Program-made: the position numbers and the translations under genes | In this document: in pieces, positions 1 through 64,000 of the stretch | Layout of the letters: every line of letters begins with the position of its first letter | Numbering within the stretch: position 1 is the first letter of the stretch | Assembly (NCBI RefSeq): GCF_019974155.1 | Contig: NZ_AP025158.1 | Coordinates: forward strand, 868,001-932,000 | Direction: 5' to 3' | Source: Thermus thermophilus | GTDB lineage: Bacteria > Deinococcota > Deinococci > Deinococcales > Thermaceae | Length of the DNA stretch: 64,000 nucleotides | The notes under the pieces: generated by a model | What the model was told of the DNA's origin: nothing | The model's database searches: none | Seen by the model: only the letters and a program-made list of their open reading frames with translations

Positions 1-919
1 TCAGGCGCTCGGTGGCGATGGCCACGCCGTGCTCCAGGGCCAGAGAAACTACCTGGTGCGCCACCTTCCAGAGGACCAGCTCCTTGGCTCCCCTGTTCTC
101 TGCCCGGTCCACGGGCTCCAGGGAGAGGGTCAGGTGGCGCTTCAAGTTCCCGTCTGCCCCTACCACCGCCAGGGCCAGGTGATAGGGGTCGGCGTTGATG
201 TCTATGCCCAGGGCTCCCTTCTCCTTCGTGGCCAAGAGGGGCGCGGGCTCCTCCTCCCAGGTAAAGGTGGCGTAGACCTTGCCGTCCTTGAGGGAGAGCT
301 CCACGTTGTAGGGAAGAGAGGCGTAGACCCTCTCCACCAAGGCGCTCAGGTTGGGGTGGCCCGTCTTCACCAGGGCGTGGGCGTAGCTCCCGTCCCCGAG
401 GTTGATCCGGAGTTGCAGAACCCCGTACCTGACGAAGAGCTTGAGGTTCAGGTTGCCCCCCTTGGTCTTATCTCCCCGGGAGTAGAGCAAGCCTTGCCGC
501 CTCTCCCTCCACTCCCGCTTGAGCTCCTTCAGGGGCTTGCCCGAGAGGTGCTTGCGCTTGAGCTGTTGGAAGAGCTTTCTCCCCCCGAAGACCACCTTCC
601 GGGGGTCTTCTCCTCTCTCCCTGGCGGAGTCCAGGACGGCTTGGGCCTTCAGGATCGCGTCGTCGGCGTAGCGGGTGTTGAGGCGGAAGGAGGTGCAGAG
701 GAAACCGTCTGCCCGTTTAAGCTCCTCCCTGGTCTGACCTTCCAGGAGGCGGTTGTAGGCGTAGCGCACGGCGGGGGCCACCACCAGGAGGTCCAGGTCG
801 GACCTCCGGTCCGCCGTCCCTCGGGCGTGGGAGCCGAAGAGGTAAAGGGCCTCCAGGTCCAGGGCCGCCCGCAGCCGCCCCAGGGCCTCCTCCAGGTAGC
901 GGGCAAGCTCCGGGGTCAT
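1..919 (-). CDS. Nucleotidyltransferase-TnpB-related chimeric protein (C-terminus beyond window)
   Basis: An uninterrupted frame runs from ATG at 919 to the window edge (306 residues seen). Residues 1-49 look like the start of a MNT/pol-beta nucleotidyltransferase: GS at 29-30, RGT, then SDLDLLVV with D41 and D43. From about residue 50 (VRYAYNRLLEG, later RYADDAILKA) it reads as an IS200/IS605 TnpB-related protein. A RuvC-I-like aspartate is in GIDIN (D240) and a RuvC-II-like glutamate in ATERL (E304). The nucleotidyltransferase part stops before the third catalytic Asp expected in that family, and the TnpB part lacks its usual N-terminus, so both are truncated at the join. ATG overlaps the upstream cobD stop as ATGA. 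It may be a decayed insertion product or a functional fusion; the sequence cannot decide. Confidence 0.7.
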   Translation of the reverse strand, partial: MTPELARYLEEALGRLRAALDLEALYLFGSHARGTADRRSDLDLLVVAPAVRYAYNRLLEGQTREELKRADGFLCTSFRLNTRYADDAILKAQAVLDSARERGEDPRKVVFGGRKLFQQLKRKHLSGKPLKELKREWRERRQGLLYSRGDKTKGGNLNLKLFVRYGVLQLRINLGDGSYAHALVKTGHPNLSALVERVYASLPYNVELSLKDGKVYATFTWEEEPAPLLATKEKGALGIDINADPYHLALAVVGADGNLKRHLTLSLEPVDRAENRGAKELVLWKVAHQVVSLALEHGVAIATERL

Positions 920-1920
920 GCCCCCAGTCTAGCAAGGACCCCTTCCAGGGCCTCGAGGAGGGCTCGGATGGCCTCTTCGCGCTGGGCCGAGAGCCGGATC
1001 CACTCGGGAAGGCCGAAACTGGTGCAGTCCCGCACCCGTATGCCCCTTTCCCTCAAGGCCCTCGCCACCTCCGTGGCCCGGCCCACCCGCGCCAGGAGGA
1101 AGTTGGCGGGGCTTTCCCGGACCTCGAGGCCAAGCCCCCTAAGCCCCTCGGCGAGGAGGCGGCGGAGGCGGAAGAGCTCCCTCTTGCTCTCCTCCAGCCA
1201 GGCCCGGGCCTCCGGGTCCAGGTGGGCGTAGAGCAGGGCCTCCCCATACACGGAAACGGGCCAGGAAGGGGCGAGGTTCTGGAAGTGGGTGAGGTCCAGG
1301 GGGGCCAGGAGGTACCCCGCCCGCACCCCCGTGAGGCCGTGGGCCTTGTTGGGGCTATAGAGGCGGAAGGCCTTTTGGGGAAGGGGCGGGGGGGAGGCCA
1401 TGAGGTCGTAGTAGGCGAGGTCCAGGACCAGGGCGCCTCCTGCGCGCCTCGCCGCCTCCTCCAGGAAGGGGTAGACCTCCCCCGTGGGGTTGTTGGGCAC
1501 GCAGAGGAAGGCGAGGGAGCTTTTGGGGAGGAGCTCCAGGAAGGCCTCGGGGCTTTCCGCCTCCCAGAGGGGCAGGTCCAGGGCCCGGGCGGCCCGGGCG
1601 TACTCGCCGAAGGTGGGGGGGAGGAGGAGGATGGGCCCCCGCAGGTAGGTCCAGCGGGCCAGGCGGTGGATGAGCTCGCTCGTCCCTGTGCCCACGGCCA
1701 CCTGTTCGGGGGAGACCCCGTGGGCCTCGGCCAGGGCCTTCCTTAGCCTGCGGTAGAGGGGGTCGGGGTAGCGGCTCGGGTCGGCCCGGCGGAGGTAGTC
1801 CAGGGCCACGGGGTTGGGGCCTAGGGCGTTGGCGTTGGTGGAGAAATCGTAGAGGGGCTCGGGGCCCTCGTCGGTGCCCCCGTGGATGGGGCGGAGGACG
1901 TCGTCCAGCATGCCTTCCAT
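916..1920 (-). CDS. cobD: Threonine-phosphate decarboxylase / histidinol-phosphate aminotransferase-like PLP enzyme
   Basis: A 334-residue fold-type I PLP enzyme. Visible family features are DFSTNANALGP near the N-terminus, the NNPTGEVY substrate/PLP segment, and SPNKAHGLTGVRAGY carrying the Schiff-base lysine. In cobalamin clusters this family makes (R)-1-amino-2-propanol phosphate from threonine phosphate for attachment to the corrin ring by CbiB, and cbiB lies just upstream in the same direction. A general HisC-like aminotransferase is the alternative, but location favours CobD. The ATG at 1920 lacks a clear Shine-Dalgarno; an in-frame ATG at 1911 is possible. Its stop overlaps the next start (ATGA). 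Confidence 0.85.
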   Translation of the reverse strand: MEGMLDDVLRPIHGGTDEGPEPLYDFSTNANALGPNPVALDYLRRADPSRYPDPLYRRLRKALAEAHGVSPEQVAVGTGTSELIHRLARWTYLRGPILLLPPTFGEYARAARALDLPLWEAESPEAFLELLPKSSLAFLCVPNNPTGEVYPFLEEAARRAGGALVLDLAYYDLMASPPPLPQKAFRLYSPNKAHGLTGVRAGYLLAPLDLTHFQNLAPSWPVSVYGEALLYAHLDPEARAWLEESKRELFRLRRLLAEGLRGLGLEVRESPANFLLARVGRATEVARALRERGIRVRDCTSFGLPEWIRLSAQREEAIRALLEALEGVLARLGA

Positions 1921-2202
1921 GGTAGGGAAGCCGCGGGAGGCCGAGTGGGGCCTAGGCTAAGGACGGAGGCGGAGGGCGCCCTTTGGCGAGGCCTCGGGGT
2001 CCCGGCTTGGGGTGTTTGTCCGGCTCCCTGGCGGCGTCCGGCCGCGCCTCGGGCACGGGGAACCTTTGGGCGGGCGCCTCGAGGAGGCCCGCCGCCGAGG
2101 GGCCCCGGGCCTCTGCAAGGCGGCCTTCTTCCCCTGCGGCCCCGCGAAGGGCGCCAGCCCTTCCCCCAGGGAAAGGTCCCGGCTTTGCGCCACCCCCAAA
2201 GC
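1921..2202. other. Gap between cbiB and cobD, no confident gene
   Basis: This 282-bp stretch is open in more than one frame because of its GC content, but none gives a recognisable or compositionally convincing protein. No riboswitch core or perfect hairpin was seen. It could hold a small decayed gene or a promoter for cobD. Confidence 0.4.
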
Positions 2203-3051
2203 CTACCAAAGCCCCGTGGCCGCCGCGAGGAGGAGGCCCACCCCGTAGCCCAGGCCCCCCGCGAGCCAGAGGGCCTCCCGGGTGTGCCGGGCCTTTGGGG
2301 AGGGGGCCAGGGGGTTCAGGGCGTAGGCCCCCCGCTTCCTGAGGCGCACCCCAAGCCTCAAGGCCAGGGCGGCCATGGGGAAGCCCGCGTTGGGGGAAGG
2401 GGTCTTGCGGGCCTCCCGCCAAAGCCTCCCCCAGAGCCCAAGCGGGCAGAGGAGAAGCCCGGTGAGCCGGGCCGGAAGGAGGTTCAAGAGGTCGTCCGCC
2501 CGGGCGGCGAAGGCGCCCTTCGCCCCGTGCTCCGGGTAGCCCCACATGGCGTCGGCGGTGTTGGCGTAGCGGTAGAGGGCGGCCCCCCCGAGGCCGAAGA
2601 GGGCGTAGTAGAGGAGGGGGGCGAGGAGGCTATCCGAGAGGTTCTCCGCGAGGCTTTCCAGGGCGGCCTCCCGCACCTCCTCCTCGGAGAGGTCTGCGGT
2701 TCTCCGGCTCACGATGCGGGAAAGGCGCCTTCTTCCCGCCTCGAGGCCCTCCCCCAGGGCCTTTTCCACCTCAAAGACCTCCTCAAGGAGCATCCTCAGG
2801 CTGAAGAGGGGCTTGAGGAGGAGGCCAAGGGCCACCCACCCCCAGGCCAAGGGCCTAAGGAGGAGGTCCAGGAGAAAGGCGGGCAGGGCGAAGAGGAGGG
2901 CCCCCAAAGCCCAGTAGAAGGCCCCAGACGGGAAGCCCCGGACCCGCTTCCAGGCCCAGGCGAGGTACCGCCCCATCCAGACCACGGGGTGGAGCCTGGG
3001 AGGGGGCTCCCCGAAGAGGGCGTCCAGGAGGAGGGCGAGGAGGAGGCTCAT
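2203..3051 (-). CDS. cbiB: Adenosylcobinamide-phosphate synthase CbiB
   Basis: 282 residues, a hydrophobic integral membrane protein. It opens with [26 protein letters not shown], the usual CbiB/CobD start (DxxxGEPxxxxHPVxxMG). It continues with [34 protein letters not shown] and the [14 protein letters not shown] segment. The family attaches aminopropanol (phosphate) to cobyric acid. The start is ATG 3051, overlapping the bluB stop as ATGA; open sequence further upstream belongs to bluB in another frame. The cobD homologue lies downstream. Confidence 0.93.
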
Positions 3052-3686
3052 GGGAAGCGCTCCCGGTAGCGCAAAAGGGGCTCCCTTCGGCGCCAGCCCG
3101 CCCGCTCTAAAAGGGGTTCGTCCGGCCAGGCGCGGGGGTATCCCAGGCAGAGGTAGGCCAGAAGCCGGTAGCCCGGTGGGGCTCCCAGAAGCCTGGCCAC
3201 CGCTTCGGGGTCCAGGATGCTCACCCACCCCACCCCGATCCCCTCGGCCCGGGCGGCGGTCCAGAGGTTGCCCACGGCCAGCACCACGGAGTAGTAGGCG
3301 AGGGTCTCGGGCATGGTGTGGTGGCCGAGGCTTCTCGCGACGGGCCTCTGGAAGACGGCGAGGTGCAGGGGAGCCTCGAGGAGGCCCTCGAGGCGCAGGC
3401 GGTCGTAGACTTGCTGGGCCTTTCCTTGAAAAAGGACCCTCTCCCGGGCCCTTGCCTTTTGGTGAAGGGCGAAGACCCTTTCTTTGGTCGCCCTTTCCCG
3501 GATCTCCACGAGGGCCCAGGGTTGGGTGAGCCCCACGCTCGGGGCGGCGTGGAAGGCTTGGTAGAGCCTTTCCAGGACCTCCTCCGGAATGGGGTCGGGC
3601 CGGAAGTGGCGGATGTCCCGGCGGGTAAGGAGGGCCCGGTAGACCGCCTCCCTTTCCGCCTTGCTAAAGGCCCAAGAGCTCGCCAT
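3048..3686 (-). CDS. bluB: 5,6-Dimethylbenzimidazole synthase BluB
   Basis: 212 residues of the nitroreductase-like BluB family. The visible signature is [17 protein letters not shown] (FMN phosphate-binding region), then [16 protein letters not shown] and the C-terminal [13 protein letters not shown] segment. BluB uses O2 to break down reduced FMN to the lower ligand of B12. The start is ATG 3686, overlapping the SUMT gene end by 23 bases. An O2-dependent enzyme inside an otherwise early-cobalt-insertion gene set fits an aerobe that assembles the ring with CbiX-type chemistry. Confidence 0.92.
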
Positions 3687-4359
3687 AAAGCCCCACCACC
3701 TTTCCCACCACCAGGAGGGCCGGGGAGGGGAGGCCTTCCCCGAGGCCCGGGAGGTCCTCCACCCGGCCCAGCCGCACCGCCTCCCCCGGCCAGCCCACCC
3801 GGGCGAGGAGGGCGAGGGGGGTTTCCGGGGGAAAGCGTTCCAAAAGCCTTTCCTTGAGCCCTCCCAGGGCGTGGAGGGGCATGAGGAGGACCAGGGTGTC
3901 CGCCCGGGGGAGGGGGAGGGCGGGGTCGTGCCCCGTGGCCACGGCGAAGCTCCGGGCAAGCCCCCGGTGGGTGAGGGGAAGGCCCAGGGCGGAAAGGGCT
4001 CCCACAGCGCTCGTCACCCCCGGGACCACCTCAAAGGGGATGCCCGCCCGCCTCAAGGCCAAAGCCTCCTCCCCGCCCCGCCCGAAGACCATGGGGTCCC
4101 CCCCCTTGAGCCGGGCCACCACCCGTCCCTCCCGGGCCAGGGCGATGAGCCTCGCCGTGATGGCCTCCTGGGGGGTCTTTTCCCCGTAGCCCTCCTTGCC
4201 CACGGGGACGAGCTCCCCCCTGGCCAGGGCGAGGACGCCGGGGTGGACCAGGCGGTCGTGGAGGACCACCTCGGCCACCTCCAAGACCTTAAGGGCCTTT
4301 AGGGTGAGGTGCTCCGGCCCTCCGAACCCCGCCCCCACCAGGTAGACCTTCCCCCTCAT
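3664..4359 (-). CDS. cobA: Uroporphyrinogen-III C-methyltransferase
   Basis: 231 residues, tetrapyrrole methylase fold. VYLVGAGFGGPEHLTLKA is the glycine-rich SAM-binding start. Also present are VLHDRLV, VGKEGYGEKTPQ, ARLKGGDPMVFGRGGEE and the VPGVTSAVGALSALGLPLTHRG segment typical of SUMT. It makes precorrin-2 from uroporphyrinogen III by two methylations, the entry point into the corrin pathway. No CysG-like oxidase domain is attached. ATG overlaps the upstream DUF3209 stop (ATGA). Confidence 0.93.
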   Translation of the reverse strand: MRGKVYLVGAGFGGPEHLTLKALKVLEVAEVVLHDRLVHPGVLALARGELVPVGKEGYGEKTPQEAITARLIALAREGRVVARLKGGDPMVFGRGGEEALALRRAGIPFEVVPGVTSAVGALSALGLPLTHRGLARSFAVATGHDPALPLPRADTLVLLMPLHALGGLKERLLERFPPETPLALLARVGWPGEAVRLGRVEDLPGLGEGLPSPALLVVGKVVGLYGELLGL

Positions 4360-4718
4360 CGCCGCCTTGGGAAGAGGCGGTGGAGCCTTCTGTGGAGGGC
4401 GTCCAGGTCCTGGTAGAGGGCCTCGGCCTCCGCCTTAAGGGCCCTAAGGCGCCCCTCCATGGCCTCCACCGCCAGGAGAAGCCCACGCCAGTAGGGCTCT
4501 TCGGGCTCCTGGGCGGCCCTTTCCTCCAGGTGGAGGAGGGCCTCCCTTAGGGCTTCCTCCAGGGCGGGAAAGGTCTTGGCCTCGGCGAGGCGCTTGAGCT
4601 CGGGCCTTTCCCCAAGCACGGGGGCAAGCTCCTCCCGCTCGTGGAGGAGGTCGTGGGCCTCCTTCTCCAAAAGCTCGCCGATCGCGATCCTCAGGGCCGA
4701 AAGCTCGTGGCACGCCAT
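4356..4718 (-). CDS. DUF3209-like small protein of cobalamin clusters
   Basis: 120 residues, mostly helical and charged, beginning MACHELSALRIAIGELL, which I recognise as the N-terminal pattern of DUF3209 proteins. That family is known from cobalamin gene clusters next to CbiX/CobN-type chelatases but has no established activity. Here it lies directly after the CbiX-ferredoxin gene (stop and ATG abut) and before SUMT, so a role in cobalt delivery or chelatase function is a reasonable inference. The Cys-His at positions 3-4 could bind metal. No signal peptide or membrane segment. Confidence 0.7.
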   Translation of the reverse strand: MACHELSALRIAIGELLEKEAHDLLHEREELAPVLGERPELKRLAEAKTFPALEEALREALLHLEERAAQEPEEPYWRGLLLAVEAMEGRLRALKAEAEALYQDLDALHRRLHRLFPRRR

Positions 4719-5822
4719 CTAGATCACCTCCAAAAGCTTTTCCCGGTAGACCTCCCCTCCCTCTAGGTGGGTTTTCCGCAGGGGGAGGGCGTCCTCCGGG
4801 GAGAGCCCTCCGTAGACCACCCCTTCGGGGTAGGCGATGAGAACGGGCCCCTTGCCGCAGCGGCTGAGGCAAGGGGTAGGGGTGAGCTGGACCAGGGGCC
4901 CGAGGTCCCTCAGGCCCTCCTCCAGGCGGCGCAGAAGCCCCAGGGCCCCCCTTGCCCGGCAGTCCTCCCCGGTGCAGAGGAGGAGGTGGGTGAAGGGCCC
5001 GTGGGGGTGGCGGCCCGGGGCGAAGAGGGCGTGGCGGAGGGCCCTTAGCCCCGCGATCTGGGCCTCCCGCCTCGGGGCGAAGCGGCCCAGGGGAAAGCGG
5101 TAGCGGCAGGTGTCGCAGGGGGCGTACCCGCCCTCCAGGGCCTCTCGGTAGCGGTCGGCTAGGGCCTCGAGGAGGGCGGGGTGGCCCATGAGGGGGGGGA
5201 GAATCTCCAGGTCCAGGCCCGCCACCCGGCCCTGGAGCCTCTCCTCCACCACCCCCCGGAAGAAGAGGTGGGGGAGGAGGAAGACCCTCCTCGGCCTCAA
5301 GGCGGCGAGGCGCAGAAGGGCCTCCCTGGGCGTGGGCCTCGCCTTGGCGGCGTAGGCGGGGACCGTGGGCACCCCGGTTTTCTCCTCTATGAGCCGGGCG
5401 AGGGCCGCCCCTTCCGCGTTCGCCCCGGGGTCGGTGCCGCCCCTCAGGACCAGGACCGCCCCGTCCTCCGGCGTGGCCCCCCTGCGCCCAAGCCGCTCCG
5501 CCCAGAGGGCCACCAGGGCCGGGTGGGTGCCGAGGGGGCGGGCGAGGAGGAGGCGGGCCTTGGGGTACCGGCCCCTGGCCGCCTCCAGGGCAAGGGGCAG
5601 GTCGGCCTTTAGGTGCCCCGCCCCGAGGAGGAGGAGGGGGAGGACCACCCCGCCCCCTCCCTTGGCGAGCTCCAAGGCGGCCTCGAGGAGGGTAGGGCTT
5701 TGGTGCTCTATGAAACCCAAAAGCACCTCCTCTCCAAGCCGCCTTTCCAGCCCCTTCCTGAGCCCCTGGGCCAGGGCCTGGGCCCTGGGGTCGGGGGAGC
5801 CGTGGGCGGCGAGGAGGATCAC
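4719..5822 (-). CDS. cbiX: Sirohydrochlorin cobaltochelatase CbiX fused to a 2Fe-2S ferredoxin domain
   Basis: 367 residues starting at GTG 5822 (GTGA overlap with the cbiG stop). The N-terminal half is two CbiX-type chelatase repeats: ILLAAHGSPDPRAQ, then VVLPLLLLGAGHLKADLP with the metal-binding His, then a second half with FLLPHLFFRGVV. A middle segment has APCDTCRYR. The C-terminal third (LLLCTGEDCRARG ... TPCLSRCGKGPVLIAYPEGVVYGGLSPED) is a thioredoxin-like 2Fe-2S ferredoxin domain with paired cysteines. It inserts Co2+ into sirohydrochlorin; the iron-sulfur domain may be redox or structural. It defines the early-cobalt pathway here. Confidence 0.9.
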   Translation of the reverse strand: MILLAAHGSPDPRAQALAQGLRKGLERRLGEEVLLGFIEHQSPTLLEAALELAKGGGGVVLPLLLLGAGHLKADLPLALEAARGRYPKARLLLARPLGTHPALVALWAERLGRRGATPEDGAVLVLRGGTDPGANAEGAALARLIEEKTGVPTVPAYAAKARPTPREALLRLAALRPRRVFLLPHLFFRGVVEERLQGRVAGLDLEILPPLMGHPALLEALADRYREALEGGYAPCDTCRYRFPLGRFAPRREAQIAGLRALRHALFAPGRHPHGPFTHLLLCTGEDCRARGALGLLRRLEEGLRDLGPLVQLTPTPCLSRCGKGPVLIAYPEGVVYGGLSPEDALPLRKTHLEGGEVYREKLLEVI

Positions 5823-6898
5823 GGCAGGGCCTCCTCGGGGATCCCCAGGGATAGGACCCCTAGGGCCAGGGTGAGGTTCCCCCGCTTCGTCTTCTCCACG
5901 AGAAGCCTCGCCCCTTCCGCCAAGACGGCGGCCTCGGCCACCCCCCATAGCCCCGTGTGGCGGAAGACGGCCTCCGAGGGGTTGGGGATCCTCTGGGCGT
6001 TTAAGACCTCCTTGGGGTAGAAGCGCAGGGGGAGGCCCACCTCCTCGGCGAAGGCTAAAAGCCCCGCCTCGTCCCGCTTGAGCTCGGCCGTGGTCAGGAC
6101 CCTAAGGCTTTCCCGGGCGAAGCCCCCTTCCTCCAAGAAGGCGAAGACCTCCCGCCGGATCTCCTCCAGGGGGGTTCCCCGGTTGCACCCGATCCCCAGG
6201 ACCAGGGCGGGGGGGTGGGCGAAGAAGGCGGGGACGGGAAGGGGGAAGGCCTTGCGCACGGTGAAGAGAACCATCCCCTCCACCCCTTCCGGGCGGGGCT
6301 CCTCGAGCACCCGCACCATGGGGTAACGCCCCAAAGGGCTGAGGTCCACGCAGTCCGACCAGAAGCCCACGGCCCTTCCGTCCACCAGGAGGGCGGAGAC
6401 CTCCTTGAGGGGGCTCCAGTCGGGGACCCGGGCCCCAAGGGCCTTGGCCAGCAGGTCGGGGGCGGGGGCGCGGAGGCTATCCGTTCCCGTGGTGAGGACG
6501 GCCTCACCCCCCAGGGCCTCGGCGAGGTGGCGGGCTAAGGGATTTGCCCCGCCCAGGTGCCCGGCGAGGAGGGGGACGAAGTAGCGTCCCTTGAGGTCCA
6601 CCACCAAAACGGCAGGGTCTACCCTTTTGTCCAGGATCAGGGGGGCGATGGCCCGGAGGACGATCCCCGAGGCCATGACGAAGACGTGGCCGTCGTGGAG
6701 GGCCCAGGTCTTGAGGAGGAGTTCCTTGATGGGCTCCTCAAAGTAGACCGCCCCCTCCGAGAGGCCCCGGTACTTGGCCGCGGCGTAGAGGGTGCTCCCG
6801 GGGAGGGCCCTTTGGATCCTCTCCGCCACGGCGAGGCCGGGGAGGGTGAGGGTGTAGACGGCCACCCTCTCGGGGCGCAAGGGCCCAAGTTCAGGCAT
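5819..6898 (-). CDS. cbiG: Cobalt-precorrin-5A hydrolase CbiG
   Basis: 359 residues. N-terminal domain with VFVMASGIVLRAIAPLILDKRVDPAVLVVDLKG and VPLLAGHLGGANPLARHLAEALG, the classic CbiG N-terminal pattern. The C-terminal domain has ALVLGIGCNRGTPLEEI and the FYPKEVLNAQRIPNPS region. CbiG opens the delta-lactone of cobalt-precorrin-5A and releases acetaldehyde. It overlaps cbiH by eight bases and cbiX by four, so it is translationally coupled in the operon. Confidence 0.94.
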   Translation of the reverse strand: MPELGPLRPERVAVYTLTLPGLAVAERIQRALPGSTLYAAAKYRGLSEGAVYFEEPIKELLLKTWALHDGHVFVMASGIVLRAIAPLILDKRVDPAVLVVDLKGRYFVPLLAGHLGGANPLARHLAEALGGEAVLTTGTDSLRAPAPDLLAKALGARVPDWSPLKEVSALLVDGRAVGFWSDCVDLSPLGRYPMVRVLEEPRPEGVEGMVLFTVRKAFPLPVPAFFAHPPALVLGIGCNRGTPLEEIRREVFAFLEEGGFARESLRVLTTAELKRDEAGLLAFAEEVGLPLRFYPKEVLNAQRIPNPSEAVFRHTGLWGVAEAAVLAEGARLLVEKTKRGNLTLALGVLSLGIPEEALP

Positions 6899-7778
6899 CC
6901 CGCCTCCCCGAGCTAGCCCCCTCGGGGCTGACCAGGGAAAGCCCTGGGGTTTTCCCGGGGAGGGCTTCCTTGGTGCCCAGGTCGTACTTCAGGGCGTAGC
7001 CCCTGGGGGTGAGGAAGGTGCCTTCGTAAAAGCGGCTTTGGCTGTTGCCGATGACCACCGTGGTGAGCATGCCCGCCTCCGCCTCCTTTAGCCCCTCCAG
7101 GGTGGTGAGGGCGACCTCCTGCCGTTTGCGGTAGGCGCTCTTCACCAAGGCGGCCGGGGTTTCCTTGGGGCGGTATCCCAGGAGGATCTCGGCGCTTTTC
7201 CTAAGCTGCCAGTCCCGCCTTTTGCTTTGGGGGTTGTAGAGGACCACCACGAAGTCCCCCTGCCCCGCGGCGTGGAGCCTCCGCTCTATGAGGGGCCAGG
7301 GGGTGAGGAGGTCGGAGAGGCTGATGAGGCAGGTGTCGTGGGCTATGGGGCTTCCCAGGAGGCTCGCCACGGCGTTGGCCGCCGTGACCCCGGGGATGAC
7401 GGCGAGGAAAACCTCCCCTTCCTCCCCGGCGAACCTTCCGGGAAGCCCCACCCCCCCGTCCACCCGCTTTAGGCCCCGCTCCTCCATGAGCTCCAAGACG
7501 GGGGCCGCCATCCCGTAGATCCCCGGGTCCCCTCCGGAGACGAGGGCCACCTTTTGGCCAGAAAGGGCCCGCTCCAGGGCCTCCTCCGCCCGGTCCAGCT
7601 CCTCGGTCATGCCCTTCCTGACCACCTCCTTCCCCGCAAGGAGCCCCATCTCCTCCAAGAGCTTCACGTAGGTGCTGTAGCCGATGACCACTTCCGCCCC
7701 TTCCAGGGCCTCCCGGGCCCTTTGGGTAAGGCCCGGAAGGTCCCCGGGGCCCATGCCCACCAGGAAGAGTTCTCCCAT
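6891..7778 (-). CDS. cbiH: Cobalt-precorrin-3B C17-methyltransferase CbiH
   Basis: 295 residues, tetrapyrrole methylase fold: LFLVGMGPGDLPGLT at the start, VIGYSTYVKLLEEM, ALVSGGDPGIYGMAAPVLE, VIPGVTAANAVASLLGSPIAHD, and YNPQSKRRDWQL, which is characteristic of CobJ/CbiH. It performs ring contraction with C17 methylation. The length exceeds the usual ~245 residues because of a C-terminal extension containing TVVIGNSQSRF. Start ATG 7778 with an upstream GGAGGTGAGG; four bases separate it from the cbiF stop. Confidence 0.94.
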   Translation of the reverse strand: MGELFLVGMGPGDLPGLTQRAREALEGAEVVIGYSTYVKLLEEMGLLAGKEVVRKGMTEELDRAEEALERALSGQKVALVSGGDPGIYGMAAPVLELMEERGLKRVDGGVGLPGRFAGEEGEVFLAVIPGVTAANAVASLLGSPIAHDTCLISLSDLLTPWPLIERRLHAAGQGDFVVVLYNPQSKRRDWQLRKSAEILLGYRPKETPAALVKSAYRKRQEVALTTLEGLKEAEAGMLTTVVIGNSQSRFYEGTFLTPRGYALKYDLGTKEALPGKTPGLSLVSPEGASSGRRDA

Positions 7779-7782
7779 GCCC

Positions 7783-8526
7783 TCACCTCCTGTAGCGGTG
7801 TTTGAAGTCCGGGTCGTAAAGCCGGCTCCTCGTGCCCTTGGCCCTCAAGGCCTCCCCCACCAAATAGACCGTGGTGTCCCGGGCGGGGAGGTGGGCGAGG
7901 CCCTTAAGGTCCGTAAGCCCCACCTCCTCCCCCGGCTGGGCCACCTTGTGCCCGTAGAGCACCGGGGTGTCCCCGGGAAGCCCCGCTTCCAGAAGCTCCC
8001 GGGATAGCCTCCTTGGGTGCATCCCCGAGAGGTAGACCGCAAGGGTCAGCCCCTTGCGGGCAAGGCTTTTGGGGTCCTGGCCCTCAGGGACGGGGGTCCT
8101 GACCCCAAGCCGGGTGAAGGCCACCGCCTGGGCCACCCCCGGGGCGGTGAGGGAGAGGCCCGCCCTCGCCGCCAGGGCGAAGGCCGCCGTGACCCCGGGC
8201 ACCACCTCCACCCCGACCCCGAGGGCCTCGAGGGCCTCCTTCTCCTCCAGAAGGGTCCCGTAAAGCCCCGGGTCCCCCGAGTGGAGCCGGACCACCCCTC
8301 CGCCCTTCTGGGCCTCCTCGGCCAGGGCCAGGACGATCTCCTCCAAGGTCATCCCCTTGGAGTCCAGAAGCGCCGCCTTTGGGGCAAGCGCCCGCAAGGC
8401 CCCTTCGGGGAAGAGGCTTCCCGTGTAGAGGACAAAGCGGGCCTCTCCCAGAAGCCTCGCCCCCTTCACCGTGAGGAGCTCCGGGTCCCCGGGCCCCCCG
8501 CCCACCACGTGCACCACGGGCCTCAT
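7783..8526 (-). CDS. cbiF: Cobalt-precorrin-4 C11-methyltransferase CbiF
   Basis: 247 residues, starting at ATG 8526 (ATGA overlap with the cbiL stop). Motifs include VVHVVGGGPGDPELLTVKGARLL, VLYTGSLFPEGAL, VVRLHSGDPGLYGTLLEE, VPGVTAAFALAARAGLSLTAPGVAQ and AVYLSGMHPRRLSRELL, the CobM/CbiF pattern. It methylates C11 using SAM. Open frame upstream of 8526 is within cbiL and has no independent support. Confidence 0.95.
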   Translation of the reverse strand: MRPVVHVVGGGPGDPELLTVKGARLLGEARFVLYTGSLFPEGALRALAPKAALLDSKGMTLEEIVLALAEEAQKGGGVVRLHSGDPGLYGTLLEEKEALEALGVGVEVVPGVTAAFALAARAGLSLTAPGVAQAVAFTRLGVRTPVPEGQDPKSLARKGLTLAVYLSGMHPRRLSRELLEAGLPGDTPVLYGHKVAQPGEEVGLTDLKGLAHLPARDTTVYLVGEALRAKGTRSRLYDPDFKHRYRR

Positions 8527-9194
8527 CCTTTCCCCCCCTTTCGCCAAAGCCCCACCAGGGTCCAGTAGTCCCGCGCCACTCCCTTGGCCGCCCCTAGGGG
8601 CAGGACCCTCTCCCCCGGCATCCCCAGGCGCAAAAAGGCCCACCCTTCCCGGTCGGGAAAGGCCTTTTCTAGGGCCTCGAGGTCCTTGGCCTTGTAAACG
8701 AAGACGCTCTGGAAGCGGTTCAGGCCCTCTGGGTCCACGGGACCAAGCCCCGTCACCGCGGCGAACCCTTCTTCCCCCAGGGCGATGGGCTTAAGGAGGC
8801 TGGCCGCCGCCAGCTGATGGGCGCTGATCCCGGGGACGGCCTCCACCGCAACCCCCTCCAGATAGGGGAGGAGGTTCAAGGGGGAGGCGTAGAGGAGGCT
8901 GTCCCCCAGGACGAGGTACCCTCCCTCTCCGTAGCGGGAAAGGGCCTCCCGGACCCTGTGGGCCGCCTCCCTCCTGGCCCTCTCCGCCTCCTTGCGGTCT
9001 CCCCCGGTGAAGAGGGGCAAGGGGAGGAGGGGCTTGCCCTCGGGGAGGAAGGGCCGGGCGATCCCCAAGGCGATGGGCTCCCTCCCCTCCTCCTTGGGGT
9101 AGAAGAGGACGGGGAGCCTTTGGATGAGCCTTAGCGCCTTCAGGGTGAGGAGCTCGGGGTCGCCGGGGCCCAGGCCGATCAGGTAAAGCTTCAT
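8523..9194 (-). CDS. cbiL: Precorrin-2 / cobalt-precorrin-2 C20-methyltransferase CbiL
   Basis: 223 residues. KLYLIGLGPGDPELLTLKALRLI gives the SAM-binding start, followed by VLFYPKEEGREPIALGIARPF, LVLGDSLLYASPLNLL and AVPGISAHQLAAASLLKPIALGEEGFA, matching CobI/CbiL. With CbiX in the operon the substrate is probably cobalt-factor II. ATG 9194 overlaps the cbiET stop as ATGA, and the stop overlaps the cbiF start the same way. Confidence 0.93.
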   Translation of the reverse strand: MKLYLIGLGPGDPELLTLKALRLIQRLPVLFYPKEEGREPIALGIARPFLPEGKPLLPLPLFTGGDRKEAERARREAAHRVREALSRYGEGGYLVLGDSLLYASPLNLLPYLEGVAVEAVPGISAHQLAAASLLKPIALGEEGFAAVTGLGPVDPEGLNRFQSVFVYKAKDLEALEKAFPDREGWAFLRLGMPGERVLPLGAAKGVARDYWTLVGLWRKGGKG

Positions 9195-10402
9195 GCGACC
9201 TCCTTGGTCACGGCGAGAAGGGTAATGGGGTTTTGCGCCTCGAGGCGGTGGTAGCGGGCGAGGGGCACCACCCGGCTCGCCTGGACCTGGAAGCCCTCCA
9301 GGGGGAGCCCCGTTCCCTTCAAAAAGCCGTAGGCCGCAAGGAGGTTCTCCAGGGTGATGGCCGCCACCACGAGCCTTCCCCCGGGCCTCAGGGCCTCGAG
9401 GCTCACCCGGAGGATCTCCTCAAGCTCCCCCCCGCTTCCCCCCACGAAGACGGCATGGGGGGCGGGGAGGCCCTCTAGGGCCTTTGGGGCCTCCCCCTTG
9501 ACCAGGTGGAGGTTAAAGGCCCCGAAGCGGCGGGCGTTCTCCTCAATGTGGGGCCAGGACTCGGGGTTCTTCTCCACGGCGTAGACCTCCCCCCAAGGGG
9601 CGAGCCTCGCCGCCTCAATCCCCACGCTTCCCGTCCCGGCGCCGATGTCCCATAGGACCCCGTTCGGGGGAAGGCCGAGGAGGCCCAGGGCGAGGAGGCG
9701 GACCTCCCGCTTGGTGATGAGCCCCTTCTTGGGCATCCTTTGCTCAAAGGCCTCGTCGGGGAAGAAGCCGAGCCTTGGGGGAAGGGGCCCCTTGGCCTCC
9801 AGGATGAGGACGTTGGGGTCCAGGAAGCGCTCCTCGGCCACCTCCTTTAGGCCCGCGAAGCTCCGCACCCTTTCGTCCTCCTCCCCAAGCCGCTCCGCCA
9901 CGTGGGCCCGGGCGTCCACGCCCATCTCCAAGAGGGCCCGGGCGATCCGCGCCGGGGTGTGCTCGGGGTCGGTGTAGACCACGGAGAGGGGGGAAAGGCT
10001 TAGCTCCAGGAGCACCCCACCCAAAGGCCTTCCGTGGAGGGAGAAGAAGCGGGCCCCGTCCCAGGGGAGCTTAAGCCTGGCGAAGGCCTCCTGGAAGGCG
10101 GTGGGGGCGGGGTGGACCTCGGCCTCGGGGAAGCGTTCCAGGACCCTTTTGCCGATCCCGTGGAAGAGGGGGTCCCCCGAGGCCAGGAAGGCCACCTTCT
10201 TCCCCTCCTTAAGCCGTGTTTCCGCCAGGTCCAAAAGGGCCTCCAGAGGGCCCTGGACGGGCACCTTCTCCCCGGGGTGGTCGGGGAAGTGGGCGAGGTG
10301 GCGCTTGCCGCCGATCAAGACCTCCGCCTCCTCTAGGCGCCTTAGGGCCTCGAGGCTCAGGCCCTCCCGGCCCCTCGCGCCCATCCCGATCACGTAGACC
10401 AT
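9191..10402 (-). CDS. cbiET: Fused cobalt-precorrin-7 C5-/C15-methyltransferase CbiET
   Basis: 403 residues. The N-terminal CbiE-like tetrapyrrole methylase part (VYVIGMGARGREGLSLEALRRL, VAFLASGDPLFHGIGKRVLERF) is followed from about residue 215 by a CbiT-like Rossmann methyltransferase. The latter shows GLITKREVRLLALGLLGLPP, LWDIGAGTGSVGIEAARL (SAM loop) and AVFVGGSGGELEEIL. CbiE methylates C5; CbiT methylates C15 and decarboxylates the C12 side chain. The fused form is the CobL arrangement. ATG 10402 abuts the cbiC stop. Confidence 0.94.
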   Translation of the reverse strand: MVYVIGMGARGREGLSLEALRRLEEAEVLIGGKRHLAHFPDHPGEKVPVQGPLEALLDLAETRLKEGKKVAFLASGDPLFHGIGKRVLERFPEAEVHPAPTAFQEAFARLKLPWDGARFFSLHGRPLGGVLLELSLSPLSVVYTDPEHTPARIARALLEMGVDARAHVAERLGEEDERVRSFAGLKEVAEERFLDPNVLILEAKGPLPPRLGFFPDEAFEQRMPKKGLITKREVRLLALGLLGLPPNGVLWDIGAGTGSVGIEAARLAPWGEVYAVEKNPESWPHIEENARRFGAFNLHLVKGEAPKALEGLPAPHAVFVGGSGGELEEILRVSLEALRPGGRLVVAAITLENLLAAYGFLKGTGLPLEGFQVQASRVVPLARYHRLEAQNPITLLAVTKEVA

Positions 10403-11101
10403 CTACCCCTCCCTGTGGGCCTTGGAGGTGTCCACCCCCCCGTCCGCCGCGAGGCGGATCAGGGCGTGGAGGGCGGCCACCACCAGGGTGCTCCCCCCCT
10501 TCCGGCCCTCCGTGACGATCCAGGGCACCGGGGCCTCCATGAGGGCCCGCTTGGCCTCGAGGACGTTCACGAAGCCTACGGGCATCCCCAGGACCAGGGC
10601 GGGCCTCGCCCCTTGCCGGATGGCCTCCACCAGGGCGAGGAGGAAGGTGGGGGCGTTCCCCACCCCCACGATGGCCCCGTCCAGAAGCCCCTTTTCCCAG
10701 GCGTAGGCCACCGCCGCCTCGGCCCGGGTCCCCCCCGTGGCCTTGGCCCTTTCCACCACCTCGGGGTGGGCGAGGAGCTCCACCACCTCGTTGCCGAAGA
10801 GCCTGAGCCTTTCCGGGTTTAGGCCGCAGGCGATCATCCGGGCGTCCACCAGGATCCGCGCCCCCTCTTGGATGGCCTTTAGCCCGGCCTCCACCGCTCC
10901 CGGGCTAAACCGGGTAAGCGCCTTGTACTCAAAGTCGGCGGTGGCGTGGATCATCCGGCGCACCACGGGCCACTCCAGGGGGGAAAACCCGTGGGGCCCC
11001 GCTTCCTCGTCCACGATGCGGAAGCTCTCCTCCTCTATGGCCCGCCCCTTTTCCGTCATCTGGTGGGCGGGGTTTTTCTGCGCCCTGATCAGGTCATCCA
11101 C
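10403..11101 (-). CDS. cbiC: Cobalt-precorrin-8 methylmutase CbiC
   Basis: 232 residues from GTG 11101, which overlaps the cbiD stop by eight bases. Signatures are FRIVDEEAGPHGFSPLEWPVVRRMIHATADFEY (including the conserved RMIH histidine), ILVDARMIACGLNPERL, KGLLDGAIVGVGNAPTFLLALVE and ALVLGMPVGFVNVLEAKRAL. It moves a methyl group from C11 to C12 to give (cobalt-)hydrogenobyrinate. The longer open frame upstream is inside cbiD and is not needed. Confidence 0.95.
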   Translation of the reverse strand: MDDLIRAQKNPAHQMTEKGRAIEEESFRIVDEEAGPHGFSPLEWPVVRRMIHATADFEYKALTRFSPGAVEAGLKAIQEGARILVDARMIACGLNPERLRLFGNEVVELLAHPEVVERAKATGGTRAEAAVAYAWEKGLLDGAIVGVGNAPTFLLALVEAIRQGARPALVLGMPVGFVNVLEAKRALMEAPVPWIVTEGRKGGSTLVVAALHALIRLAADGGVDTSKAHREG

Positions 11102-12194
11102 GGTACACCTCCCGGTCGGGCCAGGCGGCGAGGCACCGCCCTTCGTCAAAGTCCGTGAGGGCCACGCTCACAAAGGGCCTTTCCCCGATGTAGGCCTGGA
11201 GCTTCTCCCGGGCGAGGCGGACGAGGTTCACGAAGAAGAGCTCCAGGCCCTCTTCTAAGGCGATCTCCAGGAAGCGGCGGGCGGTGGCCGCCCCTTCCGC
11301 TTCCTTGAGGGCCTTGGGGCTTGCCCCCGCCTCCTTGAGGAGGGAAAGGAGGAGGGAGAGGTTCACCTCGCCCCCGGCGGCGTGGGTCATGGTCTTGCCG
11401 TCGGCCATCTTGGAGATCTTCCCGATCATTCCCACGACGCGCACCACCTCCACCCCCACCTTCCTGGCGGCCCGGAGGACGTCCCCCACGAAGTCCCCCA
11501 TCTCTATGAAGGCCATCTCGGGGAGGTGGGGGAGGAGCCTTTGGGCGAAGCGCTCGCTCTTGCCCCCCGTGGTGGCGGCGATCTCCAAGAGCCCGTTCGC
11601 CCGCGCCACCCCCACCGCCTGGACCACGCTCATGCGGAAGGCGCTGGTGGAGTAGGGCTTCACCACCCCCGTGGTCCCGAGGACGGAAAGCCCCCCGAGG
11701 ATCCCGAGCCTGGGGTTTAGGGTCTTCTTGGCGAGCTCCTCCCCGCCGGGGATGGCGATGGTGATGGCGAGGGGCCTTTCCGTCACCTCCCGCACCGCTT
11801 CCCAGATCATCCGCCTGGGCACGGGGTTGATGGCGGGCTCCCCTACAGGTACCCCGAGGCCGGGCTTGGTCACCACCCCCACCCCCTCGCCCCCCTCGAG
11901 GCGGTCTTCGCTCGCAAAGCGCACAAAGGCCTGGATCTCCGCCCCGTGGGTCACATCGGGGTCGTCCCCGGCGTCCTTGATCATCCCCACCAGGACCCCG
12001 TCCCCCTTCCGTTCTAGGCGGAAGACCCTGAAGGGTTGCCGCCACCCCGCGGGGAGCCAGATGTCCACCACCTCCGGGGCCTCCCCGAGGAGGGCGAGGG
12101 CCGCGGCCTTGGCCGCCGCGGCGGCGTTCGCCCCCGTGGTGAAGCCGATGCGGCTTCCCTTCTTGTCCCGGGGCGGGGGGTAAGGGTGGCTCAT
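11094..12194 (-). CDS. cbiD: Cobalt-precorrin-5B C1-methyltransferase CbiD
   Basis: 366 residues from ATG 12194 (ATGA overlap with the NicT stop). The start has RIGFTTGANAAAAAKAAALALLG, the family's nucleotide/SAM-binding pattern; then DAGDDPDVTHGAEI, AIPGGEELAKKTLNPRLGILGGLSVLGTTG and FIEMGDFVGDVLRAARK. CbiD methylates C1. It is found mainly in early-cobalt-insertion pathways, agreeing with CbiX and CbiG here. Confidence 0.95.
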   Translation of the reverse strand: MSHPYPPPRDKKGSRIGFTTGANAAAAAKAAALALLGEAPEVVDIWLPAGWRQPFRVFRLERKGDGVLVGMIKDAGDDPDVTHGAEIQAFVRFASEDRLEGGEGVGVVTKPGLGVPVGEPAINPVPRRMIWEAVREVTERPLAITIAIPGGEELAKKTLNPRLGILGGLSVLGTTGVVKPYSTSAFRMSVVQAVGVARANGLLEIAATTGGKSERFAQRLLPHLPEMAFIEMGDFVGDVLRAARKVGVEVVRVVGMIGKISKMADGKTMTHAAGGEVNLSLLLSLLKEAGASPKALKEAEGAATARRFLEIALEEGLELFFVNLVRLAREKLQAYIGERPFVSVALTDFDEGRCLAAWPDREVYRG

Positions 12195-12853
12195 GCGGGC
12201 CTTAGGGCGTAGAGCCTCAAGGAAACCAGGAGGCCGAAGAGGCCAAGGCCTAGGGGCAGGGCAAGGGCCTCGAGGTCCACCCCCCCAAGCTCCGCCAGGG
12301 CCAAAAGGAGGGCCACGGCCACCACCGCCCATCCGAGGAGGCGGCTCGCCTCCTCCGCCCTTCGGGAGTCCTTGGCCAGGTTCTGCAGACGGCTCGCCAG
12401 AAGCCCGTCCACCCCGGCCACGAGCAGCATCCCCAGGGTGAAGAAGGCCCCGAGGCGCAAAGGGGAAAGCTCGGCGGAGAGGGCCAGGGCGGAAAGCTGG
12501 CTGGCCGTTTCAAACCCGAGGCCGAAGGGGACCCCGAGGAGGAGGGGGTTGAGGAGGGGAAGCCCTTTCGGGGGGGTGGGAGGGGTGGGCTTTAGGAGCC
12601 GGTAGAGGTTCAGGGCCGCCACCAGGAGGAGGAGGAAGGCGGGGAGGTGGAGGGCCTCGAGGTCCACCCGCCCGAGGAGGTTCGCCGCGGGGAAGGCCAG
12701 GAGGGTGACGACTCCCCCGTGCCCCAGGGCGAAGAGGACGCCGTTAAGGGGCGAGGGCCTCACCCGGGAGAGCCCGTCCACCGCCGCCAGGTGGTCAGGG
12801 TCCACGCCGTGGCGCATCCCCAGGGCCACGGCCAGGAGCTCGAGGCCCGTCAC
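12191..12853 (-). CDS. NicT-family nickel/cobalt transporter
   Basis: 220 residues beginning at GTG 12853. The metal-selectivity motif H-x4-DH is visible as RHGVDPDHLAAVDGLSR near the N-terminus, with FALGHGGVVTLL and LGVPFGLGFETASQ after it. There are about six hydrophobic segments. As the first full gene after the cobalamin riboswitch and ahead of cbiD, it most likely imports Co2+ for the pathway; Ni2+ cannot be excluded. Its start overlaps the stop of a 20-codon leader ORF (GTGA), suggesting coupling. Confidence 0.9.
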   Translation of the reverse strand: MTGLELLAVALGMRHGVDPDHLAAVDGLSRVRPSPLNGVLFALGHGGVVTLLAFPAANLLGRVDLEALHLPAFLLLLVAALNLYRLLKPTPPTPPKGLPLLNPLLLGVPFGLGFETASQLSALALSAELSPLRLGAFFTLGMLLVAGVDGLLASRLQNLAKDSRRAEEASRLLGWAVVAVALLLALAELGGVDLEALALPLGLGLFGLLVSLRLYALRPA

Positions 12854-12912
12854 GGGGCACCTGCCTTTTTCGGGGAGAAGAGGGCTTGGGACCGGTATCC
12901 GCTTCTCTTCAT
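12850..12912 (-). CDS. 20-residue leader ORF between riboswitch and transporter
   Basis: ATG at 12912 lies five bases after a strong Shine-Dalgarno (AGGAGG at 12,918-12,923). The frame encodes MKRSGYRSQALFSP... and ends in a TGA that overlaps the GTG of the transporter. The transporter start itself has only a weak site. The peptide is short and basic with no known motif. The arrangement suggests translation of the leader carries ribosomes to the transporter start, so that riboswitch control of one strong site would set expression of the operon. Confidence 0.55.
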   Translation of the reverse strand: MKRSGYRSQALFSPKKAGAP

Positions 12913-12929
12913 TACCGCCTCCTTTCGCC

Positions 12930-13102
12930 CCTGCTCGGGGGCAGGTGAGGCGCGCACCGGGGCGGGTATTCGGGCTTCCGGCCAAGACGCTAGGCCTGTG
13001 GCTTTGGGCCGGTTACCGTTGCGGCACAGCGCCGGACTTTCACCGGTCTTCCCCCTTTTGCGCCCCAGGACATCCGGGCCCTGGGGCACCCCGGCCGCTC
13101 TC
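12930..13102 (-). promoter_or_regulatory. Cobalamin riboswitch
   Basis: On the minus strand the conserved cobalamin core is plain: GGTGAAAGTCC, then GCTGTGCCGCAACGGTAA (about 13,012-13,047), AGCCACAG (a variant of the usual GCCACTG box), and GAAGCCCGAATACCC (about 12,964-12,979). It lies between cobC and the leader ORF/transporter and should repress the downstream operon when adenosylcobalamin is bound. A short GCCCC/GGGGC hairpin lies just before the AGGAGG site, consistent with translational control; ends are approximate. Confidence 0.93.
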
Positions 13103-13108
13103 GCCTGT

Positions 13109-13137
13109 GTTTTACCCGGTCGCTTCCTTCCCGTCAA
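13109..13137 (-). promoter_or_regulatory. Promoter for the riboswitch-led cobalamin operon
   Basis: Minus strand TTGACG (13,132-13,137), 17-base spacer, TAAAAC (13,109-13,114), overlapping the cobC stop codon. Transcription would start just upstream of the riboswitch core. The last base of the -10 departs from TANNNT. Confidence 0.5.
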
Positions 13138-13645
13138 GGGAGAGGCGGGCGAGCACCCTCCTGGGCCAGTCCACCGCCACCGCGCTCCCCGGGGGCACGA
13201 AGCGGTCCTCCCCCAAGGCCCTGAGCACCGCCCGCACCACCCCCCCGTGGGTGAAGAGGACCGCAGGGGCTTTAAGCCCCTCCAGGAAGCGGAAGACCCG
13301 CTCCTGAAAGGCGGAGAGGCTCTCTCCTCCCGGGGGGTGGAAGCCCTGGAAGCGGAGGAGGGCTTCCCTATAGCGGGGGTCCAGGGCCTCCCAAAGGGCC
13401 CCCTCCAGCGCTCCGAAGTGGATCTCCCGAAGCTCGGGGGCAAGGCGCGGGGAAAACCCCGCGAGCTCCGCCGTCCGCCTCGCCCGCAGGAGGTCCGAGC
13501 TGAAGGCGGGAAGGGGGGGAAGCGCCCCCCGGAGCCTCCTCGCCTGGGCCTCCCCCTCCGCCGTGAGGGGGAGGTCCGTCCAGCCGAGAAGCCTTCCCTC
13601 CCGGTTCCATAGGGTCTCCCCGTGGCGCACGAGCCAAAGCTCCAT
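13112..13645 (-). CDS. cobC: Alpha-ribazole phosphatase (histidine phosphatase family)
   Basis: 177 residues. The catalytic RHG motif is in LWLVRHGETLWNREGRLLGWTDLPLT. Also visible are FSSDLLRARRTAEL, LREIHFGALEG and VLFTHGGVVRAVL with the second catalytic His. The family removes phosphate from alpha-ribazole phosphate (or adenosylcobalamin phosphate) late in nucleotide-loop assembly. ATG 13645 lies six bases after a TACCCT -10 box, so the message is probably leaderless. It is divergent from cobT. Confidence 0.88.
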   Translation of the reverse strand: MELWLVRHGETLWNREGRLLGWTDLPLTAEGEAQARRLRGALPPLPAFSSDLLRARRTAELAGFSPRLAPELREIHFGALEGALWEALDPRYREALLRFQGFHPPGGESLSAFQERVFRFLEGLKAPAVLFTHGGVVRAVLRALGEDRFVPPGSAVAVDWPRRVLARLSLDGKEATG

Positions 13646-13651
13646 GCCCCT

Positions 13652-13661
13652 AGGGTAAACT
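13652..13661. promoter_or_regulatory. Overlapping divergent leaderless promoters of cobC and cobT
   Basis: Only 23 bp separate the two start codons. For cobT (+), TAAACT at 13,656-13,661 lies seven bases before ATG 13669; for cobC (-), TACCCT (complement of 13,652-13,657) lies six bases before ATG 13645. The two -10 boxes share two base pairs. Confidence 0.6.
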
Positions 13662-13668
13662 TCCTTCC

Positions 13669-14679
13669 ATGCGGGATCCCGAGGTTCTTGCCCAGGCTAG
13701 GGCGCGCATGGAGGAGCTCACCAAGCCCCCCCGCGCCTTGGGCCATCTGGAGGAGGTGGCCCTGCGCCTCGCCGCCCTCCAGGGTCGGGTGAAGCCGGAG
13801 CTCGGGCGGGGGGCGGTGGTGGTGGCCGCCGCCGATCACGGGGTGGTGGCCGAGGGGGTCTCGGCCTACCCCCAGGAGGTCACCCGGCAGATGGTCCTGA
13901 ACTTCCTCCGTGGGGGCGCCGCCATCAACCAGTTCGCCCAGGCGGCGGACTGCGCCGTCTACGTCCTGGACGTGGGGGTGGTGGGGGAGCTTCCCGACCA
14001 CCCGGGGCTTCTTAAGCGCAAGGTGCGCCCGGGGACGGCGAACCTCGCCCAAGGCCCCGCCATGACCCTCGAGGAGGCCCAAAGGGCCCTCCAGGCGGGC
14101 CGCGAGGCGGCGAGGCGGGCCATCGCCGAAGGGGCCACCCTCCTCGCCGCCGGGGACATGGGCATCGGCAACACCACGGCGGCCGCCGCCCTCACCGCCG
14201 CCCTCCTGGGCCTTCCTCCCGAGGCCGTGGTGGGCCGGGGGACGGGGGTGGGGGAGGAGGGTTTGGAGCGGAAGCGCCAGGCGGTGGCCCGGGCCCTCGC
14301 CCGCCTCCGCCCGGGCATGGACCCCCTGGAGGTGGCGGCCGAGGTGGGGGGGCTTGAGCTTGTGGCCATCGCCGGGGTCTACCTCGAGGGCTACGAGGCC
14401 GGGCTTCCCCTGGTCCTGGACGGCTTTCCCGTGACCGCGGGGGCCCTTTTGGCCTGGAGGATGGCGCCGGGCCTCAGGGACCACCTCTTCGCCGGCCACC
14501 TCTCCCGGGAGCCTGGGCACCGACACCAGCTGGAGGCCCTGGGCCTAAGGCCCCTTTTGGACCTGGACCTCGCCCTGGGGGAGGGGACGGGGGCGGTCCT
14601 CGCCATGCCCCTTCTCCGGGCCGCGGCCCGCATCCTCCACATGGCCACCTTCCAGGAGGCGGGGGTGTTCCGGGGGTGA
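13669..14679 (+). CDS. cobT: Nicotinate-nucleotide--dimethylbenzimidazole phosphoribosyltransferase
   Basis: 336 residues. MEELTKPPRALGHLEEVALRLA at the N-terminus is typical of CobT. It is followed by VVVAAADHGVVAEGVSAYPQEVTRQMVLNFLRGGAAINQFA, LLAAGDMGIGNTTAAAAL, and the C-terminal AGHLSREPGHRHQLEALGL...LLDLDLALGEGTGA segment. It makes alpha-ribazole phosphate from dimethylbenzimidazole (the BluB product) and nicotinate mononucleotide. First gene of the plus-strand arm. Confidence 0.95.
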   Translation: MRDPEVLAQARARMEELTKPPRALGHLEEVALRLAALQGRVKPELGRGAVVVAAADHGVVAEGVSAYPQEVTRQMVLNFLRGGAAINQFAQAADCAVYVLDVGVVGELPDHPGLLKRKVRPGTANLAQGPAMTLEEAQRALQAGREAARRAIAEGATLLAAGDMGIGNTTAAAALTAALLGLPPEAVVGRGTGVGEEGLERKRQAVARALARLRPGMDPLEVAAEVGGLELVAIAGVYLEGYEAGLPLVLDGFPVTAGALLAWRMAPGLRDHLFAGHLSREPGHRHQLEALGLRPLLDLDLALGEGTGAVLAMPLLRAAARILHMATFQEAGVFRG

Positions 14680-14690
14680 AGGCCCCCGAA

Positions 14691-14696
14691 TATAAT
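14691..14696 (+). promoter_or_regulatory. Leaderless -10 box (TATAAT) for the TPR-like gene
   Basis: A perfect TATAAT ends six bases before ATG 14703. No good -35 was found. This spacing supports ATG 14703 over the GTG at 14676 that overlaps the cobT stop. Confidence 0.5.
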
Positions 14697-14702
14697 CCCC
14701 TC

Positions 14703-16512
14703 ATGAGGCGCTGGGATCTGGAACGGGCCTGGGACCTCCTGGAGGAGGGGGACCTTCTCGGGGCCCTGGAGCACGCGGAGCGGGCCTACCGCAGGCACCC
14801 CAAGGACCCGGAGGCCCGGTTCCTCTACGGCTACCTCCGCTTCACCTCGGACGGAGTCTACGAAGGGCTCCGCCTCATGGAACTCGGGGCCAAGGCCATG
14901 GGTGGGGAGGCCTGCGCCGAGCTCTGGCGGATCTACGGCACGGAGTTTCCCGCTCACCTCCTGGACCTGGCCCGCTTCCTGGAGCGGCGGGGCCTCCCCC
15001 TCCCAGGGGACGCCGCCTGGGCGGAGGCCGTCCTGGAGGAGCAGGGGCTTCCTCTGGAGGTGGCCCGGGAGGTGGAGCGGTGGCTTTACCAGGAGGACAT
15101 CCCTTCCCTGGAAGGGTTCTTCCGCAAACGCCCTTCCCCCTATCCGGGCTACCTCCTGGTGCGCCTGTACCTGGTCCGCGGGGCCTTCCTCAAGGCGCAG
15201 GGCCTCGCCGGGGAGCTCGGGGAGGCTTGGGGCGGGGACTGGCGGGTGGAGCTGGCCCGCCTCCTCGCCCGTTTCCCCCAGGAAGGGCCCTCCCTGGCGG
15301 AGGAGGCCCGGCCCCTCCTCGCCCGGCGCCCCAAGGACCCCCACCTCGCCGAGGGGCTCGCCCTCCTGGCCCTGGGGGTGGGGGAGGGGAGGGTGTCCCT
15401 GGAGCTGGACCGGTCCTTTGACCCGCCCTTGAGGGACCGCTTTCCCCGTTTGCAAGAACCCCTGGAGGCGGCAGAGGAGGGGAGACCCCTGGTCCCCTTG
15501 GAGCTCTTCCTCCCTCTGGGCCGGGCGGACGCGCCCCTCCCGCCCTTCGCCCGGGAGGCCTTCCGGCCCTGGCTTCTCCGCCTGGGGGTGGAGGAGCTCG
15601 CCTCTTGGGGTAGGCCCTTCCTGCGCTCAGGCCTCCTTTCTCCGGAGGACGTGGGGCAGGAGATGCGGGAGTGGGTGGTGCGCCTGCGCTCCCTGGAGGA
15701 GGGGAGGCCGCCCTTCGTGCCCTCGGCGAGCCTCGGGGAGCTCCTCGGGGCCTCCCCGGAGGAGCGGGAGGCGGCCGCGGCCGCGGCTTCCCCCGAGGAG
15801 GTGGCCCACTTCCGTAAGGCCTTCCCGGGCAGCCTCCTCCTGGAGCTTTACGCCCTCCTGTACCGACCCTTTAGGGAGTGGCCCGAGGGGCGGGTGCGCC
15901 GCCTGCTGCGGGAGGAGCTCCCCTGGGGGGTGAGGGAGGCCTTGCGCCTCCGCCTGGAGCTCAAGCGGGACCCCCTCGCCCCCCCTCTCCCCTCCCGAGC
16001 CCCCGCCCGGGGCCCTATGGCCGGAGGAGTTCCTCTTCACTTGGCTCCTCCTGGCTCCCCCGGAGGAGGAGGTGGAGGAGGCCTTCCTCGTCCCCCTCGG
16101 GAGCAGGGCCATGTTCTTGGACCGCCTCGAGGTCTACCCCCTCCGCATACGCCGCCTCGAGGCGCAAAGGCCCTGGCGGGAGAAACCCCTTCCCGAAGGG
16201 GGCGGTCTGGAGGACTGGTCCCGGCGCCTGCCCTTCAGCCTCAGGGCCTTTTGGCTCGTGGGCCTCGAGGTGGATGAGGGCATGGGGCTGGAGGACCTCC
16301 TGGACCCGGAAGCCCTGCGGGACCTCCTGGAGGGGCTAGACCCCGGCGCTCGCTCCCTGCTCGCCCGCCTCGTCCGGGAGGGGAGGCTTCCCCTCTCCCA
16401 AGCGGAGGAAAAGGCCCTCGCCGAACTGGAGCGGCGCTTCCTGGCCTTCGCGGGGGCCGGGGAGGTGGGCCTTCCCGAGGATCTCAGGCGGGCGCTTATC
16501 CGCGCGCTTTAG
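14703..16512 (+). pseudogene. Tetratricopeptide-like protein interrupted by a frameshift
   Basis: The frame starting at 14703 encodes TPR-like helical repeats (LEEGDLLGALEHAERAYRRHPKDPEARFLYGYLRF) for about 430 residues and then degenerates into proline/glycine-rich sequence. Good coding resumes in another frame (WPEEFLFTWLLLAPPEEEVEEAFL ... RRALIRAL) and ends at 16512. The shift lies between about 15,970 and 16,015, where there is a run of seven C. One extra base would explain it, so this is either a real frameshift or a sequence error. The function is unknown; it lies between cobT and cobS but does not look like a cobalamin enzyme. Confidence 0.65.
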
Positions 16513-17235
16513 GTGCTCCGAGCCCTCCGCCTCGCCCTCGCCCTCCTCACGGTGTTGCCCGTGGCCCCCGAAGGGGTGGGGGAGGAGGACTTCAAGCGGA
16601 GCGTGGCCTTCTTCCCCTTGGCGGGCTACCTCCTGGGCCTTCCCCTGGCCCTCCTCGCCCTCTCGCCCCTCCCCCCGGGGCTTTCCGCCGCCCTTGGGGT
16701 CGCCCTCCTCCTCGGCCTCACGGGGTTCTTGCACCTGGACGGCCTCTTGGACCTGGCGGACGCCCTCTTAGGGGCGAGGCCTAGGGAGGAGCGCCTGAGG
16801 GTGCTCAAGGACCCCCACCTGGGGGCCTTCGCCTTCGGGGTGGGAGGGGTCTACCTCCTCCTCCTCTTCCAGGCCCTGGCCCTGGTGCAAGACCCCCTCT
16901 TCCTCCTCCTCTTCCCGGGGTGGGCCCGCTTCGCCTTCCTCCCCTTCCTCCACCGCTACCCCCTACTGGGCCCGGGGATGGCGGGGCTGGTCCGGGGGGG
17001 GCCCTGGCCCTGGGCCTTCCTTCCCGCCCTGCCCTTCCTTCTCCTCTACCCCCTTCCCGCCCTCCTCGCCCTCTTCGCCGCCTGGGGGGTGGCCCGCCTG
17101 GCCTGGGCCCGCCTGGGGGGGCTGAACGGGGATGCCCTCGGGGCCATGATCGCCCTGGGGGAGGCGGTCCTCCTCCTGGCCCAGGCCCTGCTTGGGCAGG
17201 TCCCTTCCTCCCGTACCGGGCCTGGTTTACCATAG
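16513..17235 (+). CDS. cobS: Adenosylcobinamide-GDP ribazoletransferase (cobalamin synthase)
   Basis: 240 residues with multiple membrane segments, starting at GTG 16513 immediately after the previous stop. The family motif GFLHLDGLLDLADALLGARPREERLRVLKDPHLGAFAFG, with its acidic Mg-binding residues, is clear; GGLNGDALGA near the C-terminus also fits. It joins adenosylcobinamide-GDP to alpha-ribazole (phosphate) at the membrane. Confidence 0.93.
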   Translation: MLRALRLALALLTVLPVAPEGVGEEDFKRSVAFFPLAGYLLGLPLALLALSPLPPGLSAALGVALLLGLTGFLHLDGLLDLADALLGARPREERLRVLKDPHLGAFAFGVGGVYLLLLFQALALVQDPLFLLLFPGWARFAFLPFLHRYPLLGPGMAGLVRGGPWPWAFLPALPFLLLYPLPALLALFAAWGVARLAWARLGGLNGDALGAMIALGEAVLLLAQALLGQVPSSRTGPGLP

Positions 17236-17239
17236 GGCT

Positions 17240-17578
17240 ATGTCCGAGGACCGCCTCCTGGAGCGCCTGGAGAAGCTGGAGGGGGTGGTGGAGACCACCG
17301 TGGCCGTCCTCCCTCCCCTCATCCAGGACCTCTCCCGGCGCATAGACGCCCTGCGGGAAGAGGTGAAGGCGGAGCTCAGGGAGCGGGAAGCCCGGCTGGA
17401 GGAGCGCTTCCAGGGCTTGGGGAAGCGGATCCAGGAGGTGGAGAACCGACTGGAAGCCCAGATCTTGGCCTTGCGCCAGGAGATGAAGGCCGAAATCGGT
17501 TCCGCCTTCAACAGGGTGATGCTTTACCTCACGGCCTTGGGGGTGGTGCTGGCCCTCCTTTCCGCCTTCTTCCGCTAG
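17240..17578 (+). CDS. Coiled-coil protein with C-terminal membrane anchor
   Basis: 112 residues. LLERLEKLEGVVE and RRIDALREEVKAELREREARLEERFQGLGKRIQEVENRLEAQILALRQEMKAEI form a long heptad-repeat coil; LYLTALGVVLALLSAFF is a C-terminal membrane span. It resembles small coiled-coil membrane proteins of unknown role. TACCAT at 17,229-17,234 lies five bases before ATG 17240, suggesting a leaderless start. No evident link to cobalamin. Confidence 0.6.
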   Translation: MSEDRLLERLEKLEGVVETTVAVLPPLIQDLSRRIDALREEVKAELREREARLEERFQGLGKRIQEVENRLEAQILALRQEMKAEIGSAFNRVMLYLTALGVVLALLSAFFR

Positions 17579-17598
17579 GGGCCGTGTAAGTTCTTCCC

Positions 17599-18162
17599 AT
17601 GGAGGCGCCCAAACGCCACAAGCCCTACGCCAAGCCCCAAGGAGAGCGAAGAGGTCTCCTTTTGGTCTACACCGGGGACGGGAAGGGCAAGAGCACGGCC
17701 GCCTTCGGCCTTGCCCTCAGGGCCCATGGCCGGGGGCTTAAGGTGCGGATTTTCCAGTTTATTAAGCATGGAACCGCCCGCTTCGGGGAGCACCGGGCCT
17801 TCGCCCTTTTGGGCATCCCCATAGAGGGCCTGGGGGACGGGTTCACCTGGAGGAGCCGGGACCTCGAGGCCTCCGCCCGCTTAGCCCAGGAGGGGTGGGG
17901 GCGGGCTAAGGAGGTGCTTCTTTCCGGGGCCTACGACCTCGTGGTCCTGGACGAGGCCACCTACCCCCTGCGCTACGGCTGGGTTTCTCTGGAAGAGTTC
18001 CTGGAGGTCTTGCGGGCGAGGCCTCCCCACGTCCACGTGGTGGTGACGGGGCGGGGCGCCCCCGAGGCCCTCTTGGAGTTGGCCGACACGGTGACGGAGA
18101 TGCGGAAGGTGAAGCACGCCTTTGACCAAGGCGTCCCCGCCCAGAGGGGGATAGAGCACTGA
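17599..18162 (+). CDS. cobO: Cob(I)yrinic acid a,c-diamide adenosyltransferase
   Basis: 187 residues. The P-loop [97 protein letters not shown] are all typical of CobO/BtuR. It transfers adenosyl from ATP to Co(I) corrinoids. ATG 17599 sits six bases after TAAGTT (17,587-17,592), a leaderless arrangement. Its stop shares an A with the next start (TGATG). Confidence 0.95.
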
Positions 18163-19481
18163 TGCGCCTCCTCCTCGCCGCCCCCCACTCGGGCGCGGGC
18201 AAGACCACGGTCTCCCTGGCCCTTCTCCTCGCCCTTAGGGCCCGGGGCCTAAGAGTGCAGCCCTTCAAGGTGGGGCCGGACTACCTTGACCCCACCCACC
18301 TGGAGCAGGCCGCGGGCCGGAAGCCCTACAACCTGGACGGCTTCTTCCTGGACGAAACGGGCCTCCTCGCCCTCTTCCGCCACGGGGCGAGGGGGGCGGA
18401 CTTCGCCCTGATTGAGGGGGTGATGGGCCTCTTTGACGGGAAGGACCCCCGGGGAGAGGTGGGCTCCACCGCCCAGGTGGCGAGGCTCCTCAAGGCCCCC
18501 GTGGCCCTGGTGGTGGACGCCAAGGGCATGGCGGGCTCCATCGCCCCCCTCGCCCTGGGCTTCCGGGACTTCCACCCGGGGGTGCGGGTGGTGGGGGTCT
18601 TCGCCAACCGGGTGGGCTCGGAGCGGCACGCGGAGATCCTGAAGGAGGCCCTAAAGGCCGTGGGCCTCCCCCTCCTCGGCTGGCTTCCCCAAGACCCCGC
18701 CCTGGAGCTTCCTGAGCGCCACCTGGGCCTGGTCCTCGCCGGGGAGGCGGCCCCGCCCCTCGAGGCCCTGAGGCGGGCCTTCCGCGTGGACCTGGAAGAG
18801 GTCCTCCGCCTCGCCGCCACCGCCCCGCCCCTCCCCGAGGCCGGGCCCTTTCTCCCCCCAAAGCGCCCGCCCCGGGCCCGGGTGGCCTACGCCTGGGATA
18901 GGGCCTTCGCCTTCTACTACCCCGAGGCCCTGGAGCTTTTGGAGGCCCTGGGGGCGGAGCTCGTCCCCTTCAGCCCCCTCGAGGACGAGACCCTCCCCAA
19001 AGCCCACGCCCTCCTCCTCGGGGGCGGCTACCCCGAGCTCTTCGCCGAGCGGCTTTCCGCGAACCTGGCCCTGCGGGAGGCCATCCGCCGCTTCCCCGGC
19101 CCCATCGTGGCCGAGTGCGGGGGGTACATGTACCTCTCCCAGGGGCTTTGGGTGGGGGAGGGTTTCTTTCCCATGGTGGGCCTGGTCCCGGGGGAGGCCC
19201 GCATGGCGGAGAGGCCCGTCCTCGGCTACCGGGAGGTGGAGGCCCTAAGGGATAGCCCCGTGGCCCGGAAGGGCCAGGCCTTCAAGGGGCACGAGTTCCA
19301 CTACGCCAGGCTTCCCGCCTCCCCAAGCCCCGCCTGGCGCCGCCTGGGCGGAGAGGAGGTGGAGGGGTACACCGACGGGCGGGTGCTGGCGAGCTTCGTC
19401 CACCTCTACCTCCCCGCGAGGCCTGAGGGGGCGGAGCGGCTCCTCGCCCTGGCCGACTCCACCCCTCCCCGAACCCCCTAG
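18162..19481 (+). CDS. cbiA: Cobyrinate a,c-diamide synthase
   Basis: 439 residues. The N-terminal ATPase has LLLAAPHSGAGKTTVSLALLLAL, FKVGPDYLDPTHLEQAAGRKPYNLDGF and IEGVMGLFDG. The C-terminal class-I glutamine amidotransferase domain has LLLGGGYPELFAERLSAN, IVAECGGYMYLSQGL (catalytic Cys) and KGHEFHYARL. It amidates the a and c side chains. Note that the second amidase, CbiP/CobQ, is not in the window. Confidence 0.95.
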   Translation: MRLLLAAPHSGAGKTTVSLALLLALRARGLRVQPFKVGPDYLDPTHLEQAAGRKPYNLDGFFLDETGLLALFRHGARGADFALIEGVMGLFDGKDPRGEVGSTAQVARLLKAPVALVVDAKGMAGSIAPLALGFRDFHPGVRVVGVFANRVGSERHAEILKEALKAVGLPLLGWLPQDPALELPERHLGLVLAGEAAPPLEALRRAFRVDLEEVLRLAATAPPLPEAGPFLPPKRPPRARVAYAWDRAFAFYYPEALELLEALGAELVPFSPLEDETLPKAHALLLGGGYPELFAERLSANLALREAIRRFPGPIVAECGGYMYLSQGLWVGEGFFPMVGLVPGEARMAERPVLGYREVEALRDSPVARKGQAFKGHEFHYARLPASPSPAWRRLGGEEVEGYTDGRVLASFVHLYLPARPEGAERLLALADSTPPRTP

Positions 19482-19505
19482 GGTGGGGGTGTCCGAGGGG
19501 CCTCC

Positions 19506-20378
19506 TCAGCGCACCTGGAAGAGGAGGAGCTTTTCCATCGCGTAGCTGGCGTACGTGGCCTGGCTCTCCCGGACCGCCATCCGGTACTCGTACTTGAGGA
19601 GGCCGGTCCCGACGTCGTAGGCGATGAGGTGCACGTTCCCCGAGGTGAACTCCTTCCCCCCCGTTCCCCCGGTGTAGGCGTACCCGTCCTCGGGTTGGCC
19701 GTCCCCGTCAAAGTCGTCAAAGTACCGCCCCGCCAGGTACAGGATGCTGCTCGGCACCAGCCCCGGGGTGGGCGGGGGCAGGATCCAGCTTAGGTAGGGC
19801 TTTCCCGGGAAGACGGGGCAGCTGAACCCGTCCATGGCGGGCCTCCCTTGGGGGTCCAGGAGCTCGCAGCTCGGCGAAACCCAGTAGGTGGTCTCAGGGG
19901 CCCCGCGCTCGTCGTAGGTCACCCCCCGGTACACCCCCTGGGGGGTGCGCTCTAGGGTGAAGAGGAGCCTCGGGGAGACGGGTTTCTCCCGCAGGACCTG
20001 CCCCGTGCGCGGGTCCCGTTCCCGCTCCACGCCCCCCCGGACCTCCACCCGGTAGGCGGGTCGGGTGAGGACGGCCTTGCCGGGAGCGGGGTAGCCCGCC
20101 GAGGCCGCGGCCACACAGGCCTGGAAGCTGAAGAAGTCCATTCCCGGCGGGCAGACCGAAAGTGAGGCCGCCACCTGCTGCAGACAGAGGGCGTAGGCCC
20201 GCCCCGCTTGGGTGAGGTTGCCCTGCTGGAGGTAGCCCTGGCACTGGGCGTGGACCTGCTGCCGCAGGGCCTCGTAGGGGCCGAAGCTCGGCGGGTAGGA
20301 GACCTGTTGCGCCAGGGCGGAGAGGCCCAGCCCCAGGGCCAAGGCCTTGAGCCAGGGGACGCGCTTACCTCCGGTCAT
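19506..20378 (-). CDS. Secreted protein of unknown function
   Basis: 290 residues from ATG 20378, preceded by AAAGGAGGAAGC. The N-terminus (KRVPWLKALALGLGLSALAQQ) is a signal peptide. Several cysteines (HAQCQGYL, YALCLQQ, LSVCPPGMDFFSFQACV, SPSCELLD, GFSCPVF) suggest disulfides, and YFDDFDGDGQPEDGYAYTG looks like a calcium-binding-type acidic loop. No family recognised. Before the upstream IS insertion its ATG would have overlapped the stop of the membrane-protein gene now at 21,630-22,310, so it belonged to that operon. Confidence 0.6.
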   Translation of the reverse strand: MTGGKRVPWLKALALGLGLSALAQQVSYPPSFGPYEALRQQVHAQCQGYLQQGNLTQAGRAYALCLQQVAASLSVCPPGMDFFSFQACVAAASAGYPAPGKAVLTRPAYRVEVRGGVERERDPRTGQVLREKPVSPRLLFTLERTPQGVYRGVTYDERGAPETTYWVSPSCELLDPQGRPAMDGFSCPVFPGKPYLSWILPPPTPGLVPSSILYLAGRYFDDFDGDGQPEDGYAYTGGTGGKEFTSGNVHLIAYDVGTGLLKYEYRMAVRESQATYASYAMEKLLLFQVR

Positions 20379-20432
20379 GCTTCCTCCTTTCTCCCTTTCC
20401 CTTCTGCAAGCCTCTGGAACTCCGGGTCTAGG

Positions 20433-21606
20433 CTGAGCTCTCATCACTTTGAGGGCTGGGGCTTGACAAGGGAAGAGAAGAGGGGGGTAAGTAAGGTGTG
20501 CCGCCCACCACCCCCCTTTCCCAAGTTATCACCCTCTGGGTCCATAAGGTCTTCGCCTCCCTCAGGAAAACCATCCGCTCCAACCTCGCCCTCTTCCTGT
20601 CCACCCTCCTCACTACCCCCCTGGACCCCACCCTCTCCGACCTCGCCCGCAGAACCCCCCTCCCCACCCTGGCCCAAAGCCGCCTCAATCGCCTCTGGCG
20701 CTTCCTCCATCACCCCACCCTGCAAGACCCCTGGGCCCTCACCGAAGCCCTCCTCCCCCTCCTCGTCCCTCGTTTCCCCAAAGACCGCCCCCTCCCCCTC
20801 ATCGTGGACTGGACCTTCACAGAGGACGGTAGGCACCAAGCCCTGGTGGCCGCCCTTCCCCTCAAGGGAAGGGCCCTGGTGGTGGCCTTCGCTCTTCACC
20901 CCCTCTCCCCTTTCCCCAGTCAAAACCGGGTGGAGGAGGAGTTCCTCCACCGCCTGGGCCGCGCCGTCCAGGACCTGGGATATACCCCCCTCTTCCTCCT
21001 GGACCGCGGCTTTGACCGGGTCTCCCTGATGCGAAAGCTCCAGGGGTGGGGCATGGGCTTCCTCATCCGCCTGCGGCAGAACCGGGAGGTGGAACCCCAA
21101 GGGGGGAAGCGCCTTCCCCTGAAGGAGGGCTACCGGCGTGTGGTCCACCCCCTGCGGGAGGAGGTCCGCCTTTTCGGACACGGTGGGGAGGGGGTAGAAG
21201 TCACCCTCCTGGTGTACCCAGGGGGTCGGGATCCCTGGTATCTGGCCTATTCGGGCCCTTTTGGGGGGGAGCCGCCCTATGGGTGGCGGATGTGGATTGA
21301 AGAGGGGTTTAGGGACCTGAAGGGGCAGGGGTTTGGGCTGGACCGCCATCGGCTGCGGACGGGGGCGAGCCTCAGGGGGTGGTTATGGCTTCTGGCCTTG
21401 GGGATGGCGCTCTTGGTCCTTCTGGGGGCGCGCTTGCAGGGCAGGGAATGGCTTCCCCGGCTTCTGGCCCATCCCGAGCGGCAAAGCCTCTTCCGTCTGG
21501 GCCGGATCGCCCTGGCCCAGGGGCCCCCGCCTTGGAGGGAAGCAGTGGTGGAGGAGCTGGTCAGGTTGCTTCAGGAACTGGGGGGAGGAAAGTGATGAGA
21601 GCTCAG
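20433..21606 (+). mobile_element. IS4-like insertion sequence, copy 1 (intact)
   Basis: 1,174 bp bounded by perfect 18-bp inverted repeats (CTGAGCTCTCATCACTTT at the left). The flanks share a 9-bp duplication GGGTCTAGG (20,424-20,432 and 21,634-21,642), the right copy lying beyond an additional 27-bp inverted left end. The insertion lies in the end of the membrane-protein gene upstream of the secreted-protein gene. Confidence 0.9.
20498..21595 (+). CDS. IS4-family DDE transposase (copy 1)
   Basis: 365 residues. Candidate DDE residues are D104 (LIVDWTFTEDG), D169 (FLLDRGFD) and E268/E269 in WRMWIEEGFRDLKG, resembling the IS4 Y-R-E-K region. Copy 2 differs by one residue (R213 here, Q there); copies 3 and 4 carry indels. 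Start chosen as the first codon giving the complete conserved frame. Confidence 0.85.
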   Translation: MPPTTPLSQVITLWVHKVFASLRKTIRSNLALFLSTLLTTPLDPTLSDLARRTPLPTLAQSRLNRLWRFLHHPTLQDPWALTEALLPLLVPRFPKDRPLPLIVDWTFTEDGRHQALVAALPLKGRALVVAFALHPLSPFPSQNRVEEEFLHRLGRAVQDLGYTPLFLLDRGFDRVSLMRKLQGWGMGFLIRLRQNREVEPQGGKRLPLKEGYRRVVHPLREEVRLFGHGGEGVEVTLLVYPGGRDPWYLAYSGPFGGEPPYGWRMWIEEGFRDLKGQGFGLDRHRLRTGASLRGWLWLLALGMALLVLLGARLQGREWLPRLLAHPERQSLFRLGRIALAQGPPPWREAVVEELVRLLQELGGGK

Positions 21607-21633
21607 CCAGCCCTCAAAGTGATGAGAGCTCAG
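21607..21633 (-). repeat. Extra 27-bp inverted copy of the IS left end
   Basis: CCAGCCCTCAAAGTGATGAG... is the exact reverse complement of the first 27 bases of IS copy 1 (20,433-20,459) and abuts the element's right end. The target duplication lies outside it, so the 1,201-bp unit behaves as one insertion. Confidence 0.85.
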
Positions 21634-22310
21634 GGGTCTAGGGGGTTGTAGCGGCCTTTGGGCCTGCGGTAGTAGGAGGCGATGTCGTGAGGAAAGGCGT
21701 CCAGCCACCAGAGGAAGAGAAAACCCCCCAAGGCGAACAGGACCAGGCCCAGGGTCTCCGTGGCCTGGGGGAGCATGAGGAGGAACCCCAGAAGGGCGAG
21801 CCCCAGGGCCCCGTAGATCCGCCGAAAGTGCCCCCGGTAGACCCCAAGGGCCCAGGCGTGCACCCCCTGGGCCTCCCGGGGCGGGTGGAGGCCGCCCCAG
21901 AACCAGACAGGCCCCCGCTGCCCGAGGAGATAGGCCTCCAGGCCCGGCACCTCCCGCCAGGCCACCCCCAGGTGGGCCAGGGCCTCGTCCCAGCCGGGAA
22001 GGCCCAGGGGAAGGGGAAGGCCCTCCCCGCCGAAGTCCAGCCAGAGGCGGTTGCGCAAGGGCTCCAGCCGCGCCTCCTGGAGGCGCTCCCGGGGGAAGAG
22101 GCGCCCCTGGTGGCGCACGCCCTCGGGCTCCAGGGTGAGGGCGTAGCCCGTGCGGCGGTAGTGGACCAGGAAAGGCCCAAGGAAGAGGAGGCCGAGGAGG
22201 GCGAAGAGGGGCTCCCTGGCCACAAGCCCCAGACCCAGGAAGACGATCCCCAGGACCAGGGCCCACCAGAGGCGCCAGCGCGCCTCAGGGGGAAAGGCAA
22301 GCTCCCGCAT
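21630..22310 (-). CDS. Membrane protein of unknown function, C-terminus altered by IS
   Basis: 226 residues, with two hydrophobic spans near the N-terminus (LWWALVLGIVFLGLGLVAREPLFALLGLLFLGPFLVHY) and two near the C-terminus, around a soluble segment that resembles PH-like membrane proteins (ALTLEPEGVRHQGRLFP). The current stop TGA is supplied by the IS end. Removing the insertion and one target copy extends the frame through ...NPLDPEFQRLAEGKGRKEEA to a TGA overlapping the secreted-protein ATG. The last ~16 residues are therefore lost. ATG 22310 lies nine bases after the YbjN-like gene. Confidence 0.6.
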   Translation of the reverse strand: MRELAFPPEARWRLWWALVLGIVFLGLGLVAREPLFALLGLLFLGPFLVHYRRTGYALTLEPEGVRHQGRLFPRERLQEARLEPLRNRLWLDFGGEGLPLPLGLPGWDEALAHLGVAWREVPGLEAYLLGQRGPVWFWGGLHPPREAQGVHAWALGVYRGHFRRIYGALGLALLGFLLMLPQATETLGLVLFALGGFLFLWWLDAFPHDIASYYRRPKGRYNPLDP

Positions 22311-22319
22311 CCGTACCTC

Positions 22320-22784
22320 CTAGAAGCCGATCCAGTCGGCGAACGCCTCCAAGGTCTCCCTGAAGGTTTCCAGAAACTCCCGGATGGCCCCGTCGGTGAC
22401 GCCCCCCTCCAGGTCCAGGTCGGCCTCCACCACCGGGTCCCCGTCCTCGTCCAGGTAGGCCCGGGAGAAGAGCTTCTCGCGGTTCCACTCGTTGATCCTG
22501 GCGTGGTCCGGCCGCTTCTCCGGGGCGAAGCCGGTGAAGCTCCCCCCAAGGAGGAGGGCCAGGCACCGGTCGCCCTCGCAGCGGAGGAGCAGCAGGGTGG
22601 CCTTCAGGTCGCCGAAGTAGACCACGAAGTAGGGCCCCTCTTTTCCGTCCTCCCGCTCGTGGCGGAAGCCCCAGGCCTTCAGGAGGGCCTCCATCTCCCC
22701 CACGGTGATGGAGGTGCGCACCCCCCCCTGGGCGAGGGCCGGGGCCAGGAAGAGGAGCCCCAGGGCGAGAAGCCACCGCATCAT
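22320..22784 (-). CDS. YbjN-like secreted protein
   Basis: 154 residues with a signal peptide (RWLLALGLLFLAPALAQ). The mature part, EMEALLKAWGFRHEREDGKEGPYFVVYF ... INEWNREKLFSRAYLDEDGDPVVEADLDLEGG ... FLETFRETLEAF, follows the YbjN / type III secretion chaperone-like fold pattern. Members are often regulatory or chaperone-like, with no assigned reaction. Two adjacent cysteine-containing turns (LRCEGDRCLA) could form a disulfide. First gene of the broken three-gene operon. Confidence 0.65.
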   Translation of the reverse strand: MMRWLLALGLLFLAPALAQGGVRTSITVGEMEALLKAWGFRHEREDGKEGPYFVVYFGDLKATLLLLRCEGDRCLALLLGGSFTGFAPEKRPDHARINEWNREKLFSRAYLDEDGDPVVEADLDLEGGVTDGAIREFLETFRETLEAFADWIGF

Positions 22785-22984
22785 AAGAACTCCCCGTAGG
22801 CTTTTCCCTTATCACGAGAACGTCGCGCTGGCCGTGTCCTCTTCTACGGGTGGCCTGGGAGCGCTGGGGAACAGGATCAGGAGGATTTCTTATTACACGG
22901 CGCTTAAACGGGGTGGGGGAGGGCGGGTCCGGGGCCTTGGGGGAGTCGCGGAGGCCGGGGCTTGGGGCTAGAATGTTTACGTCC

Positions 22985-25599
22985 ATGGCCCTGGCCTGGC
23001 AAAGCCCGGTCTACTTGGAGCGGAAGCGGCTTTTGGACCTCCTCCCCGAGGAGCCGGGCTTCGCCGTCCACCTCGAGGCCCCCGCGGGCTTCGGCAAGAG
23101 CGTCCTGGCGGGGCAGCTCGCCTCCAGGCTTGGCCTGCGCACCTTCTGGGCGAGCGCCCTTTTGGGGGAGCCCAGGGCCCTCCTGGCCGAGGCCCTGGGC
23201 CTTCCCCGGGAGGCCCCCTGGGGGGCGGTGGTGGCCGCCTTGGGGGAGGTGCCCTCCCTGGTGGTCCTCGAGGACCTCACCGGGGAGGAGGCCCTCTCCC
23301 CCCTCCTCCGCACCCTCCCCTGCCTCCTCGTCCTGGCGAGCCGAAAGCTCCTCCCCTACCCCGAGCTCCCCAAGCTCCTCGCCGAGGGAAGGCTCGTCCA
23401 CCTGAAGGCCCCGGACCTCGCCTTCACCGAGGAGGAGGCGGAGGCCCTCTTCGGGGGGCGGGAGGGGTGGCGGGAGGCCCACCGGGCCACGGGGGGCTGG
23501 GCCCTCCCCCTCTTCCTCTCCGCCTTCACCGGAAGGCCCCCGGAGCCCATGGCCCTCCTCCAGGGCCTGCGGGAAAGCCTTTCGGAGGAGGAGTTCCAGG
23601 AAGGCCTCCTCCTCGCCGCCCTTCCCCTCCTGCCCGCGGAAAAGGCCCTTCCCGTCACGGAGGGCCTCTTCCAAAAAGGGCTCCTCCAGCGGGTCCCCCC
23701 GGGCTACCGCCTCCACCCCCTCCTCCGGGAGATGGCCCAGAGGACCCTGAGGGCGGAGGTCCAGGAGGCGGTGCGGAAGGCCGAGGGGAGGCTTCCCCCG
23801 GAGCTTTGGGCCGAGGCCCTCTTCGGGGCGGGCCTCGAGGCGGAGCTCCTCCGCCTCCTGGAAAGCCCCATCCCCCTCCCCATCCCCGCGGAAAAGCTCT
23901 TGGCCTGGGAAGGCCTCCTGCGGCGGGGCGGGCCCCGCACCCGGCTCCGCCTGGGGAGGCCCTTTTGCAGGTGGGGAGGCGGGAGGGGTTCGCCCTCCTG
24001 GAGCCCCTGGCCCGGGAGGAGGACCCCGCCTTGGCCCTTCAGGCCCTCGGGCACCTCGCCTACTACGAGGCCGAGCCCCTCCTGGGGAAGGCCCTTCCCG
24101 AGGCCCGGGCCCATCTGGAGCGGGGCCTCGCCCTCTTGGATCGGGTGGAAGGAGAGCTCGCCGGGCGCTTCCTCAACGACGCCGCCCGCGTCCCCTACGA
24201 GGAGGGCAGGCCCGAGGAGGCGGAGGCCCTTTTGGAGGAGGCCCTGAGGCGGCTTCCCCCGGGGAGCCCCTACCGCCTCGCCCCCCTCACCAACCTGGCC
24301 TTCCTGCGCTTTGAGCGGGAAGGAAGCCTCCTCGGCCGGATCGCCGCCCTGGAGGAGGCCGTGGGACGCCTTGGGCCCCTTGGGCCCGCCAACCTGGCGG
24401 GGCACCTCCGCGACCTAGGGCGGCTTTACCTCCTCCTGGGGGAGCGGGAGAAGGCCCGGGAACACCTGAGGCGGGCCCAGGAGGCCGAGGGCCACCCCTT
24501 GGCCGCCCTCGAGGCCCGGATGCTCCTCGCCCACCTGGAGGAGGACGCCGAGGCCCTCGCCCGCCTCGTGGCCCAGGCGGAGCTCTTGGAAAACCCCTAC
24601 CTGGTGGAGCGGGGAAGGGCCCTCCTCGCCAGCCTCCGCCGGGACCCCGGGCTTTTGGAAGGCCTTCGGGGCTTCCTCCCCGCCCTCGCCCGGGCCCTTC
24701 TCCGAGAAGACCCCGCCCTCCTCCCCCCGCGCCCCGAGGAGCGGGAGGAGAGGCTTTACTGGCACGCCGCCCGCTACCGCCTCCTGCGGGAGGAGGAAGA
24801 CCTCGAGGCCCTCCTCTCCCTCACGGACGCCAGGGAGCGGGTCCTCCCCGGCCTCGTCCCCCTTGGGCTCCTGCCCCGGAAGCGCCCGGAGCTCGCCCGG
24901 GCCTACCCCCTGGAGGAGGTCTTGAGGAGCGGCTGGAAGGAGGCCGTGGCCCTGCGGCTTGCCGAGATCCCTCCCCTCCGGGTGGAGGTCCTGGGGAGCT
25001 TCCGGGTGAGGAACCCCTTGGGCGGGGTGGAGCTCAAGGGCAAGGGGCGGGAGGTCTTCGCCCTCCTCCTCCTGGGCCTGCCCCGGGAGGAGGTGGCCTT
25101 TGCTCTCTGGCCGGACCTCTCCGAGGAGGCCGCCTTGAACAACCTCTACGTCTGGCTGAACCGCCTCAGGAAGGCCCTGGAACCCTGGGGCCTCCCCACC
25201 TACCTGGGGGAGGAGGGGCTTAGGCACCTGGCCTGCGACCTCCACGCCCTGGAGGAGGCCCTATGGCGGGAGGACGCGGAGGCCGCCTTCGCCCTCTACC
25301 GGGAGCCCCTCTTCCCGGGCCTGGACCACCCCCTCCTGGACCGGAAGCGGGAGGAGGTCTTCCACCGGGTGCGGGCCCTTTTCCTCCAGAAGGGGGAGCC
25401 CAGGTACCTGGAGCGCCTCCTGGAGCTTGACCCCCTGGACGAGGAGGCCCTCCTTCCCCTGGTGGAGGGCTGCCTCGCCCGGGGGCAGCGGGCCCGGGCC
25501 CTCGCCTACCTGGAGCGCTACCGGCGGAGGCTTTGGGAGGAGCTCGGGGAGAGGCCCTCCCCCGAGGTGGAGGCCTTCCTCCGGGAGCTCGGGGGCTAA
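22985..25599 (+). pseudogene. ATPase/TPR transcriptional regulator with BTAD-type C-terminus, frameshifted
   Basis: The start at ATG 22985 (TAGAAT just upstream) gives a P-loop ATPase of the MalT/STAND type: VHLEAPAGFGKSVLAGQLA, then LVVLEDL. A second frame holds helical repeats (LPEARAHLERGLALLDRV, LREKAREHLRRAQE-like) and a C-terminal segment LRVEVLGSFRVRNPLGG ... REVFALLLLGLPREEVAFALWPDLSEEAALNNLYVWLNRLRKAL followed by a BTAD-like repeat, as in SARP-type regulators. The switch of frame near 23,951-23,956 needs one more G in a GGGG run. With that base the protein would be about 870 residues. Likely a regulator of unknown target; real or sequencing frameshift unresolved. Confidence 0.65.
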
Positions 25600-25954
25600 G
25601 GGGCCGCCCCTTGATTTGGCGACCGGGGAGGCCCGAGCCGGGGTTGCGGGGAGGTGGGGGTAGGGCCCGTGGGGGCGCTCCCGGCACCCCTTCTTGCCGC
25701 AACCCACCCGGCGCCGGTGGACGGGGAGGGGGACCATGGCCTCCGGGGCCCGGCAGGCCCCCGCGCCTCACCCCCTCGTCCCGTAGGGAAACCGCGCGGC
25801 CAGGGCCAGGGCCAGGAGGCTTGCCGCGAAGGGGGGTACGGCCATGAGGAAGCGGAAGGCCGCCTCGGGGTTCGGCCCCGGGTTCTCCCCGCTCACGTAG
25901 CCGAAGAGGGGCGTGAGGAGGGCGAAGGCGAGGGCCTGCAGGGGCCCCGAGAGC

Positions 25955-27128
25955 CTGAGCTCTCATCACTTTGAGGGCTGGGGCTTGACAAGGGAAGAGA
26001 AGAGGGGGGTAAGTAAGGTGTGCCGCCCACCACCCCCCTTTCCCAAGTTATCACCCTCTGGGTCCATAAGGTCTTCGCCTCCCTCAGGAAAACCATCCGC
26101 TCCAACCTCGCCCTCTTCCTGTCCACCCTCCTCACTACCCCCCTGGACCCCACCCTCTCCGACCTCGCCCGCAGAACCCCCCTCCCCACCCTGGCCCAAA
26201 GCCGCCTCAATCGCCTCTGGCGCTTCCTCCATCACCCCACCCTGCAAGACCCCTGGGCCCTCACCGAAGCCCTCCTCCCCCTCCTCGTCCCTCGTTTCCC
26301 CAAAGACCGCCCCCTCCCCCTCATCGTGGACTGGACCTTCACAGAGGACGGTAGGCACCAAGCCCTGGTGGCCGCCCTTCCCCTCAAGGGAAGGGCCCTG
26401 GTGGTGGCCTTCGCTCTTCACCCCCTCTCCCCTTTCCCCAGTCAAAACCGGGTGGAGGAGGAGTTCCTCCACCGCCTGGGCCGCGCCGTCCAGGACCTGG
26501 GATATACCCCCCTCTTCCTCCTGGACCGCGGCTTTGACCGGGTCTCCCTGATGCGAAAGCTCCAGGGGTGGGGCATGGGCTTCCTCATCCGCCTGCGGCA
26601 GAACCGGGAGGTGGAACCCCAAGGGGGGAAGCGCCTTCCCCTGAAGGAGGGCTACCAGCGTGTGGTCCACCCCCTGCGGGAGGAGGTCCGCCTTTTCGGA
26701 CACGGTGGGGAGGGGGTAGAAGTCACCCTCCTGGTGTACCCAGGGGGTCGGGATCCCTGGTATCTGGCCTATTCGGGCCCTTTTGGGGGGGAGCCGCCCT
26801 ATGGGTGGCGGATGTGGATTGAAGAGGGGTTTAGGGACCTGAAGGGGCAGGGGTTTGGGCTGGACCGCCATCGGCTGCGGACGGGGGCGAGCCTCAGGGG
26901 GTGGTTATGGCTTCTGGCCTTGGGGATGGCGCTCTTGGTCCTTCTGGGGGCGCGCTTGCAGGGCAGGGAATGGCTTCCCCGGCTTCTGGCCCATCCCGAG
27001 CGGCAAAGCCTCTTCCGTCTGGGCCGGATCGCCCTGGCCCAGGGGCCCCCGCCTTGGAGGGAAGCAGTGGTGGAGGAGCTGGTCAGGTTGCTTCAGGAAC
27101 TGGGGGGAGGAAAGTGATGAGAGCTCAG
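25955..27128 (+). mobile_element. IS4-like insertion sequence, copy 2 (intact)
   Basis: 1,174 bp with the same 18-bp inverted repeats and a 10-bp target duplication CCCCGAGAGC (25,945-25,954 and 27,129-27,138). It lies inside the transporter gene, opposite to that gene's direction. Confidence 0.92.
26020..27117 (+). CDS. IS4-family DDE transposase (copy 2)
   Basis: 365 residues, identical to copy 1 except Gln at residue 213. All three candidate catalytic acidic residues (D104, D169, E268/E269) and the full frame are kept, so this copy could be active. Confidence 0.85.
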   Translation: MPPTTPLSQVITLWVHKVFASLRKTIRSNLALFLSTLLTTPLDPTLSDLARRTPLPTLAQSRLNRLWRFLHHPTLQDPWALTEALLPLLVPRFPKDRPLPLIVDWTFTEDGRHQALVAALPLKGRALVVAFALHPLSPFPSQNRVEEEFLHRLGRAVQDLGYTPLFLLDRGFDRVSLMRKLQGWGMGFLIRLRQNREVEPQGGKRLPLKEGYQRVVHPLREEVRLFGHGGEGVEVTLLVYPGGRDPWYLAYSGPFGGEPPYGWRMWIEEGFRDLKGQGFGLDRHRLRTGASLRGWLWLLALGMALLVLLGARLQGREWLPRLLAHPERQSLFRLGRIALAQGPPPWREAVVEELVRLLQELGGGK

Positions 27129-28213
27129 CCCCGAGAGCCGGTTGACGAAGCCGTAGACGCTGTAGTACACCCCCTCCCGCCGCCTCCCCGTGGCCGCGGC
27201 GTCCCGGTCAATGACCTCCGCCAGGAGGACGTCCCCGAGGACGAGTACGCCCCCGAAGCCCACCCCGATCAGGACCCCCACGGGCAGGGCCTCGAGGAGG
27301 CCCCGGGGGCAGAGGAGGAGGAGGGCCCCGAGGGCGAGGAGGCCGATGGCCCAAAGCCAGGCCCTCTTGGGCTCCAAGGCGCCGGCGAGGCGGGCCCAGA
27401 GGGAGACGGAGGGCAGGGCGGCGAGGAGGACCGAGGCGAAGAGCAGGGCGGTGGCCTCCTCCTCAAGGCCCAGGGCGTACTTGGCGTAGAAGGGCATGGC
27501 CGCCCCGAAGAGGCCCACGGCGAAGAGGAGAAAAAGCGCCGCCAGAGCGTAGATCCAAAAGGCGCGGTTTCCCAGGGTGTACCGGAAGGCGGGGACGAAG
27601 GGAAGGGGCTCGGCCTCCCGGGCCCTGGGGTCCTCCCGCACCGAAAGGAGGAAGAGGAGGACGAGCCCGCCCCCCACGGCTCCGTAGAGGAGGGCCATGC
27701 CGGGGAAGCCCAAGGCGGCGTACACCAGGGGGGTCAGGGCGATGCTGGCCGTGAGGCCCAGGAAGTAAAACCCTTGGCGCCAGGCGTTGGCCCGGGCCCG
27801 CTCCTCCCGGCTTTGGAAGAGCTCGGGGAAGAGGGCGGCGTGGTTGACCCAGGCCAGGGCGGAGAAGGTCTCGAAGAGGAGCATCGCCCCCAGGCAGTAC
27901 CAGAAGAGCCTCGCGCCCTCCCGGAAGGCCTCCGGCACGCTGAAGGCCAGGTAGAAGGCGAGGGGCAAAAAGGGCAGACTGAGGAGGAGCCAGGGCCGCC
28001 TCCGGCCTAGGGGAGTCCGGGTGCGGTCCGAGAGGTAGCCGAAAAGGGGATCGTTCACCGCGTCCCACACGGAGAAGATGAGCCGGGCCAGGGCGAAGGC
28101 GCCCGCGGGCATCCCCAGGCGGTCCAGGTAGTAGAAGGCCAGGTAGGTGCCGAAGGTCTGGGCGGGGAGGGTGAGGCCCAGGCCCCCCAGGGCGTAGGCC
28201 AGGTAGGGCGGCC

Positions 28214-30262
28214 TCACCAGGCCACCTCCAGGGGGAGGATGGGCTCCAGGTACTCCACGCTGAGGACGTGGCGGGACCAGAGCTTTTCCCCCTCCCAGGC
28301 CTCCCCCACCAGGCGGTAGGCCCCGGGGGGGATGCGGGCCAAGGCCTCCTGCAAGGGCAGGAAGCGGGCCTGGACCTCGAGGGGGCTTTCCCAAAGCTCC
28401 CCCAGGCGGAAAAACCGCCGCACCTCCCCCGCTTCCAGGGCCACCTCCTCCTCGTGGAGGAGGAGGGTGGTGGGGCCCTCGAGGCGGAGGCGGACCCTTA
28501 GGCTTAAGGGCCGGTCCAGGTCGCTGATGAGCCAGGCCTCCTGCAACGGGGGCCCGCCCACCTCCACCCTTTCCCGGTAGGGCACCAGGGAGAGGAGGAC
28601 GGGGCTGCTGGCCTCCTTGAGGGCGAAGTAGCCCTTCTTGGGCACCCGTTCCACGTCCACCACCGCCCAGGTGATCCCCTCCCAGGGCTCCACGAACATG
28701 AACTGGAAGTAGCCCACCACCTTCCCCTTGGCCCTCCGGTAGGCGTGGACGGCGAACTCTATAAGCCTCGCCTGGTAGGCCTGGGAGCGCTCCACGAACT
28801 CCTCCAGGCTCTCCCCCACCTCCACCCCCGCCACCCGGAAGGTCTCGTGGGGCTGGAAGTTGTGGTAGGCCCAGACCTCCCACCTGGGGGGCCAGGCGGC
28901 CTCCCCCAGGACCCGCCTCAGGAGCTCCGCCCGGGGCAGGGCCTGGGCCCCGAACTCCGAGGGGAGGGGGGCCCCGGGGAGGGCGAGGAAGTCCCGGTAA
29001 TGCCCCCAGTACCAGCCGGGGTAGGGGTGCTCCCGGAAGTCCGAGGCCTCCTTCACGGGCCGGGTGGGGTCCGCCGCCCTTAGCGCTCCCGCGAGGAGGG
29101 GGCCCAGGGCGTGGCGGTTGTGGGTGGGCTCGTTCTGGGCGCACCAGAGGTAGACGCTGGGGTGGGCCCCCAGGACCTCCACCATGGCTCGGGCCTGGCG
29201 CAGGGCCTCCTGGGCGAAGGCCTCGTCCGGGGCGTAGCCCCACTGCAGGGGGAAGTCCTGCCAGACCAGGACCCCTTCCCGGTCGCAGGCCGCGTAGAAG
29301 GCGGGGTGGGTCACGTGGGCGTGGACCCGCACGGCGTTGAGGCCCGCTTCCTTGATGAGGGCCACGTCCTTTTGCGCCATCTCCTCGGAGTAGCCCGCAA
29401 GCCACTGGGTGGGGATGGCGTTGGTGCCCCGCAGGAAAAGCCGCTTCCCGTTGAGAAGAAGCCAGCCCTCCCCGTCCACCGCCACGGTGCGGAAGCCCAA
29501 GGGGACGGCAAGCCGCGCCCCCATAAGCTCCGCCTCGAGGCGGAAGAGGTGGGGAAAGCCCCGCTCCCACACCTCCCAAAGGGGCATCTCCGGCAGGTCC
29601 CAGACCGCCTCCCGCCAACCCCGCCCCGCCTCCCCCTCCAGGGGGGCCTCCCGCTCCAGGACCTCCCCGGGGAAGTTGACCGGGCTCAGGGCGAGGCGCG
29701 CCCGCTCGCGGAAGGGCCTTTGGGCGTCCACCAGAAGGCGCACCCAAAGCCGCCACCCCCCGGGCCGGGGGAAGAGGCGGTGGGTGAGGCCGAGGAGGGC
29801 CACCTCCTCCCGGGCCCAGACCTCCACCCCGCCCCATAGCCCCCCGGTTCCCCGCTCCTGGCCCCTCGCCGTGGTCCCCCCGGGGCGGCAGTCGTGCTGG
29901 CCGAAGACCCCCTTGATCTGCCGCTTGAACCGGGGCCAGACCCCAGGGGGCTCCTTGGGGGCGGAGACCCTTAGGAGGAGCTCCTTCCCTTTGGGAAGCT
30001 CCAGGACCCAGGGGAAGAAGTAGCCCTCGTGCCGGCCCAGGTAGGTCCCGTCCAGCCAGGCCTCCTGGTAGTAGTCCCCGAAGGAGCGGAGGAAGCGCCT
30101 GGGCCCTGCCTCGGGCAGGGCGAGGCGGTACCAGCCCACCTCCGCCTCGATCCCCTCCAGGCTCCACTGGTGGGGCAGGGTCACCTCCCGGAAGCCCCCC
30201 TCGGGAAGCCTCTCCGGGGCCTCTGCCCCATCCGCCAGAAACCACGCCTTCTCCACCCTCAT
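28214..30262 (-). CDS. Glycoside hydrolase family 2 enzyme (beta-mannosidase/glucosaminidase-like)
   Basis: 682 residues. GH2 architecture is visible: an N-terminal sugar-binding jelly-roll (LPHQWSLEGIEAEVGWYRLALP ... EAWLDGTYLGRHEGYFFPW), an immunoglobulin-like domain, then the TIM barrel. The barrel starts LLLNGKRLFLRGTNAIPTQW and IKEAGLNAVRVHAHV. The acid/base is probably the Glu in WCAQNEPTHN and the nucleophile the Glu in LPSEFGAQ. No signal peptide, so it acts in the cytoplasm on imported glycosides. ATG overlaps the GH31 stop (ATGA). The exact substrate cannot be read from sequence. Confidence 0.82.
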   Translation of the reverse strand: MRVEKAWFLADGAEAPERLPEGGFREVTLPHQWSLEGIEAEVGWYRLALPEAGPRRFLRSFGDYYQEAWLDGTYLGRHEGYFFPWVLELPKGKELLLRVSAPKEPPGVWPRFKRQIKGVFGQHDCRPGGTTARGQERGTGGLWGGVEVWAREEVALLGLTHRLFPRPGGWRLWVRLLVDAQRPFRERARLALSPVNFPGEVLEREAPLEGEAGRGWREAVWDLPEMPLWEVWERGFPHLFRLEAELMGARLAVPLGFRTVAVDGEGWLLLNGKRLFLRGTNAIPTQWLAGYSEEMAQKDVALIKEAGLNAVRVHAHVTHPAFYAACDREGVLVWQDFPLQWGYAPDEAFAQEALRQARAMVEVLGAHPSVYLWCAQNEPTHNRHALGPLLAGALRAADPTRPVKEASDFREHPYPGWYWGHYRDFLALPGAPLPSEFGAQALPRAELLRRVLGEAAWPPRWEVWAYHNFQPHETFRVAGVEVGESLEEFVERSQAYQARLIEFAVHAYRRAKGKVVGYFQFMFVEPWEGITWAVVDVERVPKKGYFALKEASSPVLLSLVPYRERVEVGGPPLQEAWLISDLDRPLSLRVRLRLEGPTTLLLHEEEVALEAGEVRRFFRLGELWESPLEVQARFLPLQEALARIPPGAYRLVGEAWEGEKLWSRHVLSVEYLEPILPLEVAW

Positions 30263-32661
30263 CCCTCCACCTCCAAAAGGGCCTCGCGGAAAGGGGGAAG
30301 GAGGACCCCGTCCCCCTCGGCGGCGTGGGCCTCCCCCTCCACGTGGGCCCGGAGAAGCCGCTTGCCGAAAAGCCTAAGCCGCACCCTTTCCCACGGCCAG
30401 GGGAGCTCCCCCTCCCCCCGCCAAAGGAGGCGGAAGCCCCCCTCGGCCGGGAAGAGGCGGAAGCGGTCCAGCCTATAAGGGCCTTCCCCCTCCCCCTCGT
30501 CCCAGTAGAGGCGGCCCTCCGCCCCCTCCGCCCCCGCGTAGAGGTGGAGGGCCAGGCCGCCCTCCTCCAGGAGAGGGAGGACGGTCCCGGCCCGCACCAG
30601 GAGGGGGATCCGGTCCAGGGGGGCGGGAAGCCGCGCCCAGGTGGGGCCCTGGAGGGCCTGGTCCTCCCCCCAGGGGTACCAGCCGCCCGGAGGGAGGGGC
30701 ACCTCCTTGGCCCGCGCCCCCTCCTCCAGGACGGGGGCCACCAGGAGGGCCTCCCCCAGGAGGAAGGCCTCCTCCGTGTAGGGCCCTCCCTCCAAGAAGA
30801 GGGGCCTAAGGAGGGGCCTCCCCTCCCGGCTTGCCCGGTGGGCCAGGGTGTAGAGGTAGGGGAGGAGGCTTTCCCGCAGGGCCATGGCCCGCCGCACCCC
30901 CTCCAGGACCTCCTCCCCGAAGCGCCAGGGCTCCCGGCGCTTGGTCCAGCGGGCGGCGTGGAGGCGGAAGAAGGGGGTGAGGGCCGCCATCTGGAACCAG
31001 CGCAGGTAGAGCTCGGGGGAGGGGTTGCCGCTGAAGCCCCCGATGTCCGAGCCCACGAAGTAGACCCCGGAGAGGGAAAGCCCTAGGAGGGCCCGCAAGG
31101 TGGTCCTCAAGCCCTCCCAGGTGCTCTCCACGTCCCCCGTCCAGGCCCAGGCGTAGCGCTGCACCCCCGCGTGGCCCGACCGGGTGAGGAGGAAGGGGCG
31201 GCGTTCCGGGGCGTGCTTCCGGAACCCCTCCCAGCTCGCCCGGGCCATGAGGAGGCCGTAGAGGTTGTGGGCGAGGCGGTGGTCCCCCCCTTGGCCCTCG
31301 AGGGCGTGGCGGGCGCTTGCGGGCAGGGTGGGCTCCCCCCAGGCGGCGAAGAGGGCGGGCTCGTTCATGTCCAGCCAGAGGCCCGCGACCCCCATCCGCA
31401 AGAACCCCGCGAGCTTCTCCCCCCACCAGGCCCGGGCCTTGGGGTCGGTGAAGTCGGGGAAGGCGGCGAGCCCCGGCCACACCGGGCCCCGGACCACCTC
31501 CCCGGAGGGGAGGCGGCAGAAGAGCCCTTCCCTTAGGCCCTCCTCGTAAGGGGGGAACCCCTTCTCCGCCTTTACCCCGGGGTCCAGGATGAGGACGGTG
31601 CGCACCCCCTTCTCCCGGAAGGCCTGCACCAGGCCCTCGAGGTCGGGGTAGCGGTCCTCGTCCACGGTGAAGACGCGGTAGCCCCGCATGTAGTCGATGT
31701 CCAGGTGCACCGCCCGCAAGGGGAGGCCCCGTTCCAGGAAGCCCGCCACCGCCTCCTCCACCTCCCCCCGGGTCCTGAGCCCCCAGCGGGCGTAGTGGAA
31801 GCCCAGGGCCCAGCGGGGGGGCATCGGGGGAAGGCCCGTGAGGCGTACGTAGCGGCACAGGGCCGCCTCCAGGGGGCCGGGGATGAGGTAGTAGCGGAAG
31901 GTCCCCCCCAAAAACCCCATCCAGGCCTCCTCCCCCCTGAGGTCGGCGAAGCCCTCGGCGGGGTTCTCGTAGAAGGCCAGGTACCCTCCTTGGGGCAGGA
32001 GGGAGAGCCAGACGGGGACGGAGAGGTAAAGGGGGTCCTCCCCGGGGCCGTAGCTTCCCCCCGGGTCCCGGTTCCAAAGCCGGAAGGCCCCGCCCCGGCG
32101 GTCCAGGGGGTGGGCCCGCTCCCCCAGGCCCAGCACCCGCTCCCCGGGCGCGAGCCGGACCCGGTGCCGCCACGCCCTTCCCGCCCGCTCCGGGTAGGCC
32201 TCCTGCCGCAGGAGCCTGCCCTCCTCGTCCCGGACCTCCAGGCCCTCCTCCCCGAGGGCGAGGGTGAGGCGGCGCGTGCGGAGGAGGAGGGCCCCGTCCG
32301 GCCCCCGGAGGCGCTCGGGCTCCAGGGGGGAGGCCTCCTCGGCCAGGGCGTAGGGCGGCAAGGCCTCCCCGGGGGACCAGGTGAGGCGGAGGAGGTCCTC
32401 CCCCAGGAAGACCGCCTCCAGCTCGGCCTCGGCAAAGCGCATCCTCACCCCGCCGGGGATGGCCTCGAGGTACGCTATCGCGTGACCGAGGCCCTGCACC
32501 CTCCCCACCCCCTTCCAAGGGGGAAGGGGGTCCCGGGGCATCCAGCGGTCCCGCTCCCGGGCGTAGCGGACGGCGAGGAGGAGGATGCCGGGGCCCAGGA
32601 GGGCCGCCATCTCCGCCGCGCTCCAGAGTTTCTTCCCCAGGCCTTTTCCGGGAACAGCCAC
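30259..32661 (-). CDS. Glycoside hydrolase family 31 alpha-glucosidase-like enzyme
   Basis: 800 residues from GTG 32661, preceded by GGAGGTGGGAGG. GH31 signatures: PPRWALGFHYARWG, VHLDIDYMRGYRVFTVDEDRYPD, GLWLDMNEPALF with the nucleophile Asp of WLDMNEP, RYAWAWTGDVESTWEGLR with the acid/base Asp, and FVGSDIGGF. The N-terminal beta-sandwich includes ERVLGLGERAHPLDRRGG. Likely an alpha-glucosidase or alpha-xylosidase. Cytoplasmic. It lies between two GH2 genes, so the operon handles branched or mixed-linkage oligosaccharides. Confidence 0.88.
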   Translation of the reverse strand: MAVPGKGLGKKLWSAAEMAALLGPGILLLAVRYARERDRWMPRDPLPPWKGVGRVQGLGHAIAYLEAIPGGVRMRFAEAELEAVFLGEDLLRLTWSPGEALPPYALAEEASPLEPERLRGPDGALLLRTRRLTLALGEEGLEVRDEEGRLLRQEAYPERAGRAWRHRVRLAPGERVLGLGERAHPLDRRGGAFRLWNRDPGGSYGPGEDPLYLSVPVWLSLLPQGGYLAFYENPAEGFADLRGEEAWMGFLGGTFRYYLIPGPLEAALCRYVRLTGLPPMPPRWALGFHYARWGLRTRGEVEEAVAGFLERGLPLRAVHLDIDYMRGYRVFTVDEDRYPDLEGLVQAFREKGVRTVLILDPGVKAEKGFPPYEEGLREGLFCRLPSGEVVRGPVWPGLAAFPDFTDPKARAWWGEKLAGFLRMGVAGLWLDMNEPALFAAWGEPTLPASARHALEGQGGDHRLAHNLYGLLMARASWEGFRKHAPERRPFLLTRSGHAGVQRYAWAWTGDVESTWEGLRTTLRALLGLSLSGVYFVGSDIGGFSGNPSPELYLRWFQMAALTPFFRLHAARWTKRREPWRFGEEVLEGVRRAMALRESLLPYLYTLAHRASREGRPLLRPLFLEGGPYTEEAFLLGEALLVAPVLEEGARAKEVPLPPGGWYPWGEDQALQGPTWARLPAPLDRIPLLVRAGTVLPLLEEGGLALHLYAGAEGAEGRLYWDEGEGEGPYRLDRFRLFPAEGGFRLLWRGEGELPWPWERVRLRLFGKRLLRAHVEGEAHAAEGDGVLLPPFREALLEVEG

Positions 32662-32672
32662 CCTCCCACCTC

Positions 32673-34403
32673 CTACTCCGCGAGAAGCCGCCTTGCCTCG
32701 CAACCCTCCAGGAAGGTCCGGACCCTTTCTGGGGGCACCTTGGGCCTCCGCCAAAAGTCCAGGAGGCCGTTCTCCTCCTGGAAGGTGTCGTAGAGCTGGG
32801 TGTAGCAGAACCCGCTCAGGCGGCTCCCGCACGCGGTTTCCAGGTAGCGGAGCACCTCCCGCAAGAAGGCCTCCTCGTCCTCCGCCTCCCGGTACCCCCA
32901 GCCCGGGCCGGGCCCCTTGAGCCTGAGCCCTCCGAACTCCGAGAGGAAGGGGCGCACCCCTGGAGGAAGGCCCGCCAGGGCGAGGGGGCGGCCCATGGGG
33001 GCCTCGGGGAGGCCTTCCCCGTACCTACGGGCCAGGACCTCCGGAGGAGCGTAGTCGTGCACGGTGAGGAGGTCCCAAAGGGGTCCGTGCTCAAAGCCGT
33101 CGTTGTCCACGAGGAGGCGCGTGGGGTCCAGGGCGCGGGCCAGGAGGAAGGCCCCCTGGAGGAAGGCCAGGGTCTCGGCCCGCCAGGGGGTGAGGCCCCA
33201 GCCCTCGTTGAAGAGGATCCAGGCCACCAGGCTAGGGTGGTTCCGGTCCCGCTCCAGGGCCTCGGCGAGCTCGGCGAGGTAGCGCCGGGCCGCCTTGGGG
33301 GAGAAGCGGAAGAAGCTCGGCATCTCCGCGAAGACGAGGAGGCCGAGCCGGTCCGCCAGGTGGAGGTAGCGGGGGTCCTCCACCTTCTGGTGCTTGCGCA
33401 CCCCGTTGAAGCCCAGGGCCTTGGCGAGCGCCGCGTCCCGCCGGAGGGCGGCGAGGCCCGGGGGCGCGAGGTGGCCTTCGGGCCAGAGCCCCTGGTCCAG
33501 GACCAGCCTGGGAAAGTAGGGCTCCCCGTTGAGGAAGAAGACCCCTTTCCGGGCGGCCACCTCCCTGAGCCCCCCGTAGCTGTAGACCTCGTCCAGGACC
33601 CGCTTCCCGGAGCGGAGGCGGAGGCGTAAGGGGAAGAGGACGGGGGTTTCCGGCCGCCAAAGGAGGCCTTCCGGGTTCCCCCTCGCGGGGAGGCCGAGGA
33701 ACCCGGAGGCCCTCCCCTCGAGGAGGGGGAAGCGGGCCTCCAGCCAGGGCTCCTCCCCCGGGGGGGTCTCCCCTCTCACCCCGGGGAAGAGGGCCACCTC
33801 CACCGCCTCCCCCTCGCCCCGGGCCTGGACCTCGAGGTGAAAGCCCAGGGCCTTGAGGTCCGGGGTGAGGCGCAGGGAGGCGATGTGGCTTTCCGGCACC
33901 CACTCCAGCCAGACCGGTTGCCAGATCCCGGTGGTGCGGGGGTAGAAGATGCCCCCGGGCTCCCCCAGGGCCTGCTTGCCTCGGGGCGCCTCCGGGTCCA
34001 GGGGGTCGTCCTCGGCCCGCACCAAGACCTCCATGGGCCTCCCCAGGAAGGGAGTGAGGTCCAGGCCGAAGGGGGTGTGCCCTCCCTCGTGCTCCAGGAC
34101 CCGCACCCCGTTCACGAAGACCTCCGCCCGGTAGTCCACGGCCCCGAAGCGGAGGAAAAGCCGCCGTCCCGGCCGGGGCCTTGCCCGCAGGACCTTCCGG
34201 TACCAGGCCACCCCCACCCAGGCCTCCCCGACCCCGCTTCCCGGGGCCTCGGGGGGAAAGGGGACGAGGATTTTCCGGTTAAACCGCACCCCACCGGGCG
34301 CCTCGGCCTCGCTTAGGGCGAAGTCCCAGTGGCCCTCGAGGCTCCGCCAGCCGGGGCGCTGGAGGGTGGGCCTGGGGTGGTTGGGGTCCAGCCGCATCCT
34401 CAC
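32673..34403 (-). CDS. Glycoside hydrolase family 2 enzyme (beta-galactosidase/glucuronidase-like)
   Basis: 576 residues. The N-terminal segment HPRPTLQRPGWRSLEGHWDFALSE ... WYRKVLRARPRPGRRLFLRFGAVDYRAEVFVNGVRVLEHEGGHTPFGLDL is a typical GH2 sugar-binding domain. The barrel carries FNGVRKHQKVEDPRYLHLADRLGLLVFAEMP, the acid/base in ILFNEGWG, and a candidate nucleophile in LSEFGGLRL. The GTG at 34403 overlaps the transporter stop (GTGA); ATG 34397 is an alternative. Distinct from the longer GH2 downstream. Confidence 0.82.
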   Translation of the reverse strand: MRMRLDPNHPRPTLQRPGWRSLEGHWDFALSEAEAPGGVRFNRKILVPFPPEAPGSGVGEAWVGVAWYRKVLRARPRPGRRLFLRFGAVDYRAEVFVNGVRVLEHEGGHTPFGLDLTPFLGRPMEVLVRAEDDPLDPEAPRGKQALGEPGGIFYPRTTGIWQPVWLEWVPESHIASLRLTPDLKALGFHLEVQARGEGEAVEVALFPGVRGETPPGEEPWLEARFPLLEGRASGFLGLPARGNPEGLLWRPETPVLFPLRLRLRSGKRVLDEVYSYGGLREVAARKGVFFLNGEPYFPRLVLDQGLWPEGHLAPPGLAALRRDAALAKALGFNGVRKHQKVEDPRYLHLADRLGLLVFAEMPSFFRFSPKAARRYLAELAEALERDRNHPSLVAWILFNEGWGLTPWRAETLAFLQGAFLLARALDPTRLLVDNDGFEHGPLWDLLTVHDYAPPEVLARRYGEGLPEAPMGRPLALAGLPPGVRPFLSEFGGLRLKGPGPGWGYREAEDEEAFLREVLRYLETACGSRLSGFCYTQLYDTFQEENGLLDFWRRPKVPPERVRTFLEGCEARRLLAE

Positions 34404-35653
34404 TCCTTGACCTCGTGGGGGAAGAGGGCGGTGAGGGCGTAGGCGAGGAGGATGGCCGTTCCGGGGACCACCGCCCCTAGGAAGCGGAAGGCCGCCTCGG
34501 GGTTCGGCCCCGGGTTCTCCCCGCTCACGTAGCCGAAGAGGGGCGTGAGGAGGGCGAAGGAAAGCCCCACCAGGGCGCCCGCGGCCCGGCCCAAAAGCCC
34601 CACCAGGCTGTAGTAGGCCCCTTCCCTCCGGGTTTCCGTCCGCTCGGCGTCCAGGTCGATGACCTTGGCCATCACCACCTCTCCCGTGACCCGCACCCCG
34701 GCGAACCCCGCGCCCACCAGGGCCCCGGCGAGGAGGGCCGCGGGGAGGCTTTGGGGCAGGAAGAGGAGGAGGGTCGCGAGGCCCATGAGGAGGTGAGCCA
34801 GCCGCCAGGCCCGCTTGCCTCCCCAGACCCCCGCCAGGCGCCCCCAGAGGAGGGCGGAGGGGAGGGCTGCCAGGAAGACGGCGGCGAAGAGAAAGGTGGT
34901 GGCCCCTTCCTCCAGTCCCAGGGCGTGCTTGGCGTAGAAGGGGATGGCCGTTTGGAGCACCATGCGCCCGAACTCAAAGAGGAGGCCCACGAGGGCCACC
35001 ACCCAGAAGGCCCGGTTGGCCAGGACAAGCCGGAAGGAGGCCCAAAGCTCCAGGCCGCTTCCCGCCCGGGGGTCCTCCCGGATCCCGGGGAAGAAGTAGA
35101 GGAAGGCCAAAAGGGCAAGCCCGGCGAAGAGGAGGGCCATGCCGAAAAACCCCACCCGGGCGTAGACCATGGGGGCGAGGGCGATGCCGAGGATGAGGCC
35201 CAGAAGCTCCGCCCCCCGCTTCAAGGCGGCGGCCTCGGCCCGCTCCTTGAGGCCCCGGAACATCTCCGGAAAGAGGGCCCCGTGGTTGGTCCAGACCACG
35301 GTGGCCATGGTCTCGTAGAGGAGGATGGCCAGGGCGAAGTAGTAGGGGAGGACGGCCGGGGAGCGGGCCCAGTCGGGCACCCAGAAGACCAGGAGGTAGG
35401 CGAGGAGGAAGAGGGGGACGCCGAGGAGGAGCCAGGGCCGCCTCCGGCCCCACGGGGTCTTGGTGCGGTCCGAGAGGTGGCCGAAGAGGGGGTCGTTCAC
35501 CGCGTCCCAGAGGGCGTAGGCCGTCCGGGCCAGGGCGTAGAGGGCGGCGGAGAGGCCGAGCCTCTCCAGGTAGAAGAAGGCGAGGTAGGTGCCGAAGCTC
35601 TCGGAGACGAGGGTCAGGCCGAGCTGTCCCGAGGCGTAGCGCCACTTCCTCAT
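34400..35653 (-). CDS. GPH-family glycoside/sugar transporter
   Basis: 417 residues, about twelve hydrophobic spans. Family motifs include SESFGTYLAFFYLERLG, WDAVNDPLFGHLSDRTKTPWGRRRPWLLLG and YYSLVGLLGRAAGALVGL. It belongs to the Na+/H+-linked glycoside-pentoside-hexuronide carriers. ATG 35653 follows AAGGAGGCGGGGACG. It shares 82 identical bases near its 3' end with the broken paralogue at 25,847-25,928. With that paralogue disrupted, it may be the only working importer of the operon. Confidence 0.88.
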   Translation of the reverse strand: MRKWRYASGQLGLTLVSESFGTYLAFFYLERLGLSAALYALARTAYALWDAVNDPLFGHLSDRTKTPWGRRRPWLLLGVPLFLLAYLLVFWVPDWARSPAVLPYYFALAILLYETMATVVWTNHGALFPEMFRGLKERAEAAALKRGAELLGLILGIALAPMVYARVGFFGMALLFAGLALLAFLYFFPGIREDPRAGSGLELWASFRLVLANRAFWVVALVGLLFEFGRMVLQTAIPFYAKHALGLEEGATTFLFAAVFLAALPSALLWGRLAGVWGGKRAWRLAHLLMGLATLLLFLPQSLPAALLAGALVGAGFAGVRVTGEVVMAKVIDLDAERTETRREGAYYSLVGLLGRAAGALVGLSFALLTPLFGYVSGENPGPNPEAAFRFLGAVVPGTAILLAYALTALFPHEVKE

Positions 35654-35666
35654 CGTCCCCGCCTCC

Positions 35667-36461
35667 TTAAAAAAGGACCTCCCGCACCGCGCGCCAGGTG
35701 AGGGGGTGGAACTCGGCGAGGACCCGGCGCACCTCGGGGTGGGAGAGGGCGAAGTAGTCCGCTTCCCGCGTCGGCCAGTCGGGGAGGGCCCGGCCCTCGG
35801 GGGTGGGCAGGGCGCTGTGGTGGACCAGGTAGTAGAGGCCCGGGGGGAGGTGGGCGAGGCCCAGGTAGAAGCCGAGCCGCTCCTCCGGGGGGAGGCCGTA
35901 GGGGTCAAGGAAGCGCACCCGGGGGAAAGGGGCCGTGTAGAGGAGGCGCTCCAGCTCGGAGAGGAACAGAGGGGGGACGCCGAGGCCCTCGAGGCTTTCG
36001 GGGACGAGGGGCACGAGCCGGTAGGCCTGGGCCAGGCGCAGGTAGACCTCGGCGAGGTCGGGCCTTAGGACCGCTCCCTGGTGGGTGTCCAGGTGGGTGG
36101 GGGAGAAGAGCCTCCTCGCCGCCTCGATCTGGGCGCAAAGCTCCCGCTCCACCTCCTCGGCGCGGGCCTTGCGCCAGAGGGCCTCGAGGCTTTCCGGGAA
36201 GTAGCCCGCCTCGTCCCTGAGGCTTTCCCCCTCGGTGAGGGGGCGCATCCTGGGGGCGGGCCACTCGCTGGTGAGCACCAGGTGCACCCCTAAGTCCTCC
36301 CCCTTGACCCCGCTCGCCCAGGCCCCCGGGACCATCACGCTCCCCGTGGGGAGGCCCAGGGCCTGGTAGGCGCCGTTTTGCGCGTGGCTTAGGCCCAGGT
36401 CGTCGTGGTGGAGGATGAGGACCCGCCGCCCTCCGAGTCCGAGCCGCTCCAAAAGGTCCAC
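35667..36461 (-). CDS. YdjC/ChbG-like carbohydrate deacetylase
   Basis: 264 residues from GTG 36461, chosen because AAAGGAGG lies six bases upstream. The metal site motif is VLILHHDDLGLSHAQNGAYQAL (HHDD), with LGVHLVLTSEW and FSPTHLDTHQGAVLRPDLAEVY supplying further ligands. The family removes acetyl groups from N-acetylated sugars or oligosaccharides. First gene of the glycoside operon, which suggests that the imported material is acetylated. Confidence 0.85.
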   Translation of the reverse strand: MDLLERLGLGGRRVLILHHDDLGLSHAQNGAYQALGLPTGSVMVPGAWASGVKGEDLGVHLVLTSEWPAPRMRPLTEGESLRDEAGYFPESLEALWRKARAEEVERELCAQIEAARRLFSPTHLDTHQGAVLRPDLAEVYLRLAQAYRLVPLVPESLEGLGVPPLFLSELERLLYTAPFPRVRFLDPYGLPPEERLGFYLGLAHLPPGLYYLVHHSALPTPEGRALPDWPTREADYFALSHPEVRRVLAEFHPLTWRAVREVLF

Positions 36462-36490
36462 GGAAAACCTCCTTTCCCCGCCTGGCTTCC

Positions 36491-36496
36491 ATTCTA
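36491..36496 (-). promoter_or_regulatory. Possible -10 box for the glycoside operon
   Basis: TAGAAT on the minus strand, about 30 bases before the GTG of the deacetylase gene. No convincing -35 was found. Confidence 0.35.
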
Positions 36497-36568
36497 GCCT
36501 AAGCGGCTGCACGTTGATTTCGCAACACGGGTCGCCCGAAATAAGGCTTGGGAAGGTCCTTTTGGGGC

Positions 36569-36641
36569 CCCCACCGCGGCGAAAGCCGCGGTGGGGTACT
36601 TAGGTTCCCCCTCTCCCTCGTGGCGGCTCCGTAGCGGAGCC
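36569..36641. other. Two adjacent hairpins, possible IS200/IS605-type end remnant
   Basis: The first hairpin has perfect 12-bp arms (CCCCACCGCGGC and its complement, 36,569-36,580 and 36,585-36,596) closed by a GAAA tetraloop. The second has 7-bp arms (36,625-36,631 and 36,635-36,641). No T-tract follows on either strand. On the minus strand the preceding bases read KAFSALGKDVKPSRAGLR, reminiscent of a decayed TnpB C-terminus. That attribution is weak. Confidence 0.4.
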
Positions 36642-36709
36642 CCGCTCTAGAGGGCTTCACGTCCTTCCCGAGGGCGGAGAAAGCTTTTCCTGCCCGCCGT
36701 CGGGGGTCC

Positions 36710-37305
36710 TTAGGGAGTAGACCCTCCTTCCAGAAAGTGGTCCAGGAGCGCCGCCGTTTCCCGGGTGATGGGCGCTTCCAGAAGCCGCCGGGCAAGGCCC
36801 GGCGGCACCCGGGGCCCGAAGAGATGGGGAAACGCCGCCCCGCTCTCCAGAAGCCCCCCAGGCGGGCAAGGGGCATGGGGGGCTCCACCTTCAACGTCCG
36901 CGCCCCCACCCTTAAGAGGCGAAACTTCGCCCATCCAAGCTCCGGGGCCTCCCGTGGGGCGCACAGGTGGACTTCTCCCTCTCCCCAGGGAAGGACGAGG
37001 GGCGTTCCTCCAGGGCAGGGGTTGTGGGGGTTCCGGAAGGGGTTCGCCTCCAGGAGGGCGGCGAAGAGGAGTTCGGGAAGCTTTAAGGAGACCCCCTCGG
37101 GCAGAAGCCCGAAGGCGAACCCCTCCCTCTCCAGGTCGTAGGCCAGGACGGGAAGGCGCCCCCTAAAGGGCTTCCCCGCAAGCACGCCCCGCTCCTCCCG
37201 GGCGGGGAGGAAGCGGAAAAGGAGCCCCAGCCTGGCCCAGAAGGGGAGAGGGGGCCAGGGGGTGGAGGAAAGGCGGGAGGCCTCGCTCAGGAAAAAACGA
37301 GCCAA
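36710..37305 (-). pseudogene. Unrecognised gene interrupted by a frameshift
   Basis: Starting at TTG 37305, a plausible coding frame (FWARLGLLFRFLPAREERG ... LPVLAYDLEREGFAFGLLPEG ... PGGTPLVLPWGEGEVHLCAP) runs to MPLARLGG near 36,860. Good sequence then continues one frame over (LLESGAAFPHLFGPRVPPGLARRLLEAPITRETAALLDHFLEGG) to a stop at 36710. One extra G in the GGGGGG run would join them into about 197 residues. No family recognised; no signal peptide. It overlaps the end of the small membrane-protein gene. Confidence 0.5.
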
Positions 37306-37445
37306 AGGACGGCCAGGTCGCTCCAGCGAAACACCACCTTGCCGAGGTTCAGAAGGGCCGCGGCGAAGAGGAGCAGGGGGACCACCAGGGTCTGCCTTCC
37401 CTCTTTGTTCCGCAAGACCAGGCGAAGTTTGCGCCGAGCGCGCAC
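37287..37445 (-). CDS. Small membrane protein, 52 residues
   Basis: GTG at 37445 opens a frame with a basic N-terminus (RARRKLRLVLRNKEGRQ) and a hydrophobic stretch (TLVVPLLLFAAALLNLGKVVF), ending WLVFS. TAGAAT (complement of 37,452-37,457) lies six bases before the GTG, the leaderless pattern seen elsewhere in the window. Function unknown; it overlaps the start of the next unknown gene. Confidence 0.5.
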   Translation of the reverse strand: MRARRKLRLVLRNKEGRQTLVVPLLLFAAALLNLGKVVFRWSDLAVLWLVFS

Positions 37446-37527
37446 GCCTTTATTCTAGGCCGGTTCCGGACCGATGGGGCAAGCTTTTTGGGACCAGCTC
37501 AAAAGTCGCGTGTTGGGGCCGCCCCGA

Positions 37528-38463
37528 TCAGGCCGGTTCCCAGAACCCGTCCTCACGGATGCGCCAGCGTAGCTCTGGCGGGATCGTGCCCGGTGTCCAG
37601 GCCAGGCCCCGGCTCTTGAGGCCTCCTCTGCCGGGTGCGTTGTCCCACACCGCAACGCACTCCCGGGAACCTTTGAATTCGCCTTGATCACCGCCCGCGA
37701 ACCCGTGGGCCAAGAGGAGTCCGGGCCTGTCTACAACAGGGTCGTTTTGGTTGGGGTCTACTTGGACATCCCATAGGGAAGCTTTTGCTTCTTGGCTCCG
37801 GTGCACGAGTTCTATCCTGCCGAGGCCGTAGCGGAGTTCCCCGCCCACGAAGACCTCGAGCCCCTTTTCCTCAAGCAGGTACTTCTTTGCCTCCTCCTCC
37901 ACAGGAGTAGCCTCCCGGTTGGCCTGGGCCTCGAGGCCCCCGGGGGAGGCTGAGCCCTTAGAGGAGTCCGGCAGGTAGAGAACATAACCCACCAGGAACA
38001 CCTCCCGGGGCTCTTCCCCGGCGAACCAGGGGTGGATGACCTCCACCTCCCTAAGGGTGCCGTCGGAGGCGGTATCGCTTCCCGGGTCTATGGCCGTGCT
38101 GGTGCGGGTGGAGAGGAGCTTCATCCGGAAGCGGCGGTCCGGGATAGAATCCTCTCTACCCTCGCGTTGCCAAACCAGGCCCTGGCCTTCCTTGTAGCGG
38201 GGTAGCCAGGCAAACCACTTGTCCCCTTCCCGCTCGGCAGGGAAGAGGTAGGTGAGGCGGAACCGGGAGTCCAGGGCTTGGGTGGCCTTCTGGTACGCGG
38301 AAGGACCTACGCCCAACTTGCCGGCGAGCGCGTTGATCAGCGCTCCCCGGAGGGTATAGGCGGGCACGTAGAGCCGGGTGCGGTTGAGGGAACCCGCGGG
38401 CGCGGTCCCCAGATGCAAGGGCGAGCGAAGCCGCCACACCCAGCGGTAGAGCTCCCACTTCAT
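37528..38463 (-). CDS. Type III CRISPR RAMP protein (Cmr6/Cmr3-like)
   Basis: 311 residues. RAMP features: LRSPLHLGTAPAGSLNRTRLYVPAYTLRGALINALAG near the N-terminus and the glycine-rich loop GELRYGLGRIELV at about residue 210. A C-terminal extension (WDVQVDPNQNDPV ... GRGGLKSRGLAWTPG) follows the loop. Last gene of the effector operon; ATG overlaps the cmr5 stop. It may be Cmr6 or the Cas5-group subunit; sequence alone does not settle which. Confidence 0.75.
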   Translation of the reverse strand: MKWELYRWVWRLRSPLHLGTAPAGSLNRTRLYVPAYTLRGALINALAGKLGVGPSAYQKATQALDSRFRLTYLFPAEREGDKWFAWLPRYKEGQGLVWQREGREDSIPDRRFRMKLLSTRTSTAIDPGSDTASDGTLREVEVIHPWFAGEEPREVFLVGYVLYLPDSSKGSASPGGLEAQANREATPVEEEAKKYLLEEKGLEVFVGGELRYGLGRIELVHRSQEAKASLWDVQVDPNQNDPVVDRPGLLLAHGFAGGDQGEFKGSRECVAVWDNAPGRGGLKSRGLAWTPGTIPPELRWRIREDGFWEPA

Positions 38464-38831
38464 GCGGCGCCCTCGTCTCTAGCTTTCACGTGGTATCGGG
38501 CGTAGGCTAAGGCCGTGCGCAGGAGGTCGCGGGCGAAGAGGAGCTTGTCCAGATCCTCCGAAAGCTTCTTTACCGCCTCCAGGATGTCACGGGTCTCCTG
38601 GAGCTCTTTCGCGAACACGTCCTTCAAGAAGGCCAAGGACTTTTCTGCCATTGGGCCCGCCACCTTTTCTTGCCTCGCCTTGAGGTAAAGGAACATGGCG
38701 TACGGCCCCTGTTCCTCCAAGACGGCGAGGGCTGCGTTGAGCACTTTCTCTTCTATAGGCTTGCCCCGTTGGTCCCGGACCGAGGCCAGCTGTCGCCCCA
38801 ACTCGGCACACCGGATGTCCAGGTTCATCAT
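38460..38831 (-). CDS. cmr5: Cmr5-like small subunit of the type III effector
   Basis: 123 residues, all-helical. LRTALAYARYHVKARDEG at the C-terminus and the helical ALAVLEEQGPYAMFLYLKARQEK segment match Cmr5 (Cas11 group). It would form the inner filament of the complex. The first of two adjacent ATG codons overlaps the cmr4 stop. Codon use is less GC-biased than in the cobalamin genes. Confidence 0.8.
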   Translation of the reverse strand: MMNLDIRCAELGRQLASVRDQRGKPIEEKVLNAALAVLEEQGPYAMFLYLKARQEKVAGPMAEKSLAFLKDVFAKELQETRDILEAVKKLSEDLDKLLFARDLLRTALAYARYHVKARDEGAA

Positions 38832-39248
38832 GGCTGGCCACCCCCTCCTTGGCCTGCGGGTGAACCGTTGCAGGGCGGAACGGGTCGGCCCTCGTACACC
38901 ACCTTAACCCGCCCCATACCACGGGTGCCCATGCCGCCGATGCCCAGGTGCTCCAGGTAGGGGTGGGCTTTCTGGGCTACCTCGTGAACCCCTTGCGGGT
39001 CAGAGACCGCCGTAATCTTTTGCCCGCTAATCTGGAAGTGGGCAGGGTTCTTGGCGATGATCTCCCACACCAGCACCGTGCCCCGCGGCAGGGCCTCATA
39101 GGAGAACAGCGCCCCCTCCTCTGCCGCCCCGGTTTCCGGGTTGATGGAGACGGAGGTGCGCACCTCCAGGTTGCTGTTGACGATGTGGGAGAAGAGACTG
39201 TCGGGCACGAGGGCAAGGCGGGATTGGATGTATTCCGGAACGCACAAC

Positions 39249-40173
39249 TCATGCCTTCGTGTGCTACCTCATAGCTCCACCCCGGCCATCCTGAGAAGCA
39301 CCCGGCTACGTATGAGGTTGTGAACGAGCAGGATGAGATTCACCCGGGCCACCAGCCCCCAGTAGGACCGCGCTTCTATCCGATGAAGCCCCAAAGACCG
39401 CACCATCACGCTAAACCGCGTCTCAATCCAGTTCCGTACCCTCCCCATCCACTCTTTCCATCCCGTCTCCACCACCGTTCCTCCCCTGACCCGATAGGGT
39501 GGCGTCTTGACCCCCTGGACCCAGCGAAAGCCCCGGTCCCCCAAGACCGCGGGCAGACCGTCCAGCAGGTCCCTCCCCCAGGTCTCCCGGGCATTCCCGG
39601 GGAGGATAGCCCAACGAAAAAAGAGGCCGCGCTCGTTCATCACCGGCATGAGAACGTAGCCCGCGAAAGCCCCCAGGGGGCCCACCCCCACAGCGGCCTC
39701 AGGAAGGTCCAAGCCGTGAATCCGGTGGCCGTGGGCCAGGGGGATGGGTTTGAGGTCCACCACCTGCAGAAGACCTTGCCCTCCGGAGAGCCTTATGGCC
39801 AGGTGAGCCAACAACCCCTGAGCCTTCTGAAGGACCCGGTAGAAGCGGGAGAGGTGGGGGAGGGAGGGGAAGTAGGCCTTGAGGGTGGTCTTGGCGGCCA
39901 GGTAGCCTTTGGCGAGGTCCTGGCCTTGCAACAGGACGAAGATGGCGAGGGTCAAGAGCTCGGCCAGGGTGGCCTTCTGGTGCTTTTGCTTTGGGGGGAG
40001 CTTGAATCCTTGGGCCTGCAGGGCTTTCAGTTCGTCATCTACCCAGACGTAGATAGCCACGAGAAGGGTCTCTGCGTCAAGATGGTAAAGGGGGTGCTCA
40101 CGATCTTGCCGCATGGCACCCCCTCTTTTTTCACACCCCGGGGGTCCAGATCAAGTAGCACACGAAGGCATGA
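39249..40173 (-). mobile_element. 925-bp insertion sequence in cmr4 (IS982-like, tentative)
   Basis: Bounded by 21-bp inverted repeats with one mismatch (TCATGCCTTCGTGTGCTACC at the left). No direct target duplication can be seen, and the flanking gene joins in frame when exactly these bases are removed. Contains one transposase gene on the minus strand. Confidence 0.8.
39269..40114 (-). CDS. DDE transposase (IS982-like)
   Basis: 281 residues. Candidate DDE residues lie in LLQVVDLKPIPLAHG, AVLGDRGFRWV and RNWIETRFSVMVRSLGLHRIEARSYWGLVARVNLILLVHNL, the last resembling the C-terminal motif of IS982-type enzymes. The frame is complete and the gene nearly fills the element. Family assignment is tentative. 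Confidence 0.7.
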   Translation of the reverse strand: MRQDREHPLYHLDAETLLVAIYVWVDDELKALQAQGFKLPPKQKHQKATLAELLTLAIFVLLQGQDLAKGYLAAKTTLKAYFPSLPHLSRFYRVLQKAQGLLAHLAIRLSGGQGLLQVVDLKPIPLAHGHRIHGLDLPEAAVGVGPLGAFAGYVLMPVMNERGLFFRWAILPGNARETWGRDLLDGLPAVLGDRGFRWVQGVKTPPYRVRGGTVVETGWKEWMGRVRNWIETRFSVMVRSLGLHRIEARSYWGLVARVNLILLVHNLIRSRVLLRMAGVEL

Positions 40174-40800
40174 AGTTTCTGCTTTATTTCCCCCATATCT
40201 CTTTTTTCCACCGGCAACAGGAGCCACCCCAGATTCAGCTGGTTATCGGAGCCTTTCTGGAGATAGACCTTGTTGCCGTCCACACCCTGGATGTCCGGGT
40301 AGATGGGCCGAAGCGCCATGGGCCCCGTCACCCACATGGGCCCCTGCCGGGTGGGGACGGGGAAGAGGAGCACATGGGCATCGGTGAAGGCGGCCAGACC
40401 GGCGAAGCCGCCCTCCTGGCCCGCGCCGCGGGCGAAGCCGAAGACAGTGCATACCGGGCAATCGGGCCGGCCGCAGTGACCGCGTCGGTACTTTTTCTCT
40501 TCTTCCGTTCTGGCCTGGTTTTCTTTAGGTTGCCCCAGGCCAGCACAATTTGGGTAAATCGGCCATTCTTTACCGTCAACCTGGCGATTGGGGGTCCTTT
40601 CGTGTTCCGCCATCGCCACGTAGGTCCGGTACACCCCCGCCAGGCTGGAGCCGGGGATCTTGGGCACCTGGGTGGCCGGGTCGCGCACGATGGTCAGGTC
40701 CACCCGGCCGATGCGGGCACCACCGGCGCCCACGTGGATGGGATCCAGGGCAAGGCCGATCTGGACAAATTTTGCGTAACTTGTCATGGCTGCGCCTCCT

Positions 40801-43779
40801 TTACAGGCTCTCTTTCAATGCGGTCATATGCCAATCCAGCGCCCATTGCAGCACGCCGTCTACGGCAGCCGCAGTAAGCGCCTCAAACGCAGCGCCGTGC
40901 ACGCCCAAATGGTGCGCCAGGACGCTGCGCAGGGTTTCCTCCCATAGCTCCGGCGAGGCCTCCAGGCGGCCATCGGCCGATCGCCAATCCTTTTCCAGCC
41001 GGGCCAGTTCGCTTCGCAGGCGCTGGAGCGCGGTCTGGCTGGGGGCTACCCGTTGGAGGAGCCTCCACACCTCCCGCATGGCGGTCCAGTCTTCCAGGTA
41101 GCGTGGAGGAGTGACGTCAAAGCGGGCGGCGGCGCTTTCCATGAAGAGGGTCTTCACCCGAGCGGGGAAGACCTTGAAACCATCCCCTGGCCGCAGATCG
41201 GTCACGTGGCGGTAGACTTGCCCGTTGGGGTGTTGGAAGTCTTTGGGGAAACGGGGCTTCGGGTCCTCCACGGCAACGTAAGGATAAAAGACGTCCGGAC
41301 GGCCGTCAGGGAGGTCTACCGGGACCATCCGGAGGGTTTCACGGCCGTCCTTGCGCTGCAGGCGCAAGGCGACGGCCCCACCAGCGCGCTCTACCTCCCG
41401 AACCTGCCAGGTTTCCCCGCCCTCCGCGAGAGCATCCTCCACGTTGCGGGCCGCTTCCACCACCGCTTGGTAGGGCACAAGGAGCGGGAAGCCGATCACC
41501 CCTACGCGGAGGGGGAGGCGGTCCCACACGCGGGCGAAACGCTCCTTCCACCAGGCGAAAGCCAGGTCCACGCACCCTGACGCCGCCTCCAGGGGCACCA
41601 GCACCCGGAAGCGCAGGGGAGAAACCTCCAAGGGAATCACGGGATGGTAAACCCCCAGGTGCCCGTAAGACTGCGGCCGGTTAATGACCCTATCCACGGT
41701 CATATTCCGGTGCTGGCTAGGTGTATCTTCGTCTTCCAGCGAGATGTTGGCATTCTGAAAGACGTCCATCCCCTCCTCCGCCCGCAGAAGCCTCGCCAGG
41801 TTAGAGGCGGTTACGAATCCTCCTAAACTCCCCACGTAGAGCAGGCTGATCGGCTGTCCTCGCCAGTGGCCGTTGTAGAGGGTGAGGTCAGACCAGCCGC
41901 TTGGATCCTGGGGCTTCAGCACCAGGCGGCGTATCCGCCAAGGGTTTTCGTTGCGGGAGGCCAGCTGACGGAACTCTCTCAGAAGGTCACGGAAGAACTC
42001 CTCCGCCTCCCGCCAGAAGCGGTAGACCCGGCCGGGGGAGGGGAGCTTGCGGAAGAGCTGATGGGTTAGCCAGACGGCGCGTTGGTCGTCGTTCAGAGTC
42101 CCCCAAGAAGGCGCGTCCGCGCGGTCTTCAACAACCTTTTGGAAAAAAGACTGCCAGTCCTTTTCGTGTCGGTAGCTCTCTTGCAAGTTCTTTAACACTG
42201 GGTCCTTCGGGTCAAAAGAAGCAAGTTTACCTTTCACATAGGTCGTCAAGCTTCCATAAGGCCGTTGCGGATCTACTGGATTAGGGGTGCCATCAAGCCA
42301 AGGATTGAACCGCACCCATTCTGGAATCGCCTGTGCCCGCAGGCTGTCCACCCGTTCGCCGCTGAGCCAGTCTTCCAGGTCCAGCGAGAAGGTGAGGAGG
42401 GCCAGGCGGCTGTTGCGGTCGGCCACCTCCTCAAACCAGACGGTGTCGTTGCCCATTTTGCCCTGGAGCCAGGCGTCGCGACGGTGATGGCGGCGCTCCC
42501 GGCAGACGGCGCAGGGCTTGCCCTTGTTGGTGGGGTCGCCGTTGAGCCGCACCCCACAGACCGGACACACGTGGCCACGGGCTTCAGAAGGCATTAGCCA
42601 GCGGATATTCCACGGCTTGTGGACGGGGATGGCCACCGTGCTCCTCGCTCTCTTCCACTCCCGCACCATGGGCACCAAGGAGCGGGTAGGATGGCTCAGG
42701 CGCACATGGGGTGGGGTTTCCAGGTCAAGATCAAGGGCGATTTTGTCCGCCTGTTCTTGTAGCCACTGCTCCCATCCATTCAGCCAGCTAGCCTGCACTG
42801 CCTCATCAAACCGTTCACCGGGGAAGGAGAAAACGACCACTGCGCCGTCCCGGTAAAGCAAGGAGCCTACGGCCAGGTCTACCTCCACCAGTTCGGCTAT
42901 CCTGGAGAAGAATTCCATGATCGCGCCCTGGGCGCCCGTCCAGTCGCCGATCTTCACCGAGCGGGCCTCGTAGTGCTCGGTGCCGATGGCCACGGTGAGC
43001 AGACGCCAGCGGGTCTTTTGTTTGATGTCGTCGTCTGGCCAGGGGAAGCTACTGTTTAGTAGTGCCCCAGCCACCGCGCTCTTGAACAGGGCCGCGGCCA
43101 CGTAGGACTGGTCCCAAAGGGTCACGTCGTTGTTGGGCAACCGCGTCTCGGCCAGGGTGGAAAGAAAAGCCCGGCGGATGAAAGACCCTTCGCCGATGGC
43201 GCTCTCCCGCCAGCGCCGCCAGAGGGCCACATCTTGGACATTTTGCGTGCCCAGGTCGCGCAGTTCCTCCAGCACCCGGCGGATTTCGCCCACCAGCCGG
43301 CGCCAGCCCTGCGGCGAGAGGATCTCCGGCGGGTCGGCCAGCAGGTTGCGCTTGGGATACCCCCAGGGAGAGGAGAGCCACATGTGAGGGGCATATTGCT
43401 TGAGGTATTCGGACGTGGAACCTGGCAGATTCTTTTCCACGCCGGAGACGATGCCGTGCCCGGCCTGGAGGAGCCCTAACAGGCCGGGGTCTTGCCCCGC
43501 GTGTTTTTCGGTAAAGTCGGCAAACGTGTTCGGCCAGGCCTTAGAAATGCTGGCGCTGTAATACCGCCGTACCCAATCCAGCAGATCATCCCAGGGGAAA
43601 GGAGGCGTTTCCTGCTTGTGCCATTGGCGCTCCTGGTAGTCGTTGCCCTCGCCCCCCTGGCGGCGCAGGAATTCGGCCCGGGCCTTGCCGGCCATGTGGA
43701 ACCAGCCGATGGCCTCCACGGCCAGGAGCAGGGGCCGGTATTGGCGCAAAGTTTCGGCCGGAGAGAAGGTAGTGCTCAT
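40801..43779 (-). CDS. Cas10-like large subunit without HD or GGDD active residues (Csx11-like)
   Basis: 992 residues in Cas10 order. The N-terminal region has WFHMAGKA (27-33) where an HD motif would read HD-GK, and LWDQS (221-225) where a second His is usual. Palm-like domain 1 ends LLYRDGAVVVFSFPGE (307-322). A four-Cys treble clef follows (C405, C408, C423, C426). Palm-like domain 2 starts LALLTFSLDLEDW and has YVGSLGGF (648-655) where GGDD is expected. Such inactive-palm Cas10 proteins are known in subtype III-C (Csx11), so this is III-C-like. It should neither make cyclic oligoadenylate nor cut DNA. Overlaps the upstream RAMP stop as ATGA. Confidence 0.78.
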   Translation of the reverse strand: MSTTFSPAETLRQYRPLLLAVEAIGWFHMAGKARAEFLRRQGGEGNDYQERQWHKQETPPFPWDDLLDWVRRYYSASISKAWPNTFADFTEKHAGQDPGLLGLLQAGHGIVSGVEKNLPGSTSEYLKQYAPHMWLSSPWGYPKRNLLADPPEILSPQGWRRLVGEIRRVLEELRDLGTQNVQDVALWRRWRESAIGEGSFIRRAFLSTLAETRLPNNDVTLWDQSYVAAALFKSAVAGALLNSSFPWPDDDIKQKTRWRLLTVAIGTEHYEARSVKIGDWTGAQGAIMEFFSRIAELVEVDLAVGSLLYRDGAVVVFSFPGERFDEAVQASWLNGWEQWLQEQADKIALDLDLETPPHVRLSHPTRSLVPMVREWKRARSTVAIPVHKPWNIRWLMPSEARGHVCPVCGVRLNGDPTNKGKPCAVCRERRHHRRDAWLQGKMGNDTVWFEEVADRNSRLALLTFSLDLEDWLSGERVDSLRAQAIPEWVRFNPWLDGTPNPVDPQRPYGSLTTYVKGKLASFDPKDPVLKNLQESYRHEKDWQSFFQKVVEDRADAPSWGTLNDDQRAVWLTHQLFRKLPSPGRVYRFWREAEEFFRDLLREFRQLASRNENPWRIRRLVLKPQDPSGWSDLTLYNGHWRGQPISLLYVGSLGGFVTASNLARLLRAEEGMDVFQNANISLEDEDTPSQHRNMTVDRVINRPQSYGHLGVYHPVIPLEVSPLRFRVLVPLEAASGCVDLAFAWWKERFARVWDRLPLRVGVIGFPLLVPYQAVVEAARNVEDALAEGGETWQVREVERAGGAVALRLQRKDGRETLRMVPVDLPDGRPDVFYPYVAVEDPKPRFPKDFQHPNGQVYRHVTDLRPGDGFKVFPARVKTLFMESAAARFDVTPPRYLEDWTAMREVWRLLQRVAPSQTALQRLRSELARLEKDWRSADGRLEASPELWEETLRSVLAHHLGVHGAAFEALTAAAVDGVLQWALDWHMTALKESL

Positions 43780-44681
43780 GGCGTACCTCCTGCGGAAAGC
43801 CAGGCTTGCACTTCTCGCTCAAGGTCGGCGCGGTTGTCCTTCTCCACGGTGCCTTCCGTCTTGTGAAACGCGCGCCACTTCAGGATTTTTGCCGTTCCCC
43901 AACCCACCGTGCGCTTAGCGGAGATGCCGTAGGTGGTGAGCAAGGCCTCAACGGCCTCAAACAGTTTCGGTAAGACTTCCTCGGCTTTCACCGCGGGCTT
44001 CATTCCCGGCCAAGGCGCGTAGAGGAGCGAGAGCGTGCCCTGTGCTCCAGGCGGCACCACTTCGTAGTAAATAGGCTGGGTGCCGGCGCGGCGCTCCCGG
44101 CTGTGGGGGTTGATGACCTCAAAGCCGATCTTGTTGAACCAAGTGGGGTAGAAGACCAGCGCGCCTCGGCTGAACTCCTCACCTTCACCCTTTTCGTTTC
44201 CGAAGAGATGCCATTCCCAGGCTTTGGCTTGCTTGAGTTTTCCTTCGTCGGTTTCTTGTTCCGGTCCGACCAATTTTTTTGTGCACATTCGGAAGGCCCA
44301 GCGCAGCATCCCTTTCCAGGACGAGGCGGCCATGAAAGGCACCCCGAAGACCCGGTCCTTGCACACCGGGTTGTCCAGCAGGTGAAAGACGCGGTCGTCC
44401 TTGGAGTACCAGGGGGTGAGGAGTTCAAAGTCTACCTGAAGGGCAACCCAGGTGGAGGAGGGGAGAGATGAGAAATCGGGTGCATTTTCTGAAATTATTT
44501 CAGGTAACCTGATATCACCATTTGCACCTTCCATATAGCGGCGACGCGCACTTTCTTTATCCCCCTGGAAGAAACGCACCGATACCTCATCCACAAAGCC
44601 GCCCGAAAGTCCCTCGGGGCGCGCCAGGGTTTCTTGCTCGCCAGGGTTATCAGATAGAGCAACAAAATAATCCCACGTCAT
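43776..44681 (-). CDS. Type III CRISPR RAMP protein (second gene of the operon)
   Basis: 301 residues, ATG 44681 with GGAGGGG upstream. RAMP features: LLTPWYSKDDRVFHLLDNPVCKDRVFGVPFMAASSWKGMLRWAF, and the glycine-rich TVGWGTAKILKW near the C-terminus. A mid-section NPHSRERRAGTQPIYYEVVPPGAQGTLSLLY resembles Cmr6/Cmr1-group proteins. It lies between cmr1 and cas10, the place of a Cmr6- or Cas5-group subunit in III-C-like operons. Precise group not decided. Confidence 0.75.
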   Translation of the reverse strand: MTWDYFVALSDNPGEQETLARPEGLSGGFVDEVSVRFFQGDKESARRRYMEGANGDIRLPEIISENAPDFSSLPSSTWVALQVDFELLTPWYSKDDRVFHLLDNPVCKDRVFGVPFMAASSWKGMLRWAFRMCTKKLVGPEQETDEGKLKQAKAWEWHLFGNEKGEGEEFSRGALVFYPTWFNKIGFEVINPHSRERRAGTQPIYYEVVPPGAQGTLSLLYAPWPGMKPAVKAEEVLPKLFEAVEALLTTYGISAKRTVGWGTAKILKWRAFHKTEGTVEKDNRADLEREVQAWLSAGGTP

Positions 44682-44692
44682 ACATTCCCCTC

Positions 44693-45682
44693 CTATTGGA
44701 ATAGTTGCTTTATAATTTGCCTGCCTTTTAGAAACTCCCTATCTGGATCAAATGAGGCCCACGCTGGATCCGGTTGCCTGCCGTTCCCATCACCGTCTCT
44801 CAGAATGCGTAATTTCTCAACAATTTGTGAAAACTCCTCTTCGTCCTGCACAAAACCGAATGTCCTCGGAGGTTCTTTGAAGCTAAAGACTTTCTTGCTC
44901 TCCGGCTCAATACCTAATTGCCGATTAGGGCGTCTTCCAGCCAGCCAGGAATCACCCTGTGAGGATTGGTTTTTAGGTTCCGGACGACCAATAACAAAAT
45001 TGAAAGAGCTGGTATCAGTATCTTGCCTCGCCAGATACCGCCCCTTCACACACCAGAAGTTTTGCAGCGAAGCCCATGAAAAAGCGCTATCACTGAAATT
45101 CTTGCGCCACCGTGCATCGCGCACATATTCTGCAATTGCTCGACTACAACCAACCCCTTCCGGACGCTGCTCAATGGTTACAAGGCCAAAGTCTTTGTGA
45201 TGCAAGACGTTCTCGCGTCCTGGCTCATCCGACGGCTTGAACACCGTCTTTCCGCCGATAGCGCCGTAATCCGCGATCAGGCGCAGGGTGGCATCCAGCA
45301 GGCACCACTCCTCCGGGGCGATGGGCCGCAGGGGGATGAAGCGCAAGACGAAGGTCTGACCTGCCCGGATCTGGTTCTGGATGACCTGGCCCTTGTCGTC
45401 CAGAACCATCAGCCGGAACTTGCGTGCCCATCCGGTGCAACCAAAGAGCTCGCAAACTACGCAGTGGTGGCCACCTTCGTGCGGTTTTTTGTTATCACCC
45501 GGGCAACGTACGTTTTCGGCTGTAGGGTCGCACGCTTTTCCCCCCAATCCGCGCACCAGGACCTCAAACCACCAGCGCAGGGAGCCCATGAGCCCCGTGG
45601 GTGTAAGGCGGTCTCCCTTTCGTTCCCTGTCTCCCGTCCATATGTCCGTTAGGGCTTTGAGCTTCCACTCCTTGGGCTCCAT
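44693..45682 (-). CDS. cmr1: Cmr1-like RAMP protein
   Basis: 329 residues from ATG 45682. The Cmr1 pattern is WKLKALTDIWTGDRERKGDRLTPTGLMGSLRWWFEVLVRGLGG, then HHCVVCELFGCTGWARKFRL. Further cysteines at CPGDNKKP may bind zinc with these. An in-frame upstream extension exists but lacks a better start; the promoter at 45,739-45,767 lies inside it. The gene is visibly AT-richer than the cobalamin genes, suggesting a separate origin. First gene of the type III operon. Confidence 0.83.
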   Translation of the reverse strand: MEPKEWKLKALTDIWTGDRERKGDRLTPTGLMGSLRWWFEVLVRGLGGKACDPTAENVRCPGDNKKPHEGGHHCVVCELFGCTGWARKFRLMVLDDKGQVIQNQIRAGQTFVLRFIPLRPIAPEEWCLLDATLRLIADYGAIGGKTVFKPSDEPGRENVLHHKDFGLVTIEQRPEGVGCSRAIAEYVRDARWRKNFSDSAFSWASLQNFWCVKGRYLARQDTDTSSFNFVIGRPEPKNQSSQGDSWLAGRRPNRQLGIEPESKKVFSFKEPPRTFGFVQDEEEFSQIVEKLRILRDGDGNGRQPDPAWASFDPDREFLKGRQIIKQLFQ

Positions 45683-45738
45683 AAACTCTTTGCGACCCTC
45701 CCTAAGAAGAACTGCGGCGATAGGATGGTTTTGCCGGA

Positions 45739-45767
45739 AGTGTAGCCTGAAGTCTCCCTTTACGCAA
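45739..45767 (-). promoter_or_regulatory. Promoter of the type III effector operon
   Basis: Minus strand TTGCGT (45,762-45,767), 17-base spacer, TACACT (45,739-45,744), about 56 bases before the cmr1 ATG and just beyond the leader-distal end of array 1. Confidence 0.5.
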
Positions 45768-45794
45768 GCCCCCCTCCGCAAAAGGACCAGAGGA

Positions 45795-47913
45795 GTTTCG
45801 AACCCTCATAGGTACGGTCAAAACTAGGAGCCGCACGGCGTAAACCCCGGGTACGGCTTGGGGTTTCAAACCCTCATAGGTACGGTCAAAACTGGGAGCG
45901 GCGGCGTAGGCGGGCAGTATGGCGGCGGACTTGTTTCAAACCCTCATAGGTACGGTCAAAACTCCGGGGCGGTGGTGTAGTTGGCCCTTTGAGGTCGCTT
46001 GGTTTCAAACCCTCATAGGTACGGTCAAAACAAACGCCCCGCTCAGCGCCCTGAGCGCCTGCTCGGCCTGTTTCAAACCCTCATAGGTACGGTCAAAACC
46101 TTTAGTCAGCTCCGCACCACCCTGGACCCGCTTCTGTTTCAAACCCTCATAGGTACGGTCAAAACAGGAAAGAATTGCACGGTGGCTGAACGAGCGGAAC
46201 GTGTTTCAAACCCTCATAGGTACGGTCAAAACTTCCCGGCGCAGGTCCTCGGAGGTACCGAGCGCGTCAAACGTTTCAAACCCTCATAGGTACGGTCAAA
46301 ACGCCCCGAGTTCCAGGCGTACGGCGGCAGGCAGAAAAGTTTCAAACCCTCATAGGTACGGTCAAAACGGTACATCTCTTGGGCTCAAAGGGTGGTAAAG
46401 CGCCGTTTCAAACCCTCATAGGTACGGTCAAAACATGGCCCTGCCGGAGCTTCGGCGGGCCATTAGGGAGGTGTTTCAAACCCTCATAGGTACGGTCAAA
46501 ACTTTTCGAGGGGGGAGAAATGAAGTTGAGAGACTATGTTTCAAACCCTCATAGGTACGGTCAAAACCCGCAAGTACGTGGTGAGCGGGCTGCAGGTGAG
46601 CCCGGGGTTTCAAACCCTCATAGGTACGGTCAAAACTCTCACCCCCTTTCAACCTCATACGACTGCCATTATAGGTTTCAAACCCTCATAGGTACGGTCA
46701 AAACATTTCCCGGGCATGGAGCGTATGCAGGGCTGTTCGCCTGGTTTCAAACCCTCATAGGTACGGTCAAAACCCGCCCCGCACAAAGGGCTCAAGGATG
46801 AGGGAGAAGAAGTTTCAAACCCTCATAGGTACGGTCAAAACCCTCCCGGGCTAACAGCGTACGGGGTGGGCCACCCCGTGTTTCAAACCCTCATAGGTAC
46901 GGTCAAAACCCCGGCTCGGCATACGCCGTTCCGAGGCTCTAGGTTTCAAACCCTCATAGGTACGGTCAAAACCAGGGAAGCGCAGACGAAGTTAGCCCAG
47001 ACGAACCAAGTTTCAAACCCTCATAGGTACGGTCAAAACCACGGGTTAGGGCGCGGCCGCAAAACTCCCGGAGTATGTTTCAAACCCTCATAGGTACGGT
47101 CAAAACCGCCCACCTGTGGCTTGGGGGTCCAGATGGACCAGAAAGTTTCAAACCCTCATAGGTACGGTCAAAACGCGTGCGGGACCTGAGCGAGCTGGAC
47201 GTCCCTTGGGAGTTTCAAACCCTCATAGGTACGGTCAAAACCTTCCCCCTCCACGAGCCCCACCAAACGACAGGCCTCAGGTTTCAAACCCTCATAGGTA
47301 CGGTCAAAACCCCGATGGCCTCCTCCAGGGTGTAGGGGCCTTCCCGCGTTTCAAACCCTCATAGGTACGGTCAAAACTGAGAGGGGGGTAGACCTCCTTC
47401 ACCTCCTCGCGTTTCAAACCCTCATAGGTACGGTCAAAACACAACTGGAGGGCGGTGGTTATTACCGATGAAGAGGGGTTTCAAACCCTCATAGGTACGG
47501 TCAAAACGCGTGTATGGCGTCCCCAGCGTGGCGGTGGCAATCAGGGGTTTCAAACCCTCATAGGTACGGTCAAAACGGGCGAGGCGCATCCTCGTCCCTG
47601 AGGGCGGGTTTTAGTTTCAAACCCTCATAGGTACGGTCAAAACCGGGGCGTATGTGGCCGACAACCCCTCGGAGGAGGCCATGTTTCAAACCCTCATAGG
47701 TACGGTCAAAACCAAAAAATCGGGGGGATCACGTTCCATTTTCTGTCCAGGTTTCAAACCCTCATAGGTACGGTCAAAACTCGCCCGGGCCCACTCCTCC
47801 TCCGTCCGCCTGAGGAGGTTTCAAACCCTCATAGGTACGGTCAAAACGCCACCGCGTGCGGGTAGCCCTGCGCTTGGAGACGGGTTTCAAACCCTCATAG
47901 GTACGGTCAAAAC
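45795..47913 (-). CRISPR. CRISPR array 1, 32 repeats
   Basis: Thirty-two 30-bp repeats read on the plus strand as GTTTCAAACCC TCATAGGTA... and on the transcribed minus strand as GTTTTGACCG ... GTTTGAAAC. Thirty-one spacers of about 36-40 bp. The leader is at the right end. The leftmost (leader-distal) repeat carries an A-to-G change (GTTTCGAACC), as expected at the old end. The last bases GTTTGAAAC would give the crRNA 5' handle. Same repeat as array 2. Confidence 0.97.
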
Positions 47914-48055
47914 AGCCAAAGCCTCGTCCTGCACGCCAGGCTCTCATAGAGCTTTAATCTTCGTTTTCAAGAACCTCTGCGGCCGAGATGGGGAAGACCC
48001 AGCCGCCTAGGGTCAATGTAGCAGGTCGGGGGGTGTGCGTCAACCCCCCCGGGTT
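47914..48055 (-). promoter_or_regulatory. Leader of array 1 (proximal part)
   Basis: Reverse complement of the array 2 leader with two mismatches over 142 bp. It contains TTGACG (complement of 48,038-48,043), 17 bases, TACATT (complement of 48,015-48,020), a promoter directed into the array. IS copy 3 begins at 48056, twelve bases upstream of the -35, so the promoter is probably spared. Confidence 0.85.
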
Positions 48056-49224
48056 CTGAGCTCTCATCACTTTGAGGGCTGGGGCTTGACAAGGGAAGAG
48101 AAGAGGGGGGTAAGTAAGGTGTGCCGCCCACCACCCCCCTTTCCCAAGTTATCACCCTCTGGGTCCATAAGGTCTTCGCCTCCCTCAGGAAAACCATCCG
48201 CTCCAACCTCGCCCTCTTCCTGTCCACCCTCCTCACTACCCCCCTGGACCCCACCCTCTCCGACCTCGCCCGCAGAACCCCCCTCCCCACCCTGGCCCAA
48301 AGCCGCCTCAATCGCCTCTGGCGCTTCCTCCATCACCCCACCCTGCAAGACCCCTGGGCCCTCACCGAAGCCCTCCTCCCCCTCCTCGTCCCTCGTTTCC
48401 CCAAAGACCGCCCCCCCCCTCATCGTGGACTGGACCTTCACAGAGGACGGTAGGCACCAAGCCCTGGTGGCCGCCCTTCCCCTCAAGGGAAGGGCCCTGG
48501 TGGTGGCCTTCGCTCTTCACCCCCTCTCCCCTTTCCCCAGTCAAAACCGGGTGGAGGAGGAGTTCCTCCACCGCCTGGGCCGCGCCGTCCAGGACCTGGG
48601 ATATACCCCCTCTTCCTCCTGGACCGCGGCTTTGACCGGGTCTCCCTGATGCGAAAGCTCCAGGGGTGGGGCATGGGCTTCCTCATCCGCCTGCGGCAGA
48701 ACCGGGAGGTGGAACCCCAAGGGGGAAGCGCCTTCCCCTGAAGGAGGGCTACCAGCGTGTGGTCCACCCCCTGCGGGAGGAGGTCCGCCTTTTCGGACAC
48801 GGTGGGGAGGGGGTAGAAGTCACCCTCCTGGTGTACCCAGGGGGTCGGGATCCCTGGTATCTGGCCTATTCGGGCCCTTTTGGGGGGAGCCGCCCTATGG
48901 GTGGCGGATGTGGATTGAAGAGGGGTTTAGGGACCTGAAGGGGCAGGGGTTTGGGCTGGACCGCCATCGGCTGCGGACGGGGGCGAGCCTCAGGGGGTGG
49001 TTATGGCTTCTGGCCTTGGGGATGGCGCTCTTGGTCCTTCTGGGGGCGCGCTTGCAGGGCAGGGAATGGCTTCCCCGGCTTCTGGCCCATCCCGAGCGGC
49101 AAAGCCTCTTCCGTCTGGGCCGGATCGCCCTGGCCCAGGGGCCCCCGCCTTGGAGGGAAGCAGTGGTGGAGGAGCTGGTCAGGTTGCTTCAGGAACTGGG
49201 GGGAGGAAAGTGATGAGAGCTCAG
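48056..49224 (+). mobile_element. IS4-like insertion sequence, copy 3 (frameshifted)
   Basis: 1,169 bp with the same 18-bp ends and a 9-bp target duplication CCCCGGGTT (48,047-48,055 and 49,225-49,233). Relative to copy 1 it lacks five bases, all in C or G runs (near 48,415, 48,608, 48,723 and 48,885), so the transposase is split into fragments and is a pseudogene. It lies within the array 1 leader. Confidence 0.92.
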
Positions 49225-49233
49225 CCCCGGGTT

Positions 49234-49276
49234 TTGGGGGGGATTGGGGGTTGGCGCCAACTTGGACTTGGTCAAA
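49234..49276 (-). promoter_or_regulatory. Distal part of the array 1 leader, with palindrome
   Basis: Continues the 185-bp inverted repeat beyond the IS. It contains the perfect palindrome GTTGGCGCCAAC (49,250-49,261) also found in the array 2 leader (57,589-57,600). It ends two bases before the cas1 stop codon. One mismatch to the other arm. Confidence 0.8.
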
Positions 49277-49278
49277 GT

Positions 49279-50262
49279 TCAGCGCAGGCGGTAGGGGGTG
49301 TAGGGCTGTTCCCCAATCAGGTGCTTTTCCAGCTTGTAGAGCTCCAGGCGCAAGGTGGTCCTGTAGGAGACGGCCCGCCTCAAGGCGCGGTGCTGGTAGG
49401 TGGTCTGGAGGGTCTTCTCCCACTCCTCCACTACAAGCCTCCTTCCCGCCTCGGAGAGGAAGACCCCTTCCCCCTCTCGGAGGAAGTGCCCCGGCTTCAC
49501 CTGCCCCCTGCGCACGAGGCGGAAGACCAACCGGTCGGCGAGGACGGGCCTGAACACCTCGGCCACGTCCAGGTTGAGGGAGTGGCGACGGTAGTTGGCC
49601 TCGTGCAGGAAGCCGATGCGGGGGTCCAGGTGGGTCTGGTAGATCTGCGCCAGGATGGCCGTGTAGAGGAGGGAGTTGGCGAAGCTCAGCAGGGCGTTGA
49701 TGGGGTCCCTGGGCGGCCTTCGGGAGCGCTCCAGGGCCCAAGCCTCTCCCAGGAGGGCCTCCCAGGTTCGGTAGTAGGCCTCCCGGGCCCTGCCCTCCAG
49801 GGCCATGAGTTCTCCCACGCTTTGGGCCTCTCCTACCTTGGCCAAAAGCTCCTCCAGGAGTTCCAGGGTGGCCTCGAGGCCCTCCCCCCGGGCCTCCTCC
49901 CTGCGCAGGAGGCGGAGGACGTTCCCCAGGCCCCCCTCCACGAAGCGGCGGGCCAGGTCCAGCCTCTTCCCGCCGTCCAGGTAGTGCTCCGCCTGGCGCA
50001 GGGTGAGGTAGCCGCTCAAGAGGTGCTCCCGGGGGTAGAAGGAGCCCACGTAGTAGCCGAAGCGGTTGAAGAAGTGGAGGAGGATCCCTTTTTGCGCGAC
50101 GAACTCCAGGAAGCGCTTGTTCAGGTCCACCTCGCCGAAGAGGTAGAGCTCGGACACCTGTTCCACCGGGAGGTGGCGCTTGCGCTCTTCCGTTTCCAGG
50201 ACGATGGTGTTGGCCCGGCGTCCCAGGCGCCCCGAGGAGAACACGTACACCGGCTTAGCCAT
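49279..50262 (-). CDS. cas1: Cas1 integrase
   Basis: 327 residues from ATG 50262 (GGAGGAG upstream); stop overlaps the leader end by almost nothing. Typical Cas1 features: N-terminal PVYVFSSGRLGRRANTIVLE ... VSELYLFGEVDLN, the metal-binding Glu in LMALEGRAREAYYRTW, INALLSFANSLLYTAI, and GFLHEANYRRHSLNLDVAEVFRPVLADRLVF with the catalytic His and Asp. It integrates new spacers with Cas2, whose gene lies at the opposite end of the island. Confidence 0.95.
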   Translation of the reverse strand: MAKPVYVFSSGRLGRRANTIVLETEERKRHLPVEQVSELYLFGEVDLNKRFLEFVAQKGILLHFFNRFGYYVGSFYPREHLLSGYLTLRQAEHYLDGGKRLDLARRFVEGGLGNVLRLLRREEARGEGLEATLELLEELLAKVGEAQSVGELMALEGRAREAYYRTWEALLGEAWALERSRRPPRDPINALLSFANSLLYTAILAQIYQTHLDPRIGFLHEANYRRHSLNLDVAEVFRPVLADRLVFRLVRRGQVKPGHFLREGEGVFLSEAGRRLVVEEWEKTLQTTYQHRALRRAVSYRTTLRLELYKLEKHLIGEQPYTPYRLR

Positions 50263-50776
50263 CTTTCTCCTCCACGAAGCAGAACTCAAAGTAGGCGCAC
50301 CCCGAGCAGGCGGGGATCCGTTTGGGCGGAGGGGGCAGGGGGCGTTGCAAAAGCTCCTTGAGGGCCCGCTCCGCCTCCTGCACCCTGGCCCTGAGCTCCG
50401 GGGTGAGGGCCACCCGCTCCGCCCGGCGCTCCTCCGGGTAGCGAAGCTCCCCCTGGGCCCGGAGGCCCAAGGCCTCGAGGCGGAGGAGGTAGTAGCCGAG
50501 CTGGAGCAGGTGGGCTTCCCGCTGGCCGGAGCGGCGCTTCACCTCGGCCACCACCCACGCGTCCTTTCCCTTGGTCAGGAGGTCCAGGCGCATCCCCGGG
50601 AGGGCCACCTCCTTGCGGGCCTCCCGGTAGGCGGTCTCCTGGAGGAGCCTGCCCAAGGCGAGGAGCTCGTGATCGGGAAAGGGGCTTAGGGCGTGCCCCA
50701 TGAGCCAGGCCTCCCGGGGGCAGACCCCGTAGTAGCCCACGAGGGTGGCCGTTATAGGAACTGGTCCATCTCCCAC
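50255..50776 (-). CDS. cas4: Cas4 nuclease
   Basis: 173 residues. An iron-sulfur cysteine is in LVGYYGVCPREAWLM and three more are in the C-terminal ACSGCAYFEFC. RecB-like motifs: LPGMRLDLLTK and VAEVKRRSGQREAHLLQLGYYLL (E-x-K). Cas4 trims and orients prespacers using the PAM. ATG 50776 overlaps the cas3 end by 25 bases; no better start exists before ITATLVGYYGV. Cas1 follows with an 8-base overlap. Confidence 0.92.
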   Translation of the reverse strand: MGDGPVPITATLVGYYGVCPREAWLMGHALSPFPDHELLALGRLLQETAYREARKEVALPGMRLDLLTKGKDAWVVAEVKRRSGQREAHLLQLGYYLLRLEALGLRAQGELRYPEERRAERVALTPELRARVQEAERALKELLQRPLPPPPKRIPACSGCAYFEFCFVEEKDG

Positions 50777-52998
50777 TTAAACCCCACCTCCTCGTCGTAG
50801 TAATCGGCCACGGCCTCCCGCGGCACGTGCCGCCAGTCCTCCCGGCCCAGGAGGGGCGGGGGGAGGTTCTTGAGGGCCCGCTGGAGGAGAGGGCTTACGG
50901 TGTAGGCCTGGAGCCTGGGGAGGAGGCGGCGGAGGGCCTTTCGCCTTTCCCCGGGGTCCCTGAGGCCCCAGGCCGCCTCCAGCTGCCGGAGGAGGTCCGT
51001 GGCCTCCTCATCCCACTCCACGAAGACGGGGAGGGTAGGGGCCCCTTCCAGGAGGCGGAGCCCCTCCAAGGCCTCGTAGTCCAGCCGGGCGAGCTCGGCG
51101 AGCCTCTGCCGACCCTCCTTCTGGCTGAGCCCCTCCTCCACCAGGCGGTAGTAGGCCTCGAGGAGGGCGTAGGCCTCGAGGTCCCACAGTCCTTCCGCCA
51201 GTCTTTCCCCAAGCACCGCCCGGGTTCTGTGGAGCAGGATCTTCCCGTAGACCCGCTCCCCCGTCCGGTCCTCCAGGTCCAAGACCCAAAGCCGCCCCTC
51301 CCCCAGGGCGTTTCGGTTCACCCGGCCCGCCACCTGGAGGAGGCTTTCCAGGGGGGCGAAGGCCCGGAAGCCCTCCCGGAAGTCCAGGTCCACCCCCGCC
51401 TCCACCACCTGGGTGGCCACCAGGGTCACGGGAAGCCCCTCCGCCAGGGCCTCCCGGATGGCCCTCAGGCGGGCCTTCCGGTGCTTGGGCAGGAGGTGGC
51501 TGGTGAGGAGGTGGAGGTGGGGAAGCCCCCCCTCCTTGAGGCTCCGGTAGAGCTCCATCGCCTCCCGCACCGTGTTCAGGACGACGAGGCGGCTCCTCGG
51601 GCCTTCCTTTAGGAGCCTTTCCGAAAGGTCCCGGAGCGTGCCCTCCTCCCCCCGGACGAGCCGCACCCGCCGGGGGTACTCCGGAAGCCTTGGGGCGATC
51701 TCCCTCCCCTCCACCAGGCGGGGCTGGGTGGCGCTCATGCTCACCACGGTGACCCGGCCCGGGAGGGCCCGGAGGAGGCCCCGCAGGAGGGGCCAAAGCT
51801 CCGCGGGTAGGGTCTGGACCTCGTCCAGGATCAGGATGGCCCCCTCGGCCAAGGCGTGGAGGCGCCGCAGGGGGCTTCCCGGCCCCACCAGGGCGGGGAA
51901 GACCTGGTGGAAGGTGGTCACCACCACCTCCCGGTCCCAGGTCTCCTGGAGGAGAAGGGCCTCTTCCACAGGGTCTTCCTCCCTCAGCCGGGAAAGGGCC
52001 AGGTGGTGATGGACGAGGAGGTGGTCTTCGGGGGAGAGGCCCGCCGCCTCCAGCACCCCTTGGGCCACCTCCGCCACCTGGTCGGCGATGGCGACGTAGG
52101 GGAGGGCGTAGACCACCTTGGGGAGGAGGCCGAGCTCCTCCCGCACCCGCTCCCTCAGCCCCAGGGCGAAGCGGAGGGCCGCCAGGGTCTTGCCCGCCCC
52201 CGTGGGGGCGGTGAGGGTGAGGTGGGCGGGGAAGAGGTCTTCCAGGGGGGCCTTCAGGGCCTCGGCCACGCCCCGGAGGAGGGCTTCCCGGTGGGGGGCG
52301 AGGGGGCCTTGGGCGGGGCGGCCCCTCAGGTAGGCCTCCACGGCCCCCGGGGGGATGGGGGCGGGGCTTGGGGGAGGGGTCCGGCCCGCCTGCCTCCGGT
52401 CGGCGTCCAGGAGGGCGGAGTAGAGGAGGGCCAGGTGGAAGTGGCGGGAGAGGTCTTCCCCCTCCTGGTTAAGGAGGGCGTCGGCCTCGAGGGCGAGGGC
52501 TTTGGCCACCTCCAGGGCCTCCCCTTCCAGGAAGGGGGTGGGGTCGGGAAGCCCCAGGGCCTGGACCAGCGCCCTGAAGTCCGGGCCCGCCAGGGCCTTA
52601 AGCTGCTCGGGAAGCCCCTTCCAGGCTCCCTCCCTGGGGAAACCCTCCCTCAGGAGCTTGAGGGGAAGCTTGTTCCAGGGGGTGGGCAGGCTGCCGTGGT
52701 GCCCCAGGATGGCCAGAAAGAAGGAGAGGGGCTCCTTAAGCCCCTCCTTTTGCGCCACCCAGGCGGCGAAGAGGGCCCCGGGGAGGGCGTGCCAGGTGAG
52801 GGGGTCCCCCCTCGGCCTTTTTCCCCGGAGCATCTCCTGGAAATAGGGGGTGGCCTTGCCCAGGTCGTGGCAGAGGCCGAGAACCCGTCCCTCGGGGCCG
52901 AGCCCCAGGGGGGCGAGGAAGCCTTCCGCCAGGGAGGCCACGCCCTGGAGGTGGTCCAGGAGGGGCTCCTCGGGATCGGTGCGGGCGAGGAGGGCCAT
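50752..52998 (-). CDS. cas3: Cas3 helicase-nuclease
   Basis: 748 residues. HD nuclease: DHLQGV and GLCHDLGKATPYFQ (H44, D45), WHALPGALFAAW, LGHHGSLP. Superfamily 2 helicase: TAPTGAGKT (263-271), ILILDEVQT (392-395 DEVQ), VSMSATQ, VVLNTVREA, LVATQVVEAGVDLDF and LLQVAGRVNRN. It degrades Cascade-bound DNA. ATG 52998 follows AAGGACC. Transcribed away from cas6. Confidence 0.95.
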   Translation of the reverse strand: MALLARTDPEEPLLDHLQGVASLAEGFLAPLGLGPEGRVLGLCHDLGKATPYFQEMLRGKRPRGDPLTWHALPGALFAAWVAQKEGLKEPLSFFLAILGHHGSLPTPWNKLPLKLLREGFPREGAWKGLPEQLKALAGPDFRALVQALGLPDPTPFLEGEALEVAKALALEADALLNQEGEDLSRHFHLALLYSALLDADRRQAGRTPPPSPAPIPPGAVEAYLRGRPAQGPLAPHREALLRGVAEALKAPLEDLFPAHLTLTAPTGAGKTLAALRFALGLRERVREELGLLPKVVYALPYVAIADQVAEVAQGVLEAAGLSPEDHLLVHHHLALSRLREEDPVEEALLLQETWDREVVVTTFHQVFPALVGPGSPLRRLHALAEGAILILDEVQTLPAELWPLLRGLLRALPGRVTVVSMSATQPRLVEGREIAPRLPEYPRRVRLVRGEEGTLRDLSERLLKEGPRSRLVVLNTVREAMELYRSLKEGGLPHLHLLTSHLLPKHRKARLRAIREALAEGLPVTLVATQVVEAGVDLDFREGFRAFAPLESLLQVAGRVNRNALGEGRLWVLDLEDRTGERVYGKILLHRTRAVLGERLAEGLWDLEAYALLEAYYRLVEEGLSQKEGRQRLAELARLDYEALEGLRLLEGAPTLPVFVEWDEEATDLLRQLEAAWGLRDPGERRKALRRLLPRLQAYTVSPLLQRALKNLPPPLLGREDWRHVPREAVADYYDEEVGFKWEMDQFL

Positions 52999-53003
52999 GG
53001 TCC

Positions 53004-53040
53004 TTGGGCTAAGGATAGGGAAGTGCTACAATTCAGACAA
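53004..53040. promoter_or_regulatory. Face-to-face promoters of cas3 and cas6 operons
   Basis: Plus: TTGGGC (53,004-53,009), 17 bases, TACAAT (53,027-53,032), ten bases before cas6 ATG. Minus: TTGTCT (complement of 53,035-53,040), 17 bases, TATCCT (complement of 53,012-53,017), before cas3 ATG. The two promoters interleave within 37 bp. Confidence 0.55.
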
Positions 53041-53041
53041 G

Positions 53042-53770
53042 ATGGCTTCCCTTTCCGGCGGGCGGATCCGGCTTCGCCTCTACGCCGAGGGGCGCCTTCC
53101 CGTGACCTACAGGGAAGGGCTCCAGGCCGCCCTTTACGGCGTCCTCCCCTCCCCCCTGGGCCAGCGGCTCCACGACGAGGGGCTTCTGGGGGGGAGGAGG
53201 CCCCTGAAGCTCTTCGTCTTCAGCCGGCTCCTCGGGCTCACCTACCTGAAGGAGGAGAAGGCCTTTTTGGCCCAGGGGGAGCTCACCCTCTACTTCGCCT
53301 CGGCCCTGGCCGAGGTGGTGGGGGCCCTGGGCCAGGGGGTGTGGCGGCGGGGGGGCCTCGAGGTCCACGGCCTCTTCCTCCGCCTCGTGGAGATGGGCCT
53401 GGAGCCCCTCCCCGTGGGGGAGCGCCTGGTGGTGGAGGCCCTGGCCCCCATCGCCGCCTACCGCACCGAGGGGGGGAAGACCCTCTACTTCAACCCCCTC
53501 AACCGGGAGTTCCCCCTCCTCCTGGAGGCGAACCTCAACCGCAAGGCGGAGGCCCTGGGCCTTCCCCGGGGAAGCCTCGAGGTCGTCCCCCTGGGCTTCC
53601 ACCCCCGCCAGAAGCGCCTGGAGCGGTACAAGGGCACCTGGGTGGAGGGGTGGATGGGCCGCTACCGCCTTGCGGGGCCCCCCCACCTGCTGCGCCTCGC
53701 CCTCCTCAGCGGGCTTGGGGCCAAGAACAGCCAGGGCTTCGGCTTCGTGCGGGAGGTGGAGGGTGCTTAG
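53042..53770 (+). CDS. cas6: Cas6 crRNA endoribonuclease
   Basis: 242 residues from ATG 53042. Ferredoxin-like RAMP fold: IRLRLYAEGRLPVTYREGLQAALYGVL near the start, LKLFVFSRLLG, and the C-terminal glycine-rich loop LALLSGLGAKNSQGFGFV diagnostic of Cas6. It cuts repeat RNA for the I-B complex and, as no other Cas6 is in the window, probably for the type III complex too. The start is close to a TACAAT box, giving a nearly leaderless message. Confidence 0.93.
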   Translation: MASLSGGRIRLRLYAEGRLPVTYREGLQAALYGVLPSPLGQRLHDEGLLGGRRPLKLFVFSRLLGLTYLKEEKAFLAQGELTLYFASALAEVVGALGQGVWRRGGLEVHGLFLRLVEMGLEPLPVGERLVVEALAPIAAYRTEGGKTLYFNPLNREFPLLLEANLNRKAEALGLPRGSLEVVPLGFHPRQKRLERYKGTWVEGWMGRYRLAGPPHLLRLALLSGLGAKNSQGFGFVREVEGA

Positions 53771-55658
53771 GGAGCTGATCCGCATGGGCCGGGAGGTGGC
53801 CGGGGAGGGGGATGTCCTCGAGGACCTGGTCCAGGAGGCCTCGGGGACCCTTTACCTCCTGGACCTCCATCCCGAGGCGCGGCGGGCCAGTCTGGTGCCC
53901 TACGAGCTGGACGGGGAGAAGTGCCGCCGCTTCCTCTGGGTGGGGGACCCTCCGGCCGCCAACGCCCCCCGGGACCGGGCCACCACGAGCCGCCTCCACT
54001 ACCTCCTGGGCCAGGTGGCCACGAAGATGGCGGAGGATGAGGGGCTTTACCCCCTGCTGAAGGACCTCCTCTGGGACCCGGGCAAGCCCGGAGGAAAGGT
54101 CCGCCACCTGCTGGACCTTCGGGACTTCCGCCTGGAGGAGGCCAGGGAGGCGGAGGAGGGGCCCTTCCGGGTGGTGGGGGGGAGGCTTCAGGTGGCCCAG
54201 GACCCCTGGCCCCTTTTGGAGGAAAAGAAGCGGCACGCCGGCGGCCTGGCGGAGGCCCTTGGGGCCTTTCTGGAAAGGGTCTGGGGCCTACCCAGGAAGG
54301 GCGCCCTCTTTAGCCTGGCCCTCCGGGGCAGGCCCCTGGCCGAGGCCCCGGAGTACCGGGCCTACCTCAGGCGGATCCTTCTGGAGGAACGCTTCGCCCG
54401 GGCCGAGAAAGGGCTCTGCCACGGGTGTGGGCGGGTGGACAGGGTGGTGGCGGACTCCAGCGCCTTCCGTTTGAAGTTTTTCATCCAGGACAAGAAGGGC
54501 TTCGCCCCCGGGGTCAGGGGGGAGGCCTTCCCTCGGGCCTACGCCCTCTGCCGGGAGTGCTTCACCGCCTTGAAGGTGGGGGAGCGCCTGGCCCTGGAGC
54601 GCCTCACCCTGCGCTTCCTGGGGACCGAGGCCCTGGTCCTGCCCGGGGCCGACCCCGAGCCCGGGGGCCTCGCCCGCCTGGTGGAGCGGGTCCTGGCCCA
54701 GGTGCGGGGCCTGGAGCGCCTCGAGGCCTGGCGGGAGTTCCTGGAGCGGGCCCGGCTTCGCTGGGAGGGGGTGGGGTACCTCGGCTTCTCCCTCCTCTTC
54801 TTCCGCCGCGCCCAGGCGGCCACCAAGGTGGAGGAGGTGGTCCTAGAGGTCCCCCCTTCCCGGGTGGAGGGGCTTTTCCGGGCCCTTGAGGAGGCCCAGG
54901 GACGGGGCTTCCCGGTGAGGGGGCTTGGGGACTGGCTCCGTCTCCTGCCCCTCTCCCGGGGGAGGGGCGGGGTGGACGCTGGGCCCGCCCTTCCTTGGCT
55001 TTCCCGCATCCTCCTGGGCCTCCCCTTGGACCCCAAGGCCCTCCTGCCCCTCTGGCTTCGGGCCGCGGAGCGGGCCTACCGGGAGGACGCCACCTTTTAC
55101 GCCCTCCAGGGTTTCAGGGGCCCCCAGGGGGCCCTGGACCTCGCCCTTCTGGGGGCGGGCTGGATCTGGGTCCTCAGGCGGCTTGGGCTTTGGGGAGGAA
55201 GCATGGAGAGGGAAGTGAGGAGCGCGTTTCCTTTGGGCGAGGAAGAGGAGGTCTTCCGGGCCTACGGCTTCGGCCCCCTCGAGGCGGGGCTCTACCTCCT
55301 GGGCAAGGCCATGGAGGCGGTGGGCCAGGCCCAGGCGCGGCTTTACGAGTACCGCAAGGAGCCCCTCCTGGAGGCCTTGGGCTGGCAGGGGATGAGCCTC
55401 GTGCGGGTGCGCCACCTGGTCCCCGAGGTGATGGCCAGGGCCGTCCACTACCTGGACGGGGAGGGGCGCACCCAGGTCCTGGACCTCCTGGGCCGGGCCA
55501 CGGACCTCCTGGAACGGGCGGAGGGGGGGCTTTCCGAACGGGAGGTCCCCTACTACATCCTCATGGGCTACGCCCAGGCGCGAAGCCGGAGGCTTCGGCA
55601 GGGTAGGAAGGCGGAGCAAGACCAAGAAGGGGTGGAGCATGACCGAGAAGGTGCCTAA
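53763..55658 (+). CDS. cas8b: Cas8b large subunit of type I-B Cascade (Csh1-like)
   Basis: 631 residues from GTG 53763, overlapping cas6 by eight bases. A four-Cys zinc site is visible: CHGCGRVDRVV (C219, C222) and LCRECFTALKVGE (C263, C266), with FIQDKKGFAPGV between, as in Csh1/Cas8b. The C-terminal helical region likely serves as the small-subunit part. It recognises the PAM and recruits Cas3. Its presence fixes the subtype as I-B. Confidence 0.9.
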   Translation: MLRELIRMGREVAGEGDVLEDLVQEASGTLYLLDLHPEARRASLVPYELDGEKCRRFLWVGDPPAANAPRDRATTSRLHYLLGQVATKMAEDEGLYPLLKDLLWDPGKPGGKVRHLLDLRDFRLEEAREAEEGPFRVVGGRLQVAQDPWPLLEEKKRHAGGLAEALGAFLERVWGLPRKGALFSLALRGRPLAEAPEYRAYLRRILLEERFARAEKGLCHGCGRVDRVVADSSAFRLKFFIQDKKGFAPGVRGEAFPRAYALCRECFTALKVGERLALERLTLRFLGTEALVLPGADPEPGGLARLVERVLAQVRGLERLEAWREFLERARLRWEGVGYLGFSLLFFRRAQAATKVEEVVLEVPPSRVEGLFRALEEAQGRGFPVRGLGDWLRLLPLSRGRGGVDAGPALPWLSRILLGLPLDPKALLPLWLRAAERAYREDATFYALQGFRGPQGALDLALLGAGWIWVLRRLGLWGGSMEREVRSAFPLGEEEEVFRAYGFGPLEAGLYLLGKAMEAVGQAQARLYEYRKEPLLEALGWQGMSLVRVRHLVPEVMARAVHYLDGEGRTQVLDLLGRATDLLERAEGGLSEREVPYYILMGYAQARSRRLRQGRKAEQDQEGVEHDREGA

Positions 55659-56604
55659 CGCCGAGATCCTTTTCCTCTACGAGGCCAAGGACACCAACCC
55701 CAACGGGGACCCCGACGCGGAGAACCGCCCCCGGATGGACTACGTGGGGCGGCGGCTCCTTGTGAGCGACGTGCGCCTCAAGCGCTACGTGCGGGACTAC
55801 CTCCTCCTTCGGGGGGAGGACGTCTGGGTGCGGACCCGGGAGGACGGAAGCCGCACCGACGCCGACGGCAGGCTCCAGGAGCTCATGAACCTCTACGCCA
55901 AGGAGACGGGCAGGGAAGCGGGGGCCAAGAAGGACCTGGACCCGGACTTCCTCAAGTGGTACCTGCGCCGCCTCCGGGACGTCCGCCTTTTCGGGGCGGT
56001 CCTCCCCATCAAGGGGGAGGGGGAGGCCAAGGGGGGAACGGGGCAGTTCGTGGGCCCCGTGCAGTTTGACTGGGGCTACTCCCTCCATCCCGTGGAGGTC
56101 TACACCGCCACCCTCTCCAGCCACTTCGCCGGGAGGACGGAGGGGGGGAAGGGGGAGCACGGCACCTTCGGCAAGGACCACCGGGTGCCCTACGCCCTCA
56201 TCGCCTTCTGGGGCCGGGTGTCCCGGGCCCGGGCGGAGAAGGTGGGGCTTTCCCCGGAGGACCTCGAGGTCCTGGAGAAGGGCCTTCTGGAGGGGCTTTT
56301 GCAGGGGGCCACCACGCGGAGCAAGGTGGGCCAGACCCCGAGGCTCTACCTGCGGGTGGACTGGGTGGAGGGCTTCCGGCCCCTGGGGGACCCCAGGGAC
56401 GGCCTCGCCCTCCGCCCCGCGGAAGGGAAGGCGCCGGAGGCCATCCGCAGCGTGGCCGACTACACCCTGGACGCCCGCGCCCTCGCCCGGGGGCTCGCCC
56501 GGTACAGGGAGGCCGTGGCGCGGGTGCGCCTTTGGGTCCACCCGGACCTGCGGGTGGAGGGGCTTTCCCTGGAGGGGTTCCCGTTGGAGGAGGTGCGCTT
56601 CTGA
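55639..56604 (+). CDS. cas7: Cas7 backbone subunit (Csh2-like)
   Basis: 321 residues. The Csh2 signature EILFLYEAKDTNPNGDPDAENRPRMD is at the N-terminus, then GRRLLVSDVRLKRYVRDYL, VRLFGAVLPIKGEG and TGQFVGPVQFDWGYSLHPVE. It binds the crRNA along its length. ATG 55639 overlaps the cas8b end by 20 bases. Confidence 0.95.
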   Translation: MTEKVPNAEILFLYEAKDTNPNGDPDAENRPRMDYVGRRLLVSDVRLKRYVRDYLLLRGEDVWVRTREDGSRTDADGRLQELMNLYAKETGREAGAKKDLDPDFLKWYLRRLRDVRLFGAVLPIKGEGEAKGGTGQFVGPVQFDWGYSLHPVEVYTATLSSHFAGRTEGGKGEHGTFGKDHRVPYALIAFWGRVSRARAEKVGLSPEDLEVLEKGLLEGLLQGATTRSKVGQTPRLYLRVDWVEGFRPLGDPRDGLALRPAEGKAPEAIRSVADYTLDARALARGLARYREAVARVRLWVHPDLRVEGLSLEGFPLEEVRF

Positions 56605-57317
56605 GGGCCCTGCGGTTCGTCCTCAAGGGGAAGCGGGCCCACTTCCGCCGCTTCTACACCAACTCCTCGGCCCTCACCTATCCCGTGCCGCCCCCTTCCG
56701 CCCTCCAGGGGCTCCTGGGGGCCGCCTTGGGCCTGGGGCCGGAGTACCCGAAGGCCCTCTCCGGCCTCTACCTCTCCGTCCGTCCCCTTGGGGCGCAACG
56801 GCACCTCTTCCAGACGGTCAACTACCTCTTCATCAAGGAGGCCAGGCTGGAGGAGCTCCGGGGGCTTTCCGGGGAGGGGCGCACCCAGATCCCCCTCCAG
56901 TTCCTGGTGGGGGAGGGGGGGAGGCCCGTGGCCTTTGAGGTCTGGGTGGCCTCGGAGGACGCCCACCTCCTGCAGCGCCTGGCGGGGGCCCTCGAGGCCC
57001 CCGCCTACCCCCTCTCCCTGGGGAGCGCCTTCGCCCTCGCCTGGGCCGAGGAGGTGGGGCTTTTCCCGGGGGAGGTGGTGCGGGGCTGGGAGGGCGAGGG
57101 GCTGGGCTGGTGGGAGGCGGCCCGGCTCCGCCTAAAGAGCCCGCCCCCAGGGACCCAGGTCTACAGGGACCGCTTTCCCGTCCTCCTCGGCCCGGGGCGG
57201 GTGCCAAGGCGGGTGGAAGAGCTAGCCCTGGAAGCCCGGGGCGCCCCTTTGTCCGTGGTCTACGAGGGCGAGGTCCTCCACGTGGAGGGGAGCGTCTGGG
57301 GGGTGGTGCGGGTCTAG
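56601..57317 (+). CDS. cas5: Cas5 subunit of type I-B Cascade
   Basis: About 238 residues: LRFVLKGKRAHFRRFYTNSSALTYPVPPPSALQGLLGAALGL is the Cas5 N-terminal pattern, followed by FQTVNYLFIKEA. It binds the crRNA 5' handle. The frame has no ATG, GTG or TTG near the expected start; CTG at 56601 overlaps the cas7 stop (CTGA) and is the best placed candidate. The nearest ordinary start codon (TTG 56532) would add a glycine/proline-rich tail from within cas7. Confidence 0.88.
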   Translation: MRALRFVLKGKRAHFRRFYTNSSALTYPVPPPSALQGLLGAALGLGPEYPKALSGLYLSVRPLGAQRHLFQTVNYLFIKEARLEELRGLSGEGRTQIPLQFLVGEGGRPVAFEVWVASEDAHLLQRLAGALEAPAYPLSLGSAFALAWAEEVGLFPGEVVRGWEGEGLGWWEAARLRLKSPPPGTQVYRDRFPVLLGPGRVPRRVEELALEARGAPLSVVYEGEVLHVEGSVWGVVRV

Positions 57318-57578
57318 ATGTACGTGGTCATGGTCTACGACGTGGCGGTGGAGCGGGTGGCGAAGGTGCTCCAGGTGGGGCGGCGCTACCTCACCTGGGT
57401 ACAGAACTCGGTGCTGGAGGGGGAGCTTTCTCCGGCCCAGTTTGCTCGGCTCAAGGCGGAGGTGAGGAAGGTGATTGAGCCCACGGACGCGGTGCGCTTT
57501 TACGTCCTGCCGGGCCCGGGGGCCCTGAGGATAGAGGTTTTGGGCACCTCCAAGAACGAGCCGGGCCAGATCGTTTGA
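57318..57578 (+). CDS. cas2: Cas2 adaptation protein
   Basis: 86 residues, directly after cas5. YVVMVYDVAVERVAKVLQVGRRYLTWVQNSVLEGEL and VRFYVLPG are typical Cas2, with the metal-site Asp in VYDV. It partners with Cas1. Its stop codon lies in the first five bases of the array 2 leader repeat. Confidence 0.95.
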   Translation: MYVVMVYDVAVERVAKVLQVGRRYLTWVQNSVLEGELSPAQFARLKAEVRKVIEPTDAVRFYVLPGPGALRIEVLGTSKNEPGQIV

Positions 57579-57758
57579 CCAAGTCCAAGTTGGCGCCAAC
57601 CCCCGATCCCCCCCAAAACCCGGGGGGGTTGACGCACACCCCCCGACCTGCTACATTGACCCTAGGCGGCTGGGTTTTCCCCATCTCGGCCGCAGAGGTT
57701 CTTGAAAACGGAGATTAAAGCTCTATGAGAGCCTGGCGTGCAGGACGAGGCTTTGGCT
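57574..57758 (+). promoter_or_regulatory. Leader of array 2
   Basis: 185 bp nearly identical, inverted, to the array 1 leader (three mismatches in all). It holds the palindrome GTTGGCGCCAAC (57,589-57,600) and a promoter TTGACG (57,629-57,634), 17 bases, TACATT (57,652-57,657), about 100 bp before the first repeat. The conserved end GAGGCTTTGGCT adjoins the repeat, where new spacers would be added. Confidence 0.9.
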
Positions 57759-58980
57759 GTTTTGACCGTACCTATGAGGGTTTGAAACTGATGCGGCGTT
57801 TCGCGGTGCTTCTCCTCGGTTCCCTAGTTTTGACCGTACCTATGAGGGTTTGAAACATAACTGCCATGCGGATTGACCTGGAACGAACTCGCTCGTTTTG
57901 ACCGTACCTATGAGGGTTTGAAACCTACGTGGGTACTGGGGGGGCATCCTCTAGCGAGGCCCGGTTTTGACCGTACCTATGAGGGTTTGAAACACGCCTA
58001 TCTCACCGAGGATCCTTTCGTGGTCGCCAAGTTTTGACCGTACCTATGAGGGTTTGAAACGATCTACGACCCCCACTGGGCCTGGGCGTGGCCCCGGGTT
58101 TTGACCGTACCTATGAGGGTTTGAAACCCTGCGCTTCGCCACCGGAGACCGCCTGCGGCTGGACGGGTTTTGACCGTACCTATGAGGGTTTGAAACCGTT
58201 TGCCGTGCCTGTGTTGTATTGACCTACCTCTAGGTTTTGACCGTACCTATGAGGGTTTGAAACCTCGTAGAGGAGCGTGATGGTCCGGAGCTTTTCCACG
58301 GTTTTGACCGTACCTATGAGGGTTTGAAACAGGACAACCAGCGAGCGCTCCTCCACCTGACCAGGGGTTTTGACCGTACCTATGAGGGTTTGAAACTCAG
58401 TGTGCCCGGGGTGGACCCCGCGAATGGGATCGTTTTGACCGTACCTATGAGGGTTTGAAACCTTGCCCGTGTGGTTTCCCGAAGACACAGGGGCCCTGGT
58501 TTTGACCGTACCTATGAGGGTTTGAAACTACTCACCGAACTCTCTGGGCCCTGGCCGGATCACTCAGGTTTTGACCGTACCTATGAGGGTTTGAAACCCT
58601 GGCCCCTTTCACCCGTCAATATGACGGGACCAGTTGTTTTGACCGTACCTATGAGGGTTTGAAACAGGTGGTCCACGAGCCCCCGGTCCACCAACACGGG
58701 AAGTTTTGACCGTACCTATGAGAGCTCCCCGACCTCGCCCTCATGCGAGGGGAAGACACGGGTTTTGACCGTACCTATGAGGGTTTGAAACCCGAGCTTT
58801 TCCAGGGTCATGCCTCACCTCCGAGGAGTTTTGACCGTACCTATGAGGGTTTGAAACCCCCGATGGACGCCCCCACCTGCACCGGGTCCCCCACGTTTTG
58901 ACCGTACCTATGAGGGTTTGAAACGCGATCTCCCGGGCCACGCGCTGGAGCATGTCCTCTACCCGTTTTGACCGTACCTA
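57759..58980 (+). CRISPR. CRISPR array 2, 19 repeats, truncated distal end
   Basis: Repeats GTTTTGACCG ... GTTTGAAAC in the plus direction, spacers mostly 36-39 bp. Repeat 15 (58,703) keeps only its first 20 bases, then reads AGCTCCCC. The last unit (58,965-58,980) is cut after 16 bases by a degraded IS. The leader is at the left end. Identical repeat to array 1, so Cas6 should process both. Confidence 0.97.
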
Positions 58981-59783
58981 GGGCTTGCCTTGCAAAGGTC
59001 GGGAGGACGGGTGTATATCTCCCTCCTGATGGACAAGCGAGGCTTTGTTCGCCGGGAGGCAAGCCCCAAGGAGGTCCTGGAACACTGCCTGCGCCTGGCC
59101 CGGGAGGTGGCCCTCCCACCCCCAAAGGCAAGCGGGGCCGCCCCTGGCGCTACGACCACGCCCGCAAGGTGTTCCCCTGACGGGGAAGCAGCTACCTGGC
59201 CCTCCTTCTCTTCCGCGCCTTCTTCCGCCTCACCTACCGCAAGACGGAAGCCCTCCTCCAGGACCTCATGGAAGGCCCCTTCCCTTCCCACCAGTCCCTG
59301 GCCCGCTACGCCGTGCACCACCTGGACCCCAAACTCCTTGAGGCCCTCCTGGAGAGGCTTGCCCGGGAACTGGAGGCCCATCTCGCCCCGGAGTCCTCGC
59401 CGGAAGGCGAAGCGGCTTCGGACGAGGCGCCGGCACACCTGGCGGCGCTTTCCCCCTCTCTACCTCATGGACACCACGGGGCTGGCCTACCGGAGCAAGG
59501 GCCGGCTTCTCCGCTTCCGCCGGGGGAAGGAGGTGCGGCGGGTGCGGGGGCACGCGCGGCTTCTGGCGCTGATGGGGTGGGATAGGGGGAGGCGGGGGTG
59601 CGGCCGGTGATCCGGCTTTGGGGCGGGGATGAAGACGCGGCTGGGTGGGGGGTACCTTTTGGAGCGGAAGCCTTGGACGGCGATGCTCCGGGCCTTTTTG
59701 GAGCTCATCGCCTACGGCCTTAGGGTTCTTCTCTCCCTCCTCCCGCCCCCTCCGGGGTACAAGGCGGTTTACTAGGCAAGCCC
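58981..59783 (+). mobile_element. Degraded IS5/IS4-like element
   Basis: Ends GGGCTTGCCT (58,981-58,990) and its complement (59,774-59,783) mark an 803-bp remnant. Transposase pieces appear in different frames: VLEHCLRLAREVALPPPK, YLALLLFRAFFRLTYRKTEALLQDL, PLYLMDTTGLAYRSKGRLLRFRRGKEVRRVRGHARLLAL, and LLERKPWTAMLRAFLELIAYGLRVLL, ending just before 59,775. No intact transposase remains. Its left end cuts the last CRISPR repeat. Confidence 0.7.
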
Positions 59784-59788
59784 ACAGA

Positions 59789-59820
59789 TTGTTGACAAAA
59801 TCGTTGACTTCTTCTACCCT
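59789..59820 (+). promoter_or_regulatory. Promoter and candidate GntR operator of the catabolic operon
   Basis: TTGACA (59,792-59,797), 17 bases, TACCCT (59,815-59,820). The palindrome TTGTTGACAA (59,789-59,798) covers the -35, and GTTGAC recurs ten bases on. FadR-type regulators bind such short palindromes, and one is encoded in the operon. Confidence 0.5.
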
Positions 59821-59836
59821 GAGAGCAGGAGGTGTT

Positions 59837-62005
59837 ATGGAAGCGCCCAGTGAACTCTGGGAGGCCGTAGGGCGCTGGCCCTACGGGGATTTGGCCCACC
59901 TGGCTCATGTAGAGTTGATCACCCCGAGGCTAGAGGAATCCCTCCGCTTCTTCACCGAGGTGATGGGGATGTCCATCAGCGGCCAGGAGGGGGACTCCTT
60001 TTACCTGCGGGCCTGGGACGATTACGAGTTTCATACCCTCAAGCTCACAGGGGGGAGGAAGCCTGCTTTGGGACATGTTGCGTTTCGGGCAAAGGACGCC
60101 GCGGCGCTTGCGAGGCGGGTGAAAGCCCTCGAGGCCTCCGGCCTGGGAGAGGGATGGACGGAGGGAGATCTGGGCCACGGGCCCGCCTACCGGTTCCGCA
60201 CCCCCGACGGCCACCTGATGGAGATTTATTACGAAACGGTTTGGTACAGGCCCACGGAGGAGACAAGGCCGGCTTTGAAAAACCAGGCTTCGCGCTTCCC
60301 GGCTCGGGGGGCCAACCTCCGGCGCTTGGACCACATCAACCTCCTGGCCTCGGACGTGACCGCCGTGCGGATTTTCATGGAGCGGTACCTGGGGATGAAG
60401 CTGACGGAGCAGATCGTCTTCAGCGACGGCAGCGAGCAAGGAGCCTGGCTGACGTGCAACAACAAGACCTACGACGTGGCCATCACCAAGGACCATCTCG
60501 GGGCCCGGGGGAGGCTTCACCACTTTACCTACGCTGAGCTCTCATCACTTTGAGGGCTGGGGCTTGACAAGGGAAGAGAAGAGGGGGGTAAGTAAGGTGT
60601 GCCGCCCACCACCCCCCTTTCCCAAGTTATCACCCTCTGGGTCCATAAGGTCTTCGCCTCCCTCAGGAAAACCATCCGCTCCAACCTCGCCCTCTTCCTG
60701 TCCACCCTCCTCACTACCCCCCTGGACCCCACCCTCTCCGACCTCGCCCGCAGAACCCCCCTCCCCACCCTGGCCCAAAGCCGCCTCAATCGCCTCTGGC
60801 GCTTCCTCCATCACCCCACCCTGCAAGACCCCTGGGCCCTCACCGAAGCCCTCCTCCCCCTCCTCGTCCCTCGTTTCCCCAAAGACCGCCCCCTCCCCCT
60901 CATCGTGGACTGGACCTTCACAGAGGACGGTAGGCACCAAGCCCTGGTGGCCGCCCTTCCCCTCAAGGGAAGGGCCCTGGTGGTGGCCTTCGCTCTTCAC
61001 CCCCTCTCCCCTTTCCCCAGTCAAAACCGGGTGGAGGAGGAGTTCCTCCACCGCCTGGGCCGCGCCGTCCAGGACCTGGGATATACCCCCTCTTCCTCCT
61101 GGACCGCGGCTTTGACCGGGTCTCCCTGATGCGAAAGCTCCAGGGGTGGGGCATGGGCTTCCTCATCCGCCTGCGGCAGAACCGGGAGGTGGAACCCCAA
61201 GGGGGAAGCGCCTTCCCCTGAAGGAGGGCTACCGGCGTGTGGTCCACCCCCTGCGGGAGGAGGTCCGCCTTTTCGGACACGGTGGGGAGGGGGTAGAAGT
61301 CACCCTCCTGGTGTACCCAGGGGGTCGGGATCCCTGGTATCTGGCCTATTCGGGCCCTTTTGGGGGGGAGCCGCCCTATGGGTGGCGGATGTGGATTGAA
61401 GAGGGGTTTAGGGACCTGAAGGGGCAGGGGTTTGGGCTGGACCGCCATCGGCTGCGGACGGGGGCGAGCCTCAGGGGGTGGTTATGGCTTCTGGCCTTGG
61501 GGATGGCGCTCTTGGTCCTTCTGGGGGCGCGCTTGCAGGGCAGGGAATGGCTTCCCCGGCTTCTGGCCCATCCCGAGCGGCAAAGCCTCTTCCGTCTGGG
61601 CCGGATCGCCCTGGCCCAGGGGCCCCCGCCTTGGAGGGAAGCAGTGGTGGAGGAGCTGGTCAGGTTGCTTCAGGAACTGGGGGGAGGAAAGTGATGAGAG
61701 CTCAGTTTACCTACGCCGTGGACAGCCGGGAAGAGGTGTTGCGGGCTGCGGACATCTGCCTCGAGCACGGGGTGTTCATTGAGACCGGGCCTCATAAGCA
61801 CGCCATCCAGCAGACCTTTTTCCTCTACGTGTACGAGCCGGGAGGGTGCCGCTTTGAGGTCGCCTCTCCCGGGGCCAGGCTCCTCCTTGCCCCCGACTGG
61901 AAGCCCATCGTGTGGAACGAGGAGGAGCGTAAGAAGGGCCAGGCCTGGGGCCTGAAGACCGTGGAAAGCTTCCATACCTACGGGGTACCCCCTGTGGAGG
62001 AGTGA
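59837..62005 (+). pseudogene. Extradiol ring-cleavage dioxygenase gene interrupted by IS copy 4
   Basis: ATG 59837 follows AGGAGG. Two vicinal-oxygen-chelate modules: LAHLAHVELITPRLEESLRFFTEVMG, then LRRLDHINLLASDVTAVRIFMERYLGMKL. Metal ligands are the His in RLDHINL, the His in LHHFTYA and the Glu in GCRFEVASPG, as in catechol 2,3-dioxygenases. Removing the IS and one TTTACCTACG copy rejoins HHFTYA-VDSREEV in frame, 328 residues. The broken protein lacks the Glu ligand and should be inactive. Likely substrate is a catechol derivative. Confidence 0.88.
60534..61705 (+). mobile_element. IS4-like insertion sequence, copy 4 (frameshifted)
   Basis: 1,172 bp with the same ends and a perfect 10-bp target duplication TTTACCTACG (60,524-60,533 and 61,706-61,715). 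It lacks one C near 61,088 and one G near 61,203 relative to copy 1. Copy 3 has the same two deletions, so the transposase frame is broken in the same places. Confidence 0.93.
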
Positions 62006-62008
62006 GCG

Positions 62009-62671
62009 ATGGCCGTGGTCCCGGAAGGCAAGGTAACGGAGGGGCAGAGCGCTTACCAGCGGCTTCGCTCGGCGATTTTGGAGGGGGAGCTCCTTCCAGG
62101 GCAGCGCCTGGTGGAAAAGGACCTCGCCGAGCGCTTCGGCCTCGGTAGGGCGGCCATCCGCACCGCCTTGGCCCGCCTCGAGCAGGAAGGGCTGGTGGAA
62201 AGTGCGCCTTACCGAGGAGCTTGGGTCCGGATCCTCTCCGAAGAGGAAGCCCTGGAGGTTTTGGAGGCACGGATGGCCTTAGAATCCTTGGCCGCACGCC
62301 ATGCCGCCCGGAAGGCCACCCCCGAGGACATCGCCCGGCTTCAGGGCATTCTGAGGGAGATGGAGGAGCATTACGCCCGGGGGGACCTCCTGGCCATGTC
62401 GGAGCTCAACGCCCTCTTCCACCGTACCCTCGTGGAGGCTTCCCGTCACCGAACGGCGGCCCGCCTCATCGAAGCCCTTCGGGCCCAGGGGGTGCGCCAC
62501 CAGTACCGCACCATCCTGGTCCCGGGTCGTTCCCAGCGCTCCCTCGAGGAGCACCGGCGGATCCTCGAGGCGGTGTCCGCCCGGGACGAAGAGGCCGCGG
62601 AGCGGGCCATGCGGGAGCACCTTCAAGGGGTGATGGCGGCCTTGCGCCAGGCCAAAGGGGGTCCTGCGTGA
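62009..62671 (+). CDS. GntR-family (FadR subfamily) transcriptional regulator
   Basis: 220 residues. N-terminal winged helix: AYQRLRSAILEGELLPGQRLVEKDLAERFGLGRAAIRTALARLEQEGLVE. C-terminal FCD ligand-binding domain with LNALFHRTLVEAS and EEHRRILEAVSARD (metal-binding His). It starts three bases after the dioxygenase stop and overlaps the next gene, so it probably autoregulates the catabolic operon through the palindrome near 59,789. Confidence 0.9.
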   Translation: MAVVPEGKVTEGQSAYQRLRSAILEGELLPGQRLVEKDLAERFGLGRAAIRTALARLEQEGLVESAPYRGAWVRILSEEEALEVLEARMALESLAARHAARKATPEDIARLQGILREMEEHYARGDLLAMSELNALFHRTLVEASRHRTAARLIEALRAQGVRHQYRTILVPGRSQRSLEEHRRILEAVSARDEEAAERAMREHLQGVMAALRQAKGGPA

Positions 62672-63579
62672 GCTTCCGGGAACGCGCCCTCGCCCTCCTT
62701 CAGGGGGGGTGGGACCTCCACGTGCACGTGGAGCCCGACCTCTTGCCCAGGAAGACCGATGACCTCACCCTGGCCCGGCGCTTCCGGGAGATGGGCCTAA
62801 AGGGCTTCCTCCTAAAGTCCCACTACGCTCCGACGGCGGAGCGGGCCCAGGTGGTGCGCAAGGCGGTGCCCGGGGTGGAGGTTCTGGGGGCCGTGGTGCT
62901 CAACCACGGGGTGGGAGGGCTGAACCCTTTGGCGGTGGAGGTGGCCGCCCGGGCCGGAGCGCGTTTCGTCTGGTTCCCCACGGTGGATGCGGCCAACGAG
63001 GCCAGGCACCTGGAGAAGCTTCCTCCTGAGAAAAGGCCCCAGTGGGCGGGCCTCATGGAAGCCCTCCGGAAGGAGGGTACCGTTCCCGAGCCCATTGCTC
63101 TCCTGGACGCCTCAGGGAGGCTTCGCCCCGAGGCCCGGGCGGTGCTGAAGGTGGCGGCCCGGCACGGGATGGTGGTGGCCACGGGCCACCTCTCCCGGGA
63201 GGAGGTGTTCCGCGTGGTGGAGGCGGCCCTGGAGGAGGGCGTGTCCCAGGTGGTGGTGACCCATCCCGACTACCCCACCCAGGCCCTCTCCCTGGAAGAC
63301 CAGCGCCTTTTGGCCCGGTGGGGGGCTTATCTGGAGCGGTGTTTCGCCCCTTCCCACACGGGGAAGGTGCCTTGGGAGGCCTTGTTCCGGGCTATCCGGG
63401 CCACCCCCTTGGAGCGGAACTTCGTCTCCACGGACCTGGGGCAACCCCAAAACCCCCCGGTGGAGGAGGGCCTGGTCCTGATGGCCGAGCGCCTCCTGGA
63501 GGCGGGGTTTGACGAGGCGGAGGTGCGGCATATGGCGGTCACCGTGCCGGAGAAGCTGGCCTTGGGAGGGGAAAGGTGA
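62668..63579 (+). CDS. DUF6282-like metal-dependent hydrolase
   Basis: 303 residues from GTG 62668 (GTGA overlap with the regulator stop). Amidohydrolase-like metal motifs: GWDLHVHVEPDLLPRK, LKSHYAPTAERAQ, VVATGHLSREE and FVSTDLGQPQNPP. This resembles the DUF6282 family, related to PHP/TIM-barrel hydrolases, of unknown substrate. Neighbours suggest a step in breakdown of a ring-cleavage product. No signal peptide. Confidence 0.7.
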   Translation: MSFRERALALLQGGWDLHVHVEPDLLPRKTDDLTLARRFREMGLKGFLLKSHYAPTAERAQVVRKAVPGVEVLGAVVLNHGVGGLNPLAVEVAARAGARFVWFPTVDAANEARHLEKLPPEKRPQWAGLMEALRKEGTVPEPIALLDASGRLRPEARAVLKVAARHGMVVATGHLSREEVFRVVEAALEEGVSQVVVTHPDYPTQALSLEDQRLLARWGAYLERCFAPSHTGKVPWEALFRAIRATPLERNFVSTDLGQPQNPPVEEGLVLMAERLLEAGFDEAEVRHMAVTVPEKLALGGER

Positions 63580-64000
63580 AGCGCCTTTTGGTGGTGAGCG
63601 CCCACGCCGCGGACTTCGTGTGGCGGGCGGGTGGGGCCATCGCCCTCGCCGTGGCCCAGGGGGGCGAGGCCTTGGTGGTGGCCCTGAGCTACGGGGAGAG
63701 GGGGGAGTCGGGGGAGCTTTGGAAGGAGCCCGGGCAGACCTTGGAGCGGGTCAAGGCCATCCGGGAGGCCGAGGCGAGACGGGCCGCCGAGGTTTTGGGG
63801 GCCGGGTTCGTGGGCCTGGACCTCGGGGACTACCCCTTGAGGGTGGGCGAGGAAGCCCTTTGGCGGCTCGTGGACATCTTGGTCAACTTTGCCCCTGATG
63901 TCCTCATCACCCACACCCCCAAGGATCCTTTCAACCCCGACCACCCGGTGGCCTACGAGGCCACGGAGAAGGCGCGCCAGCTGGCCTCGGGGGCGGGGGT
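63576..64000 (+). CDS. PIG-L/LmbE-fold protein, GalB-like (4-oxalomesaconate hydratase), partial
   Basis: GTG 63576 overlaps the previous stop; the frame runs off the window after about 141 residues. LLVVSAHAADFVWRAGGAIALAVA, LSYGERGESGELWKEPGQTLERVKAIREAEA and LITHTPKDPFNPDHPVAYEA match the GalB branch of the PIG-L zinc hydrolase fold. GalB hydrates 4-oxalomesaconate in gallate and protocatechuate 4,5-cleavage pathways. Together with an extradiol dioxygenase this points to aromatic acid catabolism; assignment to the exact step is by resemblance. Confidence 0.72.
   Translation, partial: MKRLLVVSAHAADFVWRAGGAIALAVAQGGEALVVALSYGERGESGELWKEPGQTLERVKAIREAEARRAAEVLGAGFVGLDLGDYPLRVGEEALWRLVDILVNFAPDVLITHTPKDPFNPDHPVAYEATEKARQLASGAG

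Follow-up and report, generated by a model that had tools for sequence, protein, structure and literature searches.

A leader cistron with a conserved reading frame may relay a cobalamin riboswitch to a cobalt transporter gene in Thermaceae

Introduction

In 2024, experiments on a single pathogen gene showed a riboswitch gating a leader cistron that is coding-neutral (PMC11260477). In this system, ppe2/uPPE2 of Mycobacterium tuberculosis, the available text of the paper describes a B12 riboswitch followed by a short upstream open reading frame (uORF) with a Shine-Dalgarno (SD) sequence masked by a hairpin. Translation of the uORF is required and works mainly by termination-reinitiation, and the introduction of the paper states that the effect of riboswitch-associated uORFs on gene expression had not previously been addressed (PMC11260477). 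Termination-reinitiation is also described, in the accessible parts of two further papers, for co-directed gene pairs with 4-nt overlaps in which both partners are normal genes (PMC6728339, PMC10666635), and coupling in E. coli and Haloferax depends on short overlaps (PMC10666635). A review proposes that driving the downstream gene is the sole function of certain ribosome-delivering short uORFs (PMC12548453); a riboswitch as the gate is unmentioned in its available text, where the word occurs 0 times.

Here we analyze a B12 riboswitch locus in a window of Thermus thermophilus DNA, the whole stretch of 64,000 nucleotides under study. Like ppe2, it has a short uORF with a strong SD after the aptamer, an SD predicted to be masked by a hairpin, a 4-nt NUGA overlap joining uORF and first gene out of frame and a B12-related operon downstream, and the partial peptide conservation of the two uORFs counts as a further likeness (PMC11260477). 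The Thermus target differs from ppe2 in being a NicO transporter with cbi genes, in a different phylum, and its first gene has a moderate SD, whereas the available text reports none for ppe2, a lack that coupling in general does not require (PMC11260477). The Thermus layout is conserved across two genera and known here from sequence alone, while the ppe2 case is experimental (PMC11260477). Its 4-nt overlap and co-directed genes recall the termination-reinitiation pairs, although here a short cistron lacking a conserved sequence takes the upstream place (PMC6728339, PMC10666635), and it resembles the uORFs of the review in its apparent function but differs in having a riboswitch as the gate (PMC12548453).

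A search of the open literature by titles and abstract openings, a scope outside which most subscription papers lie, returned no description of the Thermus riboswitch leader. We file it as a further, family-wide conserved case of the recently described ppe2-type layout. Retention of the layout in two genera of another phylum opens it to comparative testing, as a frame that is preserved while its sequence drifts. The case also bears on annotation, in that considering only the first long gene can lead to the wrong direct target being assigned to a riboswitch; the leader is listed as a gene in none of the 13 annotated plasmid stretches that were fetched.

Layout of the locus

The riboswitch sits between a cobC-like phosphatase gene and the NicO-family transporter gene, and the leader ORF lies between aptamer and transporter (Table 1). 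Downstream of the transporter follow cbiD, cbiC, cbiET and another tetrapyrrole methylase gene, in that order, with later operon junctions overlapping or abutting too. The whole arrangement from the cobC-like gene to the cbi genes is on the minus strand. On Thermus plasmids, the transporter is annotated as "nickel permease".

A putative promoter is found at the end of the cobC-like gene. The TTGAC of its -35 hexamer is invariant in 15/15 aligned upstream regions, even where the surrounding upstream sequence diverges, and the core of the putative -10 is retained in the same alignment. A consensus promoter scan missed this site, as the scan demands T at the last -10 base.

Table 1 Features of the riboswitch, leader and operon in the window
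Feature	Position	Strand	Evidence or remark
Putative -35 hexamer, TTGACG	13132..13137	-	inside 3' end of cobC-like gene
Putative -10, TAAAAC	13109..13114	-	sequence; 17 nt past -35; overlaps cobC-like stop codon
cobC-like alpha-ribazole phosphatase, upstream of riboswitch	13112..13645	-	PF00300; TIGR03162 105 bits, below cut-off 162.9
Cobalamin riboswitch aptamer	12945..13108	-	RF00174, 47 bits, E 1.2e-08, gathering score 31.5
Aptamer L5 loop, TGAAAGT	13036..13042	-	
Predicted SD-sequestering hairpin, GCCUC-ACC-UGCCCC-CGAGCA-GGGGCG-AAAG-GAGGC	12917..12951	-	folds and alignment
Leader Shine-Dalgarno, AAAGGAGG	12918..12925	-	predicted duplex -17.1 kcal/mol with 16S 3' tail
20-codon leader ORF, MKRSGYRSQALFSPKKAGAP, then stop	12850..12912 (12912-12850)	-	open reading frame
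Transporter moderate Shine-Dalgarno, AGGTG	12858..12862	-	4 nt from GTG
Leader stop/transporter start 4-nt overlap, GTGA	12850..12853	-	transporter GTG at 12853-12851
NicO-family cobalt/nickel transporter, 220 aa	12191..12853	-	PF03824 47.6 bits, cut-off 27.7
cbiD	11094..12194	-	PF01888, NF000849; 4-nt overlap (ATGA) with transporter
cbiC	10403..11101	-	PF02570; 8-nt overlap with cbiD
cbiE-cbiT fusion	9191..10402	-	TIGR02467, TIGR02469; abuts cbiC directly

The first-pass annotation had placed a 20-codon leader with a strong ribosome site between a cobalamin riboswitch and the transporter gene, and all three elements were recovered, the riboswitch with a score above the gathering score of its family. 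The SD AAAGGAGG is near-perfect, and its AGGAGG (12923-12918) is indeed five bases upstream of the leader ATG. The overlap of the transporter GTG with the leader stop also stood, at 4 nt, but the description of the transporter site as weak did not: AGGTG is of moderate strength, with a predicted duplex energy of -12.1 kcal/mol vs -17.1 for the leader. Averaged over 14 loci, SD duplex energies were -15.0 for leaders and -10.6 for transporters, as compared with -3.6 kcal/mol for shuffled transporter 22-mers. The 16S 3' tail used for pairing is present twice in the genome.

Both strands of the whole window were scanned for a strong SD followed by an ORF of 8-45 codons with an exact 4-nt overlap with an ORF of at least 100 codons, and the leader/transporter site was the single match. 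Sixty Markov sequences of the same length as the window gave a mean of 0.17 matches and a maximum of one; chance is therefore not negligible for a single site, and the evidence for the leader lies in its conservation instead.

Riboswitch and predicted SD-masking hairpin

The aptamer helices P1 and P2 show compensatory changes across 15 sequences. A search for an L5-L13 kissing pair gave nothing convincing: the one match was of 4 nt, between GUGA (13043-13040 region) and its complement UCAC at 12948-12945, and is a weak candidate contact. The riboswitch 3' part from anti-SD through leader SD is near-invariant. It is predicted to fold into a hairpin over the leader SD, some 60 nt upstream of the transporter start. 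All 11 pairs of this hairpin are kept in 15/15 sequences, and the outer five, which form the SD helix, are invariant; the inner stem has one-sided G-U changes at two pairs. Unlike P1 and P2, the sequestering helix thus has no covariation support in the 15 sequences.

Across 14 loci, the leader SD is masked by the hairpin in most predicted folds. In 2/14, the window's own locus included, the lowest-energy fold pairs the same leader SD with a different upstream stretch. Between 12600 and 13700, no intrinsic terminator-like site was found. SD/anti-SD pairing 3' of the aptamer and the absence of a terminator together point to a predicted translational, SD-sequestering expression platform, and because the hairpin is conserved and there is no terminator-like site, the riboswitch is best read as an OFF switch on the leader. 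No antisequester was identified; an extension of P1 (AGGCG with CGCCU) was considered for this role and dropped, its 5' part not being conserved.

The transporter start itself is neither strongly nor consistently sequestered in the predicted folds. Structure-based coupling through a masked transporter start is unsupported by these folds, and a start that is not strongly folded speaks against coupling by unfolding and leaves room for some independent initiation.

Conservation of the leader frame

Among 50 Thermaceae genomes examined, 14 carry the transporter, and 13 of these (12 Thermus and one of another genus) are readable upstream; the remaining genome, G021, was left out since its contig begins within the transporter gene. 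The first-pass annotation had named a leader frame broken in relatives as the observation that would count against it, and no such break was found: 13/13 readable genomes, and likewise 13/13 plasmid records fetched, have an uninterrupted leader of 20-22 codons that terminates on NTGA and lies in a different frame from the transporter. All 32 loci read have an open leader with an NTGA end, representing 15 distinct Thermus leader sequences, and the locus from the second Thermaceae genus (L121) adds one more, also open and ending on NTGA. The out-of-frame NUGA overlap is thus shared by 32/32 loci and L121.

Counted from leader ATG to transporter start, the distance takes the values 59, 62 and 65, all of them 2 mod 3. 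On the drawn transporter-gene tree, which has modest support and from which L017, L018 and L121 are absent, leader length changed five times, each time by a multiple of three; by our own reckoning, at least four changes are needed if the open forks of the tree are resolved most favourably. Outside the leader, spacing varies by single bases, with 66, 67 or 68 between box and leader ATG. For a contrast set of 26 Thermus Peripla_BP_2-type B12 riboswitches, the box-to-ATG distances are spread over the three classes mod 3 (11, 8 and 7).

For frame counts, a species-level set of 15 leaders was used, with L025 dropped as near-identical to L023. All 15 leaders are open in the sense frame, as against 4 in the +1 frame and 5 in the transporter frame. 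When neutral evolution was simulated at matched divergence, with substitutions but without indels, about 7% of runs ended with all 12 tips open, so an open frame by itself is weak evidence. Taken together with length changes in multiples of three, it is good evidence, at the level of sequence comparison, that the frame is conserved. A shuffle product of 3.8e-5 ignores relatedness and is not usable as a probability.

The transporter gene is broken with the leader intact in L024, L025, L032 and L018. Among the broken transporters, that of HB5018 has 113 aa open, that of TF24 has 211 aa, and that of SNM1-7 has 182 aa with a transposase gene inserted. In genome G014, the transporter match covers residues 1-52 only, and the leader is intact.

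Leader peptides, by comparison, diverge strongly among species. Differences are spread about equally over codon positions 1, 2 and 3 (0.438, 0.433 and 0.488 in 16 leader sequences), and because of this, selection appears from the alignment to keep the leader frame and not the peptide product. The content of K+R is alike in the three frames (0.25, 0.20 and 0.23). A Pro codon immediately precedes the leader UGA (12856-12850 in the window, minus strand) in 13/15 species-level leaders, which could also reflect a C-rich spacer. In E. coli, a C-terminal proline can stall termination, with no expression effect in the authors' own assay, according to the available text (PMC7246954).

An overlapping antisense gene was rejected as the source of the open frame, since every antisense frame is closed in at least one of the 14 sequences. 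The best is open in 13/14 for the leader alone; with flanks, the frames are open in 11, 6 and 0 of 14.

Proposed mechanism and alternative readings

The first-pass annotation suggested that the riboswitch acts through leader translation and coupling, a proposal that gains support from the conserved frame and from the predicted hairpin over the leader SD. We consider it probable that the riboswitch switches leader translation OFF and that this control reaches the transporter by relay, through termination-reinitiation. In the proposed pathway, transcription from the putative promoter in the 3' end of the cobC-like gene would yield an mRNA starting with the B12 aptamer. With B12 bound, the predicted 3' hairpin would hide the leader SD; in the absence of B12, ribosomes would load at the very strong leader SD, translate 20-22 codons and terminate at the leader UGA, which has four bases in common with the transporter start. 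They would then reinitiate at this start and go on through the overlapping cbi genes. The leader would act as a ribosome delivery cistron, for which frame, strong SD and exact end matter and, judging from the alignments, amino-acid sequence does not; supplying the cobalt transporter and B12-synthesis genes with ribosomes at their start appears to be its only evident job.

We infer that the leader is translated, that the switch responds to ligand and that the transporter depends on the leader. Dependence may be incomplete, given the transporter's own moderate SD, which may help to capture the terminating ribosome and may permit some independent initiation. A stricter version, in which an obligatory relay, evolved independently of the mycobacterial one, controls the whole operon and frame, SD and terminal Pro-UGA alone matter, seems to us rather doubtful. 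Here, slow release at Pro-UGA would hold the ribosome over the overlapping start and so raise reinitiation.

Several other readings were weighed. Leader translation might mainly shield the nascent mRNA from Rho, with B12 blocking leader translation and so stopping transcription before the operon. No intrinsic terminator was found, and the available text on ppe2 records that its authors at first considered Rho as well; however, shifting the stop argued against Rho in that system (PMC11260477), and protection requires neither an exact 4-nt overlap nor a fixed transporter register, yet both are kept at the Thermus loci. We regard this reading as unlikely. Less likely still is that the transporter initiates independently from its moderate SD, the leader being dispensable and lightly translated and the riboswitch occluding ribosome access generally. 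The margin of transporter SDs over shuffles and the lack of strong folding at the transporter start would both fit, but retention of frame and overlap across several length changes is left unexplained, as is the placement of the leader's SD within the predicted hairpin.

A peptide that matters, as a small protein or an arrest/attenuator peptide, could account for the recurrent proline before UGA. It is very improbable given the absence of codon-position bias, the similar K+R in all frames and the strong differences between species, and the combination of no codon-position bias with no terminator does not fit a leader-peptide attenuator. The leader might finally be a true N-terminal extension of the transporter, split by a frameshift, a sequencing error or a programmed -1 frameshift. 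In the window, the transporter frame runs through the leader without a stop (ORF 12191-12985), and a minor frameshift fusion is reported for ppe2 in the available text (PMC11260477), but the transporter frame is closed within the leader in 10/15 species-level sequences while the -1 relation is kept in all, which makes this reading barely credible. Sequencing error is excluded by recurrence of the layout in independent assemblies, and a programmed -1 frameshift at the A-run was rejected because the A-run is not conserved.

Other B12 riboswitch sites

A single detector was run on 100 B12 riboswitch sites, with loci L061, L063 and L091 excluded for cut flanks. Among transporter-type sites, the leader-type layout was flagged at L021, L062 and L121, and L064 was missed, its transporter being truncated. 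Acidobacterial relatives of the transporter (L003-L005) had no riboswitch match. Of the Peripla_BP_2-type sites in Thermus, 9/26 were flagged; each has a +2 gap and none a 4-nt overlap, and these flags are taken as due to chance. At thioesterase-type sites, 0/21 were flagged. Other Deinococcota sites gave 8/49 detector flags, four with a 4-nt overlap, and may thus include further relay cases.

The Peripla_BP_2-type riboswitches (L020, L036-L060; identity of the gene behind the riboswitch established for L037) combine an SD-masking stem, CCTACCTCCC/GGGAGGTAGG, with a terminator-like hairpin that in many copies has a T run. At L022 (G000:C1:739272-739361) and L065-L084, a Thermus B12 riboswitch precedes a 4HBT thioesterase gene, an unusual target. 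At these thioesterase-type sites, conservation of the post-aptamer block CCCCGTAGCCCTCGAGGCAAGGGTGAAGGTGGTGATGCC is striking, and many copies of the block begin a 5-codon ATG ORF.

Follow-up and report, generated by a model that had tools for sequence, protein, structure and literature searches.

Gene content of the III-C locus

The window, a 64,000-nt stretch of the Thermus thermophilus contig NZ_AP025158.1 (positions 868,001–932,000), carries on its minus strand an operon in which the Cmr1, Cmr6, Cmr4, Cmr5 and Cmr3 profiles are all matched, Cmr4 in two pieces. The operon starts with cmr1 (44693–45781; Cas7 family RAMP; TIGR01894, E 3e-15), whose start codon is uncertain, relatives starting further downstream, and continues with cmr6 (43776–44681; Cas7 family RAMP; PADLOC Cmr6, E 1e-72) and cas10c/csx11 (40801–43779), a single open frame that encodes a 992-aa large subunit without an HD or GGDD motif. 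The interrupted cmr4 follows, and then cmr5 (38460–38831; Cas11 small subunit; PADLOC Cmr5, E 3e-31) and cmr3 (37528–38463; Cas5 family; PADLOC Cmr3, E 3e-65). The PADLOC Cas10c model spans residues 9–989 of the large subunit (E 5e-110), and the Csx11 model TIGR02682 matches it with 247.1 bits (E 4e-73), just below the curated cut-off of 248.95. On these profiles we assign the protein to Csx11/Cas10c, the large subunit of CRISPR subtype III-C, and because the Cas10c match is accompanied by Cmr1, Cmr6, Cmr4, Cmr5 and Cmr3 neighbors in the III-C order, the locus as a whole is III-C. This bears out the first-pass annotation, which had called the locus III-C-like and had proposed the Csx11 profile search. 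The same gene order is seen at the related loci L006, L059, L060 and L105/L002. Relatives were also sought in viral contigs and in phage genomes, with no hit in either.

The interruption of cmr4, which the earlier annotation did not record, is caused by an IS982/IS5-like insertion sequence of 921 bp (39251–40171, minus strand; transposase at 39269–40114, NF033520, E 3e-20). Alignment to intact Cmr4 shows that the 5′ part of the gene (40131–40787; TIGR02580, E 8e-19) retains about 205 native codons before it runs into the insertion sequence and stops, and the 3′ part (38828–39247; TIGR02580, E 2e-15), severed from its start, holds about 137 codons. The break lies inside the RAMP domain, roughly 205 codons into a gene of about 340; the intact Cmr4 proteins of L002, L004 and L059 are 343–349 aa long. 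The ends of the element, defined by near-identical copies across the genome, bear terminal inverted repeats of 24 nt with 92% identity (39249–39272 and 40150–40173), and no target-site duplication is visible in the flanks. Elsewhere in the genome there are six further full-length copies, nearly identical to it, and one of 842 bp, from which it follows that the element moved recently. Sequence related to it occurs in 25 of the 27 genomes of the genus examined.

The 5′ piece of cmr4 keeps D30, which aligns with the catalytic-type Asp of solved Cmr4 structures and is retained in the intact relatives, so the ancestral Cmr4 could probably cut RNA. In the window this residue sits in the 5′ fragment of a gene split by the insertion sequence, and the Cmr4 encoded here very probably cannot cut RNA. 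The first-pass suggestion that the complex would depend solely on RNA cleavage by Cmr4 thus fits the intact relatives, with their catalytic-type Asp, and does not hold for this genome. We consider it unlikely that a working III-C complex, cleaving its target RNA or only binding it, survives through Cmr4 fragments that complement each other or through the III-B Cmr4 acting in trans. In its favor, every other III-C gene has an open, full-length frame, the frame of the 3′ fragment can begin at an in-frame TTG, complementation between the fragments is conceivable in principle, and a complete III-B Cmr4 is encoded in the genome. However, that protein is only 26% identical to the III-C Cmr4, the last residues of the 5′ fragment are encoded by the insertion sequence, the break lies within the RAMP domain, and we know of no example of a split Cmr4. 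As five of the six operon genes are still open, the decay, if real, would be young.

The operon is adjoined by CRISPR array 1 (45795–47913), which has 32 repeats of 30 nt; array 2 (57759–58924) shares its repeat, with 17 copies and one degenerate one. One spacer of array 1 has 97.5% identity to the Thermus phage phiOH16, with weaker matches to Riverbug and IN93. PADLOC places a type I-B module at 49279–57317, with cas1, cas4 and cas3 on the minus strand and cas6, cas8b, cas7 and cas5 on the plus strand. The III-C operon has no Cas6 of its own, so it likely shares the I-B Cas6 and its crRNAs, with the I-B module as the likely source of adaptation as well.

No CARF or ring-nuclease gene was detected in 28–57 kb of the window and a few genes beyond, where two beta-galactosidase matches in the effector scan are confined to the galactosidase portion of a fused model. 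Elsewhere in the genome, III-A and III-B loci with GGDD Cas10s lie together with Csx1, Csm6 and Can1 genes at C1:766–790 kb, the three effector genes being about 80–100 kb from the window start. The earlier statement that no CARF or ring nuclease lies nearby is correct for the scanned interval, and elsewhere in the genome these loci would make cyclic-oligoadenylate defense possible without III-C. A membrane-protein gene adjoining cmr3 (36.5–37.5 kb) was considered as a III-C effector and rejected, as it is also found on 16 T. thermophilus megaplasmids, among them that of HB8, in which this CRISPR locus does not adjoin it; at 36499–37500 the window holds an out-of-frame remnant of this gene, which is intact on those megaplasmids (WP_224065257). 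Beyond it, a sugar-metabolism cluster (28214–36512; GH2, GH31, MFS transporter, carbohydrate deacetylase) shows synteny with megaplasmid pTT27 of T. thermophilus HB8; as it lies here on a 2.15-Mb contig, it may be a stretch of megaplasmid that has become part of the chromosome. On the other side, a VOC/dioxygenase-like gene (59645–62005) seems to be split by a transposase copy (60599–61694) of a kind also present at 48121–49213 and 26020–28010. A cobalamin riboswitch (Rfam RF00174) lies at 12945–13108 on the minus strand.

Motif positions in Cas10c

We aligned the Cas10c of the window with relatives encoded in Thermus, in WOR-3 genomes and on cyanobacterial plasmids. In this alignment the HD-GK position reads HM-GK (H28-M29-A-G-K32; 43684–43698, minus strand) and the LYDH/LWDH position reads LWDQ (L221-W-D-Q224; 43108–43119, minus strand), and the zinc site formed by C405, C408, C423 and C426 (42502–42567, minus strand) is invariant among the eleven members aligned. 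All three assignments agree with the first-pass annotation. Its broader statement that all catalytic motifs are lost is accurate for D29, which is replaced by M, and for the His after D223, which is replaced by Q, and goes too far for H28 and D223, which are still there. An HD-nuclease-active Cas10 would be expected to carry an HD dipeptide near its N-terminus; here HM occupies residues 28–29 and the dipeptide occurs nowhere in the protein, so by this measure the HD nuclease is predicted to be absent. The four Thermus-type proteins (window, L002, L004 and L016) all have HMAGK. Among the other members, L005/L006, L009, L010, L018 and L020 retain HD; it is lost in the remaining ones, L008 having HL, L011 HN and L013/L015 FN, and L013 and L015 also have LWDQ. 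On the tree used for counting HD losses these states are mixed, and the tree does not distinguish one change from two.

For the cyclase motif, the same annotation had pointed to GSLGG (residues 650–654; 41818–41832, minus strand), a site ruled out by profile–profile alignment with cyclase-active Cas10s. With about 30 GGDD-bearing Cas10s of Thermus and of WOR-3 genomes as the partner set, hhalign (probability 91%, E 1.1e-6) pairs VYSGGDDVLAFLP with LEVSPLRFRVLVP, so that GGDD corresponds to S720-P721-L722-R723 (41611–41622, minus strand). A smaller profile comparison restricted to Thermus Csm1 and Cmr2 gives the same register for SPLR, and the hits of the Pfam palm2 model to five III-C relatives also lie there, at the SPLR position and past it. 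Residue 721 is a proline in every III-C member aligned (11 of 11), which indicates that loss of GGDD is common to the family. The earlier call was thus wrong as to the residues and right as to the loss: SPLR is neither GGDD nor a known active variant, and the pattern [GASDEK][GE][DE][DE], sought across the whole protein, gave no match and no GGDD-like motif. With neither an intact HD nor an intact GGDD found anywhere in the protein, the result that the first-pass annotation had named as refuting its claim did not occur, and the motif alignments support the proposed non-signaling, HD-less Cas10, in agreement with the published description of III-C. A sequence search of solved structures returned no relevant one, and an AlphaFold2 model built from a two-sequence alignment has a pLDDT of 33.5 and was set aside, so the Cas10/palm fold is predicted here from the profile–profile alignment only.

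Conservation of the double loss

In a published survey the cyclase site is found in no III-C, and about half of III-C keep the HD motif (PMC11229360), so the double loss is an ordinary state of a known subtype. Csx11 was termed an inactivated Cas10 as early as 2011 (PMC3150331), and III-C, listed in the current classification among the subtypes with an inactivated cyclase (PMC12669027), has no known effectors (PMC11229360; PMC12669027). A search of a full-text library found no paper that deals with a III-C complex or with the mechanism of Csx11. What our comparison adds is that, judged from the coding sequences, the double-dead form is retained under purifying selection. Orthologues at 70–83% identity have the same HM and SPLR states, and pairwise dN/dS of Cas10c is about 0.06–0.26 where computable, with the HD region no faster than the rest; these ratios are rough, because several pairs approach saturation at synonymous sites. 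Because HM-GK is fixed in four orthologues under such selection, the dead Cas10c was a conserved part of the complex, and the loss of both motifs under purifying selection argues that the complex has a role requiring neither DNA cleavage nor signaling.

HM-GK is shared with orthologues whose operons are intact in other bacteria, and together with the dN/dS values this indicates that the motif loss is old and that the protein was maintained. This makes it very unlikely that the locus had ceased to function even before the insertion sequence arrived, with the motif loss itself a sign of decay, although such a reading would suit the HB5018 copy, which is broken in several genes, and the presence of III-C in only one of the 27 genomes of the genus examined, that of the window. 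It is also conceivable, if very improbable in our view, that Cas10c remains catalytic through other residues. H28, H93, H108 and D223 are conserved in the Thermus clade and could form a rebuilt HD site, and E299, Y309 and D311 (first palm domain, residues 299–311; 42847–42885) are invariant in the 11 III-C members and could form a new palm-1 site; however, this conservation may be structural, and we know of no precedent for such catalysis.

One WOR-3 MAG (G134) bears on whether the complex could take part in signaling indirectly. Its Cas10c is 70% identical to that of the window and also reads HM-GK, its III-C operon is intact, and a gene for Csx15 (E 6e-39) and one for a membrane-CARF protein (E 1e-23) follow directly after cmr3 on the operon strand (L059, 786–2197). 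On another contig of the MAG, a paralogous pair (Csx15 71% and membrane-CARF 56% identical) comes after a III-B locus whose Cas10 has GGDD and is of the active type (L104, 10889–12000). Csx15 binds or cuts cA4 (PMC13148439), and ring nucleases are reported to be very few at III-C loci (PMC12409355). An arrangement like that of G134 is rare for III-C. The G134 pair may be a chance duplication in one MAG, or it may reflect a silent complex working with a signaling one. With a Csx15 ring nuclease or sponge and a membrane-CARF protein of its own, both paralogous to the III-B pair, the non-signaling complex might tune or exploit the signal of its sister system, and there is a slim chance that the dead Cas10c complex of this clade is wired in trans into cyclic-oligoadenylate defense in this way. 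Stated for the complex in general, Cas10c would bind target RNA and a III-A or III-B Cas10 would supply the cyclic oligoadenylate to CARF effectors, some of them encoded in the III-C operon, and the window genome does have III-A and III-B systems with Csm6, Csx1 and Can1. We think this improbable, as the evidence comes from a single genome, a MAG in which the pair could have arisen by chance, and neither the Thermus copies nor L002 have such genes adjoining III-C.

Probable decay in Thermus and comparison with known systems

The reading that we favor, with good confidence, is that the locus encoded a formerly functional, RNA-targeting, non-signaling III-C complex that is now decaying in Thermus. 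The intact ancestral Cmr complex would have taken up crRNAs from the neighboring arrays, cut by the I-B Cas6, and bound phage transcripts for cleavage by its Cmr4 backbone, with Cas10c as a structural subunit that had lost the cyclase motif, as in all III-C, and the HD motif, as in about half. It would neither have cut DNA nor have signaled through cyclic oligoadenylates. With cmr4 split by a recently active insertion sequence, the complex most likely neither assembles nor cuts RNA at present, and defense would be left to the I-B, III-A and III-B systems. The split cmr4, the IS-broken HB5018 copy, the presence of III-C in a single genome of those examined, and HB8, in which the genes flanking the locus are present and the locus itself is absent, make decay and loss in Thermus the simplest reading. 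III-C has been little studied, and the intact loci L002 and L059 would be good material for testing whether its complex has a role independent of DNA cleavage and signaling; the window copy would not, as its RNase subunit is split.

Among the closest known systems is the III-C locus on plasmid pHB5018b of T. thermophilus HB5018 (L004, 4644–13272), whose Cas10c is 82–84% identical to that of the window, with identical motif states, flanking genes and CRISPR repeat. There cmr4 is intact, whereas cas10c and cmr1 are cut by insertion sequences and a further one lies ahead of cmr6. The WOR-3 MAG contig L002 shares HM-GK, the gene order and a Cas10c of 74% identity; its III-C genes are all intact and are followed, unlike in the window, by a different I-B system (Cas8b with Cst2-type Cas7). 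The III-B Cmr system of the window genome (C1:772–777 kb) has a Cmr4-type backbone as well but differs in its GGDD Cas10, the Csx1 and Can1 genes nearby and the distant Cmr4 noted above. In subtypes III-F, III-G, III-H and III-I the Cas10 cyclase is likewise inactivated or lost (PMC12669027, PMC11229360), but their gene sets are different, and the window protein matches Csx11/Cas10c. It is subtype III-C with its MTH326-like Csx11/Cas10c that the locus resembles, in the nearly full-length Csx11 profile match, the Cmr1-Cmr6-Cas10c-Cmr4-Cmr5-Cmr3 operon, the lost palm-2 cyclase motif and an operon free of CARF genes, and the window departs from that subtype in also lacking the HD motif that about half of its members keep and in its IS-interrupted cmr4.
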